Below are positions 1 through 49,093 of a DNA stretch of 49,093 nucleotides, piece after piece. Every line of letters begins with the position of its first letter. The first letter of the stretch is position 1. Position numbers and translations under genes: made by a program. The DNA is from a virus. Where the stretch lies: the IMG/VR virus record IMGVR_UViG_3300034094_000316, positions 1 to 49,093 of that record; one strand, written 5' to 3'. The notes under the pieces are model-generated. The model saw only the letters and a program-made list of their open reading frames with translations, was not told the origin of the DNA and searched no databases.

Positions 1-503
1 TGCGACAACATCTCTACTGCTTAGGATTCCGCACTTCCAGTCAGTCTGGACAGCTTTGGAGATCTGGAAATTGAAATTGTGACAACGGCCACTGGACTCA
101 AATTGCAAGGACTGCGGTGTGGTCAGCTTCGTTAACAGAGCACTACAAGCGTGCAGCCCGATCTGGCGAGAATGTTTGCCCGCGTAGTACGTCTGAACGT
201 TGACCGTGGGTAGATGTTGAATTGGATGATCCATTTTCCGAAATCGCTTAGGTGTATCCAGCTTACTAAAAAGCCCACTACCTGCAGGCTGGTCCCGACA
301 CTCGATCGACAGGCCGAAGCTCCCATACCGACGGCATCCATCCGAAAACTTCTAGCAGTTAGTTCGGCAAGCGGCAACACCTGAGCAAAACGAACTCTTT
401 TCCAACCGCTCGCAAGACACGGGTGGGTAAGCCGCAAGTCCTTCCTGGGAGGTCACTTACGAATCACAGCCCGTGAGACACCCCGGCAAGTTGCACTTGC
501 TTT
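1..503. other. Left-edge stretch without a supportable gene
   Basis: No open frame here has a convincing start, ribosome binding site or recognisable protein family. The only longer frame (minus strand, about 100 codons, 132-437) has an unusual composition and no motif. The missing 5' part of the following FGE-like gene should lie here, but I see no in-frame FGE motif, so it was probably lost in a rearrangement. Confidence 0.5.
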
Positions 504-1004
504 TTGTACCACATATGCAACAGCATCAGTGGGATTCGCTCTTTCGGTCTCTCACTTGAAGTCTTTATCGATGGCTATCGCTTACCGACCGAGGCCCAGT
601 GGGAATACGCGTGTCGCGCTGGTAGCAAGACGGCTTATTCGTTTGATGATGAAGAGGGTTTGCTGCCCGAGCACGGTTGGTTTAATCGCAACAGTTCTGA
701 CCGGACACATACGGTTGGCCTTTTGGAACCGAATGCCAGGGGTCTTTACGACATGCATGGGAATGTTTGGGAATGGTGCAGCGACTGGCACGAAGAATAT
801 CCAAAAGGTGCAGTCAGCGATCCGACTGGCCCACGTGAGGGCTCGATCCGCGTGCGCCGTGGCGGCAGTTGGTACTTCGAGGCCGCGTATTGCAGGTCCG
901 GCGCTCGTAACTGGGGCGACCTGTCGTACCGTTTCAACATCGGCGGCTTCCGCCTTGCCCTGAGTCCATCCGGAATCCCCAAGTCGCCGGAGGCGGACAA
1001 GTAG
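504..1004 (+). pseudogene. Truncated formylglycine-generating enzyme (FGE/SUMF1) domain protein
   Basis: The frame encodes the C-terminal half of an FGE-sulfatase domain. This family converts the active-site Cys or Ser of sulfatases to formylglycine, or acts as a sugar/lectin-like module in kinases and iron enzymes. The hallmark blocks are visible in order: [15 protein letters not shown], then [16 protein letters not shown], then [19 protein letters not shown] and IGGFRLALS close to the end. Only about 145 residues belong to the domain, against roughly 250-300 in intact members, and the entire N-terminal half is missing. The frame opens with a TTG and about 25 residues of unrelated sequence, so no authentic start is visible. 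I read it as a 5'-deleted remnant. It could still be expressed by chance, but it lacks the half of the fold needed for function. Confidence 0.8.
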
Positions 1005-1080
1005 AGCGGAGCGAGCGGTCGTAGGCACGAAGGGAGCGCGGAGCAGCGACCGTAGATGCCGTAGACCGCAGGTTGCAACC

Positions 1081-1263
1081 TTGCTCTCGAAAACAGAACT
1101 GCAACGCGAGTTCCCGCTGCACGTGGTCTGCTCTTGGATTGGCAACTCACCACGCATCGCAAAGCAGAGTTACCTGCTGGTCACCGAGGATGATTTTGCT
1201 AAGGCGGCCGGCGTGGCGAAGGATGGAGAGTCATTAGGTCGTGGGGGAATGGTGCTCAGATAA
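1081..1263 (+). pseudogene. C-terminal remnant of a tyrosine recombinase/integrase
   Basis: The translated stretch SKTELQREFPLHVVCSWIGN, followed by a Tyr-containing SYLLVTEDDFAKA block, matches the end of the catalytic domain of phage-type tyrosine recombinases. In that family an Arg..Thr-Glu-Leu..His-Val-Val segment precedes the W-[IL]-G-[NH]-S box and the nucleophilic Tyr. Only about 45 residues of a protein normally near 350-400 remain, and no start belongs to them. The nucleophile-position Tyr is kept, but the Arg and His-rich upstream boxes are gone. This is the scar of an older mobile element, separate from the prophage to the right, which uses a serine recombinase. Family assignment is by eye. 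Confidence 0.65.
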
Positions 1264-1299
1264 ATGCACGATTCCCCATTTAATTGGACTCACTGCTTA

Positions 1300-1659
1300 C
1301 TACAAATCTTTGGAGTTCAGCAATAAATCTGGATTTAGGTATTCATCTGAATCCACGCCGCACTGCACAAGCAGTCCACAGATTTCGTAGCAGTCGGTAA
1401 TTGCGGCGAGTCGTTTTTTCTCGAATCCAGGTTCTTGCGAATAGCGGTACGTTTCAAGAACCAACTTTAGAAGTTGCTGGAGTTGGGACACATCGTCGGT
1501 AAGCACGTCAAGATCTTGCGAAGAGAGATAGAGCAGCGAGTGATCGGGCGAATACATTGTGGGTGGCTTATCAATTGAAAGCGCTGGCGACAGGTCAACA
1601 ACCTCTCGGTATGAAGCCTGCGCTAGATAATCATCCCAATCAAAGTCTTTTCTGTTCAT
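1300..1659 (-). CDS. Hypothetical protein, 119 aa
   Basis: This acidic, Leu-rich protein has no family I recognise. It has no signal peptide, membrane segment or Cys motif. The C-terminal half (from about residue 55) looks like amphipathic helices, DDVSQLQQLLKLVLETYRYS and a following EKKRLAAITDCYEICGLLVQ, so a small helical protein such as an immunity or antitoxin-like partner is possible, though this is only a guess. It is read on the minus strand, separated by about 310 bases from the next minus-strand gene, so it is probably its own unit. The ATG is preceded by an AAAGGCAAAA-type purine-rich stretch. Confidence 0.55.
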   Translation of the reverse strand: MNRKDFDWDDYLAQASYREVVDLSPALSIDKPPTMYSPDHSLLYLSSQDLDVLTDDVSQLQQLLKLVLETYRYSQEPGFEKKRLAAITDCYEICGLLVQCGVDSDEYLNPDLLLNSKDL

Positions 1660-1975
1660 TTTTGCCTTTCGTAAGCTGATGAGTTGCCAATAGGAAGCAC
1701 GTTTTTGTCGAACAAACTTTCGCTGTATGAATCTCGAGCTTTCATGTGGATTTCAGCATTGCCGCGTAACTCTCTTGGTGACAGCCATTGAATCGAGATC
1801 TTACCGGATGCTAGCTGGCACGCCATTGTTTCAAAAAGCGATTAGCTGATTTAGTCCATTCACATTGTTTCCCCGTATGGAATCACCGGAGCCTGCTTTA
1901 TCCTTTTTTCCGCTCTACGTTCTCTTTTCGAGTTAAATCTATGATCTGACTCAAAAAGCGGTTTTCAAATATAAA
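1660..1975. other. Intergenic stretch, nothing recognised
   Basis: AT-richer spacer of about 316 bases between two minus-strand genes. I see no RNA gene, convincing hairpin with a T-tract, or open frame. It may hold the promoter of the 119-aa gene. Confidence 0.4.
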
Positions 1976-2944
1976 TCAAACTATCCACTGCGGATCTCGC
2001 TCGGGATCGTAACTGAAAACGGAGCCGGAGGTGATCGAGTTTCGAAGATGCTTGCCAAGCCGCACGTGCTCGACGGCGACGGCATCGATTGCTCTGGTGA
2101 CGGCGTTGGAGACGTTTTTGCGAACCCGCTCTGGATCTGAGTTCTCTCGTTTCCTTTTACCAAGTCCGGTTGCACTTTCGATCTGGGCAGAGAACGTTTC
2201 CATTTGTGCCTCCAGTTCTGCAATCCGTGCGTGATCGTGGTCTCTCTTTGCTTCCTCCAAATCATGGGTGATTTCAAGGTAGATTTTCTGATAGGCAGCC
2301 AGGGCTTGGTCATCCAATACTGGCCCCGAGCTGCCAACCGGGATTCTTGGATCGATTCCCATTTCCGCCGCCAATAAAAACGCAGCGGGGATTTTTCGTC
2401 CCGGATCGACCAGTAATCGTGCAAGGTAAGACAAACCGCCCGAGGAGTTCAGAATAACCATCTCCGAATCGTACTTGATGACCCAATACTGGCCGAGCCG
2501 ACGAAAAACGTTTGGATATTGGTCAAATTCTCGAAGTGCCGACTCGACATTTAGTGTCGCGACCGATGGTTTCGGACGAGCTAGCGTTTCTGCGGTCAGT
2601 CGATAGACAGTGACCACCGGAGCGGATCGCTCTACAGAGCATCCGCATCCAGGGCACTCAAACCCACACTCCTGTGCATCGTCTTGCTCGAGCGGAGATA
2701 CCAAAACAAGGTTTTGGCATTCACGGCATTCGACTACCGATTCAGCTCGGAGCACACCACAGCTAGTGAGTATCTCGAAAACCACGATCACTTGGTTTAC
2801 ATCCAGACCCAGCTTCCAGGCGAAATCCTCGGGCCTAAGTGGGGCGCTGTTGAAGATCGTCGCTAGAAGGTGGTCGACTTGCTCTACGGTTTTGCGCAGA
2901 TCAAGACTATCAGTTGCAATGGCTTCGGATTCTTGAAAGAACAT
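1976..2944 (-). CDS. Zinc-ribbon / winged-helix-like protein with a C-terminal regulator-associated domain
   Basis: The frame extends upstream to 3007, but I prefer the ATG at 2944 (322 aa). The longer start would overlap the preceding gene by about 100 bases, and its extra residues look like an out-of-frame reading of that gene. The remaining overlap is 35 bases, which suggests translational coupling. Numbering from 3007, residues 55-90 resemble a small winged helix. C94-x2-C97 and C118-x2-C121 form a zinc ribbon. From about residue 175 the sequence follows a domain I know from the C-termini of actinobacterial-type multidomain regulators: GLSYLARLLVDPGRKI, an acidic helix, GLGKRKRENSDPERVRKNVS and a final LGKHLRNSITSGSVFSYDP. 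The likely role is regulatory or nucleic-acid binding together with the 351-aa partner upstream. No enzyme motif is visible. Confidence 0.65.
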   Translation of the reverse strand: MFFQESEAIATDSLDLRKTVEQVDHLLATIFNSAPLRPEDFAWKLGLDVNQVIVVFEILTSCGVLRAESVVECRECQNLVLVSPLEQDDAQECGFECPGCGCSVERSAPVVTVYRLTAETLARPKPSVATLNVESALREFDQYPNVFRRLGQYWVIKYDSEMVILNSSGGLSYLARLLVDPGRKIPAAFLLAAEMGIDPRIPVGSSGPVLDDQALAAYQKIYLEITHDLEEAKRDHDHARIAELEAQMETFSAQIESATGLGKRKRENSDPERVRKNVSNAVTRAIDAVAVEHVRLGKHLRNSITSGSVFSYDPERDPQWIV

Positions 2945-3965
2945 ACCGCACCGATGGTTCGTCATTGGGAGTGGGGAAATTGATTCGATTCTGCGGAGCA
3001 ACCACAATCACATGGACATCCGACCTCAATGGGTTTCGATGGTTGTTGGCTGTTGGTATCCAGTAGAAATTACCGATTTGGCCGACCCCGTTTTTTCTGA
3101 CGGCTCGCAATAGACTGTCCATCGGTTGTTCACCAAGGAGCGGATCGTCCATCGAAGCGCTCTTGGCTTCGATTCGCCTGCCCTGCAGCGTCCGATAGTT
3201 GATCGTATGGGATCTAGTTTCGCCAAGTCCGCTCTCTTCAAGTTCATGAAGCTTTTCGATCGGCTTTCGCAGATCCATTTCCGTAAATAAGGAGCGATCG
3301 AGCCATTCCTGGGTCAAATCAAAGAACTCGTCGGCAACGGTCGTGTACTCCGTACCATGGGGAAGTTGAGCGATCTGCAGGGTCGCTTCGTTGAGGACAA
3401 GGTCCCACTCGAAGGCAACTAAACTTCGAACGATTTCGTGTTCGTAGCCCCTGAGCTCCACATTTTTGCCCTCAGCGGATTTCATTTTGGAATCGTACTT
3501 TTCGTTCCTCTCGTACCAATCACGCTTCTTGATTGCCGTGATCCGAAGACGTCTTGGGTTATGCCAGATCGATGAGACTTCCATCGTCTCTGGAAGAATC
3601 AGGGGCAGGTCTTTATTGAGACACTTTTGCATGCCAAGCTTCTTGAGCCGATTGAAAATCCATGTCTCGTCACGCCAAGTGGCAATCGGTGACCGTGGAC
3701 CTCGAAACATGTACACATGCTGCTTTCCCCAGGGGATGACGTCATCGACGAAGCGAACGATCTTGTCGATCGAAATCGATCCGTCCTCGACAGCATTTTC
3801 GATCCGGGTTCGGATTACCTCTTTGGTTCCATTCTTTTTCTGCCCAACAGATTCCAAAAAGTCAGCGATCTGCTCTTTCTTCAGTGCGACCAAATCCGAA
3901 ATGATCAGCTTCCTTTCTTCCTCGGTAAACAAACTTATCCCAACATTCTGCGCTTGACCAACCAT
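2910..3965 (-). CDS. Hypothetical protein with SAP-like N-terminus, 351 aa
   Basis: The first 60 residues (LIISDLVALKKEQIADFLES, then a basic helix) have the length and pattern of a SAP-type helix-extension-helix, a nucleic-acid binding element. The remainder contains VYMFRGPRSP near residue 84, a charged middle region and VHVIVVAPQN near the C-terminus. I do not recognise a catalytic signature. There is no signal peptide or membrane segment, so it is probably cytoplasmic. It is the first gene of a two-gene minus-strand operon, overlapping the zinc-ribbon gene. A DNA-binding protein paired with a zinc-ribbon regulator, placed between a decayed integrase and a prophage, is a typical position for defence or mobile-element accessory genes. 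That role is inference only. Confidence 0.7.
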   Translation of the reverse strand: MVGQAQNVGISLFTEEERKLIISDLVALKKEQIADFLESVGQKKNGTKEVIRTRIENAVEDGSISIDKIVRFVDDVIPWGKQHVYMFRGPRSPIATWRDETWIFNRLKKLGMQKCLNKDLPLILPETMEVSSIWHNPRRLRITAIKKRDWYERNEKYDSKMKSAEGKNVELRGYEHEIVRSLVAFEWDLVLNEATLQIAQLPHGTEYTTVADEFFDLTQEWLDRSLFTEMDLRKPIEKLHELEESGLGETRSHTINYRTLQGRRIEAKSASMDDPLLGEQPMDSLLRAVRKNGVGQIGNFYWIPTANNHRNPLRSDVHVIVVAPQNRINFPTPNDEPSVRYVLSRIRSHCN

Positions 3966-4711
3966 TTTCCTACTCTCCGATTACCGTTCCACCTATGGGT
4001 TTCAATTAGCGAAAATAACATCTTCGATTTTGTTCTTGATTCAGACCAACCTGGTCAAAACCTCGTGGTTCGCCCGTTTGATGCCTGACCAGACACGAAA
4101 GCATGCGAGTGCATAAATAGGGGCTTAGAAGATGGACGATCGCTACTGTTTTCGGAAAAAGAGCGTCTGCGTTTGTACGATTGCAAACGTGCCAAGCTGA
4201 TGATATGCCGCTGTAGGATCGACGCCATGGGAGACTCCTTAAAGCTACTCGCTAAAAACCTATGCGAAGGCTTCCGAGATCGTCCCGGGCGTGCGTTCGC
4301 AAAACCAACTTCGTAATGGCGAAAATCGCATCCTGCGATCATTACCCCAGCCATGCTATCTTTCGTAATCGGAATGGTCAAGCGACTGAAATGGGGCATA
4401 AAAGCGCCGACGAATAACCCCCCGCTGGGGGGTGGTGAAATCAAGCAATCCCCTGCAAAAACAGGGGAATTCGCTCAACACGTTTTCTACGAGCGACGCG
4501 ATACAAACGGATTCTGACAACTTTTCAAGATATGTCCTAACGAAAAATTCTTGAGCGATTTTTCGAGCGGCATTTCCAAGCGGCATTCGAGTAGAAAAAA
4601 TGCCGCGCGGATGCCGCACCAGTCGCAGACAAAATTCCGCAATACAGGGTTTTTTCGGTTTCCTGCGGTCCGGTGGCGATCGGTGTTTTTTGCGTCGGCC
4701 GGCTTCGAGAT
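3966..4711. other. Gene-poor junction between left flank and prophage; probable location of the left attachment site
   Basis: About 750 bases with only short, poorly supported open frames (for example a 29-codon plus frame from about 4227 and an 87-codon minus frame at 4356-4619, neither with a family). The stretch lies just beyond the 3' end of the integration cassette, where an attL produced by a large serine recombinase would be expected. No repeat shared with the right end could be identified by eye. Confidence 0.45.
4417..4468. repeat. Two adjacent perfect hairpins
   Basis: ACCCCCC-GCT-GGGGGGT at 4417-4433 is a 7-bp stem with a 3-base loop. TCCCCTG-CAAAAA-CAGGGGA at 4449-4468 is a 7-bp stem with a 6-base loop. 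Neither is followed by a T-tract on either strand, so a simple intrinsic terminator is not favoured. They could be a recombinase-related dyad, a processing site or a transcript end for the minus-strand cassette. Confidence 0.5.
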
Positions 4712-5119
4712 TTATAGAATCCCGGATTTCAAGACGATCTGGTTCCAGAGCTTCCGCTGCTGCTCCCAGTCGTCGATGCTCGAAAGTGGGCGTAGGAGCT
4801 TTTCGTGGATCGGTTGTTTTCCTTTTGCGATGTCTGGCAGGAACAAAATCGCCTCTTGGATGTCGGGGGCCAACATCGCCAGATTTAGGATTTGGGACAT
4901 CCGTGGCTGAGTCACGTGGGTGATTCGAGCAAGTTCGGTAACGTCGGGAACCTCGCCTGCACGAAGCATCCGTTCGAGCTTGATCGCCAGGGCCATCAGC
5001 CTAGAGATTCGTGGTACTCTCCCCTTGGGCTCTGCCGCAGGCGTGTCAGTGGCTGGCTTGATGGTGCGATTCGTTTTTGGCCCACGGCCAAGGACAACCT
5101 TTTTCGAGATCGTGATCAT
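4712..5119 (-). CDS. HTH protein of the recombinase cassette (possible directionality factor or regulator)
   Basis: The 135-residue protein has a basic N-terminal tail and a central helix-turn-helix, PDVTELARITHVTQPRMSQI, of the ParB/KorB-like kind (residues about 58-78). A helical C-terminus with LLRPLSSIDDWEQQRKLWNQ follows. It is the last gene of the DUF2924-recombinase-HTH cassette, 8 bases after the recombinase stop, so it is translated from the same message. Small DNA-binding proteins tied to large serine integrases often act as recombination directionality factors or as autoregulators. Which applies here is inference. In planctomycetes this gene recurrently follows the same type of recombinase, as far as I remember. 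Confidence 0.75.
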   Translation of the reverse strand: MITISKKVVLGRGPKTNRTIKPATDTPAAEPKGRVPRISRLMALAIKLERMLRAGEVPDVTELARITHVTQPRMSQILNLAMLAPDIQEAILFLPDIAKGKQPIHEKLLRPLSSIDDWEQQRKLWNQIVLKSGIL

Positions 5120-5127
5120 AGGACACC

Positions 5128-6690
5128 TTATGCTGCTCCCTCGGCCAGTGATTTGATGGACGAAGGATGGAATGAAATAGAAACTGTACTATCGGAAACG
5201 TCAAACTCGACTCTGGCGACAAGAAGCGAAACAATCTTGGCCCGTTCGTAAGCACTAAGGACGTTCCAGATTTTTCCAAAGTCGCGAAACGCGTCGAGAA
5301 CCTCCTGGTGGGAGATTTGCTGAGAAGCAAGTTCTGCTTGCCTGTCGCGAATCTCCCTTAGCTGATCCTCGTTGCTTGCGATCCTCTCATGCAGATCGGC
5401 GATGGCACTTGTTGTGGCGGTGGTCAGACCGCGTTTGGTCGCCAAACGGGTGATCTGCGAATGATCGCGACAAAGCTGTTTCTCAAGTTGCTCGGACTGC
5501 TCTTTGAGTTGCTCTAGTTCCGATCGGTGTTCGGAGCAAGCCTGGACGTAGACGTCCTCAATCAAGGTGCGATCCTCGGCGATACTTCGAATCTGTTCGA
5601 CCACGACATTCTCGAGTTCACCGGCTGGTACGGATTTGGTCGGGCAGCTTTTCCAACCTTGCTTGATCGCCTTGCAGCAGGTGTAGTATCGATAGCGTTT
5701 GGATTGGCGATTCGTAAAGGTGTGAACCATCGCATAGCCGCAGGCTTTGCAATACACCAAGCCTTTGAGCAAAGCGCCATACTTATTGATAAGCCGATTG
5801 CCCTTCCCACGACCATTCTTATTGAGCTGCCGTTGCACCTCGTCAAAGATCCTCTTTTCGATGATCGCGGGGTGCTCCCCTTCGAACCGCTCGGCCTTGT
5901 GCTTGATCGACCCAATGTAGAGTGGATTAGTAAGCAAGGCATACAGTGCGCCTTTGTCAAAGAGTTTGCCACCTCGCTGATGTCCTTTCTTGGTCCGCCA
6001 CAGCTTGGTTCGCCAGTCGCGAGACTCCAAATCCTCGATCACCGGGGTAAGAGACCCGAGTTCCAAGTACAACGAGAAGATCTTGCGTACCTGGATCGCC
6101 TCGTGCTCGTTGACGACGAGTTTAGCGCTTGGGCTATTGCGATCCACATCGTATCCAAGCACCGGGATCCCACCGTACCATTTCCCCTTTCGACGCTGGG
6201 CGGCGATCTTATCTCGGATCCGTTCGCTGATGATCTCGCGTTCGAATTGGGCAAATGACAGTAGGATGTTTAGCGTCAGACGTCCCATCGAGTGGGTCGT
6301 ATTGAACTGCTGGGTGACCGAAACAAACGAAACGCTTTGTTTGTCGAAAACCTCCATGATTCGGGTAAAATCCAAAAGAGATCGACTCAGGCGGTCAACC
6401 TTGTAGACCACCACGCAGTCGATTTTTCCCTCTTTGATGTCATCTAGGAGGCGACTGAGTGCCGGCCGCTCGAGACTCCCTCCGGAGAATCCACCATCGT
6501 CGTATCGATCTGGGAGACACTGCCAACCTTCGTGTTGCTGGCTTACGATAAAGGCTTCTGCCGACTCCCGCTGCGCATCAAGAGAGTTGAACTCAAGTTC
6601 CAACCCCTCTTCACAGGATTTTCTGGTGTAGATCGCACAGCGGATTTTTGGAGAAGCGGATTTGGTCGGTTTTCTCACTTCTTGCTCCAA
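5128..6690 (-). CDS. Large serine recombinase (integrase)
   Basis: This is a 520-residue site-specific recombinase that would integrate and excise the prophage. The catalytic domain spans about residues 15-165: AIYTRKSCEEG carries the nucleophile Ser25, and YKVDRLSRSLLDF supplies the conserved Arg residues near 100-103. The recombinase domain covers about 190-290 (IFSLYLELGSL...ALYALLTNPLYIGSI). A zinc ribbon follows with C314-x2-C317 and C338/C349. A long coiled coil (about 380-460) is the usual synapsis-control element. All parts are present and the length is normal. It overlaps the DUF2924 gene by 16 bases and precedes the HTH gene, forming one operon. The prophage replication and structural genes run away from it, consistent with an integrase at the left end. 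Confidence 0.93.
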   Translation of the reverse strand: MEQEVRKPTKSASPKIRCAIYTRKSCEEGLELEFNSLDAQRESAEAFIVSQQHEGWQCLPDRYDDGGFSGGSLERPALSRLLDDIKEGKIDCVVVYKVDRLSRSLLDFTRIMEVFDKQSVSFVSVTQQFNTTHSMGRLTLNILLSFAQFEREIISERIRDKIAAQRRKGKWYGGIPVLGYDVDRNSPSAKLVVNEHEAIQVRKIFSLYLELGSLTPVIEDLESRDWRTKLWRTKKGHQRGGKLFDKGALYALLTNPLYIGSIKHKAERFEGEHPAIIEKRIFDEVQRQLNKNGRGKGNRLINKYGALLKGLVYCKACGYAMVHTFTNRQSKRYRYYTCCKAIKQGWKSCPTKSVPAGELENVVVEQIRSIAEDRTLIEDVYVQACSEHRSELEQLKEQSEQLEKQLCRDHSQITRLATKRGLTTATTSAIADLHERIASNEDQLREIRDRQAELASQQISHQEVLDAFRDFGKIWNVLSAYERAKIVSLLVARVEFDVSDSTVSISFHPSSIKSLAEGAA

Positions 6691-7154
6691 AGATGGAAGA
6701 ACTGGAATCCGTTGACATGCGATCCGGTGATCGCGTTAGCGATGGCCGTGAGCGTTTTGAATCGCTGACCTTCGTATTCGAAGCCGTCCTCTAGGACTAG
6801 AACCCTGAGTGTCTTGTCTTTGTACGTTCGCTCAAGGAAGGATCCTGGGGGTGGAAGTCTTGCGTCCCTTCGCTGAGTGATCTTTAGAGGGGTCTCTTGA
6901 ATTTTCTCTTTCGCACCCCTTGGTGGGGTAAGTCGTACTTGGGCATTTTTGGCGAGCTCTTCGGCGCGCTGGATTGCTCGCTGCGAAAGGCCTCCTTCTT
7001 GGTTGGCTTGCAGTCGCCAAGAGATTCGGCGGATTAGATACCGCTTGTTTCTGCTTCGGCATTCTTCTTCGATGACCGACTCGTATTTTTTCACGAGCTG
7101 GCCGATGGTCATCGTCTCTAGGATCTGGATTTGAGCCGCAAGTGCACTATTCAT
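6675..7154 (-). CDS. DUF2924 family protein
   Basis: This 159-residue basic protein has the DUF2924 layout. A helical N-terminus contains TIGQLVKKYESVIEEECRSR and LIRRISWRLQANQEGGLS. The C-terminal half begins PPPGSFLERTYKDKTLRVLV, followed by FEYEGQRFKTLTAIANAITG and VNGFQFFHL. DUF2924 genes are regularly found immediately upstream of serine recombinases in proteobacterial and planctomycete prophages. The family function is unknown. The KTLTAIANAITG-xxxNGFQFF part resembles a DNA-binding/adaptor element also seen at the ends of some nucleases. Here it overlaps the recombinase start by 16 bases, so the two are almost certainly co-translated and a helper role in recombination is likely but unproven. 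Confidence 0.88.
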   Translation of the reverse strand: MNSALAAQIQILETMTIGQLVKKYESVIEEECRSRNKRYLIRRISWRLQANQEGGLSQRAIQRAEELAKNAQVRLTPPRGAKEKIQETPLKITQRRDARLPPPGSFLERTYKDKTLRVLVLEDGFEYEGQRFKTLTAIANAITGSHVNGFQFFHLWSKK

Positions 7155-7171
7155 CCAATCTCTCTCCTGGG

Positions 7172-7405
7172 TTAGGGAAGTATCGAAACCGCTTTGTCGC
7201 CGACGCTTTGGCGCGGTTGGTGTTGAGACACAGAGAGGGGTTTTTCGGGACTTAAATCAAGGCATGTCCGAGGGGTATTTCCATCGGAAGTCAAAGAGAT
7301 CTTCGATTGCCTGAGGTATCGCTTTAGCCCTTGGGCCAGGATCCTCACCACCATCACGTGCCTTGCCGATTCGTCCGAAGTCTCTACTTGGGTGTCCATG
7401 TGCAA
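7172..7405 (-). CDS. Small hypothetical protein leading the recombinase operon
   Basis: A 77-codon frame ends 17 bases before the DUF2924 gene on the same strand. It has a helical middle (VVRILAQGLKRYLRQS) and a polar, Pro/Ser-rich tail containing LDLSPEKPLSVSQHQPRQS. In planctomycete recombinase cassettes I recall a small gene with a similar Leu-rich helix and a C-terminal L(D/A)LSPE-LSV stretch in this position, which is why I keep it. No domain is assignable. Two Met codons lie at the start (MHMD), and either could be used. It may be a leader peptide or a small accessory DNA-binding protein. Confidence 0.5.
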   Translation of the reverse strand: MHMDTQVETSDESARHVMVVRILAQGLKRYLRQSKISLTSDGNTPRTCLDLSPEKPLSVSQHQPRQSVGDKAVSILP

Positions 7406-7657
7406 ACAGAGTCCGTTTCCTAAAGTCCCAAAACGCGAAAATGCCCCGCCCTGGGGTTATCTATGCGATGCGGCCCGATCGATGCACGCGCGGAAGTGGG
7501 GATCTGTTGTTCCGATCACCCAAGAGGCTCAAAGGCAGGATCGACACCAGTAAATCCAAATAGAGAAACCCTCCAGGCCCTTAATTCGGTTTGAGAGCGT
7601 TTTACGGCAGATTTTTCACGGCCAAATATTCCCGGTTTTTTTCCGGCTTGGGCCAAG

Positions 7658-7696
7658 TGCTACACGGTCTGTAGCAATGCGACACGAGTTGTAGCG
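7658..7696. promoter_or_regulatory. Tandem pair of 19-bp operator-like dyads
   Basis: TGCTACACGGTCTGTAGCA (7658-7676) is a perfect 7-bp inverted repeat with a 5-base spacer. TGCGACACGAGTTGTAGCG (7678-7696) is a close second copy with the same spacing. The two start exactly 20 bases apart, so dimers bound to them would face nearly the same side of the helix, as in phage operators bound cooperatively. They lie between the divergent integrase and sigma-factor operons. The binding protein is unknown. Candidates inside the prophage are the HTH protein at 4712-5119 and the sigma-like factor. Confidence 0.6.
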
Positions 7697-7741
7697 CCCC
7701 CTGCCCGTCGCAAGGACATAACCCGCCGGTCGGGGCCAAGC

Positions 7742-7783
7742 GTCGCACTTTTTAACCGCAACTTTGTTGTCGCGGGGTGCGAC
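7742..7783 (+). promoter_or_regulatory. Hairpin in the probable leader of the sigma-factor mRNA
   Basis: GTCGCAC (7742-7748) pairs with GTGCGAC (7777-7783). Inside it CCGC (7756-7759) pairs with GCGG (7772-7775), and AC/GT pairs extend the inner stem. It lies 50 bases before the ATG at 7833. It could be an RNA leader structure, or, as DNA, a third weaker relative of the adjacent dyads. Confidence 0.4.
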
Positions 7784-7832
7784 CGATTCAGCCCCCATGG
7801 CCGCGGTGAACTGCCTGCGACCAAGGTAAAAG

Positions 7833-8432
7833 ATGGCAATGTTCGAAGGCAAGTCGGAGATCCTCTCCGATTACGCGAAAACGCTCATTCGAGTCAAAGC
7901 GCGACAGCTGGTACGCCGTCCGGAATTCTTGGCAACCGAGGCCAAGGATTTGGAGCAGGAGCTTGCGGTCCGCATCTTATCGCAAATCCATCGATACGAC
8001 CCTTCGCGTGGATCTATCAACACTTTTATTGCGAGAGTTGCCGACTCACAGGTCGCGATGATCATCCGTGAGCGCAAGGGCAAAAAGCGACTCGGTGAAG
8101 GTGATCTCAAGATTGAATCGCTTGAGAAAAGAGTTCTCGACAAAGAGGGCAAGCCAGCTCTGCTTTGGGCCACGCTGACCGAAGAGGACGGAAGGCGTCT
8201 TAGCCAAACCGAAGAGATTGACTCTTGGGATCTGGTCGAACTCAAGGCCCAGCTCAGCGAGGTCTTGCGCAAACTCCCGACAGAACTTCGAACCATCTGC
8301 GGACTGCTGATGACCCTAAATCACGGTCAGGCGCGAGAGCGTTTGGGGATGTCTCGTCGAAAATATGATGAGGCGATCGCAACGATTCGCCAGCAATTTA
8401 CTTCCTCGGGACTATCTCAGAGGCACCAGTAG
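7833..8432 (+). CDS. Phage-type RNA polymerase sigma-70-like factor
   Basis: The 199-residue protein has the two-domain plan of short sigma factors. Residues about 30-85 (DLEQELAVRILSQIHRYDPS, then GSINTFIARVADSQVAMIIR) match region 2, which binds core polymerase and the -10 element. Residues about 145-195 (LRKLPTELRTICGLLMTLNH, then ARERLGMSRRKYDEAIATIR) form a region-4 helix-turn-helix. The linker is about 50 residues and carries an acidic stretch. The ATG at 7833 has AAGGT five bases upstream. A second ATG two codons later is less well placed. It opens the replication operon directly downstream of the operator region, so it probably switches host polymerase to later phage promoters. A purely DNA-binding regulator of sigma ancestry is the alternative. 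Confidence 0.75.
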   Translation: MAMFEGKSEILSDYAKTLIRVKARQLVRRPEFLATEAKDLEQELAVRILSQIHRYDPSRGSINTFIARVADSQVAMIIRERKGKKRLGEGDLKIESLEKRVLDKEGKPALLWATLTEEDGRRLSQTEEIDSWDLVELKAQLSEVLRKLPTELRTICGLLMTLNHGQARERLGMSRRKYDEAIATIRQQFTSSGLSQRHQ

Positions 8433-8505
8433 CGCGCACCTGTCGACTCGACCAGCATAAGTAACCTTCGGGATAAGCGATTCTGCAACATCTACGGAGG
8501 TGATT

Positions 8506-8808
8506 ATGTTCGACGGTGTTTTTCGATTTTCTTTTCGCGAGCATGTGCCAATCGAAGATGCAGAGATGACTTTGCATCTGGCCATGCTCGCTGCCGAAGG
8601 TCTCTTCGGCCAACCACGCATAGCGATGGAGTTTCGATACGAGCTCCACGGCTTTGAATCTTCTATTGACATCAATGGCGACACCGAAGTCTCGGTAGCC
8701 GTTGCTCGAATCTTCGCTGGTCTTCTCTTGCGAGAACTCGGTGAATCTTCCTTCCGAATCGTAAACATTCCAACCAGTGCATGTCAGATGTGTGAGGTGG
8801 CAGCGTGA
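8506..8808 (+). CDS. Hypothetical prophage early protein, 100 aa
   Basis: I choose the ATG at 8506 because GGAGGTG (8496-8502) is an excellent ribosome binding site five bases upstream. The in-frame GTG at 8500 lies inside that site. The protein begins MFDGVFRFSFREHVPIEDAE and continues with a helix-rich LHLAMLAAEGLFGQPRIAM. It ends with two Cys (ACQMCEVAA). I recognise no family, but the composition (phage-like, alpha/beta, no membrane segment) and the four-base overlap with the next ATPase gene place it firmly in the replication operon. A small partner of the ATPase is possible. Confidence 0.7.
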   Translation: MFDGVFRFSFREHVPIEDAEMTLHLAMLAAEGLFGQPRIAMEFRYELHGFESSIDINGDTEVSVAVARIFAGLLLRELGESSFRIVNIPTSACQMCEVAA

Positions 8809-9584
8809 GCATGCTTTCGAAACTTCAGCGAGGTCGATCAGCCAAACCCCCTCGGATCCTTTGTTATGGGATCGAGGGGGTTGGCAAGTCGACGTTCGCT
8901 TCTCAGGCCCCGCGGCCTGTGTTTATCCAGTGCGAAGACGGATTAGATGAACTCGATGTGGACAAGTTTCCACTAGCGACCAAGTACGAGGATGTCTTGT
9001 CGGCCCTTGCAGACCTGAGGCAAGAATCGCACGAGTACGAGACGGTCGTGATCGACTCGCTGGACTGGCTTGAACGATTGGTCTTTGACCGATTGTGCTC
9101 CGAGCACAACACAACGTCGATCGAGCAAGTCGCCGGAGGCTACAGCAAGGGTTACACCCTGGCGCTGTCACTGTGGCGCGAGATCATCGAGCATCTAAAT
9201 GCGCTTCGAAACGAGCGTGGGATGGTCGTTCTTCTGATTGCCCACAGCAAGGTCGAACGCTTCGAGGATCCGGAGTCCTCGCCCTACGATCGCTACAGTC
9301 CAAGGTTGCACAAGCACTCTGCAGCGCTCGTTAGCGAATGGTGCGATGCCGTCTTGTTTGCAACGCGCAAGATCCGCACGCAAAGCGAGGATGCCGGCTT
9401 TAATCGCAAGCGAACCATCGCCCATGCCATCGGCAAAGGTGGTGGCGAGCGAATCTTGCGATGCGTTGGTGGCCCATCTTGTGTCGCCAAAAACCGTTAT
9501 GGAATCGTCGATGAGTTGCCGCTCTCGTGGGCGGCTTTTGTTCAGGCAATCACCCAATCACAAGGAACCCAAACCAATGGCTGA
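8805..9584 (+). CDS. Sak4-like RecA-fold ATPase (AAA_24), phage recombination protein
   Basis: The 259-residue protein has a Walker A GIEGVGKST (residues 22-30) and a Walker B VVIDSLDW (81-88). The motif order and the LLIAHSKVERFED block are those of the AAA_24 / Sak4 family, phage single-strand annealing or strand-exchange ATPases of RecA ancestry. Such proteins work with a phage SSB, and the next gene encodes a DUF669 protein, the usual partner. The GTG at 8805 overlaps the upstream stop and has GAGGTG five bases upstream. The ATG at 8811 is an alternative. Likely role: recombination-dependent repair and replication of phage DNA in the cytoplasm. All core motifs are intact. Confidence 0.85.
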   Translation: MSMLSKLQRGRSAKPPRILCYGIEGVGKSTFASQAPRPVFIQCEDGLDELDVDKFPLATKYEDVLSALADLRQESHEYETVVIDSLDWLERLVFDRLCSEHNTTSIEQVAGGYSKGYTLALSLWREIIEHLNALRNERGMVVLLIAHSKVERFEDPESSPYDRYSPRLHKHSAALVSEWCDAVLFATRKIRTQSEDAGFNRKRTIAHAIGKGGGERILRCVGGPSCVAKNRYGIVDELPLSWAAFVQAITQSQGTQTNG

Positions 9585-10047
9585 TCTTTCAGGTTTTGAT
9601 GCAAACAGTGTGGAGCCCACCGGTGACTTCGAAGCGATCCCAGCAGGGAAATACCTCGCTGTGATCACCGAGAGCGAGATGAAGCCCACGAAGTCCGGCA
9701 CCGGAAGCTTACTTCAACTTACCTTCCAAATCATTGAAGGCGAGTACCAGAACCGTTTGGTCTGGGCGAGGCTCAACTTGGACAACCCCAATGCAGTCGC
9801 GGTGCAAATCGCACGTGCGGATCTGTCTGCCATTTGTCGCGCTGTGGGGGTAACCAATCCAAGGGACTCGGCTGAGCTGCATAACCTGCCGCTTCTGATC
9901 CAGGTCCGATGCAAGAAGCGAATCGATACCGGTGACATGGTAAACGAGATCAAAGGATATGCGAAGCGCCAGGTGCCGACTCCCGTCGCACCCCCTGTGC
10001 AGAGTGCCCCTGCAAACTACGCTACTGCTCCTTGGAAGCGAGCGTGA
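9577..10047 (+). CDS. DUF669 family protein, probable phage single-strand DNA binding partner
   Basis: The true start is the ATG at 9577, eight bases before the end of the ATPase gene. An in-frame extension upstream is merely an open frame inside that gene. The 156-residue product starts MADLSGFDANSVEP and has the DUF669 signature: PAGKYLAVITESEMKPTKSG, a beta strand LLQLTFQIIEGEYQNR and VWARLNLDNPNAVAVQIAR. DUF669 proteins sit next to Sak4-like ATPases in many phages and are thought to bind single-stranded DNA. The last 30 residues are Pro/Ala-rich, ending in Trp-Lys-Arg-Ala. This looks like the disordered protein-interaction tail of SSBs. Confidence 0.82.
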   Translation: MADLSGFDANSVEPTGDFEAIPAGKYLAVITESEMKPTKSGTGSLLQLTFQIIEGEYQNRLVWARLNLDNPNAVAVQIARADLSAICRAVGVTNPRDSAELHNLPLLIQVRCKKRIDTGDMVNEIKGYAKRQVPTPVAPPVQSAPANYATAPWKRA

Positions 10048-10400
10048 TGGTCAAGTATCACCTCCCCTATCCGCCAAGCGTGAATAACTATTGGCGGCAC
10101 GTTGGAGCAAGGACGCTCATCTCACGTCGGGGGCGAGCATTTCGAACGGCTGTTTGCACTATTCTTGCGTCGCAAGGTGTAACGACATTGGTTGGTCCTT
10201 TGGTTGTCGATGTCGTCGTCCATCCTCCTGATCGGAGGCGCAGGGACGTAGACAACTGTCTTAAAAGCCTCCTTGATGCTCTGCAACACGGAGGCGCATA
10301 CCGAGACGACTGTCAGATCGTAAGGCTGTCGATCGAAAAGCGGAAACCCATCAAAGATGGACTTACCATCGTTCAAATCCAAGAGGTCAATCATCAATGA
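10047..10400 (+). CDS. rusA: RusA-type Holliday junction resolvase
   Basis: The ATG at 10047 overlaps the preceding stop (TGATG arrangement), giving 117 residues, the normal RusA length. The N-terminal YPPSVNNYW motif is the classical RusA signature. The metal-binding acidic residues are D67 and D69 in RRRDVDNCLKSLLDALQ and D88 in AYRDDCQIVRLSIEKR, equivalent to the catalytic aspartates of the E. coli enzyme. RusA dimers cut four-way junctions made during phage recombination and branched replication. The gene lies between the DUF669 protein and the helicase, with overlaps on both sides, which ties it to recombination-dependent replication. Confidence 0.93.
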   Translation: MVKYHLPYPPSVNNYWRHVGARTLISRRGRAFRTAVCTILASQGVTTLVGPLVVDVVVHPPDRRRRDVDNCLKSLLDALQHGGAYRDDCQIVRLSIEKRKPIKDGLTIVQIQEVNHQ

Positions 10401-12058
10401 TCACGTTGCGTCCTTACCAAGAAGATGTAAAGAATGCTGTCTACGATCATCTTCGGACCAGGCAAGACAACCCTTGCGCTGTGGTGCCGACGGCGGGTGG
10501 CAAAACGCCCATTATGGCCAGCATCTGCAAAGATGCCGTTGGACTCTGGGGTGGTCGCGTTTTGATCTTGGCCCATGTCAAAGAGCTACTTGAGCAAACC
10601 GCAGAGAAGCTCAGTGTGGTTTGCCCCGAGGTCGGTTTTGGGATTTACTCTGCGGGACTAAAGCGGCGGGATACCGATCATCCGGTGATCATCGCTAGCA
10701 TCCAATCGGTCTACAAGCGCGCATGTGAGCTGGATCGCTTCGATCTGATCTTGATCGATGAAGCCCATCTGATAAGTCCCGATTCCGAGAGCATGTACCA
10801 GCATTTCCTGGCCGATGCTCGGATCATCAATCCCGAGGTGCGTATCGTCGGTTTTACCGCCACACCGTATCGGCTCAAGTCCGGACCGATTTGCACGGTC
10901 GATGGAATCCTGAACCATATCTGTTACGAGGTCGGAGTCAGAGAGCTGATCCGCGACGGATTCTTGTGTCCGCTGATCAGCAAAGCCGGCCGCACGAAGG
11001 TCGATACTTCAGAGCTTCATGTCCGAGGCGGGGAATTCGTACCAGGGGAAGTCGAAGCCCTCATGGACCAAGACTCGCTGGTTCAATCGGCGGTTTCGGA
11101 AATCATTCAGTACACGACCGATCGCAACGCTTGCTTGATTTTTGCATCGAGTATTCAGCACGGTAAGCACATCGTCGAGGTTCTTGCCAGCGAGCACAGC
11201 ATCGAGTGCGGATTTGTCTGTGGCGAAACGCCGGCCCTTGAGCGTGACTTAACCCTCGCGAAATTCAAGACCGGCAAGCTCAAGTACTTGTGCAACGTCA
11301 ATGTGCTTACGACCGGATTCGATGCACCCCATATCGATTGCGTCGCTTTAGTACGGCCGACGATGTCTCCTGGTCTTTTCTATCAGATGGTCGGTCGCGG
11401 TTTCCGTTTGCATCCAAGCAAAGAGAACTGTTTGGTTCTGGATTTCGGAGGCAATGTCCTTCGGCACGGTCCTGTCGATGACATTCGCGTTACGACCCAT
11501 GATCGTGGCGATGGAAAAGCACCTGCCAAGCAGTGCCCCGAGTGTCACGCACTTATCGCCACAGGCTTTACGACCTGTCCCCAGTGCGGGTTTGTATTCC
11601 CACCACCGGATCGCAAGCAGCATGATCCCAAGGCGAGCGAGGCTGGGATTCTCTCGGGCCAAGTGACCACGACGAAATACCAAGTCGATGACGTCTACTA
11701 CGCGATGCACTGCAAAAGAGATGCCCAAGAAGGTGCTCCCCGCACGCTCCGAGTCGATTATCGGGTCGGCTGGCATGACTTCAAATCCGAATGGGTGTGC
11801 TTCGAACACGAAGGATACGCAAGGCAAAAGGCGATCGCATGGTGGCGCAAACGCTCCGATGATCCGGTCCCCGATACCGTCGATCGCGCGCTAGAGATCA
11901 TCGAAGCTGGTGGTTTGGCTCCGACGATCGAGATCACGGTTCGTAGCGTCGCCGGAGAACAGTTCGAGCGAATCATCGATCACAAGCTCGGGTCCATCCC
12001 CGAATCCCTTGGTATCAGCGATCAATCAGACGCAGATCTAGAGGACGCACCTTTTTAG
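10397..12058 (+). CDS. SF2 DEAH-box helicase with C-terminal zinc ribbon
   Basis: This 553-residue helicase starts at an ATGA overlap with rusA. Motifs appear in order: Walker A PTAGGKT (31-37), DEAH (121-124), TATP (154-157), TGFDAPHIDCVALVRPT (about 306-322) and MVGRGFR (331-337). Two Cys pairs, C380-x2-C383 and C394-x2-C397, make a zinc ribbon. A C-terminal region of about 150 residues follows with YRVGWHDFKSEWVCFEHEGY. The layout matches phage helicases related to the T5 D10 / RadD type, which migrate branches or open duplexes in replication. It is the largest gene of the overlapping recombination operon. The exact substrate cannot be read from sequence. Confidence 0.9.
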   Translation: MITLRPYQEDVKNAVYDHLRTRQDNPCAVVPTAGGKTPIMASICKDAVGLWGGRVLILAHVKELLEQTAEKLSVVCPEVGFGIYSAGLKRRDTDHPVIIASIQSVYKRACELDRFDLILIDEAHLISPDSESMYQHFLADARIINPEVRIVGFTATPYRLKSGPICTVDGILNHICYEVGVRELIRDGFLCPLISKAGRTKVDTSELHVRGGEFVPGEVEALMDQDSLVQSAVSEIIQYTTDRNACLIFASSIQHGKHIVEVLASEHSIECGFVCGETPALERDLTLAKFKTGKLKYLCNVNVLTTGFDAPHIDCVALVRPTMSPGLFYQMVGRGFRLHPSKENCLVLDFGGNVLRHGPVDDIRVTTHDRGDGKAPAKQCPECHALIATGFTTCPQCGFVFPPPDRKQHDPKASEAGILSGQVTTTKYQVDDVYYAMHCKRDAQEGAPRTLRVDYRVGWHDFKSEWVCFEHEGYARQKAIAWWRKRSDDPVPDTVDRALEIIEAGGLAPTIEITVRSVAGEQFERIIDHKLGSIPESLGISDQSDADLEDAPF

Positions 12059-12136
12059 CTAAAGCGTCTAGAGCTCGGGGTGTCTTGGTTTTGGAAATTC
12101 GTGTGTCTGTGAGTCAAAATTAAAGGAGTGTGTAGC

Positions 12137-14407
12137 TTGATCGAAACTGCAACATCCTATCTCCAAGCAGGTCTTTGCTGCTTGCCTGCGCTGCTGGACG
12201 AGAAAAGGCCAGCGGTGCCAGGTTGGAAGACCTACCAAAAGCGGCTTCCAACTCTCAAACAAGCGCAGACATGGTTCTCCGATTCCAGGGCAATCTGTGT
12301 TCTGACCGGTAGCGTCTCAGGCAATTTGGAAATGATCGACTTCGATCACAGCGCCGAGCTCTTTGAGCCCTGGTACGCGATGGTCGCAGCCGAAGATCCC
12401 CAGCTTGCAAGTTCCCTGGTCATCGAGCGATCGCAATCGGCGGGTAAGCATGTTGTGTATCGCTGCCAGGAGCCCGTCGAGGGGAATCGGAAACTTGCCC
12501 AGCGGAAACTTCAGCTCTGTAGCTCCGAACCGGTGGTCATCGATGGCAGACGTTTTGTGCCAAGGAGGTCAGGCGACGGGTTCGAAGTCATACTGACACT
12601 CATAGAAACACGCGGGGAAGGGGGGCTGTTTCTATGCGATCCATCGCCAGGGTATTACCTAGAAAGCGGGGAGTTGACCTCGCTTCCGATCCTCACCTTT
12701 GCGCAGCGAGCCATTCTCCTAGAAGCCGCTTGTGCTTTGAGCGAGACTGTGCCACCGCCGACTCGCATTCCAGCACCGATGCTCGGTGAGGGCCGGCCAG
12801 GGGATGATTTCAACGATCGTGGCGATGTGCGTGGTTTGCTTGAAAAGCATGGATGGCAAAGGGTCAAAGGGGGAGACAACGAATACTGGCGTCGACCTGG
12901 GAAGCAAAGCGGTTGGAGCGCAACGCTGCGAGGTAACCAGTTCTTTGTTTTTTCCTCCAACGCCGTTCCGTTTGAGCCGGAGCGTTCTTACGGTCCCTTT
13001 GCCGTGTACGCCATGCTCGAGCACGGTGGTGATTTCGCTGCGGCCGCTACTGCACTGCGGTTTGAAGGATATGGACAAAGCCCCAGTGATCCGCAGGTGG
13101 ATCTATCGCAGCTGATCCCAGGGCCAGTGGTGGCAGAACCAGAGCAAGCCATCGCGCATGTCGATCCAGGTCCGATGCCGGCCGAGCTACTGCGAATCCC
13201 TGGTTTTGTCTCTGAGGTGATGGACCACTGCTTAGAGACCGCCCCCTATCCGAATGCCGCATTGGCTTTCTGCGGGGCGCTTTCGCTACTTGCGGTTTTG
13301 GCAGGTAGGAAGGTCTGTGACATCGGAAACAACCGTACCAATATCTATTTGCTTGCCCTGGGTTACTCTTCGGTCGGTAAGGATTGGCCTCGAAAGCTCA
13401 ACACCGAAATCATGCATCGGGTGGGGATGATCTCAGCCTTGGGGGAGAAATTCGCCTCGGGCGAAGGGATCCAAGATGCGCTGTTCCTTACACCATCGAT
13501 GCTGTTTCAGACCGATGAGATCGATGGCTTGCTCCAATCGATCAACAAGGCACGCGATGCAAGGCACGAGAACATCATGGGCACGATGCTGACGATGTAC
13601 TCGTCTGCCAATACGATCTATCCCATGCGTCGCAAGGCCGGCAAGGAATCCCCCGGAGTGATCGACCAGCCTTGCTTGGTCGTCTACGGCACGGCGATTC
13701 CGACCCACTATTACGATGCCCTGTCGGAGCGGATGCTCACCAACGGATTCTTTGCTCGGATGCTTATCGTCGAGAGTGGGCCACGGGCAATTGGCCAAGA
13801 GCCACGGAGAATCAATCCACCGGCCTCGGTCATCGAAACGGCACGCTGGTGGGCAGAATTCAATCCCGGGTGCGGGAACCTCGATGCGTTCCATCCAGAG
13901 CCAAGGTTGGTGGAAGCAACACCGGAAGCTCAAGAGCTGCTTGCCGACGCGCGACGGATGTCAGAGACCGAGTACGCCAAATCCGAAGCAGGTGGCGATC
14001 CAGTGGGGACGACCGTCTGGGGAAGAGTCCCCGAGAATGTTCGCAAGTTGGCACTGCTTTATGCGATCAGCGCTAACCATCAATCACCAGTGATCGATGC
14101 GCATGCGGTTGTGTGGGCCACAACGTTTATGGTCCATCAGACTCGCCGGATGCTCTTTATGGCCAATAGCCACGTATCGGAGAACCCGTTCCATGCCGAG
14201 TGCCTGAAGTTTATTCGCAAACTTCAGGATGAACCACACAAACGTCTTGTTCATAGCGTTTTGCTCAAACGCATGAAGATCGACGCGAAGACCTTTCAAG
14301 AAATCGTCACAACCCTCGAGCAGCAGGGGGACATCCTGACAGTCATTTGCTCGACTGCCGGCAGGCCTCAAAGGCAATACCAACTCTTAAGTGACCGCAG
14401 TGGGTGA
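12137..14407 (+). CDS. Bifunctional primase-polymerase with DUF3987 helicase-like domain
   Basis: I favour the TTG at 12137 because AAAGGAG (12122-12128) sits about eight bases upstream. A GTG at 12128 overlaps that site. The 756-residue product has an N-terminal archaeo-eukaryotic-type prim-pol domain. CVLTGSVSGNLEMIDFDH carries the metal-binding Asp pair (D68, D70) and SQSAGKHVVYRC a downstream motif. From about residue 340 a DUF3987 ATPase region follows, with LALGYSSVGKDW (Walker-A-like, about 409-417), FQTDEIDGLL and VYGTAIPTHYYDALS. Such fusions prime and unwind phage replication forks in one protein. The C-terminus is a winged-helix-like tail. It follows the helicase by 78 bases and ends the replication operon. 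Confidence 0.88.
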   Translation: MIETATSYLQAGLCCLPALLDEKRPAVPGWKTYQKRLPTLKQAQTWFSDSRAICVLTGSVSGNLEMIDFDHSAELFEPWYAMVAAEDPQLASSLVIERSQSAGKHVVYRCQEPVEGNRKLAQRKLQLCSSEPVVIDGRRFVPRRSGDGFEVILTLIETRGEGGLFLCDPSPGYYLESGELTSLPILTFAQRAILLEAACALSETVPPPTRIPAPMLGEGRPGDDFNDRGDVRGLLEKHGWQRVKGGDNEYWRRPGKQSGWSATLRGNQFFVFSSNAVPFEPERSYGPFAVYAMLEHGGDFAAAATALRFEGYGQSPSDPQVDLSQLIPGPVVAEPEQAIAHVDPGPMPAELLRIPGFVSEVMDHCLETAPYPNAALAFCGALSLLAVLAGRKVCDIGNNRTNIYLLALGYSSVGKDWPRKLNTEIMHRVGMISALGEKFASGEGIQDALFLTPSMLFQTDEIDGLLQSINKARDARHENIMGTMLTMYSSANTIYPMRRKAGKESPGVIDQPCLVVYGTAIPTHYYDALSERMLTNGFFARMLIVESGPRAIGQEPRRINPPASVIETARWWAEFNPGCGNLDAFHPEPRLVEATPEAQELLADARRMSETEYAKSEAGGDPVGTTVWGRVPENVRKLALLYAISANHQSPVIDAHAVVWATTFMVHQTRRMLFMANSHVSENPFHAECLKFIRKLQDEPHKRLVHSVLLKRMKIDAKTFQEIVTTLEQQGDILTVICSTAGRPQRQYQLLSDRSG

Positions 14408-14525
14408 AATCAACATGCAAAGGCGAAAGAAGTTAGAGCAATAAGGTTTCCATGGCTGGTGAAGTAAGCCCTAAAACGGAGAAGTAAAGGTGAAAGAAAG
14501 AAACTGCAAAACCAGTAAAAACCAG

Positions 14526-14589
14526 GGTGAAAGAAGTCAGCCTAGGTTAACGAAATCTCAACGAAAACATTGGAAAGAGACTTCTTTCA
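14526..14589. repeat. 11-bp inverted repeat TGAAAGAAGTC / GACTTCTTTCA
   Basis: TGAAAGAAGTC (14528-14538) is exactly complementary to GACTTCTTTCA (14579-14589), separated by 40 bases. Partial copies of the same box occur at 14422, 14489 and 14628. Confidence 0.6.
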
Positions 14590-14665
14590 TGTTTCACCGG
14601 GTCGCAGATAATAATACTTATTTAATGCTTCTTTCTTTTTTCACCTACACCCACGTGTATGCCCC

Positions 14666-14689
14666 CGCGCACGCGTATTTGCGTGCGCG
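14666..14689. terminator. Very GC-rich hairpin, possible transcript end
   Basis: CGCGCACGC (14666-14674) and GCGTGCGCG (14681-14689) form a perfect 9-bp stem with the loop GTATTT. No T-tract follows, so a factor-assisted stop or an RNA/DNA structural element is as likely as an intrinsic terminator. Confidence 0.4.
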
Positions 14690-14979
14690 TGTAAGACAGG
14701 GGGGGAAAGAAGAAAAAACATCTTCGGGGGATTTTGGTGTCAGGCCACCAGATCGCCACCGTTGCCCCAACGGCACGCTTTGCGTAGCGAATAGCAGTCT
14801 TACGCGAACTTCTTCTTACAACGCGACAGTGGGCCAACAGTGGCCTCTCAACGCAAACTGCCAAACTGGCAGATTCAATAGGTACTTCCGGCAAAAACCC
14901 CTCTCCAGAGGGGCGTGGGAAGGGTCGGCAACTTAGACAGAGTTTTATTTTTTGGTCCGTACTCGAAACGAGGATGCAA

Positions 14980-15228
14980 ATGAGCAACGAAACGAAACCC
15001 AAGAACGAGTTTTTTCAAACGGTGCTGGTCCCGATGGCCAAGGGTCTAGAGCGGTTCTTTTGGAACCTGCTTTGGTTCGCCGTCTTTGTCGCCGTGCTCT
15101 TTGGTTTGCCACGGGCATTGCAGACCAGTGATCAAAAACAGAAAGGAGATCGCAGTGAGAAGCAACAGATCGACGGTACCAAACCGGACGATTTGCCTGA
15201 CTTGCAATCAGAGTCCCGGAGCAAGTAA
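14980..15228 (+). CDS. Small single-pass membrane protein, 82 aa
   Basis: I choose the ATG at 14980, since GAGG lies at a normal distance upstream. The ATG at 14974 abuts that site. The product begins MSNETKPKNEFFQTVLVPMA and has one clear hydrophobic segment, FFWNLLWFAVFVAVLFGLP (about residues 26-44). A charged, probably cytoplasmic or periplasmic tail rich in Asp, Gln, Lys and Ser follows. No family is recognised. A single-pass small protein of this size could be a pinholin-like or superinfection-exclusion protein, and it is the only small membrane protein in the prophage's early half. Neither role is supported by more than topology. Confidence 0.6.
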   Translation: MSNETKPKNEFFQTVLVPMAKGLERFFWNLLWFAVFVAVLFGLPRALQTSDQKQKGDRSEKQQIDGTKPDDLPDLQSESRSK

Positions 15229-15369
15229 CGACTCGCTGCGTGGCGCACGGGCGAGCATGTTTTTGTTTAGGAGCAGTTCGCCCACCTAAATCGATGTCCT
15301 TGAAAGGCACGATCGTGACCTTTCGGACAACCTGGAATTTGAAATCAAACCTTTGCTGAGGCAACGAAT

Positions 15370-17568
15370 ATGAAGATTGATCTTAGACCGATAGCGGACA
15401 TCAAACCCTACCCGAACAACCCTCGCATCAACGATGATGCGGTCGATGCGGTCGCAAGTAGCATCAAGGAGTTTGGGTTCCGACAACCAATCGTCGTGGA
15501 TACCGATGGGGTGATCATTTGTGGACATACCCGATTCAAAGCCGCGCAGAAGCTCGGCCTTGAAAAGGTACCGATCCACGTGGCCACGGATCTTACCCCC
15601 GAGCAGATCAAAGCCTACCGGATCGCCGACAACAAGAGCTCGGAACTCGCCGATTGGAACTACGATCTGCTCCCAATCGAACTGGGAGAACTTCAAACGG
15701 CAGGTTTCGATCTGTCGCTCCTGGGTTTTGATTCCGATGAGCTTCTAAAGCTCATGAGTGGGGACGTAAACGAGGGACTCACGGATCCCGATGACGTTCC
15801 CGCACCACCGGATGCTGCGGTGACCCAACCCGGAGATCTTTGGATCTTGGGTGACCATAGGTTACTCTGCGGGGATTCATCGAAACCCGAGGACCTGGAT
15901 CGACTCTTGGGTGGCAAAACCATCCAATTGGTCAACACGGATCCGCCCTACAACGTCAAGGTAGAACCGCGATCGAACAACGCGATCGCAGCGGGGTTGT
16001 CATCGTTCTCGAACGATAGTGCCTCTCAGAAACTCAAAGGGGGCCAAGGGAACGCAGCCTCCTTCGGAGTCGACCACGAGACCGGTAAGCCAAAGCATCC
16101 TGCGACGCACAAAAAGCTGCGTGCCAAGGATCGTCCACTGGCCAACGACTTTGTGAGCGATCAGGAGTTCGATCGATTGCTCGACGCATGGTTTGGGAAC
16201 ATCGCACGAGTGCTCGACCCAGGTCGAGGTTTCTACATCTGGGGTGGGTATGCCAACTGCGGCAACTATCCCCCGTTCCTCAAGAAGCATGGTTTGTATT
16301 TCAGCCAGGCAATCATCTGGGATAAGATGCACCCGGTGCTTACCCGCAAGGACTTCATGGGAGCCCATGAATGGTGCCAACCACCAGATACGATGGTTCA
16401 AACCGCAGGGGGAACAAGCACGCTTGGCCAAATGCGTGACGACGACCGCGTGGTTAGTTTTTATTCGCACAGCTCAGCAATCGTGGGCTTGCGAGATGGC
16501 TACCGAGTCAAAGTCGGTCGGCGGCCCTACGGAGGAAAGCTCTATGGGGTAACAACCCCGTCGAAGCAATCCTGGGGAACCGATGGTCACATCTGGACGG
16601 TACGCATGACCCAAGATTACGCATCGCGATGGTGCGTGTATTTGATGCGTCGTGGCACTTGGTGGCGCGTTGGTATGACCAAGATGCGAACCACCTGGGG
16701 CTTTGGCGTAAAGGGACGATTGCTCCATGAGCTTGGGGATGAGGCCTGGATTCTCTCGCTGCATGATTCGGCTGCGGAGGCTCGGATGCAAGAACAGCTG
16801 GTGTCGATCCAATTCGGGATCCCTCAGACATGCTGGGTCACGAACCGAAGCTCGACGCACAGGCAAAGTGACCACATCCGGGACTTTTACGGTCAACTCG
16901 ATGCCGAGGCCCAAGAAGCCGCCGCTTGCAAAGCACTTGCACACTTCAATCGAAACCGAAAGTATCCGTTTGTTGAATCAAACGATACCAGAGCAAAGTT
17001 TGGAGCACGCCAGTCGATCCAAGTTCGGTCATGCAATCTCATTCCTGGCAGCATGGAAGTTCCAACTCCGACGCGTGGTCAACGCGTGGAGTGGACTCCG
17101 ATCCGTGCCGTTGATGTCCAGGACTATTCAGGTGAGGTCGTCTCGTTGGGGGTCGATACGCACGAGCACTACATTGCCGACGGACTTGTCACCCATAATT
17201 GTTTTTATGGGTGGCTCGAAGGGGCAGCCCACGTGTACCTCGGGCCCAATAACGCCACGGATCTATGGCAGATCAAGAAGGTCAATCCACAGTCGATGGT
17301 CCATCTGACCGAGAAGCCCGTCGAGCTAGCGGTCCGAGCGATGCAGTACTCATCGCGACCAGGAGAGAACGTGCTGGATCTGTTTGGTGGAAGCGGATCG
17401 ACCTTGATCGCTGCCGAGCAAACCGGTCGGCATGCATACCTCATGGAGCTTGATCCGCTCTACAGCGATGTCATCGTTGACCGGTACCAACGGTTCACTG
17501 GCAAGCCGGCTGTCCTCGAGAGAACCGGAACCTCACCGATTCCAATGCGTGCGGCAGACGCTAAGTAG
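15370..17568 (+). CDS. ParB-domain DNA methyltransferase interrupted by an intein
   Basis: The 732-residue precursor combines three parts. Residues 1-95 are a ParB/sulfiredoxin-like domain (IADIKPYPNNPRINDDAVDA, then VIICGHTRFKAAQKLGL). From about 150 a beta-class amino-methyltransferase follows, with the catalytic DPPYNV at 191-196. The SAM-binding FGGSGSTLIAAEQTGR and LMELDPLY blocks come only after the intein. Residues 336-610 are the intein, and its removal leaves a 457-residue enzyme of normal length. The junctions HEW/C and HN/CFYGW fall between the catalytic and SAM motifs, so the unspliced protein should be inactive. ParB-methyltransferases are widespread phage enzymes that modify adenine (N6) or cytosine (N4) and probably protect phage DNA from restriction. 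The target site cannot be read here. Confidence 0.9.
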   Translation: MKIDLRPIADIKPYPNNPRINDDAVDAVASSIKEFGFRQPIVVDTDGVIICGHTRFKAAQKLGLEKVPIHVATDLTPEQIKAYRIADNKSSELADWNYDLLPIELGELQTAGFDLSLLGFDSDELLKLMSGDVNEGLTDPDDVPAPPDAAVTQPGDLWILGDHRLLCGDSSKPEDLDRLLGGKTIQLVNTDPPYNVKVEPRSNNAIAAGLSSFSNDSASQKLKGGQGNAASFGVDHETGKPKHPATHKKLRAKDRPLANDFVSDQEFDRLLDAWFGNIARVLDPGRGFYIWGGYANCGNYPPFLKKHGLYFSQAIIWDKMHPVLTRKDFMGAHEWCQPPDTMVQTAGGTSTLGQMRDDDRVVSFYSHSSAIVGLRDGYRVKVGRRPYGGKLYGVTTPSKQSWGTDGHIWTVRMTQDYASRWCVYLMRRGTWWRVGMTKMRTTWGFGVKGRLLHELGDEAWILSLHDSAAEARMQEQLVSIQFGIPQTCWVTNRSSTHRQSDHIRDFYGQLDAEAQEAAACKALAHFNRNRKYPFVESNDTRAKFGARQSIQVRSCNLIPGSMEVPTPTRGQRVEWTPIRAVDVQDYSGEVVSLGVDTHEHYIADGLVTHNCFYGWLEGAAHVYLGPNNATDLWQIKKVNPQSMVHLTEKPVELAVRAMQYSSRPGENVLDLFGGSGSTLIAAEQTGRHAYLMELDPLYSDVIVDRYQRFTGKPAVLERTGTSPIPMRAADAK
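16375..17199 (+). other. Intein (275 aa) with GIY-YIG-like endonuclease insert
   Basis: The segment has every mark of an intein. Cys1 is at 16375-16377 (CQPPDTMVQTAGG, block A). The block-B-like GTDGHIWTV has its His at intein position 72. The block F equivalent is YSGEVVSLGVDTHEHYIADG, and the end is LVTHN with His-Asn, followed by the +1 Cys at 17200-17202. Between splicing blocks lies a segment that I read as GIY-YIG-like. WCVYLMRRGTWWRVGMTKM occupies intein 86-104. Arg115 lies in VKGRLLHEL, and Glu140 in ARMQEQLVSIQFGIP. The usual LAGLIDADG dodecapeptide motifs are absent. The intein is in frame and undamaged, so splicing is expected. The endonuclease assignment is weaker than the intein call. 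Confidence 0.88.
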
Positions 17569-17570
17569 CG

Positions 17571-17891
17571 TTACAGTTTTTGGCACTGCCACGTTTGGTT
17601 TTGGAAAACATACAGGTAGTTCGCATCGCAGTTGCGAGCGAACTCCAGCAGAGATCGGTTATCGCAAAGGTGCTTTGGGGGCCGAGCGCGAGCCAAGTGC
17701 TCCGGGCCACCGGCCTCGGAGGTCAAGCTCCGAAGCTCACCACCGGCCAAAAGCGCCGAAACTTTTTCGTTGGAGTTGAAACGTTGATTAAGAATCACGC
17801 CTGCGAATTCTGGATAACCATCGTAGTGCAGGTACGTTGCCTGGAACGTCCCGTCCTCGTTAGCACATGCGATCGTTGCTCGTGTGGACAT
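17571..17891 (-). CDS. Conserved phage-type small protein (MSTRATI family)
   Basis: The N-terminus MSTRATIACANEDGTFQATY, followed by LHYDGYPEFAGVIL, is a pattern I know from many phage and plasmid hypothetical proteins. They share the start MSTRA-I and an H-x-DGYP motif near residue 25. The 106-residue length fits. The function is unknown. It is soluble, with a single Cys in the middle and a Cys near the end. It is the last gene of the block of minus-strand genes that interrupts the plus-strand prophage genes, and its stop faces the methyltransferase stop only three bases away, a tight convergent junction. The ATG has AAAGGTAC seven bases upstream. Confidence 0.75.
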   Translation of the reverse strand: MSTRATIACANEDGTFQATYLHYDGYPEFAGVILNQRFNSNEKVSALLAGGELRSLTSEAGGPEHLARARPPKHLCDNRSLLEFARNCDANYLYVFQNQTWQCQKL

Positions 17892-17909
17892 AGCTGTACC
17901 TTTATCGGG

Positions 17910-18122
17910 TTAGGTTACGTCGGAACTAAGAATCTCGATGCAGTCGTCGGGCAACGTGAGCATCAATCGCCGACCGTTGTCCCAATCGACCTCGACCTGA
18001 GTCCATCCATCGTGGGGGTGGATCGCACGAACGGTGCCGAGCGATCCGGAGGGAACCGGATCAATATCTTCGGGCATGTGGATCAGTCGGATTCGATCTC
18101 CGACTTTGGGTGCATCGATCAT
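17910..18122 (-). CDS. DUF4314 family protein
   Basis: The 70-residue protein reads VGDRIRLIHMPEDIDPVPSG, then GTVRAIHPHDGWTQVEVDWD and NGRRLMLTLPDDCIEIL. This is the DUF4314 pattern: a small SH3-like beta barrel with a conserved D-P-x-P-x-G-x-x-G-T-V turn and V-D-W-D-N-G-R-x-L. DUF4314 proteins occur in phages and conjugative elements, and their function is unknown. The ATG is preceded by GAAAGGAAC. The gene is separated from its neighbours by 18 bases on each side, so the three genes 18392-17571 probably form one message. Confidence 0.85.
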   Translation of the reverse strand: MIDAPKVGDRIRLIHMPEDIDPVPSGSLGTVRAIHPHDGWTQVEVDWDNGRRLMLTLPDDCIEILSSDVT

Positions 18123-18140
18123 GGTTGCGGTTCCTTTCGT

Positions 18141-18392
18141 TTAGAGGATCTTGCCCAGGAGGCTTTTCTTCATCGCGTCGATCGCTTCGCAAGCCAGGAG
18201 GTGTTCGGTAAGGAGCGGGCCGGCGGTCTGCGGTTGTTGTGCGTCGGCGATCTCGAGGAGCTCGGCCAAGGCGTGGATCCCTTCGATCGCTTTGTAGTAG
18301 GACTCGCGGATCTCTTGGGCTTGGTGTGGGTCCATCGTGCGGAAGGCGTCGCGAAGGATTTTTTCGTTAGCTTGTTTTTCTGCGGTGGTCAT
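18141..18392 (-). CDS. Hypothetical helical protein, 83 aa
   Basis: An in-frame extension upstream exists, but the ATG at 18392 has GGAG at a good distance and starts a normal sequence, MTTAEKQANEKILRDAFRTM. The remainder is predicted helical (AQEIRESYYKAIEGIHALAE, then LLTEHLLACEAIDAMKKSLL). No family is recognised. Its leader shares a conserved sequence block with two other genes of the same island, suggesting its own promoter. It starts the short 18392-17571 run with the DUF4314 and MSTRATI-type genes. Confidence 0.65.
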   Translation of the reverse strand: MTTAEKQANEKILRDAFRTMDPHQAQEIRESYYKAIEGIHALAELLEIADAQQPQTAGPLLTEHLLACEAIDAMKKSLLGKIL

Positions 18393-18436
18393 CTTCGTTT
18401 CTCCGTGTTTGCGTTGGGGGTTTCGTTTGGCGTTAC
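18393..18436 (-). promoter_or_regulatory. Conserved leader, copy 1
   Basis: On the minus strand AACGCCAAACGAAA (complement of 18421-18434) stands 28 bases before the ATG at 18392, followed by CACGGAGAAACGAAG up to the ATG. The same arrangement recurs before the genes starting at 20069 and, less exactly, 21566. The distal block may be an operator or part of a promoter. The proximal block is an extended ribosome site. Confidence 0.5.
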
Positions 18437-18638
18437 AACACATTTCCCATGCGTTGGGCAGGAAGTAAAGGCGTTGTGGAGAGTAATGTTTTGGATTCTC
18501 AGAGAATGTTTTCGAGCCCCGCAAACGCCACAGTTTAGCACCGGTCGAGTCGTTTTGGACCTTGGGGTAACTAGGCCACCTAACGAGAAAACGCCCACAC
18601 GTGGCAAACGTGGGGCGCTGTCGCCAAATCGACCCGGG

Positions 18639-18878
18639 TTATCGCCGGAGCCAATTCCGAATCGTCTTCAGTTCGTACCTGCCCAATCCCGAGACCGCAT
18701 AGTCTTGGCCGTTATTCCCGCGGGCGATCAATCGATCCCCACGGCGCTCGACGTACTGGACCGTGGTATCGAGCGACGGATCGTCTTCGGATTGGATCAG
18801 GTACGAATGGTCGGCATCGGGGTAAATCCGCTGGCCGTCGGCAAGGTCGCTTACCAAATGGATTTGTCCGATGTGCAT
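18639..18878 (-). CDS. Hypothetical protein, 79 aa
   Basis: The sequence MHIGQIHLVSDLADGQRIYP continues with a beta-rich middle (TTVQYVERRGDRLIARGNNG) and a basic end (LGRYELKTIRNWLRR). No family is recognised. The alternating hydrophobic pattern suggests a small beta barrel, perhaps related in fold to the DUF4314 neighbour. The start is one base after the stop of the preceding gene (18880-19074), so the two are coupled. About 246 bases separate it from the next minus-strand gene, where the conserved leader lies. Confidence 0.6.
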   Translation of the reverse strand: MHIGQIHLVSDLADGQRIYPDADHSYLIQSEDDPSLDTTVQYVERRGDRLIARGNNGQDYAVSGLGRYELKTIRNWLRR

Positions 18879-18879
18879 G

Positions 18880-19074
18880 CTAGCTCTCCGTGGTCGGCGT
18901 GGTCTGGTCGTGGTTGGGTAGTGGTGGATCTAGCTCTTCGGCGATCGAGAGCAGGATCTCGGCAAGGTGGTTGGCGTAGATGCAAGCCACCTTGCCCGAT
19001 TCAAAAGCCTCATCGAGTCGCAGCGCGACCTTTCGCATCGCATCTGCGACTCGGTAATTCGGATCGGCGCTCAC
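18880..19074 (-). CDS. Hypothetical helical protein, 64 aa
   Basis: The short acidic/amphipathic protein contains YRVADAMRKVALRLDEAFES and ANHLAEILLSIAEELDPPLP, two probable helices. A polar Thr/Ser tail follows. Its ATG overlaps the stop of the HARE-HTH gene (ATGA type), a strong sign that it is a real gene translated from the same message. No family is recognised, and a regulatory partner of the HARE-HTH protein is possible. Confidence 0.6.
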   Translation of the reverse strand: MSADPNYRVADAMRKVALRLDEAFESGKVACIYANHLAEILLSIAEELDPPLPNHDQTTPTTES

Positions 19075-19652
19075 TGGGCCACCTCGGCAGTCGCGCTAGC
19101 GGCTACGAACCTGCCCCGATCAGTCTTTACGAATCGAGAAGCCTCCCCCTTGGCCAACTCTCGAAGGATCGCGCTGTAGAGAGTCGCGTGGGGTGTCTTG
19201 CCACCGGGGCTTGTCCAGTATCCCTTGGAGGTCATCGCCTCGATCATCTGCTGGACGTTAAGCGGCTCGGTCGCTTCGCACAAAACCTTGTGGGCGGCAG
19301 CCAAGGCACTCAGGCGTTTGGGTTCCTGGCCCTCGGTCTTCTTGGCGACCCGCTTGGTCTCTTGTCCCTCAGCGCTCTTGGCCGATCGCTTCGCCTTGAG
19401 GGGAATAATGTCGGGGTTTGCATCGGTGGGCGTTTCAGCTTGCGAATCGCTTTGGGTTTTCGTAGTCGGTTTGCCTTTGCCGACCTCTCCGTGCAATCGC
19501 TGGGCGGTTCGAATGACGATCTTCTTGCCGGTAGCAAGGTTGGTGGCGAACCATCCACCACCAGCCTTCTCGCTATCGATCTTGACTTCGACCTTCTTGC
19601 CGGTGACGTTCGCATAGTACTTGCCACCGATCGTAATCTCTGCCTTTTTCAT
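19071..19652 (-). CDS. HARE-HTH domain protein with N-terminal KOW/SH3-like segment
   Basis: The 193-residue protein has three parts. Residues 1-55 (EITIGGKYYANVTGKKVEVK, then GGGWFATNLATGKKIVIRTA) look like a small beta barrel. Residues 60-115 are a disordered Lys/Thr/Ala-rich linker. Residues 115-190 are a HARE-HTH winged helix: LSALAAAHKVLCEATEPLNV, QQMIEAMTSKGYWTSPGGKT, PHATLYSAILRELAKGEASR, and a final wing FVKTDRGRFVAA. HARE-HTH domains occur in the RNA polymerase delta subunit and in restriction/modification and chromatin-type proteins, where they bind DNA and may sense modified bases. In this prophage a link with the neighbouring methyltransferase is tempting but unproven. Confidence 0.82.
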   Translation of the reverse strand: MKKAEITIGGKYYANVTGKKVEVKIDSEKAGGGWFATNLATGKKIVIRTAQRLHGEVGKGKPTTKTQSDSQAETPTDANPDIIPLKAKRSAKSAEGQETKRVAKKTEGQEPKRLSALAAAHKVLCEATEPLNVQQMIEAMTSKGYWTSPGGKTPHATLYSAILRELAKGEASRFVKTDRGRFVAASATAEVAQ

Positions 19653-19742
19653 CTATCTGTCTCCAATGTTGGAACCGTGGTTAGCTGCCATCGTCAGGTC
19701 GCCCGCACTACCGAGCGACGATCCCGATACCGGGATTTCGGT

Positions 19743-20069
19743 TTAGGTTCCCCAGACCAAGTCGGCCAATCCAACCCCAAGGAAATCAACCACCACCTGG
19801 ACCTCGGTGGTCGCTGCGGGTACATCCAGCCCGCGGTCGAAGTTGAAAAGGGTCTTTTTGGTTTGGATGTCTTGAATCCAGAGCTTCGAGATCTTGGTGC
19901 GTCCGAGTTCGTAGTCTTCGCTCTCGGCGTGCTCGGCAAAGACCAGGGCTTCGAACCGAACCGCGTCGTTGATCTTGCCTCGTACCCAAGCCCCTCCGCT
20001 GGAGGTTCGTTTTTCGATCTTGGTGATTACCAGGTCGAGGTCCGTTACGTCGATCTTTTCGTTGGCCAT
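19743..20069 (-). CDS. Hypothetical protein, 108 aa
   Basis: The ATG at 20069 follows GGAGAAAC, and the upstream in-frame extension belongs to the leader. The protein MANEKIDVTDLDLVITKIEK continues with WVRGKINDAVRFEALVFAEH and ISKLWIQDIQTKKTLFNFDR, a beta-rich domain. The Trp-x-Arg-Gly-Lys-x-Asn box is distinctive. It resembles uncharacterised proteins of other prophages and mobile elements in composition, but I cannot name a family. No Cys or membrane segment is present. It lies between the HARE-HTH gene and an acidic small gene, each separated by about 90-145 bases, and has its own conserved leader. Confidence 0.65.
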   Translation of the reverse strand: MANEKIDVTDLDLVITKIEKRTSSGGAWVRGKINDAVRFEALVFAEHAESEDYELGRTKISKLWIQDIQTKKTLFNFDRGLDVPAATTEVQVVVDFLGVGLADLVWGT

Positions 20070-20115
20070 GTTTGTTTCTCCGTTTGGGAAAAGGTGGTTT
20101 TTCGTTTGGCGTATG
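20070..20115 (-). promoter_or_regulatory. Conserved leader, copy 2
   Basis: On the minus strand TACGCCAAACGAAA (complement of 20100-20113) lies 30 bases before the ATG at 20069, followed by CCCAAACGGAGAAACAAAC. Thirteen of the 14 distal positions and most of the proximal purine-rich block match copy 1 at 18393-18436. Confidence 0.5.
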
Positions 20116-20213
20116 ACAAACATTGCAATGGTCGCAAAACAATTGCAACTCGGTTATGCGATATTCTGGCAGTAATTTTGCAGCTTTTGAAAAATCATTT
20201 GAAGCACCGAAAA

Positions 20214-20492
20214 TTAATTGCCACGCGCTACGTCCCAAGCGCGCTTGGTTCCGTATCCCAGCTGCTGGCCTTCGACGATAAAGAGCACCGAATCCTCGGC
20301 CGCATCGTCGCTGTCATCGTCGTCGTCCCCGTCTTGGTCATCGTGATAGTCGTTGATCTCGGCCCCGGAGGCCAACCCGTAGATCGAGTTCTCAAAGGGC
20401 CAGTTCTGCTGGGTCATCAACCGGACCTGGGCATCGCCACCGATCTCATCGCGGTAGTCTTCCAGTCGTGCAATCAATTCGTCGATCGTCAT
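20214..20492 (-). CDS. Phage-type hypothetical protein with acidic tail, 92 aa
   Basis: The N-terminus MTIDELIARLEDYRDEIGGD, followed by AQVRLMTQQNWPFENSIYGL, is a pattern I have seen in many phage hypothetical proteins (helix, then G-D-A-x-V-R-L-x-x-Q-x-x-W-P). A run of about 17 mostly Asp residues (about 52-68) precedes a final strand SVLFIVEGQQLGYGTKRAW. Acidic runs of this type can mimic DNA or bind basic partners, so an anti-restriction role could be imagined. Nothing more supports it. A GGAG site precedes the ATG. Confidence 0.7.
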   Translation of the reverse strand: MTIDELIARLEDYRDEIGGDAQVRLMTQQNWPFENSIYGLASGAEINDYHDDQDGDDDDDSDDAAEDSVLFIVEGQQLGYGTKRAWDVARGN

Positions 20493-20708
20493 GGTCTGTT
20501 CTCCATAGATTTGGAAATAGGTTCAAAACAAAGGGTCGCTAGACATCAGTACATCCAGCACAAAGACATCAATACGGTTCCGGTAAGAAAATCAAATAAC
20601 CCAGTCATGCCAGAGAGCTGGTTTGCAAACACAACGCACCAATCGCGCCGTGTTGCGACCGGCCAGCGACCCTTGGGGTTTGTCCCAAGGGTCTTGCCCG
20701 CTAGGCCC
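20493..20708. other. Spacer between two minus-strand island genes
   Basis: About 216 bases without gene or clear motif. GACCCTTGGGGTTTGTCCCAAGGGTC, at about 20669-20694, contains GACCCTTGGG and CCCAAGGGTC arms: a perfect 10-bp stem with a 6-base loop. It stands just after the stop of the amidoligase gene and is a plausible transcription stop for it. Confidence 0.5.
20669..20694 (-). terminator. Probable terminator hairpin after the amidoligase gene
   Basis: GACCCTTGGG and CCCAAGGGTC are perfectly complementary around a short GTTTGT loop, 14 bases past the amidoligase stop on the minus strand. A T-tract is not evident on the minus strand, so factor dependence is possible. Confidence 0.5.
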
Positions 20709-21566
20709 TTAGGCCGCTTGGTCGTATTTCTTGGCCATCTCCAAAAGCTTGTTCTTGATCGTTTTCCATTCGCGGGTGGTCTCGCCGGTGATCTCGCCGA
20801 AGATCTTGCTTCGAAGCTCTCCCTTGTACCAACCCTTGGTCCATCCGAGCCGGTAGAAAAGGCGGTTGAGTTCTGTCTCGCCCAGGCCAGCCCCGGGTCG
20901 ATCCCAGCAGCTCTTGGTTCCGTCTTTCTTGGCGTAGTCCCAATCGGCGCATCGTTTGGTATTCATCGCGAGCTCTGCCAACCCCAGGACCATCATCAGG
21001 TATCCGACCACCTTGGTCTTGTTGAGCGTTCCGGCGAAAGCCCGAAATTCGATCCGGTTCTTACCGGCTGCCAGGTGGGTGAGGTTCAAAAGGTGGTAGC
21101 GATCCGCTTCGCATCGGTTCTTAGCGGCGTCTTTGTCCCCGTATTGTTTGATCCGTTTGGTGTAGACCGTTTGTTCTCGCCGGCGTGTTCCGGTGCTTGC
21201 GAAAATCGCTTTTTCGTGGTTGCCGACCAAGGAAATCAATCTGGCCAAGGCGGCTGCATCCCCATTCCATTCGATCGTTATGTGCAAACCGCAGGTTGCA
21301 TTGACCCTCGCTCCGTGTTCGTTGATCTTGTCGATCGCGTCTTCGATCTGTTTGAGGCCTTCGTATCCCTTGAGCTTGGGGCTTACGAATTCGCATCCCT
21401 TGCGGTTGGGGGTTTCTGGTTTGATGCTCGCGTCGCGTTCTGCTCTCCATCCGGTGGGGAGCCAAGGTACTTGGTATCCGTGGTGGTATGGTCCGATCGG
21501 TGTGGTGTCGCTGTTTGGGAGGGTGGTCTCGAATTCAATTCCGAAGGCGATCTCGTTAGCGTTCAT
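20709..21566 (-). CDS. Putative amidoligase (COOH-NH2 ligase family)
   Basis: The ATG at 21566 begins MNANEIAFGIEFETTLP. The FGIEFE motif right after the start is the family signature, so the 14-residue upstream extension is rejected. The product has 285 residues. Further family blocks are ERDASIKPE (substrate loop), CGLHITIEWNGDAAALARLI, RYHLLNLTHL and NRIEFRAFAGTLNKTKVVGY. Amidoligase_2 proteins are glutamine-synthetase-fold enzymes predicted to form amide bonds, used by phages and mobile elements perhaps to modify proteins, peptides or cell-wall components. All visible motifs are intact. It is the largest gene of the reverse-strand island, transcribed divergently from the late operon. The substrate is unknown. 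Confidence 0.85.
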   Translation of the reverse strand: MNANEIAFGIEFETTLPNSDTTPIGPYHHGYQVPWLPTGWRAERDASIKPETPNRKGCEFVSPKLKGYEGLKQIEDAIDKINEHGARVNATCGLHITIEWNGDAAALARLISLVGNHEKAIFASTGTRRREQTVYTKRIKQYGDKDAAKNRCEADRYHLLNLTHLAAGKNRIEFRAFAGTLNKTKVVGYLMMVLGLAELAMNTKRCADWDYAKKDGTKSCWDRPGAGLGETELNRLFYRLGWTKGWYKGELRSKIFGEITGETTREWKTIKNKLLEMAKKYDQAA

Positions 21567-21840
21567 CTGCGTCTTTCCGTTTGGTTTGGGTTGGTCTGTC
21601 GTTTGCAATCGCCATTGCGTTTGCGTGTTGACATTGAGCCATGCGGTTCGGATTCAATCCAGCTATCTATGGAAGAAAAGCATGTTATTTGGCAAACTTT
21701 ATTGGCATGCGAACCAACGCCACGGCTTGCAATAACACGCATGCGAAATCACCTTGCCCAAGGGGCCGAACGTCAAAAGAAAACACGCCGGTGGGCCCCG
21801 TGTGGGCCACGGTGCCAATCCTCTACGAAGGGAGCCTGGC
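21567..21840. promoter_or_regulatory. Divergent promoter region: amidoligase (-) and late operon (+)
   Basis: About 275 bases must hold the promoter of the head genes and that of the island. On the plus strand a perfect TTGACA (21628-21633) is followed after 17 bases by GATTCA (21651-21656), a weak -10. On the minus strand a third, looser copy of the conserved leader ends before 21566 (CAAACGACAGACC, then CAAACGGAAAGACGCAG). If the phage sigma factor controls late genes, a non-standard promoter should lie here. Confidence 0.4.
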
Positions 21841-22047
21841 ATGAGTGATGAAAAAAAACCGATCGATCCGAACCGACTAACCCCCGAGCAAGCGGCCAAA
21901 CTCCTCTCGGCAGCGGCCAAGATCCGGATCCCCGAGGAAAACATCGTGCTGGACATCGAAAGCGGTGCTCCAACAAACCAAGATGGATCAATCAACTTGG
22001 TCCACTACATCGCATGGATGGTAAAGGAGATGGGCCGTGGTGAGTGA
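21841..22047 (+). CDS. Small protein upstream of terminase, 68 aa
   Basis: The ATG at 21841 has GAAGGGAG upstream. An in-frame extension to 21754 is rejected on that ground. The product MSDEKKPIDPNRLTPEQAAK is followed by ILVLDIESG-type and INLVHYIAWMVKEMGRGE segments. It is the first gene of the late operon and overlaps the large terminase by eleven bases. Such a position is normally occupied by a small terminase or DNA-packaging regulator, but 68 residues is short and I see no certain HTH. Planctomycete prophages seem to carry a similar small protein here. Confidence 0.65.
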   Translation: MSDEKKPIDPNRLTPEQAAKLLSAAAKIRIPEENIVLDIESGAPTNQDGSINLVHYIAWMVKEMGRGE

Positions 22048-24304
22048 TCCAAGAAAACTTCGACCTAGCGAACTTTGCAGAATGCTAAACTCCACACCCC
22101 TGGGTGAGGTCATTAGCGAGAGGCAACTGTATCGACACCGAACTCGCGCTGGTATGCGCATCGGCGATGCAAGGTACGTTGACCTTCTTCGCTACGGGGC
22201 ATGGCTAGTCGAGACTCGGCATGCGCCAGAGCCCGAGACCTCTGGCGATCCATACGAGAAGCTCAAAGAACGAGCACGGGCGCGCAATGTGGCTATCGCA
22301 ACGGCGGGTCGTGACATCGGCGAGCTGCCCGAGATCGCCGCCCCTGAGCGAAAAGCCAAGGCAGCAACGAATTTTCGATACTTCTGCGAGAGCTATTTTC
22401 CATTGACGTTTCATCTGGCTTGGTCGGATGATCACCTGAAGGTCATAAACCGGATCGAGCAAGCGGTTCTGCGAGGGGGACTCTTCTCGATGGCAATGCC
22501 TCGGGGGAGTGGCAAGACCACCATCTGTGAATGTGCTTGCATTTGGGCGGTTCTCAACGGGCATCGTGAGTTCGTATGCCTCATCGGTAGCGACGAGGGT
22601 CATGCCTGCGATATGCTCGAGTCGATCAAGATGGAACTCGATGGAAACGAGCTGCTTCTTGCCGATTACCCCGAGGTGGTGTTTCCGATCCAATCCCTAG
22701 ATGGAATCGCCAATCGCTGCAATGGCCAGCTCTACAAAGGGGAGCGAACCCACATTGGATGGACCGCCAAAGAGATCGTCCTGCCTACGATGCCAGGAAG
22801 CATCGCAAGCGGAGCGATCATCAAGGTCGCTGGGATCACAGGTCGGATCCGAGGCATGAAGTACAAGCGATCCGATGGCAGGACCGTTCGGCCAACCCTT
22901 GTAGTCATCGACGATCCTCAAACGGACGAATCAGCAAGGTCCCTTTCCCAGTGCGCCACGCGTGAAAGTATCCTCGCGGGGGCTATCCTGGGTCTCTCGG
23001 GCCCTGGTAAAAAAATCTCTGGGATCATGCCCTGCACGGTTATTCGCCCAGGTGATATGGCCGACAACATCCTTTCGCGTGACAAACATCCAGAATGGAA
23101 TGGGGAACGGACCCGGATGGTCTATGAGTTCCCAAGCGACGAAAAACTTTGGGCCAAGTACGCAGAGCTCCGCGCCGAGAGCCTTCGTAGCCGTGGGGAT
23201 CTATCGTTGGCCACCGAATTCTACGGCTCGAATCGGGCCGCTATGGATCTGGGATCGCAGGTCGCATGGCCCGAGCGCTACAACCACGATGAACTCTCAG
23301 CGATCCAACATGCGATGAACCTCAAGCTTCAAGACGAAGCAGCGTTCTTTGCCGAGTACCAAAACGAACCGCTACCAGAACAGGAAGCAAACGACAACGA
23401 ACTGACAGCAGATCAGATCGCTGCAAAGTTCAATCGGATTGACAGGCGGGTGGTCCCGATTTCCACCAACCATCTAACGATGTTCGTCGACGTCCAGGCA
23501 ACGCTCCTGTTTTACACCGTGGTCGCCTGGGAGAGCGATTTCACTGGATACCTTATCGACTATGGAAGCTATCCGGATCAGAAGCGGCCGTATTTTACAC
23601 TTCGGGATGCAAGGAGCACCCTAGCAACCGCGACCAAAGCCGGTGGGCTCGAGGGGAGTATCTACGCCGGACTTGAGCAATTGACCGGGGATCTAATCGG
23701 TCGGGAATGGCGACGTGATGATGGTGCCATGATGCGAATCGAGCGATGCCTGATCGATGCCAACTGGGGTGCTTCGACCGATGTGGTCTACCAGTTCTGC
23801 AGGCAAAGTGCCCACGCTGGCATCGTAATCCCAAGCCACGGGAGGTTCGTTGGGGCATCGAGCCAGCCGTTCTCCGAGTACAAGCGTCGCCCCGGGGATC
23901 GCGTGGGCCACAACTGGAGAATCCCTAACATTCATGGGAAACGAGCCGTTCGGCACGTGGTCTATGACACCAACTACTGGAAAACCTTCATGCATGCTCG
24001 CCTGGCTGTCTCGATGGGGAGTAAAGGTTGCCTGTCCTTTTTTGGAACAAGCCCAGAGACCCATCGGCTTCTAGCCGAACACCTTTGTGCCGAGTACCGA
24101 GTGCGGACCGAGGGCCGTGGTCGAACCGTGGATGAATGGAAGCAGCGCCCGGAGCGAGGTGACAACCACTGGCTCGATTGCATCGTGGGTTGCTGCGTTG
24201 GAGCGTCAATGCAAGGGGTCGCGCTCTCAGGAAGCGAATCGGTTGGTATCCCTAAATCGGGTCGGATCAGTTTCGCTGAAATGCAAAGGAAACGAAACCG
24301 ATGA
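22037..24304 (+). CDS. Phage terminase large subunit
   Basis: This 755-residue ATPase-nuclease packages DNA into proheads. An N-terminal region of about 110 residues with a helix-turn-helix-like ISERQLYRHRTRAGMRIGDA may replace a separate small subunit. The ATPase carries Walker A MPRGSGKT (154-161) and Walker B VVIDD (289-293), with TGRIRGMKYK before it. The RNase-H-like nuclease begins at MFVDVQ (D485). Further blocks include LIDANWGASTDVVYQFC and, near the end, GDNHWLDCIVGCCVGA. Two GTG codons (22037, 22040) can serve as start, both overlapping the upstream stop. The size and motif spacing suit the GpA-like, lambda-type group, in agreement with the lambda-type portal. All motifs are intact. 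Confidence 0.92.
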   Translation: MVSDPRKLRPSELCRMLNSTPLGEVISERQLYRHRTRAGMRIGDARYVDLLRYGAWLVETRHAPEPETSGDPYEKLKERARARNVAIATAGRDIGELPEIAAPERKAKAATNFRYFCESYFPLTFHLAWSDDHLKVINRIEQAVLRGGLFSMAMPRGSGKTTICECACIWAVLNGHREFVCLIGSDEGHACDMLESIKMELDGNELLLADYPEVVFPIQSLDGIANRCNGQLYKGERTHIGWTAKEIVLPTMPGSIASGAIIKVAGITGRIRGMKYKRSDGRTVRPTLVVIDDPQTDESARSLSQCATRESILAGAILGLSGPGKKISGIMPCTVIRPGDMADNILSRDKHPEWNGERTRMVYEFPSDEKLWAKYAELRAESLRSRGDLSLATEFYGSNRAAMDLGSQVAWPERYNHDELSAIQHAMNLKLQDEAAFFAEYQNEPLPEQEANDNELTADQIAAKFNRIDRRVVPISTNHLTMFVDVQATLLFYTVVAWESDFTGYLIDYGSYPDQKRPYFTLRDARSTLATATKAGGLEGSIYAGLEQLTGDLIGREWRRDDGAMMRIERCLIDANWGASTDVVYQFCRQSAHAGIVIPSHGRFVGASSQPFSEYKRRPGDRVGHNWRIPNIHGKRAVRHVVYDTNYWKTFMHARLAVSMGSKGCLSFFGTSPETHRLLAEHLCAEYRVRTEGRGRTVDEWKQRPERGDNHWLDCIVGCCVGASMQGVALSGSESVGIPKSGRISFAEMQRKRNR

Positions 24305-24495
24305 GCGATCAAAAGCAAGACCCTCCGGATCGAGGGATCGTATGCCCGCAGTGCGGGTGCCGACACTTTTACACGACCAATACCGAACCGCTTCGTGATG
24401 GTCGTATTCGCAGGCGCAAGGAGTGTCGGCATTGCGGCAGGCGGATCGTGACCTATGAAATCACGACCACCAAGGACCAAGATTGCTACATGTAG
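24301..24495 (+). CDS. Small zinc-ribbon protein
   Basis: The 64-residue protein has two knuckles, IVCPQCGCRHF and CRHCGRRIVTYE, with a basic RRRKE stretch between them. This is a zinc ribbon like that of NrdR or of the phage Ogr/Delta late activators. It overlaps the terminase stop by four bases and so belongs to the late operon. By its size it may bind nucleic acid as a late regulator or packaging cofactor. The gene ends inside a perfect 16-bp palindrome. Confidence 0.75.
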   Translation: MSDQKQDPPDRGIVCPQCGCRHFYTTNTEPLRDGRIRRRKECRHCGRRIVTYEITTTKDQDCYM

Positions 24496-24498
24496 CAA
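24483..24498. repeat. Perfect 16-bp palindrome at the zinc-ribbon stop codon
   Basis: TTGCTACATGTAGCAA is fully self-complementary. It contains the same TGCTACA/TGTAGCA half-sites as the operator-like dyad at 7658-7676, but with no spacer. It covers the last codons and stop of the zinc-ribbon gene. Confidence 0.55.
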
Positions 24499-24608
24499 CG
24501 ATGATTCCAAACATGGATTTTTGCGCGCACGGAGAAAACTTTCTGGCATAGGTAAGTGAGGGGTAAACCAGAGTTCCGGATCCTTCAATCGCAGGTCACG
24601 TTGCCAGA

Positions 24609-24806
24609 ATGTCTGACGATCTTCAGCAAGCTATCACAGAAAACGCGCAAGGTCCTGCCAAGGCCTCGGGCGATGCTGGCAGTATCGAGCAGCACAAGCT
24701 AACCGACCAGATCGAAGCCGATCGCTATCTAGCCTCCAAGCAAGCCGCAAAATCCAAGCGCCGTGGCTTGATCTTCAACAAAATCGTTCCACCGGGGGCC
24801 GAGTAA
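24609..24806 (+). CDS. Small head-region protein between terminase and portal
   Basis: The 65-residue hydrophilic protein (MSDDLQQAITENAQGPAKAS, with EADRYLASKQAAKSKRRGLI later) lies directly before the portal gene, two bases away. That is the place of the lambda gpW-type joining protein, and comparable short proteins ending in a basic -K-V-P-P-G stretch occur before portal genes in related prophages as far as I recall. Sequence similarity to gpW itself is not evident. No membrane segment or Cys. The ribosome site is weak. Confidence 0.7.
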   Translation: MSDDLQQAITENAQGPAKASGDAGSIEQHKLTDQIEADRYLASKQAAKSKRRGLIFNKIVPPGAE

Positions 24807-24808
24807 CC

Positions 24809-26266
24809 GTGTTGTCCTGGATTTCCAAGTGGTGGTCAAGCAAACCTGTGCAAGGCAATAAGCCAAGCACTGTGCGAGTCGTACGCGCACGCTACGACGC
24901 TGCGGTGACCTCCGATGATAATCGACGCCATTGGGCCAATGCCGATGGGCTCTCGCCCAACGCATCCAATAGCGCCGAGGTTCGCCGGATCCTTAGGAAC
25001 CGTGCTCGTTATGAAACGGCCAACAACTCGTATGCTCGTGGGATTGTGCTAACCCTTGCCCACGACATCGTCGGTACCGGCCCCCGGTTGCAAATGCTCA
25101 CAAGCGATGCGGATGCCAACCGACGCATCGAACATGCATTCATGGTGTGGTCAAGGTCGATCAATCTTGCCGAAAAACTCCGCACGATGCGCATGGCTCG
25201 CGCCACCGATGGCGAATCCTTCGCAGTGCTAACGACCAACCCTCGTTTGAGCACCGATGTCCAGCTTGATCTTCGACTCATCGAAGCCGACCAGGTTACG
25301 ACTCCCGACCTCGACAGGCTTTCGACAAGTGCTGTTGATGGGATCGTCTTTGATGGTGCAGGCAATCCAATCGAGTACCACGTACTAAAGAGTCATCCAG
25401 GGGATGGTTTCTACTCGGCCAGAAGCGACTACGATCGCATCGACGCTTCGGCGGTGCTTCATTGGTTCCGCGCCGATCGCCCAGGCCAGACTCGCGGTAT
25501 TCCTGACATCATGCCAGCGCTGCCACTTTTCGCACAATTGCGAAGATTCACTTTAGCGGTACTTGCTGCTGCGGAGACCGCAGCCGACTTTGCTGGGATC
25601 CTCTACACCGATGCACCTGCTAACGGTGAAGCTGATGCAGCAGAACCGTTCGAACCGATCGAGCTTGAGAAGCGAGCATTGGTCACGATGCCTGGTGGTT
25701 GGCGTATGGCTCAAATTCAGGCTGAGCAGCCAACGACGACCTATAAGGAGTTCAAACAAGAGCTCTTAAACGAGATCGCGCGATGTCTTAACATGCCTCT
25801 CAATATAGCATTATGCAATAGTTCGCAATACAACTATGCATCAGGTCGCTTAGATCATCAGACATATTTTAAGGCGATCCGTGTTGATCAGTCGCATCTT
25901 GAGCGCGTTGTGCTTGATCGTCTCCTTGGAGCGTGGCTCGATGAAGCATCGCTTGTACCTGATTTACTACCCTCAGGTCTAGGTCCATTTGCCCAGTGGC
26001 CACACCAATGGTTCTGGGATGGTCATGAGCATGTGGACCCAGCCAAGGAAGCCAACGCCCAAGCGACGCGCCTAGTCAGTCACACGACCACGCTGGCTGA
26101 TGAATACGCAAAGCGTGGCCAAGACTGGGAAGTTCAGCTTCGCCAGCGAGCCAAGGAAATCGCTCTCATGTCTCAGCTCGGTCTAAGTATCGGGCAAGTC
26201 ACCCCCACTGCTTCACAGGATGATGCAAATGTCCAAGACGAAGAGGTCCCAGCCGATGACGCTTAA
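24809..26266 (+). CDS. Phage portal protein (lambda gpB family)
   Basis: The 485-residue protein forms the dodecameric portal through which DNA enters the head and to which the tail attaches. Lambda-type features are RRILRNRARYETANNSYARG, IVLTLAHDIVGTGPRLQML, the RADRPGQTRGIPDIMPAL block and PTTTYKEFKQELLNEIARCL, then NMPLNIALCNSSQYNYASGR and HQTYFKAIRVDQSHLERVVL. The start is GTG at 24809 (TTG at 24812 possible). The length is normal. Its last eleven bases overlap the start of the protease-capsid gene. The order terminase-small protein-portal-protease-capsid is canonical. Confidence 0.92.
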   Translation: MLSWISKWWSSKPVQGNKPSTVRVVRARYDAAVTSDDNRRHWANADGLSPNASNSAEVRRILRNRARYETANNSYARGIVLTLAHDIVGTGPRLQMLTSDADANRRIEHAFMVWSRSINLAEKLRTMRMARATDGESFAVLTTNPRLSTDVQLDLRLIEADQVTTPDLDRLSTSAVDGIVFDGAGNPIEYHVLKSHPGDGFYSARSDYDRIDASAVLHWFRADRPGQTRGIPDIMPALPLFAQLRRFTLAVLAAAETAADFAGILYTDAPANGEADAAEPFEPIELEKRALVTMPGGWRMAQIQAEQPTTTYKEFKQELLNEIARCLNMPLNIALCNSSQYNYASGRLDHQTYFKAIRVDQSHLERVVLDRLLGAWLDEASLVPDLLPSGLGPFAQWPHQWFWDGHEHVDPAKEANAQATRLVSHTTTLADEYAKRGQDWEVQLRQRAKEIALMSQLGLSIGQVTPTASQDDANVQDEEVPADDA

Positions 26267-28259
26267 GCCAGATCAAACGCAAAGCCAATTGAGCATTTCC
26301 GCAACGGCAGTTTTCGACATCGATGCGGCAGCCGATGGTTCTACTGCTGCATCGCTACCGAAGTTCCGCATGGTCGCCTACACCGGTGGTCCGATGCGTG
26401 TGGCTGGTTGGCGATACCCCGTGATCATCGATCTAGCTGGCCTTTCGATCCCATCACAAGCTCGACCCATCCGCTTTGGTCACGATCCTCTTTCGGGTGT
26501 TGGTCATACCGATGCGATCCGAGTCGAGAACAGTCAACTAGTTGCCACCGGCATCGTCTCGCGGGATACACCCGCAGCACGCGAAGTCGTGGTGAGTTCA
26601 AAGAACGGATTCCCCTGGCAAGCATCAGTGGGTGCCGGTGTGGATGAATACGAGTTTGTCAAAGAAGGTCAAAAGGTGACCGTCAACGGGACGCAGTACA
26701 GCGGTCCCGTGAATGTCGTCCGAAAGTCCTCACTCGGTGAAATCAGTTTTGTAGACCTTGGTGCCGACGGAGCAACCAGCGCGAGTGTCGCTGCTCAGGC
26801 ATCTTCAACCCCTGGAGACCAAACCATGGACGACCCTCAAACCCCAAATCAAGACGATCCAAACGCTGGCCCAGCGACTCGGGTGACTCCCAATCCAGCA
26901 ACCCCCGATCCAGCAACGACTCAGCCGGAAGTCAATGCGGCCATCGAAGCAATGCGCAGTGCTCATGCAACGGAACTTGATCGCATCGCTGGGATTCGTC
27001 GAATTTACAACGGGGCGCTTCCGAGCTTGGAGGCTCAAGCAATTCGAGAGGGCTGGAACCTTGAAAAGGCGGAGCTGGAAAAGATCCGGGGGACGCGTCC
27101 TGCGGTTCCTGCCATCCATGTGCAAAACAACACGATCAACGCTTCGGTTCTCGAGGCGGCATGCTTTATGGCAGCCAATCTTACGAACGTTGAGGAAATT
27201 GCCGACGAGCAATCGCTCGAGCTGGCAGCTAGACGGTTCCGAGGTGGAATCGGTCTGCAAGAACTGTTTCTCGAAGCCGCTTGGGCCAATGGATACTCTG
27301 GACGCAACTTCCGCGATCATCGCGCTGTAATGCGAGCCGCTTTCGGTAACTCCATCGAAGCGAGTTCCGTGAGCAACATCGACATCGGTGGGATACTTTC
27401 GAACGTAGCCAACAAGTTTCTCTTGGACGGGTTCTTCAGCGTCGAGCGAGTCTGGCGAAACATCTGTGCGGTTCGAAATGTCTCGGACTTCAAGACCGTT
27501 ACCAGCTACCGGCTGATCGGAAAGGATCAATACGAACTGGTCGCACCAGGGGGTGAACTCAAGCACGGCAACCTCGGGAACGAAAGTTACACCAACCGTG
27601 CCGACACCTACGGCTTGATGATGGCAGTCGACAGGCGAGACATCATCAATGACGACTTGGGTGCCATCACAACCGTTCCAAGGAAACTCGGTCGCGGTTC
27701 GGGCCTAAAGATAAACGACGTTTTTTGGACCGTTTTTCTTGCTAACTCAGGTTTCTTCACGGTGGGAAACAAGAACTTCCTATCGGGGACCGATACGGTG
27801 CTCTCGATCGATGGACTGACCAAAGCGGAAGTTGCCTACTACGACCTGGTCGATTCCGATGGCAAACCAATCGGCACCATGCCTGCCATCATGCTCGTGC
27901 CGACTGCATTGTCGGCGATCGGCTCGCAGCTCTACAAGTCGCTGGAAATGCGAGATGGCACCGCCAATGCTCGTGTTCCGATCACCAACCCGCACGTGGG
28001 CAAGTTCCGCGTGGAAGTCAGCCGGTATCTGGCCAACGCCCTTTACACCGGTAACTCATCGAAGGCTTGGTACTTGCTAACTGATCCAAATGATCTGCCT
28101 TTGATCGAAGTTGCATTCCTCAACGGTCAGGAAGCCCCGACGATCGAAACCGCCGATGCGGACTTCAACGTACTCGGTGTTCAGATGCGTGGCTACCACG
28201 ACTTCGGTGTGGCTCTTCAAGACCCACGCGCAGCGATCAAGTGCAAGGGTGAGGCATAA
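26256..28259 (+). CDS. Prohead protease-scaffold-major capsid fusion protein
   Basis: I start at the ATG at 26256 (667 aa), with AAGAGGT about nine bases upstream. The frame is open twelve codons further but inside the portal gene. Residues 35-175 look like an S78/U35-type prohead protease, with RFGHDPLSGVGHTDA (H76), GFPWQASVGAG (S124) and a LGEISFVDLGADG strand. Residues 175-245 are a Pro/Asp/Thr-rich linker and a helix, as in scaffolds. The rest, from IDIGGILSNVANKFLLDGFF through SYRLIGKDQYELVAPGGELK to the LQDPRAAIKC end, matches Mu gpT-like major capsid proteins. A single gene thus makes protease, scaffold and shell. An internal start is listed separately. It is followed by the DUF2190 gene. 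Confidence 0.85.
   Translation: MTLKPDQTQSQLSISATAVFDIDAAADGSTAASLPKFRMVAYTGGPMRVAGWRYPVIIDLAGLSIPSQARPIRFGHDPLSGVGHTDAIRVENSQLVATGIVSRDTPAAREVVVSSKNGFPWQASVGAGVDEYEFVKEGQKVTVNGTQYSGPVNVVRKSSLGEISFVDLGADGATSASVAAQASSTPGDQTMDDPQTPNQDDPNAGPATRVTPNPATPDPATTQPEVNAAIEAMRSAHATELDRIAGIRRIYNGALPSLEAQAIREGWNLEKAELEKIRGTRPAVPAIHVQNNTINASVLEAACFMAANLTNVEEIADEQSLELAARRFRGGIGLQELFLEAAWANGYSGRNFRDHRAVMRAAFGNSIEASSVSNIDIGGILSNVANKFLLDGFFSVERVWRNICAVRNVSDFKTVTSYRLIGKDQYELVAPGGELKHGNLGNESYTNRADTYGLMMAVDRRDIINDDLGAITTVPRKLGRGSGLKINDVFWTVFLANSGFFTVGNKNFLSGTDTVLSIDGLTKAEVAYYDLVDSDGKPIGTMPAIMLVPTALSAIGSQLYKSLEMRDGTANARVPITNPHVGKFRVEVSRYLANALYTGNSSKAWYLLTDPNDLPLIEVAFLNGQEAPTIETADADFNVLGVQMRGYHDFGVALQDPRAAIKCKGEA
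26813..26828 (+). promoter_or_regulatory. Internal ribosome site and start for a scaffold-capsid product
   Basis: Within the fusion gene, TGGAGA stands seven to eight bases before an in-frame ATG at 26826 (MDDPQTPNQDDP), exactly at the border between protease and linker. Initiation here would give a 477-residue scaffold-capsid protein without the protease, as nested starts do in lambda C/Nu3. Confidence 0.55.
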
Positions 28260-28319
28260 GCTTCGCTCGTCGCGTTTTCAATTTCATCATCCAATTCAAC
28301 AAGCGAGGTTTAGCCAATC

Positions 28320-28649
28320 ATGCCACAGGCAACATTCATTCAGGAAGGTCACTACATCGATCACACCCCCGTGGGCGCTCTTGCCTCTGGGGATGTGGTG
28401 GTTCAAGGAGATCTCGTCGGCGTCACGGTTCGTCCTATTGCAGCGGGTGAACTCGGTTCGCTTGCTGTCGATGGGGTCTTTGACTTCAACAAGAACACCG
28501 GCGTGACCTACACGGTCGGGACCATTTTGTATTGGGACGACACCGCAAACGTCGTGACCACAACCTCCGCTGGGAACAAGTCGATCGGCAAGGTGGTTCG
28601 TGCTGCGGCATCCGCAGATACCACCGTCCGTATGCGACTGAGTCAGTAA
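28320..28649 (+). CDS. DUF2190 capsid decoration/head protein
   Basis: The 109-residue protein shows the DUF2190 pattern. IQEGHYIDHTPVGALASGDV and VVQGDLVGVTVRPIAAGELG come first, then LAVDGVFDFNKNTGVTYTVG, and YWDDTANVVTTTSAGNKSIG before a GKVVRAAASADTTVRMRL end. These beta-rich proteins follow capsid genes and are thought to stabilise or decorate the shell as trimers. It starts 60 bases after the capsid stop. The size is typical and nothing is missing. Confidence 0.9.
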   Translation: MPQATFIQEGHYIDHTPVGALASGDVVVQGDLVGVTVRPIAAGELGSLAVDGVFDFNKNTGVTYTVGTILYWDDTANVVTTTSAGNKSIGKVVRAAASADTTVRMRLSQ

Positions 28650-28710
28650 CGCAGGACTTGCTTCGCGTTTCACCATCCATTTCCGCTCCATTTTCATCGC
28701 AGGGATCACT

Positions 28711-29970
28711 ATGAAAAGCAAATGTATTGCTCTGTTGTTTATGGTTGCTGCCACCTTTGGCAGTGTATGTCTTGCCCAAGATCGGATTTGCCCTGATGGC
28801 AATTGTCCGATCGTGCAGAGTATGCCCGGGACGATTGTCTTGGATCCACTCAAAGAAAACCTGACGTTCGAGACTGCTAGATCAAGGTTCCGAACCCAAG
28901 CTCAAAGCCTTGATCGATTTGATCAGATCGTTCGCGCAACGGTCCGAGTGACGGTAAGCAACGTGTGCGGTAGTGGAACGGTCGTTGGCAGAACCTCCGA
29001 AGGCAATGCGATCGTGCTTACCAACGCACACGTGGCCGGTACCACGCGTGGTCGAACCGTAAACGTCGAACGATGGAATACCAACGGTTCAAGCGAGCGG
29101 GGTACCGCATCGATCATTGCATCGGGATACGGACGTGGGACTAGCGTTGACTTTGCGCTGCTTAAGTGCAATGGAGCATTCGCAAGGGATGTCGATCCTA
29201 TTCCACTGGCTGATCGATACCCAAGCAACCAATCGTCGGTGACGACCTTCGGAAGTCCAAGATGCGAGTGGCCAAGCCTCCAGGTCTTGCGACTGAACCG
29301 GAAAGAGGGACAGATCCTTTCCTGGAAGCCTGAAGCGATCGGAGGCCGAAGCGGTTCGAGCATCATCGACTATACCGACGAGGGACCGCGGGTAGTTGGA
29401 CTTCTCACCTGGGCTGGTGGTGGCGAGGGGCTTGGCCAATCGACTCCGTTTCTCCTTAGCGCGATGCGAGGCAAGCTTCCAGCGACTCTCGAGGGGTTGC
29501 CAGCGGGGGCTCGCGAGGTGAGTTGCCAGACCGATGAGAGCCAAAAGATTGTCCAGGTTCCATCGACAATCTATGGAGAACCTATGCAGGTGCCACTGGG
29601 CCTTTTGGCGCAGGCAGACACCCAGGATGATCTAATCGATTCGATCGTCGATCGTCCACGGATCAGGCCTGCTCCAAGCAAGCCCGAGGACTCAGGGATC
29701 ATCACCGATCGAATCAAAGAGCGATACCTCTGGAGCACGACGAGTCTCGTTGCGACGTCGGCCGGGTCGAGCATCGCGATTCTCCTAGCGCTACAGTATG
29801 GTCTACCGGTTGTGCTTCAAGCGATCCGCAACGCCAGGAAACAACGTGGTAACGCGGTCCTTGACGACGAGCAGTTCAAAAAGCTCATGGAGCAGTATCA
29901 AAACCTGCTCAAGCTTTTAGAGCAAAACAATCAGCCACCTACCAATCAGCCACCTGTGATTAAGCCGTAG
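28711..29970 (+). CDS. Secreted or membrane-anchored trypsin-like serine protease
   Basis: A signal peptide opens the 419-residue protein (MKSKCIALLFMVAATFGSVC, with cleavage after CLA likely). A trypsin-fold domain covers about 70-260, with the triad His107 (VLTNAHVAG), Asp147 (SVDFALLK) and Ser214 (GGRSGSS). Cys pairs near 27/32 and 86/185 may form disulphides. About residues 345-372 (TTSLVATSAGSSIAILLALQ) form a transmembrane segment, followed by a helical, Gln/Pro-rich tail. A signal peptide and membrane anchor are odd for a gene between capsid and connector genes. Possibilities are a lysis or envelope-degrading protease, a virion-associated protease, or a lysogenic-conversion gene inserted in the operon. 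All catalytic residues are present. The ATG has AGGGATC upstream. Confidence 0.85.
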   Translation: MKSKCIALLFMVAATFGSVCLAQDRICPDGNCPIVQSMPGTIVLDPLKENLTFETARSRFRTQAQSLDRFDQIVRATVRVTVSNVCGSGTVVGRTSEGNAIVLTNAHVAGTTRGRTVNVERWNTNGSSERGTASIIASGYGRGTSVDFALLKCNGAFARDVDPIPLADRYPSNQSSVTTFGSPRCEWPSLQVLRLNRKEGQILSWKPEAIGGRSGSSIIDYTDEGPRVVGLLTWAGGGEGLGQSTPFLLSAMRGKLPATLEGLPAGAREVSCQTDESQKIVQVPSTIYGEPMQVPLGLLAQADTQDDLIDSIVDRPRIRPAPSKPEDSGIITDRIKERYLWSTTSLVATSAGSSIAILLALQYGLPVVLQAIRNARKQRGNAVLDDEQFKKLMEQYQNLLKLLEQNNQPPTNQPPVIKP

Positions 29971-29979
29971 GTGAGCGTC

Positions 29980-30360
29980 ATGGCAGATCTACTTCGCACT
30001 GGACAGCAGTGGCTTGCTAGCAAGCTCAAATCGCACGGCTCAAGCACTGTGATTTATGTGCGAGGTGAAAATCAAGTGAGCGTCTTGGCCACGATCGGTC
30101 GGACGCTGATGAAACTCGATGACGGTTACGGTGGGATCCGAATGCAATGGACCGACCGTGATTTCCTCATCGATCCCTCAGATTTGATTATCTCCGGATC
30201 GGCGATCACGCCAGAGCGTGGTGACACGATCCTCGAAACCGTTGGAACCAAAGTCTACACCTACGAAGTCAATGCACCAGGTGGAGAACCTGCCTGGCGC
30301 TGGTCGGACCCTCATCGCAGCCTGTATCGAATCCACACCAAGGAAATCGGAATCACCTGA
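29980..30360 (+). CDS. Head-tail connector/completion protein, 126 aa
   Basis: The ATG at 29980, with AGGTGA six bases upstream, is preferred to the GTG at 29971. The product MADLLRTGQQWLASKLKSHG and RTLMKLDDGYGGIRMQWTDR are followed by DFLIDPSDLIISGSAITPER-type beta strands, which fits head-completion/stopper proteins at this place. The final base of its stop overlaps the next ATG. The family is judged from position and length more than from a distinctive motif. Confidence 0.7.
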   Translation: MADLLRTGQQWLASKLKSHGSSTVIYVRGENQVSVLATIGRTLMKLDDGYGGIRMQWTDRDFLIDPSDLIISGSAITPERGDTILETVGTKVYTYEVNAPGGEPAWRWSDPHRSLYRIHTKEIGIT

Positions 30361-30788
30361 TGCCCGCGAACATCGTCGCAATCGCAGATGCAATCACCGC
30401 AGAGCTAAACGGCACTAGCTTCAGCCAGCCGTTTACTGCGCAGCGACTGTATCTGCCCATCTACGACCTAAAGACGATGTCGGAATTGAAGGTCTCGGTC
30501 GTACCCAAGGGGCTCAGCACTTCATCGCTGGATCGCTCGCGTGACAACTTCGATTATCAGATCGATGTCGGCATCCAAAAGAAAACAAAAAATGAAATGG
30601 CAACCATCGATGCAATGATGCTTCTGGTTGAAGAAGTCAGCGACCATTTGCGAGCAAATCCGCTTGCAAGCTATCCGGGAGCTCGTTTCATCAGCGTCGA
30701 GAACAACCAGATTTATGCTCCAGACCATCTGGAAACCATGATGCAATTTACAAGCGTCTTAACCCTAACCTATCGTCTCTGGAGATAA
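30360..30788 (+). CDS. Tail terminator-like protein, 142 aa
   Basis: The alpha/beta protein begins MPANIVAIADAITAELNGTS and contains IYDLKTMSELKVSVVPKGLS, YQIDVGIQKKTKNEMATIDA and, near the end, MMQFTSVLTLTYRLWR. Alternating N-terminal helix and final beta hairpin are typical of tail terminator/minor tail proteins (lambda gpU-like) that lie between head completion and tube genes. Position and size agree. The sequence signature itself is weak. It overlaps its upstream neighbour by one base. Confidence 0.7.
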   Translation: MPANIVAIADAITAELNGTSFSQPFTAQRLYLPIYDLKTMSELKVSVVPKGLSTSSLDRSRDNFDYQIDVGIQKKTKNEMATIDAMMLLVEEVSDHLRANPLASYPGARFISVENNQIYAPDHLETMMQFTSVLTLTYRLWR

Positions 30789-30791
30789 CCG

Positions 30792-32366
30792 ATGACCACA
30801 GGTGATGTTGGACCTTATCGGCTGCAATTTACCAGTTCCAGGGGAGTTACTCGAGACATCCCTGGCCTGGACGATAGCGACGATATGTTCAAGGTAAAAT
30901 CGATCCAGAAGAAGTTCAGGGACTCTTGGACTCGGACACTTACGGATCTTTGGGAACTGACCACCAGCGGTGGATCCACGGCGAGCGTCTCCGGTGGTGT
31001 ACTGACCATCAGCTCGGGAACCACGGCCGGAGGTTTCGCAGAGCTGCTCTCGAAGGAAACCTTCACGATTCCCTTCCGAGCGATGATCGCCGTGCAGTCA
31101 GGGGGTACTCGGCAAGCCAACACGCACCACATCATTGAAGCTGTATCGGTAGATCCGGTCACCGGGATCCCCGATGGCAAGCACAGCCTTAGCATGGACA
31201 TCGGTGGTGCTGCCAACACGACGGTGACCAATATGGTCTACAGCGTGCAAAATGGCGGGTTGGTCCCTATCGCTTCGGCTGCCTCCGCGATTGTTTCAAC
31301 TGCCACCTATTCGATTCTCGAGCTCGAACCATTTTCCGACGAGTGTTATTTTCACTCCCGCGCGATGGATTCAACAGGTGGTCGCTCAAACTCCTATGTT
31401 CGTCACCAGCAGATTCCAGATCCAACCGCAGTTTACAAAATCCGCATCCGCTCGATGAATCATCAAGGGTTCAAGGCCGTTACCAACGCGGTCGCTGGTC
31501 CTGGCAATGTCATCCGTCTAACGTCGACCGCACACGGATACACGGGAACGCCGACGATTTGGGTCGAGTACCTCAACGGTGTCACCAATAACGGAGCGAC
31601 CTTGCGTGGTAATTACGCTGCCACGGTCATCGACGCTAACACGATTGATTTGACCGGAACGGTATTCTCCGGAGCCTATGTCACCGGATCTGGACAGATC
31701 GCACTTGCTGCAGCACCCGCAGCGATCAATTTCCAATCTCAGTTCATCAATTGCCAGGATTACGCAGAGCTTACCGCTGAAATCACCGCTGGCCGAGGTC
31801 AAACCGTCATTGGACAAAGCCTGGGCGTAATCCTAACCGGAGCGACCGCAACCACGACCAACATCGGAACTGTAACGGCCAACGTCGCTGGCCAAGCGGC
31901 TCACGATGCTGCGGTTACCGGCAATCCTGTGCGTGTAGCAGGTCGAGCACAAACAGCGGCCTATGCGAGCGTTGCGACCGGTGATGTGGCCGACCTCGTG
32001 TCCACTCTGCAAGGTGTATTGGTCACGCGCCCGTGGCAAATCCCCGAACTCGAATGGTCGTATGCCGCTGTCGCTGGGGGGGTGATCAATACGACCGACG
32101 TCGTTTTATCTGCGGCAGCCGGTGCTGGTCTTCGCCGCTACATCAATTCAATGCAGATCTCGAATAACTCAGCAGTTGCTACCGAAGTGGTCCTCAAGGA
32201 CGGTGCGACGGTCATTTGGCGAGGCCACCTTCCTGCTAACGCGCCGATGGCTGAGATCATTTTTGAGAATCCACTCAAGACCACGGCCAATACGGCTCTG
32301 AACTTTGCATGCATCACCACCGGTGCTGCGGTCTACGTCAATGCACAAGGATACACCGCACCGTAA
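30792..32366 (+). CDS. Large beta-rich virion structural protein
   Basis: The 524-residue protein is rich in Thr, Ala and Gly. Residues about 235-310 contain a block I recognise from phage structural proteins: VIRLTSTAHGYTGTPTIWVE, YLNGVTNNGATLRGNYAATV and IDANTIDLTGTVFSGAYVTG. The last 110 residues (WQIPELEWSYAAVAGGVINT, then INSMQISNNSAVATEVVLKD) look like a separate jelly-roll-type tip domain. No enzyme motif is visible. Located between the terminator-like and gp10-like genes, it may be a head or neck fibre that projects from the connector. The GGAGATAACC site precedes the ATG. Confidence 0.72.
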   Translation: MTTGDVGPYRLQFTSSRGVTRDIPGLDDSDDMFKVKSIQKKFRDSWTRTLTDLWELTTSGGSTASVSGGVLTISSGTTAGGFAELLSKETFTIPFRAMIAVQSGGTRQANTHHIIEAVSVDPVTGIPDGKHSLSMDIGGAANTTVTNMVYSVQNGGLVPIASAASAIVSTATYSILELEPFSDECYFHSRAMDSTGGRSNSYVRHQQIPDPTAVYKIRIRSMNHQGFKAVTNAVAGPGNVIRLTSTAHGYTGTPTIWVEYLNGVTNNGATLRGNYAATVIDANTIDLTGTVFSGAYVTGSGQIALAAAPAAINFQSQFINCQDYAELTAEITAGRGQTVIGQSLGVILTGATATTTNIGTVTANVAGQAAHDAAVTGNPVRVAGRAQTAAYASVATGDVADLVSTLQGVLVTRPWQIPELEWSYAAVAGGVINTTDVVLSAAAGAGLRRYINSMQISNNSAVATEVVLKDGATVIWRGHLPANAPMAEIIFENPLKTTANTALNFACITTGAAVYVNAQGYTAP

Positions 32367-32374
32367 GGACAACC

Positions 32375-32767
32375 ATGATCGGCGTCAAAGTCACCACCAA
32401 AAAATCATTCGACAAGGTCAAAGCCAAGGCTCAGCAAGGCAACTTCAAGAGCCTGGGCCATGCTGCTGCTTCGATCCGTTTGGTCGCTCGTCGCTCGATC
32501 AAGCGTCGGCAGACAGCTTCGATGCCAGGTACGCCCCCAAATACTCGCAAAGGACAACTCAAGCGAGCGATCGTCTATGCGATCGACAAGCAAAAAGGGA
32601 TCGCCACCATCGGGCCAGATATATCGGTCGTCGGAACGGCAGGCAAAGCACATGAGTTCGGAGGAAATTTCCGCAAGGAACGTTACCCGAAGCGGCCTTT
32701 CATGGGGCCAGCACTGGAAAAGGTCAAAGATCGATTACCCCCAATGTGGGCCAACAGCGTTCGTTAA
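32375..32767 (+). CDS. HK97 gp10-like tail/connector protein
   Basis: The ATG at 32375, directly after TAAGGACAACC, gives 130 residues. Typical gp10-like blocks are visible: AAASIRLVARRSIKRRQTAS, then MPGTPPNTRKGQLKRAIVYA, and the C-terminal AHEFGGNFRKERYPKRPFMG and PALEKVKDRLPPMW. This family (HK97 gp10, lambda gpZ-like) helps complete the tail or join it to the head. Basic composition and position are as expected. The longer upstream frame is out of register with any domain and is not used. Confidence 0.88.
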   Translation: MIGVKVTTKKSFDKVKAKAQQGNFKSLGHAAASIRLVARRSIKRRQTASMPGTPPNTRKGQLKRAIVYAIDKQKGIATIGPDISVVGTAGKAHEFGGNFRKERYPKRPFMGPALEKVKDRLPPMWANSVR

Positions 32768-32779
32768 GGAGAGAATTCG

Positions 32780-33229
32780 ATGGGTGTAAAACTAGGACTC
32801 GATGCAAGGCTTTATTTGAACTCCGGGACGTACGCGAGCCCCACTTGGTCGGGACTCAACAACGTGCGAGACCTAACACTGAACCTGGAAACAGGTGAAG
32901 CCGACGTTTCTACCCGAGGCAACGAGGGATGGCGCGCTACGGTGAGCACGCTAAAGGATGCATCGCTGGAATTCGAGTTGGTCATAGACCCAGAAGATTC
33001 CGGATTCACTTCCATCGTCAATGCATTTCTCCAAAACGAACCCGTTGAGTTCGTCGTACTCGATGGTCCTATCTCGGGGGAAGGAAGTGTTGGTTCCCAA
33101 GGCTTACGTGCGACGTTTCGCATCGCGAGCTTTTCTAGGAACGAAGCCCTCGAAGAGGCCGTCACTGCCTCGGTAACTGCCAAGCCAACGTACTCGGAAC
33201 ATCCGCCAGTTTGGATGACGGTCGGCTAA
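32780..33229 (+). CDS. Major tail tube protein
   Basis: The 149-residue protein has the tube-protein layout: GVKLGLDARLYLNSGTYASP, NNVRDLTLNLETGEADVSTR, a WRATVSTLKDASLEFELVID strand and the FRIASFSRNEALEEAVTASV closing region before PVWMTVG. Proteins of this size and beta pattern polymerise into the long-tail tube. An AAGGAGAG site stands seven bases before the ATG. The tail chaperone and tape measure genes follow, confirming the identity by synteny. Confidence 0.88.
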   Translation: MGVKLGLDARLYLNSGTYASPTWSGLNNVRDLTLNLETGEADVSTRGNEGWRATVSTLKDASLEFELVIDPEDSGFTSIVNAFLQNEPVEFVVLDGPISGEGSVGSQGLRATFRIASFSRNEALEEAVTASVTAKPTYSEHPPVWMTVG

Positions 33230-33266
33230 TACCCTGGACGCTACTTTCTCTTGGAGGTTTTAGAAC

Positions 33267-33761
33267 ATGCACAGTTTTGTGGATAACTCCCAGCGTACAT
33301 GGGAAGTCGCGATCAATGTCACGGCCGTCAAGCGGATCCGTGGTTTGCTGGGAATCGATCTTTACGCGCTGGTCGATGACGGATTCAAGTCCCTCTCGAA
33401 ACTCGTCTCTGATCCGGTCACGCTTGCCGATGTGCTGTACTGCTTGTGCAAAGACCAAGCAGACAAGCAATCAATCACAGACGAGGATTTCGGCAGAGCA
33501 CTCTCGGGGGATGTGATCACCCAAGCTGCAGATGCGTTCGTCGAGGAACTGATCGATTTTTTCCCAGATGCCCGCGCCAGGGCGAGTTTACGCAAGGCGA
33601 TCGAAGCGGGCAAGGCGGTTCGGGACAAGGTGATAAGCCACGCGGAGAAGATCCTCGATTCGATCAACCCCGAAACCGAAGCGCAGAAGTGGATCAACTC
33701 GTCTGGCACCTTGCCGGCGTCCTCGGGATCGACCCAGGACCATTTAGCCTCCGAGAGTTAA
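33267..33761 (+). CDS. Tail assembly chaperone, first gene (G-like)
   Basis: The 164-residue acidic helical protein (WEVAINVTAVKRIRGLLGID, then LVSDPVTLADVLYCLCKDQA and DAFVEELIDFFPDARARASL) lies between tube and tape measure, the invariant place of the tail chaperone pair. In lambda the G reading frame is extended by a -1 frameshift into T. Here the second frame is also -1 relative to this one and overlaps by 73 bases, but a separate GTG start exists. GGAGG stands upstream of the ATG at a slightly long distance. Confidence 0.82.
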   Translation: MHSFVDNSQRTWEVAINVTAVKRIRGLLGIDLYALVDDGFKSLSKLVSDPVTLADVLYCLCKDQADKQSITDEDFGRALSGDVITQAADAFVEELIDFFPDARARASLRKAIEAGKAVRDKVISHAEKILDSINPETEAQKWINSSGTLPASSGSTQDHLASES

Positions 33762-33976
33762 TTGCGATGGGGGAAGCCCGCAGCCAGGTGCTCTGGAATC
33801 ACACCTCCAGCGTTCTGGCGATGCTTGCCAACATCCATCGCGATGCCAAGCGCTCGAAAGTCTACCACCCTGCGGATTTCAATCCGCACGCAAAGAAACG
33901 AATCCAACGTCGAACGATGGTTGGGATCCAGGCCCTGAAACACATCTTCATCGATCGCCAAAGTGAGTTGCAATAG
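33689..33976 (+). CDS. Tail assembly chaperone, second gene (T-like)
   Basis: The 95-residue product, from a GTG at 33689, reads MDQLVWHLAGVLGIDPGPFS, LRELIAMGEARSQVLWNHTS, VLAMLANIHRDAKRSKVYHP and ADFNPHAKKR. The W..LAG..G-x-x-P-x-x-x-x-L-x-E-L..M..W-x-x-T-x-x-x-x-A-x-x-x-N order is a pattern common in the second chaperone gene of siphophages. The longer frame upstream is basic and meaningless, supporting the GTG. No good slippery heptamer was found in the overlap, so re-initiation coupled to the upstream gene is favoured over frameshifting, although a frameshift product cannot be excluded. Confidence 0.75.
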   Translation: MDQLVWHLAGVLGIDPGPFSLRELIAMGEARSQVLWNHTSSVLAMLANIHRDAKRSKVYHPADFNPHAKKRIQRRTMVGIQALKHIFIDRQSELQ

Positions 33977-33978
33977 TC

Positions 33979-35970
33979 ATGGCCTCCAGTTCAAGCATTA
34001 AAGCCGGTGCAGCCTACATCGAGCTCTACACCAAAGACTCTCGTCTGGTGAAGGGGCTAAACGATGCAGCCAAAAGGCTGGATGCCTTTGGCAAGAGTCT
34101 CCAAGGGATCGGAACCAAGATGGCCATGCTCGGTGCGGGGATCGTTACCCCACTTGCCGGTGCTGCCAAGGTCTTTGCCGACATGGGGAGCGATATGGTC
34201 GACATGAGCCAACGCACTGGCGTTTCTGTGGAAGCCTTGTCGGAACTGGGGTTTGCTGCTGAGCAGTCCGGTGCCGACCTGGGGACTCTCGAAGGTTCCT
34301 TAAAGAAGATGCAGAAGATGCTCTTCGAAGCAGCATCCGGTTCGCAAGCGGCACAGGAAACCCTCGCATCGCTGGGACTCAGTGTGGCGCAACTTTCGAA
34401 ACTATCGCCCGACGAGCAATTCAAAGTGATTGCCGATCGGATGTCTCAGATCACCGATCCGACATTGAAAACCGCCACCGCAATGGCGATCTTCGGGAAA
34501 TCCGGCACGCAGCTCCTGCCCATGTTATCGAGCGGTGCGCAAGGAATCGAAGAACTCCAGCAACAAGCCCGCGACCTGGGGCTGACCATGGCAACCGACG
34601 ATGCCCAAGCCGCAGAAGCCTTTGGGGACCGTATCGATGTGTTGTGGAAGGTGCTCAAGAAAACCGTATTTACCATCGGTTCGGCATTAGAACCAGTTCT
34701 CTCGGCGATGATCGATTCGACCGTTCGGATTGTGGTGGCCACCAGTGATTGGATCAAGAACAACAAAGACTTGATCGTCACTGTGTTTAAAGTCGGCATG
34801 GCAATCGCAGCCGGTGGCGCAGCGATTGTCGCGTTGGGAGCAGCGGCCGTTGGACTCGGCACGGTCTTTAGTGCAGCAGCCACGGTACTCGTGGGGATCG
34901 GTCAAGGGATCGCGATCCTGGGAACTGCGATCGCAGCGCTACTTTCTCCGATTGGTTTGACTATCGCAGGCCTTGCAGCCTTGGTCGGCTACCTCGTCTA
35001 CACCAGCGAGGCTGGTACGCAGGCGATGCAGTGGCTCGGGGATCGATTCAATGAACTCAAAGATACGGCACTCGCGGCCTGGAAAGGGATCGGCGATGCG
35101 CTCGCGGCAGGTGACATCGCACTAGCTGGCAAGATCCTATGGCTCACGCTGAAAATGGAATGGCAACGCGGTGTCGCGTTCCTGCAGTCGAAGTGGCTGG
35201 ACTTCAAAGGATTCTTCATCGGTATTTTCCAAAGCGCGGTCTACAGCGTTGCAGGTCTGATGACCGACGCGTGGGCAGGTCTGCAAACCGGTTGGCTTGA
35301 AACCACGCACTTCATCGCCGATAGCTGGACGGTTCTTATTAGCCTTCTTCAAAAAGGCTGGAACCGATTTAGTGGATTCTTTCAACAGGTGTGGGCCCGC
35401 ATTCAAGGTCTCTTTGGAGATACCAACGCCGAGGCTCAGATTGCCAAGATCAACGAAGAGATTGCAAAGCAAGATGAGCTGATCAACAACTCTCAAAACC
35501 AAACGATCCTCGATCGCGAGAAGCAGCGTCAAAAGGCTCGCAACCAAATCGAGCAAGATCGCCAAGGTGCGCAGTCGGCACTCTCGGATATGCAAGCCCA
35601 AGAGCAATCTGCGCTGGCTGCAGCCAATCAGAAAGCTTTGGCCGACTCTGCTGCCGAGCTCGAGAAAGCCAAAGGGGAGTGGAAAGCCGCTTTGGGTGAA
35701 GCTGCGCAAAAGCGAGCTGAAACCTCCCCTGGGTCACCGAGCAAATTCTCCTTGTCTGGGCTCGGCTTACCTGACCTGGGCAGCATGGATCAAACGCTAG
35801 CCGAGACCAAGAAGAAAACGGATGTCGTGGGAACCTTCAATCCCATTGCTGCCATGAACCTCGGATCCGATTCGCTGGGCGAGCGCACTGCTCGGGCTAC
35901 CGAAGAGGTCGCGACCAACACCAAGAAACTCGTTCAGCAAGCCGACCGCGGTGGCTTGGTCTTTGGATAG
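33979..35970 (+). CDS. Tail tape measure protein
   Basis: The 663-residue protein determines tail length. It starts ASSSSIKAGAAYIELYTKDS, followed by LDAFGKSLQGIGTKMAMLGA and VFADMGSDMVDMSQRTGVSV, a TMP N-terminal pattern. Residues about 268-335 contain two long hydrophobic segments (VFKVGMAIAAGGAAIVALGA, then AATVLVGIGQGIAILGTAIA), probably the part that enters the host membrane. A coiled coil covers about 480-590, rich in Gln, Ala and Glu. The length predicts a tail of roughly 100 nm by the usual 1.5 Angstrom per residue rule. It begins two bases after the chaperone stop. Confidence 0.92.
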   Translation: MASSSSIKAGAAYIELYTKDSRLVKGLNDAAKRLDAFGKSLQGIGTKMAMLGAGIVTPLAGAAKVFADMGSDMVDMSQRTGVSVEALSELGFAAEQSGADLGTLEGSLKKMQKMLFEAASGSQAAQETLASLGLSVAQLSKLSPDEQFKVIADRMSQITDPTLKTATAMAIFGKSGTQLLPMLSSGAQGIEELQQQARDLGLTMATDDAQAAEAFGDRIDVLWKVLKKTVFTIGSALEPVLSAMIDSTVRIVVATSDWIKNNKDLIVTVFKVGMAIAAGGAAIVALGAAAVGLGTVFSAAATVLVGIGQGIAILGTAIAALLSPIGLTIAGLAALVGYLVYTSEAGTQAMQWLGDRFNELKDTALAAWKGIGDALAAGDIALAGKILWLTLKMEWQRGVAFLQSKWLDFKGFFIGIFQSAVYSVAGLMTDAWAGLQTGWLETTHFIADSWTVLISLLQKGWNRFSGFFQQVWARIQGLFGDTNAEAQIAKINEEIAKQDELINNSQNQTILDREKQRQKARNQIEQDRQGAQSALSDMQAQEQSALAAANQKALADSAAELEKAKGEWKAALGEAAQKRAETSPGSPSKFSLSGLGLPDLGSMDQTLAETKKKTDVVGTFNPIAAMNLGSDSLGERTARATEEVATNTKKLVQQADRGGLVFG

Positions 35971-35981
35971 GAGAAACCCAA

Positions 35982-36773
35982 ATGGTCGAACCAGTAATAA
36001 TCGAACGCTTCGATTCCAAAGAAGCGACCGAGAGCAAAGACGGTCCGACTCATGATCTTGTCTACATGATCATGAATACCGAGCAGTACTCTGTGGCCAA
36101 GAACCTCATGGCATCGGCGGTACCCGATAAAGTCGGTGACTTGTTCTTGGATGACTACCACATCGTCCACTTAGGCAACGGCGTTTGGGAAGGGACCGCT
36201 CATTATGTCAAATGGAAAAGCGAGTCGCAGTATTCGTTTGACACCGGAGGCGGCACCCAGCACGTTACCCAAAGCATCGTCAATGTTGGTAAGTATGCTG
36301 CCACTGGATTCACCGCACCAGATTTCATGGGCGCGATTGGGGTAACGGACGATCGCGTAGAAGGCACCGACATCACCGTTCCGGTTTTTAATTTCACCGA
36401 GACGCACTATATCGAAAAAGCCCTTGTCACTGGTGCGTACAAGCTCGCGCTGTTTAACCTCACGGGCAAAGTCAACGGCTCAGGATTTAAGGGGTTTGCC
36501 AAAGGAGAAGTGCTGTTCCTCGGAGCAAGTGGATCGAAGCGTGGTCTGGACGATTGGGAGATCACGTTTCGATTCGCTGCCAGTCCCAACGTCGTGGGAT
36601 TATCACTGGGAAGTATAACTGGAATATCCAAAGAGGGCTGGCAGTACCTTTGGGTTCGCTTCATTGATGACGAGGATCCCACCGCTAAGGCGCTAATCAA
36701 ACGACCCGTCTCTGCCTACGTCGAGCAAGTCTATTCCTACGGTGACTTCAGTAACCTTGGGATCGGAGTCTAA
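35982..36773 (+). CDS. Distal tail-like protein, 263 aa
   Basis: TAGGAG lies at normal distance before the ATG. The protein reads MVEPVIIERFDSKEATESKD, then DLFLDDYHIVHLGNGVWEGT, HYVKWKSESQYSFDTGGGTQ and, near the end, WQYLWVRFIDDEDPTAKALI. It is beta-rich with no membrane segment. Its place directly after the tape measure fits the distal tail or baseplate hub protein, but sequence similarity to Dit proteins is not visible by eye. In planctomycete prophages I recall comparable proteins in this place. Confidence 0.7.
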   Translation: MVEPVIIERFDSKEATESKDGPTHDLVYMIMNTEQYSVAKNLMASAVPDKVGDLFLDDYHIVHLGNGVWEGTAHYVKWKSESQYSFDTGGGTQHVTQSIVNVGKYAATGFTAPDFMGAIGVTDDRVEGTDITVPVFNFTETHYIEKALVTGAYKLALFNLTGKVNGSGFKGFAKGEVLFLGASGSKRGLDDWEITFRFAASPNVVGLSLGSITGISKEGWQYLWVRFIDDEDPTAKALIKRPVSAYVEQVYSYGDFSNLGIGV

Positions 36774-36776
36774 TCG

Positions 36777-37448
36777 ATGGGAGACAAGTTCCATAAGGTG
36801 ATGCCAGGCGATCCACTGAAGATTCCAGCAGAGGCGTGGAATGCTTTAGTGGATCTGTCCCAAGCACAAAAGAACCAGCAGCATGACCTGCTGAGTCAGG
36901 TCGAAGGAACTTCCAGACAAAACAATCTGGCCAAGGTGCGAAACCAAACGGGTATCGATTTAGATCGATTCGCGATCGTTGCACTCGGGACTCCGATCAT
37001 CACACCCGCTGCGAACCTCAGGGAGTTTAAACGACAAACCAGCTTTCAAGGGCTAGTTCCGGGAGCTACTTCCGGATCGCGGTTTGGGGTGCTGCTTGAA
37101 CCACTCAAAAACAACACCATCGGCACCGCAGCAGTCGCAGGATGCGTAATCGCCAGAGTGGCTGTCGGGCTGACTGCTTACAACTGCGCAGAAACACTTT
37201 CTGGTCAAACCGGCTATCTGCGAAGTGTTCCGCATGGGCCAGCCTCGGTGCTTTGGATCGAAGACTCGGGGGAAGTGCGATGGGCGGTCATTCGCTTTGA
37301 TGATGCCAATTACGAAGAGATCGTCTTTATCACAAGCAACATTCCCGACGGAAATGGCTACTACCCCGGAGTGGTTCAGAAGTTCGACGTAACGACCAAG
37401 TCGTGGAACACGGCCTTTGATTGCAAAGTGGTGGATGCCAACAAATGA
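36777..37448 (+). CDS. Virion-associated hypothetical protein, 223 aa
   Basis: The ATG follows GGAGTCTAATCG, only three bases after the previous stop. MGDKFHKVMPGDPLKIPAEA and WNALVDLSQAQKNQQHDLLS begin the protein, followed by beta segments (IDLDRFAIVALGTPIITPAA, then SRFGVLLEPLKNNTIGTAAV). The opening phrase PGDPLxIPAxAWN is seen in other phage structural proteins of planctomycete-type elements. It probably forms part of the tail tip. The final base pair of the stop overlaps the next ATG. Confidence 0.68.
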   Translation: MGDKFHKVMPGDPLKIPAEAWNALVDLSQAQKNQQHDLLSQVEGTSRQNNLAKVRNQTGIDLDRFAIVALGTPIITPAANLREFKRQTSFQGLVPGATSGSRFGVLLEPLKNNTIGTAAVAGCVIARVAVGLTAYNCAETLSGQTGYLRSVPHGPASVLWIEDSGEVRWAVIRFDDANYEEIVFITSNIPDGNGYYPGVVQKFDVTTKSWNTAFDCKVVDANK

Positions 37449-39064
37449 CACTCTACCCACGTCGATACATCGCAACCTTCATCGCCGGTACCCAGGAGTC
37501 GTTACCACTCTATGCAGCCACTTGCACCGAAAAGCGCTCCGGGCAAGGTCCAAAGCGTCAACTTGGTTTTTTCATTGGCATCATTAACGGAGAGCCATTG
37601 TATGCAGTTTCTAGTTGTGAATTCCCTCAGATGGGCCGTTACCTTATGCACTATGTGGGGTTTGACGTGCTGCCCATTTATGCAATCGTCTGTTGTGAGG
37701 TATCCTCAAGCGGATCATCCGGCAGTAGCGGTTCGTCGGGCTCATCAGGTTCCTCTGGATCGGCGAGCTCAAGTGGCTCGTCAGGTTCTTCGGGTTCAAG
37801 CGGCTCCTCGGGATCGAGCGGTGGCAGTGGATCATCCGGATCCGGCACTCCTCCTGGATCCAACGGAAGCTCCGGTTCCTCCGGCTCAAGCGGGAGCTCA
37901 GGGTCCAGCGGATACTCCGGATCCAGTGGCTCGTCTGGTAGCAGTGGATCATCCGGCTCGAGTGGCTCATCGGGAAGCTCCGGATCAAGCGGTAGCTCTG
38001 GCTCGTCGGGTTCGAGCGGGTCCTCTGGTAGCTCCGGGACTTCAGGAAGCTCTGGGAGTTCTGGAAGCTCTGGATCATCGGGAGCATCTAGTTCCAGTGG
38101 GACATCCGGCCAATCAAGTGGGATTGGATCATCGGGATCCAGCGGATCAGGTTCTAAGCCTTCAGGCTCGTCTGGCTCATCCGGATCGAGCGGTGCGAGT
38201 GGATCGGCAGGCTCATCGGGTGGCTCGACCTCAAGTGGCACATCGGGCACGATTGGATCGGGTAGTTCGAGTTCGAGCGGGTCGTCTGGGTCATCTGGCT
38301 CAAGCGGTAGCGCTGGGTCCAGTGGATCGAGCGAATCAAGAGGATCCTCAGGCTCATCCGGATCAAAACCTTCAGGTAGTAGCGGCTCGGGTTCCCAGCC
38401 ATCCGGCTCGCAAGGTAGCTCTGGATCATCTAGCGGATCGGGTTCAGGCGGAACGTCAGGTTCCAGTGGATCATCAGGTTCCAGTGGTTCCGTGGGATCA
38501 AGTGGGACCTCCGGACAGAGCGGATCCGTTGGTTCAAGCGGCACGAGCGGCTCGAGTGGATCAAGCAGTTCCTCTGGCTCTTCAGGATCGAAACCATCTG
38601 GTTCAAGCGGTTCAGGTGCACAGTCCGGTTCGCAAAGCGGCAGCAAGCCTTCGGGTTCTGGTTCTTCAGGGCAAAGCTCTAGTGGTTCGGTATCTGGATC
38701 CGGTTCTGGTTCCGGCTCTGGAATAAAGCCTTCGGGAGGCTCAGGCAGTGGCGCTAGCTCAAGCGGCATTGGTTCAAGCGGATCTGGTAGCTCCGGGAGT
38801 TCAGGCAGTTCCGGTAGCTCTGGTCAATCGTCCGGATCGAGTGGGTCGGGATCAAGCGGCTCAGGCTCGAGCGGCAATTGCTGTTGTCCTTGTTACTACG
38901 TCTGGAACGGCCTTGGCTGGAATCCTGTGAGTGTGCCAGATCCTTGCAGAGAGCAAAACGGACCATTCGAAGCGACCTGCTTTTGTGCGGGGTTGGCACC
39001 AGGCACGCCAGGAACATTTATCGGAGAAGTCAGATACACCGGTTGTCAGGAGATATTTTCATGA
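37445..39064 (+). CDS. Ser/Gly-repeat tail fibre-like protein, 539 aa
   Basis: The ATG at 37445 overlaps the previous stop (ATGA). Three parts are visible. Residues 1-86 hold three related short repeats ending in YA and Cys: ESLPLYAATC, GEPLYAVSSC and DVLPIYAIVCC. Residues 87-477 are an uninterrupted Ser/Gly tract built on Ser-Ser-Gly, with rare Ala, Thr, Gln, Lys and Pro. Residues 478-539 form a Cys-rich cap starting NCCCPCYYVWNGLGWNPVSV, with PCREQNGPFEATCFCAG and GTFIGEVRYTGCQEIF. The tract could be a long flexible or glycosylated stalk presenting the cap as receptor-binding end. The following overlapping glycosyltransferase and methyltransferase genes fit a glycosylated stalk. The order after the distal tail genes suits a fibre. 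Function is inferred from architecture. Confidence 0.8.
   Translation: MTLYPRRYIATFIAGTQESLPLYAATCTEKRSGQGPKRQLGFFIGIINGEPLYAVSSCEFPQMGRYLMHYVGFDVLPIYAIVCCEVSSSGSSGSSGSSGSSGSSGSASSSGSSGSSGSSGSSGSSGGSGSSGSGTPPGSNGSSGSSGSSGSSGSSGYSGSSGSSGSSGSSGSSGSSGSSGSSGSSGSSGSSGSSGSSGTSGSSGSSGSSGSSGASSSSGTSGQSSGIGSSGSSGSGSKPSGSSGSSGSSGASGSAGSSGGSTSSGTSGTIGSGSSSSSGSSGSSGSSGSAGSSGSSESRGSSGSSGSKPSGSSGSGSQPSGSQGSSGSSSGSGSGGTSGSSGSSGSSGSVGSSGTSGQSGSVGSSGTSGSSGSSSSSGSSGSKPSGSSGSGAQSGSQSGSKPSGSGSSGQSSSGSVSGSGSGSGSGIKPSGGSGSGASSSGIGSSGSGSSGSSGSSGSSGQSSGSSGSGSSGSGSSGNCCCPCYYVWNGLGWNPVSVPDPCREQNGPFEATCFCAGLAPGTPGTFIGEVRYTGCQEIFS
37703..38875 (+). repeat. Ser-Ser-Gly coding repeat, 1173 bases
   Basis: The bases encode 391 residues of Ser/Gly repeat. 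The DNA units use many synonymous codons (TCA, TCC, TCG, AGC, AGT; GGC, GGA, GGT, GGG) so that no long exact tandem array is visible at DNA level, although GGATCATC, GGCTCATC and GTTCAAGCGG recur frequently. Confidence 0.9.
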
Positions 39065-39597
39065 TGAACGATCCGACCGATTGTCAGTACAACGAATATG
39101 GATACTGCAAGATCTCAAGCGATCTTGCCAAGGCACCTGTTCCTATCGCAAGCGATGCGTGCGCAGCATGTGTGCAGCAGACTCGGCCACGCACCAAGAA
39201 TTCAGTTACCTGCTCAAAGGCGATCGAGTATCTCTCCATCGTGCAGATACCGATTCCCCAGGATCTACTCGAGTGCGTCAAGCCTCCTACGCAAGGTGTG
39301 GGGACGGAACTGGAAACCCTCATCGCAAAGACTCGCAAGTTCCTCAGTTGGTTTTGCCTAGCTTGGATCATTCCAACTGGCTTTACCTGTGGGTGTCATT
39401 CCACCAAAAGGCGCATGAATGAGCTGGGACCTCGGCTCTGCACTCGAGATGGCGACGAGCTATCTGCTGAGATCCTCAAGCATTGGATCCTCCATGTGCC
39501 AATGATTCGATTCATTCCGTTTGTTCTGACCATTATCGGACTGTACATCCTCCGCGCATCCTACATCGCCGAATCCAAGGAGAAATTCAATGGCTAA
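39061..39597 (+). CDS. Cys-rich protein with C-terminal membrane segment
   Basis: The gene begins with ATGATG overlapping the fibre stop, CAGGAGAT lying upstream. Its 178 residues contain about twelve Cys: DCQYNEYGYCKISSDLAKAP, CAACVQQ, VTCSKAI, LLECVK, WFCLAW and FTCGCH. A hydrophobic stretch FIPFVLTIIGLYILRASYIA occurs near the C-terminus, and another, weaker one (FLSWFCLAWIIPTGFTC) near the middle. It is placed between the fibre and the glycosyltransferase, overlapping both. It could bind iron-sulphur or zinc and anchor the modifying enzymes, or be a chaperone of the Cys-rich fibre cap. No family is recognised. Confidence 0.72.
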   Translation: MMNDPTDCQYNEYGYCKISSDLAKAPVPIASDACAACVQQTRPRTKNSVTCSKAIEYLSIVQIPIPQDLLECVKPPTQGVGTELETLIAKTRKFLSWFCLAWIIPTGFTCGCHSTKRRMNELGPRLCTRDGDELSAEILKHWILHVPMIRFIPFVLTIIGLYILRASYIAESKEKFNG

Positions 39598-41584
39598 TTG
39601 CAATCAAGCTACCCCCGACCTGACTCCCGAAGCGATGCTTGAGTTGATCAAGCAGTGCCCACCCGGACCTTGGCCCAACGCCTGGGGCACCTGGGACAAC
39701 ACGATCGAAGCCCATCGGCGATTGGTGGACCAGTATGTCGATAATCTGATGCCCAGCCGAGTGACCTATGCTCAGGAGCGTGGGATCGTCATCGCCGGGG
39801 GAGGACTCAAGTATTTCCCGAGCGTTTGGGTCAACGTGAATCTGCTTCGGCACTTCGGCTGCACGCTACCGATCCAGCTTTGGTATTTGGGTGACTCCGA
39901 GATGGATCCCTACATGAAACGATTGCTTGAGCCACTGGGCGTCGAGTGCATCGATGCCAGGGACATCGAGAAACAGCACCCATGCCGAATCCTATGTGGC
40001 TGGGAGCTGAAACTCTACGCGACGCTCCACTCACCGTTTGCCCAGGTGCTATTCCTGGACGCCGACAATGGGGTCGTGTGCGATCCAACGTACTTGTTCG
40101 ACTGTGAGGAGTACAAACGCCACGGCGCGATTTTCTGGCCAGACTACGCGTGCTGGACGTTGAAGCCTGGCGTCTGGAAAGTCTTCGGGATGATGGACAT
40201 GGCCGAACCCGAAGTGTCTGAGCACGAACGAGCCTTTGAGTCCGGGCAGTACCTCATCGACAAGCGACGGTGCGATCGCGAGTTGCGATTGTCTTTGTTC
40301 TACGCGGAGCATTCGGACTTCACGTTCCAGCATGTGTATGGCGACAAAGAGTGCTTTCACCTGGGTTGGCGACGACTCGGTTACGATTACGCGATGCCCA
40401 GCGCCGGTCCTGGTTGGAATGTCCACACGATCGTGCAGTTCGACTTCCGAGGTCAGATCGTCTTCCAGCATCGATGTCAGGACAAGTGGCGATTCGGAGG
40501 AAACCGGTTCGTGGACTCGCTGGCCAATGAAGAACTCTGCTTCCAGCTCGTCCGCGATCTGGCCAGCAAATGGAGTGGCAACCTTTGGAAGAACGAGGCA
40601 CCGACAACCATGGAAACCGAAACGATCGAACAGCTCATTAACACTCGCGTACTTTACCGACGGGTGGGTTACGACCAGCGCGTGATCAAGCTCGGGCCCA
40701 ACCGCGAAGTCATCGAAGGTGCTGCCGAGTGCGAACGCCTCTGGCACGTCAACCACGTCGATGGCCAGCCTGTGCTGACACTTGCCCGACTCGATCGACC
40801 AACGTGCCACCTGCGTCGCGACTACGAAGGGATCTGGCGTGGATCGTGGCTGGAATACGAGCGGATGCCAATCGAAGTCATTCCCGAAGTGGAGTGGAAA
40901 CCAACGGTCGATGCGATCGATCCGACCCAGTCGCGACTGCTAATCACGGTGGCTACCGGAGAATCGTTCCGCGAACTGCTCCGGTACACTGGCCCACTGA
41001 TGGAAGCCTACGCCAAACGGATCGGTGCTGATTTCGTGGCGATCACCAAGCCATCGCAGAACTGGTGGGGACTCGAAAAGTTCCGGGTGCAGCCGTTCGC
41101 TCAGTCCTACGAACGCACCCTCTACGTCGATGCCGATGTGTTCTTGACCGAAGAGACGCCGGATCTATTCGATGTCGTTCCTACGGGCCACGTGTCGATG
41201 CACGATGATTGGAGTCTATTGCCAAGCTTTGAGTGGGTATTTGAGGAGCGTCGCAATATCCTCGAATCGCAGCAACTCCCGATGGACGACAGCAAGGTGG
41301 TTCTCAATAGCGGGATCGTGATGTGCGATCGCAAGCACGCGTCGATTTGGAAACCACCGATGCATCCATTCTTTCCAACCCACTGCTCCGAGCAATTCTG
41401 GATCCAGAACAACGCTCGCGGGCTTCCATTCTTCCAACTGCCGACCGAATTCAACACCCAGTACTGGATGCCCAAGTTCCGAGAGTTGGTGCCGACGGCC
41501 AAGGTGATCCACTTGGCCAACTGCACGCCAGAGAAACGGCTCGAATTTGCTCGCCAGTTCACTTCATCCCTTGCGACTGCTTAG
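39590..41584 (+). CDS. Two-domain glycosyltransferase
   Basis: The 664-residue protein carries two GT-A-like domains. Domain 1 (about 60-330) includes RGIVIAGGGLKYFPSVWVNV, LPIQLWYLGDSEMDPYM and QVLFLDADNGVV with the DxD D157-A-D159. The pattern resembles Mnn1/GT71-like mannosyltransferases. Domain 2 (about 440-650) has LLITVATGESFRELLRYTGP and TLYVDADVFLTEETPDLFD (DxD D514/D516), then VVLNSGIVMCDR, as in GT8-like enzymes. Both metal-binding pairs are intact. There is no signal peptide, so it acts in the cytoplasm with nucleotide-sugars. It overlaps the Cys-rich gene by eight bases. A likely acceptor is the Ser-rich fibre made two genes upstream, although wall glycan or teichoic-like polymers cannot be excluded. 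Confidence 0.85.
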   Translation: MANCNQATPDLTPEAMLELIKQCPPGPWPNAWGTWDNTIEAHRRLVDQYVDNLMPSRVTYAQERGIVIAGGGLKYFPSVWVNVNLLRHFGCTLPIQLWYLGDSEMDPYMKRLLEPLGVECIDARDIEKQHPCRILCGWELKLYATLHSPFAQVLFLDADNGVVCDPTYLFDCEEYKRHGAIFWPDYACWTLKPGVWKVFGMMDMAEPEVSEHERAFESGQYLIDKRRCDRELRLSLFYAEHSDFTFQHVYGDKECFHLGWRRLGYDYAMPSAGPGWNVHTIVQFDFRGQIVFQHRCQDKWRFGGNRFVDSLANEELCFQLVRDLASKWSGNLWKNEAPTTMETETIEQLINTRVLYRRVGYDQRVIKLGPNREVIEGAAECERLWHVNHVDGQPVLTLARLDRPTCHLRRDYEGIWRGSWLEYERMPIEVIPEVEWKPTVDAIDPTQSRLLITVATGESFRELLRYTGPLMEAYAKRIGADFVAITKPSQNWWGLEKFRVQPFAQSYERTLYVDADVFLTEETPDLFDVVPTGHVSMHDDWSLLPSFEWVFEERRNILESQQLPMDDSKVVLNSGIVMCDRKHASIWKPPMHPFFPTHCSEQFWIQNNARGLPFFQLPTEFNTQYWMPKFRELVPTAKVIHLANCTPEKRLEFARQFTSSLATA

Positions 41585-41600
41585 TCCACGAAAGGATTGC

Positions 41601-42302
41601 ATGATGACCAACTCCGTTTGCTACAAAATCTATGGGCAGGACTTCCACATCGAACCCGAGAGTGTGCAGTTTGCCAACGCGGTGTTCCATGACGAGTACC
41701 GCATCAACGATTTGCGTTCCCACAACGTCCGCACGATTGTCGATGTTGGCTCGCACGTGGGGAGCTTTACCGTGATGGCCCACCACTATTGGCCCAACGC
41801 CAAGATCGTCGCAGTCGAACCTCATCCGCAGAGCTTCGAGCTGATGACAAAGAACACCAGTCACATTCCAGACTCGCAGTTGCTGCGGATCAACGCAGCG
41901 ATTTCGTCCAAGCCTGGAAAGTGCTTACTATCGTTCCCGGTCTCGAACTCTCGGGTTGCCGACTATGTTCCTGACGTTTGGGAATCGCTAGAGCCACGGT
42001 ACCGAGATTTCGGCATCGAAGTTCCATCTCTGACCGTCGAGCAGTTCTGGACGCAAGTAACGGACTTCGGGATCGACGAGGTCGACTTGATCAAGCTCGA
42101 TTGCGAAGGGGCCGAGTACTTGATCGTCTCCGAGCTATCGGCTTTAGGTCTAATGGACCGCATAGGCTGGATCCGTGGCGAGTGGCACAGCCGCAAGGAC
42201 AATGTTTTGTTGGGCAGCTGCCTTGGCCAAACCCATGCGTACAACATCGACCCGAATCTGCCGCATGCGGTGGGGATGTTTGTGGCGCATCGGATTTCGT
42301 AG
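41601..42302 (+). CDS. FkbM family methyltransferase
   Basis: The ATG at 41601 (or 41604) follows GAAAGGATTGC, 16 bases after the glycosyltransferase stop. The 233-residue protein shows the SAM fold: RTIVDVGSHVGSFTVMAHHY (motif I), KIVAVEPHPQSFELMTKN (motif II) and DLIKLDCEGAEYLIVSELSA (the conserved D-x-E-G-x-E block). FkbM enzymes O-methylate hydroxyls on sugars or polyketides and are frequent beside glycosyltransferases. Here the natural substrate would be the sugar put on by the two-domain enzyme. It is the last gene of the prophage late operon. Length and motifs are complete. Confidence 0.9.
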   Translation: MMTNSVCYKIYGQDFHIEPESVQFANAVFHDEYRINDLRSHNVRTIVDVGSHVGSFTVMAHHYWPNAKIVAVEPHPQSFELMTKNTSHIPDSQLLRINAAISSKPGKCLLSFPVSNSRVADYVPDVWESLEPRYRDFGIEVPSLTVEQFWTQVTDFGIDEVDLIKLDCEGAEYLIVSELSALGLMDRIGWIRGEWHSRKDNVLLGSCLGQTHAYNIDPNLPHAVGMFVAHRIS

Positions 42303-42320
42303 TTTCACAGGAGGGAATCT

Positions 42321-42337
42321 CGATCGTCGAACGATCG
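42321..42337. terminator. Hairpin between the convergent prophage and lipoprotein genes
   Basis: CGATCGT (42321-42327) and ACGATCG (42331-42337) form a perfect 7-bp stem with a CGA loop, 18 bases after the FkbM stop and 11 bases before the lipoprotein stop on the other strand. The place fits a shared transcription stop, but there is no T-tract. Confidence 0.45.
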
Positions 42338-42347
42338 CATGTAACAC

Positions 42348-43295
42348 TCACGTTCCTCTTCGTCGCTGATGATCACGATACTCTTTAGATTCCTGCAAGA
42401 GTTTTTGAATTTTGCGTTCGTCTCGCATAATGTCGTCTACATCCCAATAAAACAACAGGTAGGTGTCTTCCAGGAGAAAACATAACTCCTGATAAGTAGA
42501 CTTTAGTGTCGAAAGATCTCCAGCAAACGCCGCGTCCTGCCATCGATTGCGTGCATCCAAAGCTTTTTCAAACAAGACTGGTTCGTATTCCTGCAGGTAA
42601 AGCGCACACCCAATTAACGTTTTGAATTTAGGTTTGTTATTAGTATTGTTTTTTATTGGTGGTTTTTTTCTACCTTCAACCACTTCTTTTCTCATTTGCT
42701 CCCACGAAACAGGCTCTCCTCTGAGCCTCAACTCTCGGTCTTTCAATTCTTCTAATATTTTTCCCAATGAAGGCACAACAGGTTTAGACGACAAGAGAGT
42801 GATGTATTCGATTTCTCGCCTATTTCGCTCTAAGGTGATTTCTGCCGTCGTTTCTGGTGCCTGCGATTCTATCTGCTTTGAGAGTCGCTCGATTTCCGCT
42901 TGCATTTGTTTTAACTGTGGAGCTTTCTTATTCCACTCTGGAAGAGATCTTTCGTACTCTGATTTCCGTCGTCGAAAAGTCACTTCCGCTTCAATTTCAA
43001 GAGCTGACTTACCTCCTGCGTTCGACGACCGATAAGTCATCTCGGGAGCTTTCGTTTTCTTGGCGTTTGTTTTCGGCGCGTATGGATTTGCCGGTGGTTG
43101 AGATCCATTGGTTGATGAAACGTCACCAGAACCACACCCCTGAATAATGGAGACTGCAACCCCAATCAAAAGAAATCGAATCGATTTAGTCCACCGTGGA
43201 AGAATGAAGTCTTTTCCATTCTTTGATGCGACTCTAGTCGTTTTTGTACCAACCATAGATCGATCGCGATAGTTTGAGCGTGTGAATTTGACCAT
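42348..43295 (-). CDS. Coiled-coil lipoprotein, 315 aa
   Basis: An N-terminal basic stretch and hydrophobic segment SIRFLLIGVAVSIIQGC end in a lipobox-like IQGC (Cys54). Residues 100-215 are highly charged and helical: EIEAEVTFRRRKSEYERSLP, then APQLKQMQAEIERLSKQIES and EITLERNRREIEYITLL. The end, RDERKIQKLLQESKEYRDHQ, is charged. The 53-residue pre-region is long for a lipoprotein signal, so a start at 43256 (Met14) or a plain membrane anchor is possible. It is AT-richer than the prophage genes, convergent to them and probably host. The function is unknown. Confidence 0.68.
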   Translation of the reverse strand: MVKFTRSNYRDRSMVGTKTTRVASKNGKDFILPRWTKSIRFLLIGVAVSIIQGCGSGDVSSTNGSQPPANPYAPKTNAKKTKAPEMTYRSSNAGGKSALEIEAEVTFRRRKSEYERSLPEWNKKAPQLKQMQAEIERLSKQIESQAPETTAEITLERNRREIEYITLLSSKPVVPSLGKILEELKDRELRLRGEPVSWEQMRKEVVEGRKKPPIKNNTNNKPKFKTLIGCALYLQEYEPVLFEKALDARNRWQDAAFAGDLSTLKSTYQELCFLLEDTYLLFYWDVDDIMRDERKIQKLLQESKEYRDHQRRRGT

Positions 43296-43416
43296 GGCGT
43301 TTTCTGGTGGATCTGTTTGCGTCCTAGGAAATTGGGGCTTTTGGAATTCGCCTTATAAACCTTAAAAATTAGCAAGTTCCGTTGGTTTTGCCATCAGGTA
43401 AAAGTGCGATACTTGC

Positions 43417-43445
43417 TTGTTCGCTAGACACAAGTTTCCTAGAAT
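43417..43445 (+). promoter_or_regulatory. Candidate sigma-70 promoter of the S1/P1 nuclease gene
   Basis: TTGTTC (43417-43422), a 17-base spacer and TAGAAT (43440-43445) stand directly before the ATG at 43452. Transcription would start almost on the ATG, giving a leaderless message. Either this is real or the promoter is a chance match. Confidence 0.35.
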
Positions 43446-43451
43446 ACAGGA

Positions 43452-44432
43452 ATGAACAAGCTACTGCGATTGTTTTTGGTGTTTTTTCTGGTGTTCCCAC
43501 CCCAAACCGCCCACGCGTGGTCTGAGGGTGGTCACCATTTGATTGCAGCCATCGCTTTCAACTTACTGACCGATCAGGAGCGAATCGAACTTTTGGATGT
43601 GCTCAAGCAGCACCCAAGGTTCGCAGAGGATTTCGTCCCACCGGACAAGCTTGCAAATGACGAGGAGCGAACGCGCTGGCTCGTTGGGCGTGCTGGCTAT
43701 TGGCCAGACGTAGCACGCAAGCAACCCAAATACCACCGATCGACTTGGCACTACGAGCTCGGGCCGACGATCGTGTTAGGCAAGTCGGACGGGATCGCAG
43801 TTCCCGAGAGACCCGGATCGCTACCCTTGGATGCGACCTTGGAGACCCAGGATCTATACCTCTCCCAGGCGGTTGAACTCTGCCGCAAAGTGCTCTCCGA
43901 CAAATCCCAACCTCCCGGAGACCGAGCGATCGCACTTTGCTGGATTGGGCACCTTGTCGCTGATGCGCACCAACCGTGCCACGCCGGAAGTCTTTACATG
44001 GAAAAAGTTTTTGTGAAAAAAGACGGAGACCGGGGGGCCAACAGTATCCCGACCAAACAGCGCCAGAACATGCACGCCCTTTGGGATCAGCTCCTTGGAG
44101 ACGAATTCGCACAACGAACAAACCGGCGTCGATTTGCCGAGATCACATCGAGCCCGCAACTGACCGAGATCGGTAAGATCTCGGTGTCGATCCCGGGCGG
44201 TTTGGATCCGCTGGTCTGGCTTGGCGAGAGTCGAAAAGCAGCGATTGAGAACGTCTACGCTCCGGAAGTCTTGGATTCGCTGAGCATCGTATCGCGCGGG
44301 ATCGCTGAGAAGCCAGAGACAATAGAACTCTCTGAGTCCTACCTGAAGAACGCAGGAAGGGTTGCCCAAGTACGGGCCGTAGAGGCGGCGCATAGGTTAG
44401 CAGGAGTTTGGAAGAACTGCATGAACAATTGA
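43452..44432 (+). CDS. Secreted S1/P1 family nuclease
   Basis: The 326-residue protein has a signal peptide MNKLLRLFLVFFLVFPPQTA, with cleavage after AHA, so that the mature chain begins with Trp (WSEGGHHLIAAIA). This is required because the amino-terminal Trp binds one of the three zinc ions in S1/P1 enzymes. Other zinc ligands lie in HYELG, CWIGHLVADAHQPCHAG, GDRGAN and NMHALWDQLL. Such enzymes cut single-stranded DNA and RNA and remove 3'-phosphates in the periplasm or outside the cell. Length and motif order are normal. In this planctomycete setting the role is probably phosphate or nucleotide scavenging. It lies outside the prophage. Confidence 0.92.
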   Translation: MNKLLRLFLVFFLVFPPQTAHAWSEGGHHLIAAIAFNLLTDQERIELLDVLKQHPRFAEDFVPPDKLANDEERTRWLVGRAGYWPDVARKQPKYHRSTWHYELGPTIVLGKSDGIAVPERPGSLPLDATLETQDLYLSQAVELCRKVLSDKSQPPGDRAIALCWIGHLVADAHQPCHAGSLYMEKVFVKKDGDRGANSIPTKQRQNMHALWDQLLGDEFAQRTNRRRFAEITSSPQLTEIGKISVSIPGGLDPLVWLGESRKAAIENVYAPEVLDSLSIVSRGIAEKPETIELSESYLKNAGRVAQVRAVEAAHRLAGVWKNCMNN

Positions 44433-44634
44433 TGGTTTTGATAGTCCGCAGAGCTTTTTGTATCAACCGACAAATCATCTGGTATAGGATGCGTCGGGTG
44501 CTTACTCGGAAACACAGGACAAGAAGCGGCGTGAAATCAACTGAATTTGCTGAAACCCGTTTGCGGTGGCTCATTCCCACCGAAAGTGGTAAAATCGCGG
44601 GCGGTCGAAACGAAATCGTCACGAGGAGCTGGGT

Positions 44635-45486
44635 ATGGCGAAGAAGCAAACGATTGGAGCGGTTACGATACTCACTGGCGACAGTCGAAAAGTTCTAAAC
44701 TCAATCGACACGGGCGTGGTTCAGAGTTGCATAACATCTCCGCCCTACTGGGGATTAAGGGACTACGACCATGAAGACCAAATAGGTTCTGAACCATCGC
44801 CGGAAATCTATGTAGAAAATCTTGTCGAGACATTTCGTCAGGTGCGACGCGTACTGAAGGATGACGGAACACTTTGGCTCAACGTTGGAGATGGATACGC
44901 AAGAAACGGTGGCGATGGTAATTGCGGGCCCAATGCAAAGGTTGGTAATACTAAGAAGCTAATTCAAAAACGAAATTGCAAGGTTCCCGACGTATGGGGC
45001 CTCAAGGATCGTGATTTGATGGGTATGCCTTGGCGGGTGGCGTTCGCATTGCAGGCTGACGGATGGATATTAAGATCACGCATAGTCTGGATAAAAAAGA
45101 CTGCAATGCCTGAGAGCGTCCGCAATCGACCAACGAGTGCTACGGAAGAACTTTTTCTCTTTGCAAAGCAACCTGCGTACTACTATGATCACCAGGCAAT
45201 TCGCGAGGAGAGCGGCGCAAACCTAAGGAACTATTGGATACTCGGACCTGACATTTCAGGTAAAGGACATCCCGCTACTTTTCCACGCGAACTGGCTAGA
45301 CGTTGCATACTTCTAGGAACTCGGACCAATGACATCGTGTTGGATCCCTTTGGCGGTTCAGGAACCACCGGCGCGGTAGCCAAAGAAGAAGGTCGCCAAG
45401 CTTTTCTCGTTGAACTCAACCCTGATTACAACGAACTCGCGAAGCAGCGACTGAAGAACGTTACTCGCAAATTTGAGCTCACCTAG
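44635..45486 (+). CDS. Type II DNA methyltransferase (beta class, probably N4-cytosine)
   Basis: A GAGGAG site lies six bases before the ATG. The 283-residue protein carries the catalytic TSPPYWGLRDY near residue 34, a form typical of N4-cytosine enzymes (Ser-Pro-Pro-Tyr). The SAM-binding DPFGGSGTTGAVAKEEG comes near the end, which is the beta-class order. The last part AFLVELNPDYNELAKQRL is the usual C-terminal helix. It ends eight bases inside the convergent endonuclease gene, so this pair forms a restriction-modification unit. The methylated sequence should match the NaeI-type site of its partner, but this is deduced, not seen. Confidence 0.9.
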   Translation: MAKKQTIGAVTILTGDSRKVLNSIDTGVVQSCITSPPYWGLRDYDHEDQIGSEPSPEIYVENLVETFRQVRRVLKDDGTLWLNVGDGYARNGGDGNCGPNAKVGNTKKLIQKRNCKVPDVWGLKDRDLMGMPWRVAFALQADGWILRSRIVWIKKTAMPESVRNRPTSATEELFLFAKQPAYYYDHQAIREESGANLRNYWILGPDISGKGHPATFPRELARRCILLGTRTNDIVLDPFGGSGTTGAVAKEEGRQAFLVELNPDYNELAKQRLKNVTRKFELT

Positions 45487-46378
45487 TGTGTGGGCAATCA
45501 GGCGCTGGAACTATGGGATCGCTCGCATTCGCTACCCGCCAGTAGCCAGCCCCCAGTCGTACGACGCCGTCCCCAGGTTTTGTTGCAGGAGCGATTCTAA
45601 CGCTCACAGACTCTCCGCGATTAGGAATCGGTACTCCGAGTCCCTTTGCGATGCTTTTATGTTCTTCGTAGTGCCCGAGGATGATTATACCTTCGGACTT
45701 TAATCGAGATCTCGACCCTCCGTTGCCTCTTACTCGCTTCATGTAGTCTTCTTGTTGACCTAGCGTTGCGATAACGCCTCTTCCGATTCGCTGGCATTGG
45801 GCGATACGAAAAATCTGATCTATACGCTGTTGACCACTTGGAAGTAACATAAGTTTTTCTACCACGCTTCTGGGTAGTTGAAGCAATATATTTGGTGGTA
45901 ACTGTGCATCTCTAAATATCCAACGAATGCTTTCGCGACCGGCGGCAGTGATTGTTCTCTTGCTATCCCGATTACCACCCCGTGTGAGAATATCATCCGA
46001 GATTCGAACAACACCTATGCTCCAAATCGACTGCTGATCTTCCGCCCAAATTACAAGACATAGATGCCCCATGGCTTCGTTGGGAATCATCCATCCGCCC
46101 ATTGTTTGGGAGTACTTGCAATCCACATCGACGCCGCCAATCCTATAATCCATCGTCTCTCCGTCATCGAATTGAAATTCTCGATGAAGATTGATCTCGA
46201 TGAGTGTTCCACAGTGAGTCTTTTCAGTTTTATGCAATTGATCCCAGCGATAACGGCCTGTATGCTGCCCGTCATAAAGCTGGTCAAGCGTCTGTCGAAT
46301 CACCATTCCAATTCGCTCTCCAGTCGGATCGAACGCATGGATGGCGTCGGCAACGATCTTTAGCTCTTCATCGTCCAT
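45479..46378 (-). CDS. NaeI-like type II restriction endonuclease
   Basis: The 299-residue protein follows NaeI closely. TLDQLYDGQHTGRYRWDQLH leads into the endonuclease core HKTEKTHCGTLIEINLHREF, and DYRIGGVDVDCKYSQTMGGW carries the active-site residues. E61, D77, D86 and K88 are exactly nine positions from E70, D86, D95 and K97 of NaeI. L34 corresponds to NaeI Leu43. The C-terminal half has the second DNA-binding (CAP-like) domain that binds an effector copy of the site (LPRSVVEKLMLLPSGQQRID, then GRGVIATLGQQEDYMKRVRG). NaeI cuts GCCGGC as a type IIE enzyme; the site of this protein is inferred to be the same or close. The gene is convergent with the methyltransferase and overlaps it by eight bases. 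Confidence 0.92.
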   Translation of the reverse strand: MDDEELKIVADAIHAFDPTGERIGMVIRQTLDQLYDGQHTGRYRWDQLHKTEKTHCGTLIEINLHREFQFDDGETMDYRIGGVDVDCKYSQTMGGWMIPNEAMGHLCLVIWAEDQQSIWSIGVVRISDDILTRGGNRDSKRTITAAGRESIRWIFRDAQLPPNILLQLPRSVVEKLMLLPSGQQRIDQIFRIAQCQRIGRGVIATLGQQEDYMKRVRGNGGSRSRLKSEGIIILGHYEEHKSIAKGLGVPIPNRGESVSVRIAPATKPGDGVVRLGAGYWRVANASDPIVPAPDCPHTR

Positions 46379-46748
46379 GAGGATTTAGTTCCAGAATGGG
46401 GATCTTGCAAAAGCGTGCAATTCTCTCATCTATAGCCAATTACACAAGAGATTTATTCCAACGCTGTTTCAGCATTTTCCTAAGAATCGATAATGACTTC
46501 ATCTACCGACAGGCAATGAGTATCCGGACATAAAATCCGGCTTATCGCGGTCGGAATGAGCCAAACCAAGCGGATGAGCGAATCGCGACTAGACCGGTTT
46601 TCAACAAGTATGCCGAGCTCTAGCTCATGCGAATTTTTCGTACGGATTGAAGGCTTGTCAGACCTACATACTTGATGGGGGAAAACTCCGACACTACTAT
46701 TCGATAATCATCACAGCGACTAGCCAACACTTCATCGAAAGCCACCAA
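46379..46748. other. Divergent intergenic region, nothing certain
   Basis: 370 bases between the NaeI-like gene (-) and the TPR gene (+). No RNA gene, repeat or C-box could be established. The promoters of both genes must lie here. An in-frame extension of the TPR gene to 46647 lacks a ribosome site. Confidence 0.4.
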
Positions 46749-47549
46749 ATGTCCAGCGAGTCGCTTACCGTTGATCTGCGAGAACTGGACTGGAAACTGC
46801 TCGATAGCACCGATGATCTCTCAGACGAAGAGGTTTTGGATCTGGCTAGTGACTTTCTGATCGAGCAGTTCGAGAAAATGGGCGCAATCGCCCAAACCAA
46901 ACTTGTAGCGGACTTGGAGATGTCTGTGTCCTGGCAACAGAAGATCGACACCGAGAATGTCCTTGAGCAGGCCAGAGATTTGCTCAACAAGGGGGAAGTC
47001 AAGAGTGCTGCATCCATGCTTTGGACGATGCTTCGCATCGAGACCATACCCAAAGCAGATTTCGTCGATGGTATGTTCCTTTTAGGCTCGGCCTATAGCC
47101 TTCTGGATCGTCACGACGATGCTGTCTCGGTACTCGAAGTTACATTGGAGTGTGACCCTGACCATTTCCTGGCTATGTCGAGTCTGGGGTATGCAGAACT
47201 AGTCCACGGGAACCCCAACCTGGCAGAAGAGTGGTTTCGTAAATCGATAGCGATCGAGCCGAAGAACAGTTGGGCGCTAAAGAACCTCGGGATATGCCTT
47301 ACCAATCAAAGGCGGTTTGCTGACGCACAAGTCGAACTTCGGCGATGCTTGGAGCTTACTCCGGATGACATTGGTGTGTTGGTCAGTCTCGGTCAATGCG
47401 TGCACCATCTTGGAGATCTGACTGGGGCTAAAGAGAATTTCAAGCGAGCACTAACTCTCGGTGGACCAGAGCACCTGCTGAGCATGGCCAATGACTACTT
47501 GGCCAAGTACGAGAAGGATGCCGAGAGAAATGGAAACGACTTCAATTAA
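46749..47549 (+). CDS. TPR-repeat protein, 266 aa
   Basis: The start is placed at the ATG at 46749 (MSSESLTVDLRELDWKLLDS) because the upstream extension is low in coding character. The first 85 residues are helical and acidic (DLASDFLIEQFEKMGAIAQT). From about residue 90 several tetratricopeptide units follow: DLLNKGEVKSAASMLWTMLR, LGSAYSLLDRHDDAVSVLEV, GYAELVHGNPNLAEEWFRKS, LGICLTNQRRFADAQVELRR and LGQCVHHLGDLTGAKENFKR. TPR proteins are scaffolds for other proteins. No enzyme domain and no signal peptide are present, so it is cytoplasmic. Its partner is unknown, and no operon partner is visible. Confidence 0.85.
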   Translation: MSSESLTVDLRELDWKLLDSTDDLSDEEVLDLASDFLIEQFEKMGAIAQTKLVADLEMSVSWQQKIDTENVLEQARDLLNKGEVKSAASMLWTMLRIETIPKADFVDGMFLLGSAYSLLDRHDDAVSVLEVTLECDPDHFLAMSSLGYAELVHGNPNLAEEWFRKSIAIEPKNSWALKNLGICLTNQRRFADAQVELRRCLELTPDDIGVLVSLGQCVHHLGDLTGAKENFKRALTLGGPEHLLSMANDYLAKYEKDAERNGNDFN

Positions 47550-47779
47550 GTCGCATACGAGTACATGGTCGATGCTCTTGACATCGCCAGTGGCATAGCT
47601 CGCGCTTCGGACCTGCATGGAGTACTTCGGGGCCACCCTTCGCGCACGACCAAGCTAGCGTTAAAAGTCATTAATGGAAATGCCCCCTTCGGCGAGTTTG
47701 GTCAAGCGAATCGAGCGGAGGTCCGAGAATATCCACACCTAGTTCTCGATGCTAGCGTTTGCGATTTACCACTCTTGGC

Positions 47780-48970
47780 TTAACGCCGCGGCGGAACGCG
47801 TGGCACATAGCGAGTTGGGTTTCGCATCGCTTCGTTGCGAACGCGTTGGAGAGCCTCTAACTGCCGCCGAAGCGTATCTCGCTGTTCGCGAATTTCCCTG
47901 TCCGCGTCAAGACCATCTCGAAGTTTATCGCTAAATTGCTCAATCATTCTGCTTAAGTCAGCTTCTTTCCGGACGTGACTTATCCAGTCGTAGGGATATT
48001 TGAGCTCAGCGGACGGAGTAGGAGTAGGCTTGGGGGTTGTCGGCCGTATCACTGAATCGGGAAAAGTTTCCATTCCCAGACTTTCCCAATACTCCCTTTC
48101 AGCCCTGATGGCATCAGACAGACTCCATCTTGCGAGATCAGCATGATCAATTTTATCGAGTAAAGCGTTTAGCTGCTGCTCGGTCATGTTTGCGTAAGCG
48201 GGATCACGACGTAGAGCATCTCTCATTGCCTCTCGTCCGGCAGGAGTATTAGTCGGCTGAGGTGTTGGAGTACTCGTAGGCGATGGAGTCAATTCCGTCC
48301 CCGCAACCTCGCGCGCATCTGCACCATGATTTGTCTTCCTCGTCAGCGTATACTTGCCGGTAAATACAAATTCGTTAGTCGAAGAACGATCAGTTTTGAT
48401 TTCCATTTTATGTTTTTCTTTTTCTGCAATGAGTGTTGTCGCGAACGGTCCAGCCGGCCCCTCCTCATGGAACTCAAGTTCAGTCGTCTCAACTATAGAT
48501 CCTGTTTTGTCTCTTGAATCCGTCATGTGTGTCAGTATGAGACCACCTTCGCCGCTGGTCCTCCATCGATTTTCCCATCGAATTTTCATAGCATGGGTCG
48601 GTCCGAGGGTCCTCTCGACCTGTTCATACATTTCTTTAGTCCCAAAAGCGTCCGTCGCGAACGTGCCGTCTACTTTAAGAGTTATAGGCCATAACGCCTT
48701 TGAACCATCTCTAATCAAAACGAGATCCCAAGTACCCACAAAACGACTCGCATGTTGGTCAGTGTTTACCCCTGATGGCGTAGGAACTGGCTTAGGGGCA
48801 ACTGTCGGTGTGCCGCCGACGATGTTCGAAGAAGTTGGTGAGGGCGTTACTACCTGCGCGGTAGTGCCTGCCGTGGTCAAGGCGACGAAAAGAATCGCCA
48901 TCAACCGCGGGGTTGGATACCCGCTGCCGGGTGGCATAAAGCAAACTTGTCTAATAGCTTTTGCGATCAT
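47780..48970 (-). CDS. Secreted protein with Pro/Thr linkers, 396 aa
   Basis: The frame is open to the end of the window, but an ATG at 48970 with AGAGGA nine bases upstream is a better start. It is followed by an N-terminal signal-like region whose hydrophobic part is PRLMAILFVALTTAGTTAQ. After a Pro-rich linker, residues about 75-220 (HASRFVGTWDLVLIRDGSKA, then TLKVDGTFATDAFG and MKIRWENRWRTSGEGGLILT) look like a lipocalin-like or similar beta domain. A Pro/Thr linker (TPSPTSTPTPQPTNTPAG) leads to a helical charged C-terminus with two more Pro/Thr stretches. No enzyme motif is found. It belongs to the host flank. Confidence 0.72.
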   Translation of the reverse strand: MIAKAIRQVCFMPPGSGYPTPRLMAILFVALTTAGTTAQVVTPSPTSSNIVGGTPTVAPKPVPTPSGVNTDQHASRFVGTWDLVLIRDGSKALWPITLKVDGTFATDAFGTKEMYEQVERTLGPTHAMKIRWENRWRTSGEGGLILTHMTDSRDKTGSIVETTELEFHEEGPAGPFATTLIAEKEKHKMEIKTDRSSTNEFVFTGKYTLTRKTNHGADAREVAGTELTPSPTSTPTPQPTNTPAGREAMRDALRRDPAYANMTEQQLNALLDKIDHADLARWSLSDAIRAEREYWESLGMETFPDSVIRPTTPKPTPTPSAELKYPYDWISHVRKEADLSRMIEQFSDKLRDGLDADREIREQRDTLRRQLEALQRVRNEAMRNPTRYVPRVPPRR

Positions 48971-49093
48971 GGCTTTATCCTCTGTGCGGCGTATGGCACG
49001 TTTTATTGAGCAGGGAACTAACAGATTCAAACCAAAGTGTCCGAATGTGGAAAACTTGGAATATTTGATTTGGTGCGGAGCGTAGGCACCCAT

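Follow-up and report, generated by a model that had tools for sequence, protein, structure and literature searches.

Why does a tailed phage of Planctomycetota bacteria carry glycosyltransferase (GT) and methyltransferase genes close behind the gene for a serine-rich tail protein? The window, meaning the whole 49,093-nucleotide stretch of DNA analyzed here, is an IMG/VR contig that also encodes a large serine recombinase; its virus appears temperate-like, and an integrated prophage state is putative. We assign a probability of roughly 70% to the reading that the adjacent enzymes O-glycosylate and O-methylate the virion stalk in the cytosol.

Gene order and the serine-rich stalk

All genes of the locus lie on the plus strand. 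T36 (35982-36773), a conserved tail protein flanked by the tape measure and T37, was present in all related tail modules; its predicted structure and a fold search gave no significant match, and placing it by structure was abandoned. T37 (36777-37448) was assigned by alignment as a tail or fiber-anchor protein, its domain being fused directly to a Ser-rich stalk, collagen, or other fiber modules in other phages, and comparison with solved structures yielded no meaningful match. The gene for the Ser/Gly protein, the SSG fiber (37445-39064), overlaps T37 through ATGA and also overlaps the gene for a small Cys-rich protein (39061-39597). The GT gene (39590-41584) overlaps the latter by 8 bases, and the ATG of the FkbM-family methyltransferase gene (41601-42302) follows after a 16-base gap. 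These coordinates agree with the gene order, overlaps, and gap described in an earlier note on this DNA. In a Pfam scan, the scanned ORFs near the cassette were structural or encoded S1/P1 nuclease or DNA methylase.

The SSG fiber begins with three "RRYLARFVG..GVPLYALGC" repeats and ends in a Cys-rich tip that is swapped in relatives. Between them lies the 391-residue Ser/Gly stalk, which was confirmed to contain 217 Ser and 126 Gly, and from which both the Pfam Collagen (PF01391, E=1.2e-14) and the PHROG tail-fiber matches arise. The best explanation of this sequence is a tail fiber or tail-tip stalk with a conserved N-terminal anchor and an exchangeable tip. All six Ser codons are in use (TCA 47, AGC 41, TCG 39, TCC 38, AGT 26, and TCT 26), the DNA is just 43% identical to itself at lag 9, and Gly-X-Y runs hold 252 of the 391 residues, compared with a mean of 79 and a maximum of 144 in 1000 shuffles, indicating that the stalk is not a DNA repeat artifact.

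The collagen match and the strong Gly-X-Y periodicity in the window could mean that the stalk is a genuine triple helix and that the adjacent enzymes glycosylate collagen, as in the BclA/SgtA and mimivirus L230 systems, with the helix as the conserved function. One related locus, L107, fits this idea, since a fusion of GT2 and methyltransferase there adjoins a true collagen stalk of the classical GPQ type. In the window, however, the stalk is almost Pro-free and its Gly-X-Y pattern is often interrupted, the longest run being 26 triplets. Nor does the periodicity persist in L018, L019, L031, L041, or any T37-fused stalk, all of which keep GTs. L035 and L036 come from Pirellula-like MAGs, and L041 from an Isosphaeraceae MAG in which a 4.8 Mb contig carries the module. 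The T37-fused stalks contain 39-60% Ser with no Gly phase, and low-complexity motifs such as "SSGP" (L031) and "SGSASGSGS" (L041) were seen in others. Because relatives drop Gly-X-Y but retain Ser and the GT, strict collagen identity was rejected and a glycan carrier is the better reading of the stalk; we consider a conserved helix quite unlikely.

Predicted enzymes of the cassette

The N-terminal GT domain (39590-40885), predicted to be a soluble GT-A enzyme and the core of the cassette, matched PF11051 with E=1.8e-31 and 109.9 bits (curated cut-off 22). Residues D157/D159 of the DxD motif and H294 were invariant across 20 homologs. The AlphaFold2 model reached a pLDDT of about 88, and its closest fold in a Foldseek search was that of yeast MNT2 (E=5.6e-11), an enzyme that extends Ser/Thr O-mannans. 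Profile and DxD motif place the domain in GT71/PF11051 (Mannosyl_trans3) as a predicted family only. Its dN/dS of 0.04-0.16 indicates purifying selection. The GT is rare in hosts, being found in 3 of 392 Planctomycetota genomes, one of these cases being the prophage used as the search center.

A second, optional GT-A-like domain (40886-41584) is fused to the first and carries DAD at 514/516 and a His in "KVIHLANC". Its family is weakly defined (PF01501, E=0.02, below cut-off; PHROG 28746, E=4e-8; weak similarity to GT8/glycogenin), and its structure model was poor. The fusion and the two DxD pairs proposed previously are present, but the C-terminal domain is assigned weakly. It is confined to the window, L003-L007, L035, L036, and a few fragments, and most homologs, L008 and L050 among the single-GT loci, carry one GT only; a double GT was therefore dropped as the defining feature, and the idea that sugars are generally added twice gave way to a lineage-specific trait.

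The Cys-rich protein, an accessory with the motif C-G-C-x6-7-MN-x2-G-x3-C, was found in part of the lineage only. The membrane segment once ascribed to it did not hold up: its Kyte-Doolittle maximum is 2.09 in the window and 1.2-1.4 in several homologs. Since the hydrophobic stretch is not conserved, a membrane role was discarded and the membrane nature of the protein is doubtful. In contrast to this accessory, the FkbM methyltransferase belongs to the cassette core. Its family was verified by PF05050 (5e-11) and TIGR01444 (70.9 bits, cut-off 37.7). In 34/34 contigs that extend at least 0.8 kb downstream, its gene comes after that of the GT, and its likely role is sugar O-methylation. Judged across these relatives, the conserved core is the stalk, one GT, and FkbM, with the second GT domain and the Cys-rich protein as lineage-specific extras.

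Association of stalk and GT genes

Related tail modules were surveyed with T37, the tail gene upstream of the stalk, as the anchor, so the search was unbiased by stalk or GT. Each of the 42 loci that combine a Ser-rich stalk with a readable flank had a GT directly downstream, compared with 4 of 36 stalk-less loci. The earlier note's core idea, glycosylation of the stalk by the enzymes encoded beside it, thereby passes the co-occurrence check that the note itself proposed. When T37 was clustered at 50% identity, a GT was present in 7/7 clusters with a stalk versus 1/10 without (p=4e-4). Independent contrasts on the phylogeny numbered only 2-4, all in the expected direction and too few for significance. 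The PF11051-like GT-A adjoins separate SSG stalks, and a PF00534 GT-B adjoins T37-fused Ser stalks in 13/13 cases. In the T37 tree, four fused-stalk/GT-B loci nest within the SSG/GT-A clade (98% SH-aLRT), indicating that a change of stalk type went with a change of GT family. Pairing with unrelated GT families in related viruses looks like a real, repeatedly evolved strategy.

The opposite pattern, a GT-FkbM pair regularly found without the stalk, proved to be rare. The only intact pair of this kind was in L040, where the 0.77 kb upstream contains no Ser stalk; L043, L047, and L049 hold degenerate remnants, likewise without a stalk, and in L125, L159, and L176 a GT is present and the Ser stalk absent. 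L093, a candidate stalk without GT, was rejected and excluded from the counts, as the contig enters a prepilin-like ORF inside SSG that cuts off stalk and GT together; such ORFs are of a type common in planctomycete chromosomes. No isolate phage was found to carry the module, and none had relatives of T36, T37, the SSG N-terminal domain, or GT-B. The isolate matches were cyanophage S-CAM7, with a distant 27% to the C-terminal GT region, and two distant methyltransferases, of which the one inspected (MW202481) had no comparable context.

Sequence comparison also demonstrated exchange of the cassette. The window fiber is 97-99% identical to that of single-GT phages, and the GT-GT-FkbM segment is 91-99% identical to that of other phages, with the switch at the Cys/GT junction. 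Across this junction, identity at the DNA level drops from 94% through 88% to 70-73% against L050 and climbs from 74% to 97% against L005. The window is a mosaic, as though the glycan had been swapped beneath a constant fiber. Because near-identical fibers are accompanied by different GT sets, enzymes and stalks do not correspond strictly within the lineage.

Such loose matching would also be expected if the GT and methyltransferase altered planctomycete surface glycans, for lysogenic conversion or superinfection exclusion, and adjoined the fiber since both concern host recognition. This is the usual view of GTs in phage host-recognition islands, for example those of pelagimyophages (PMC7029224), and the serine recombinase, suggestive of a temperate phage, agrees with it. 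It leaves unexplained, however, why a GT accompanies the Ser-rich stalk in every readable locus and is absent from the same position in 32/36 stalk-less relatives, and why GT family and stalk type switch together. Gtr O-antigen conversion cassettes contain a membrane flippase and membrane-bound GTs. The window GT, by contrast, lacks a membrane segment, and the ORFs scanned included no recognizable flippase or GtrA/GtrB-like gene. We regard host-surface modification as unlikely.

The GT might instead have phage DNA or a different virion protein as its target, or be a hitchhiking accessory gene unlinked to the stalk. The stalk is a substrate that we infer, and the L040 pair lies outside a fiber context. 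Against this speak the strict adjacency of the genes, their overlapping reading frames, purifying selection on the GT, and the pattern of co-occurrence. The PF11051-like and FkbM families also target protein or sugar rather than DNA, and we consider this alternative highly improbable.

Proposed function and comparison with known systems

In the favored reading, stalk glycosylation, the co-expressed soluble GT-A enzyme would O-link a sugar to stalk Ser in the cytoplasm late in infection, drawing on host nucleotide sugars as donors. In the window lineage, the fused second domain would extend the glycan, and the FkbM enzyme would O-methylate a sugar. Carried into virions, the glycan may keep the Ser-rich chain, otherwise flexible, in an extended form that resists proteases, and may give the fiber a variable surface that serves in attachment or in evading recognition. 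More tentatively, at somewhat below even odds, these phages may form a widespread, undescribed Planctomycetota group with O-glycosylated, O-methylated Ser-rich tail stalks, in which one slot has taken up GTs from at least three unrelated families and GT-FkbM cassettes recombine under a constant fiber, a phage counterpart of serotype switching.

Virion glycosylation is already known in other phages, although to our knowledge it has been demonstrated in only a few systems; the proposed stalk-plus-FkbM version would be a new one. Lone GTs of phage tail regions are usually taken as host-surface modifiers. Here, comparative genomics links one kind of tail stalk to neighboring glycosylation genes across the family, in a form open to testing, with different enzymes for apparently one job and evidence of cassette exchange. 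A Ser-rich stalk directly upstream of a GT could serve as a criterion for predicting the virion as its target.

Mycobacteriophages Che8, Corndog, and Myrna glycosylate virion structural proteins with their own GTs, the reported targets being capsid and tail-tube proteins (Freeman et al. 2023, cited in PMC12363180). The window phage likewise encodes its own GT, with a PF11051 match and an MNT2-like predicted fold; unlike in those phages, the candidate target is a Ser-rich fiber stalk, and an FkbM enzyme is part of the predicted system, which belongs to Planctomycetota phages. Chlorovirus PBCV-1 A064R/A061L decorates a structural protein by two fused GT domains and a sugar O-methyltransferase (PMC9614988), resembling the two fused GT domains and candidate sugar O-methyltransferase of the window. 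However, PBCV-1 is a eukaryotic virus with an N-glycan on its capsid protein and a methyltransferase fused to the GTs, and the likeness drawn here is one of layout. Collagen-like glycoproteins with a dedicated GT, namely, C. difficile BclA3/SgtA (PMC7157674) and mimivirus collagen with L230 (PMC9614988), share a low-complexity Gly-rich stalk with its own GT, but the phage family lacks conserved Gly-X-Y, its GTs differ, and no lysyl hydroxylase was recognized. In SRR adhesins with GtfA/GtfB and SDR adhesins with SdgA/SdgB, a Ser-rich stalk is O-glycosylated by GTs from neighboring genes (PMC3794999), and in the window, too, the Ser-rich stalk gene adjoins a GT gene. Those adhesins are Gram-positive surface proteins with GT4-type enzymes and accessory Sec export, whereas the window enzyme is a GT-A/PF11051 protein with no Pfam or NCBIfam match to GtfA/GtfB, and the GT-B of L105, from the fused class, resembles SdgA at trace level only (E=0.008). 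What stands of the adhesin parallel drawn in the earlier note is therefore a functional likeness, that of a Ser-rich stalk encoded beside a GT.

Genome layout and the Ser/Gly fibre

The window spans all 49,093 bases of an IMG/VR record. Its genome is siphovirus-like, with genes for a terminase, a portal, a protease/capsid fusion, the major tail protein, and the tape measure, and it also encodes a large serine recombinase. The tape measure gene is followed by the conserved tail genes T36 (35982-36773) and T37 (36777-37448). The Ser/Gly fibre (SSG; 37445-39064), a Cys-rich protein (39061-39597), a glycosyltransferase (GT; 39590-41584), and an FkbM methyltransferase (41601-42302) then lie in series, with neighbors overlapping or 16 bases apart. 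All coordinates in the earlier note, which had proposed phage-encoded glycan decoration of a Ser-rich tail fibre, were correct on checking. The putative tail-tip placement of the fibre rests on gene order and modular fibre architecture.

The N-terminal 86 residues of SSG form three units resembling RRYLARFVG..GVPLYALGC and are kept across relatives. The C-terminus is Cys-rich and of a type that varies among relatives, as expected for an exchangeable tip. The 391-residue stalk contains 217 Ser and 126 Gly. Because its Ser residues are encoded by all six Ser codons and periodicity is lower in DNA than in protein, stalk composition is kept at the protein level. The window stalk matches Pfam Collagen and its Gly phase is real; relatives carry SSGP units, SGSASGSGS, or SGSSGESSG, and stalks fused to T37 carry SSSSGSSSS with no Gly phase (Gly just 4% in locus L146). 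The constant feature across relatives is Ser-richness. In the Cys-rich protein, the motif CxC..MN/D..G..C (39388 onward; CECDAYATEMDLWGTIGCYERRDAIIRHL in L134, 7522-8004) suggests a small conserved module, possibly metal-binding.

Elsewhere in the window, an S1/P1 nuclease with a signal-like N-terminus (43452-44432) lies shortly 3' of the cassette. A DNA methylase (PF01555; 44635-45486, +) adjoins a NaeI-type restriction endonuclease (PF09126, E=7e-119; 45479-46378, -), apparently forming a complete restriction-modification pair on the phage. A type II hammerhead ribozyme (19679-19743, -; 41.6 bits, E=3.4e-5, exceeding the Rfam gathering score) is antisense to a 1422-residue ORF (17580-21848) with no Pfam or PHROG match. 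In a ParB/DNA-methylase protein (15370-17568), about 290 additional residues split the methylase halves; the Intein_splicing match is weak (E=0.0099, under the cut-off), and the insert is a possible intein.

Ser stalks and adjoining glycosyltransferases

Related loci on metagenomic contigs were gathered through T37, an anchor that depends on neither the stalk nor the GT; loci ending before a GT could start were excluded from the counts. Class 1 loci have a separate SSG fibre and a PF11051-like GT. In class 2, the Ser stalk is fused to T37, with a GT-B gene (PF00534) directly 3' in 13/13 records and an additional GT2 in 10/13. Co-occurrence of Ser stalk and GT among relatives, set beforehand as a check on the proposal, was borne out: a GT adjoined 42/42 Ser-stalk loci versus 4/36 stalk-less (class 3) loci. 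A wider 48/48 table includes the window and five loci found through the GT; 42 is the fair count. With clustering at 50% identity, the values were 7/7 versus 1/10 (p=4e-4). The main rival explanation, that the enzymes modify the host surface, as put forward for pelagimyophages (PMC7029224), does not predict this association with Ser-rich stalks.

Four loci of class 2 branch within class 1 in the T37 phylogeny, indicating a joint change of stalk type and GT family. All 2-4 pairs in an independent-pairs test were in the expected direction, too few for significance. The four GT-bearing class 3 loci (L107, L125, L159, and L176) all carry GT2 and form a single clade; a Pfam scan of class 3 neighbors revealed no further GT family of note. 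In L107 (8001-12025), the T37 protein has a true GPQ-type collagen stalk, and the overlapping next gene is a GT2-methyltransferase fusion. T37 of L159 and L176 contains a Tyr/Gly-rich insert (GYGSYGYDYGYGYYY) at about residues 165-180, possibly another kind of glycan acceptor, and is directly followed by a GT2 gene.

The GT-FkbM pair is intact in L040, where the 0.77 kb available upstream contains no stalk; L043, L047, and L049 are degenerate remnants lacking the stalk. In L093 (8666-10601), SSG breaks off once its first repeat is complete, and the sequence beyond is a planctomycete-type prepilin-like ORF, reflecting either a host junction or a rearrangement.

The modifying enzymes and their exchange

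The GT N-domain matches PF11051. This half gave a good AlphaFold2 model (about 88 pLDDT), whose predicted fold best matched the yeast alpha-1,3-mannosyltransferase MNT2, followed by glycogenin and UGGT. DxD (157/159) and H294 were invariant across 20 GT homologs, and dN/dS was 0.04-0.16. Since relatives occurred in just 3/392 Planctomycetota genomes, one being the prophage used as search centre, the GT is a phage gene rather than a host housekeeping gene. The second GT domain has an intact DAD, a weak assignment, and a poor model, and is absent from most homologs. The FkbM assignment is secure, and FkbM was 3' of the GT in 34/34 contigs with at least 0.8 kb downstream. In L032 (5744-8864), an unrelated phage, a homolog of the second domain with VDGD replacing VDAD lies directly 3' of a Cys-rich fibre-like gene and 5' of an ORF resembling a sulfotransferase by eye, with no Pfam match.

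Over the stretch that begins with the tape measure, includes SSG, and ends with the Cys-rich protein, the window proteins were 97-99% identical to those of L050/L051, versus 85% for the GT N-domain and 70% for FkbM; L050/L051 lack the second GT domain. Identity to L003, L005, and L035 was 91-99% in the two GT domains and FkbM, and just 60-79% in SSG and the Cys-rich protein. At the Cys/GT junction, DNA identity to L050 drops from 94% to 88% and then to about 70-73%, and that to L005 climbs from 74% to 97%. A near-identical fibre therefore occurs with two distinct sets of enzymes, as though one glycan had been exchanged for another.

Proposed function and known systems

The simplest reading of these sequences is that the Ser-rich stalk would be a glycan acceptor: a soluble GT would glycosylate it in the cytoplasm, and FkbM would then O-methylate the product. 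Our searches found no cultured relatives, and literature searches, with subscription papers mostly outside their coverage, found no description of such a system. Virion glycosylation has precedent in mycobacteriophages (PMC12363180), and PBCV-1 A064R, which combines a methyltransferase with two GT domains, is a viral precedent (PMC9614988). The proposed phage system would resemble SRR-adhesin and BclA systems in its way of working, but it is a member of neither group because the enzymes differ.
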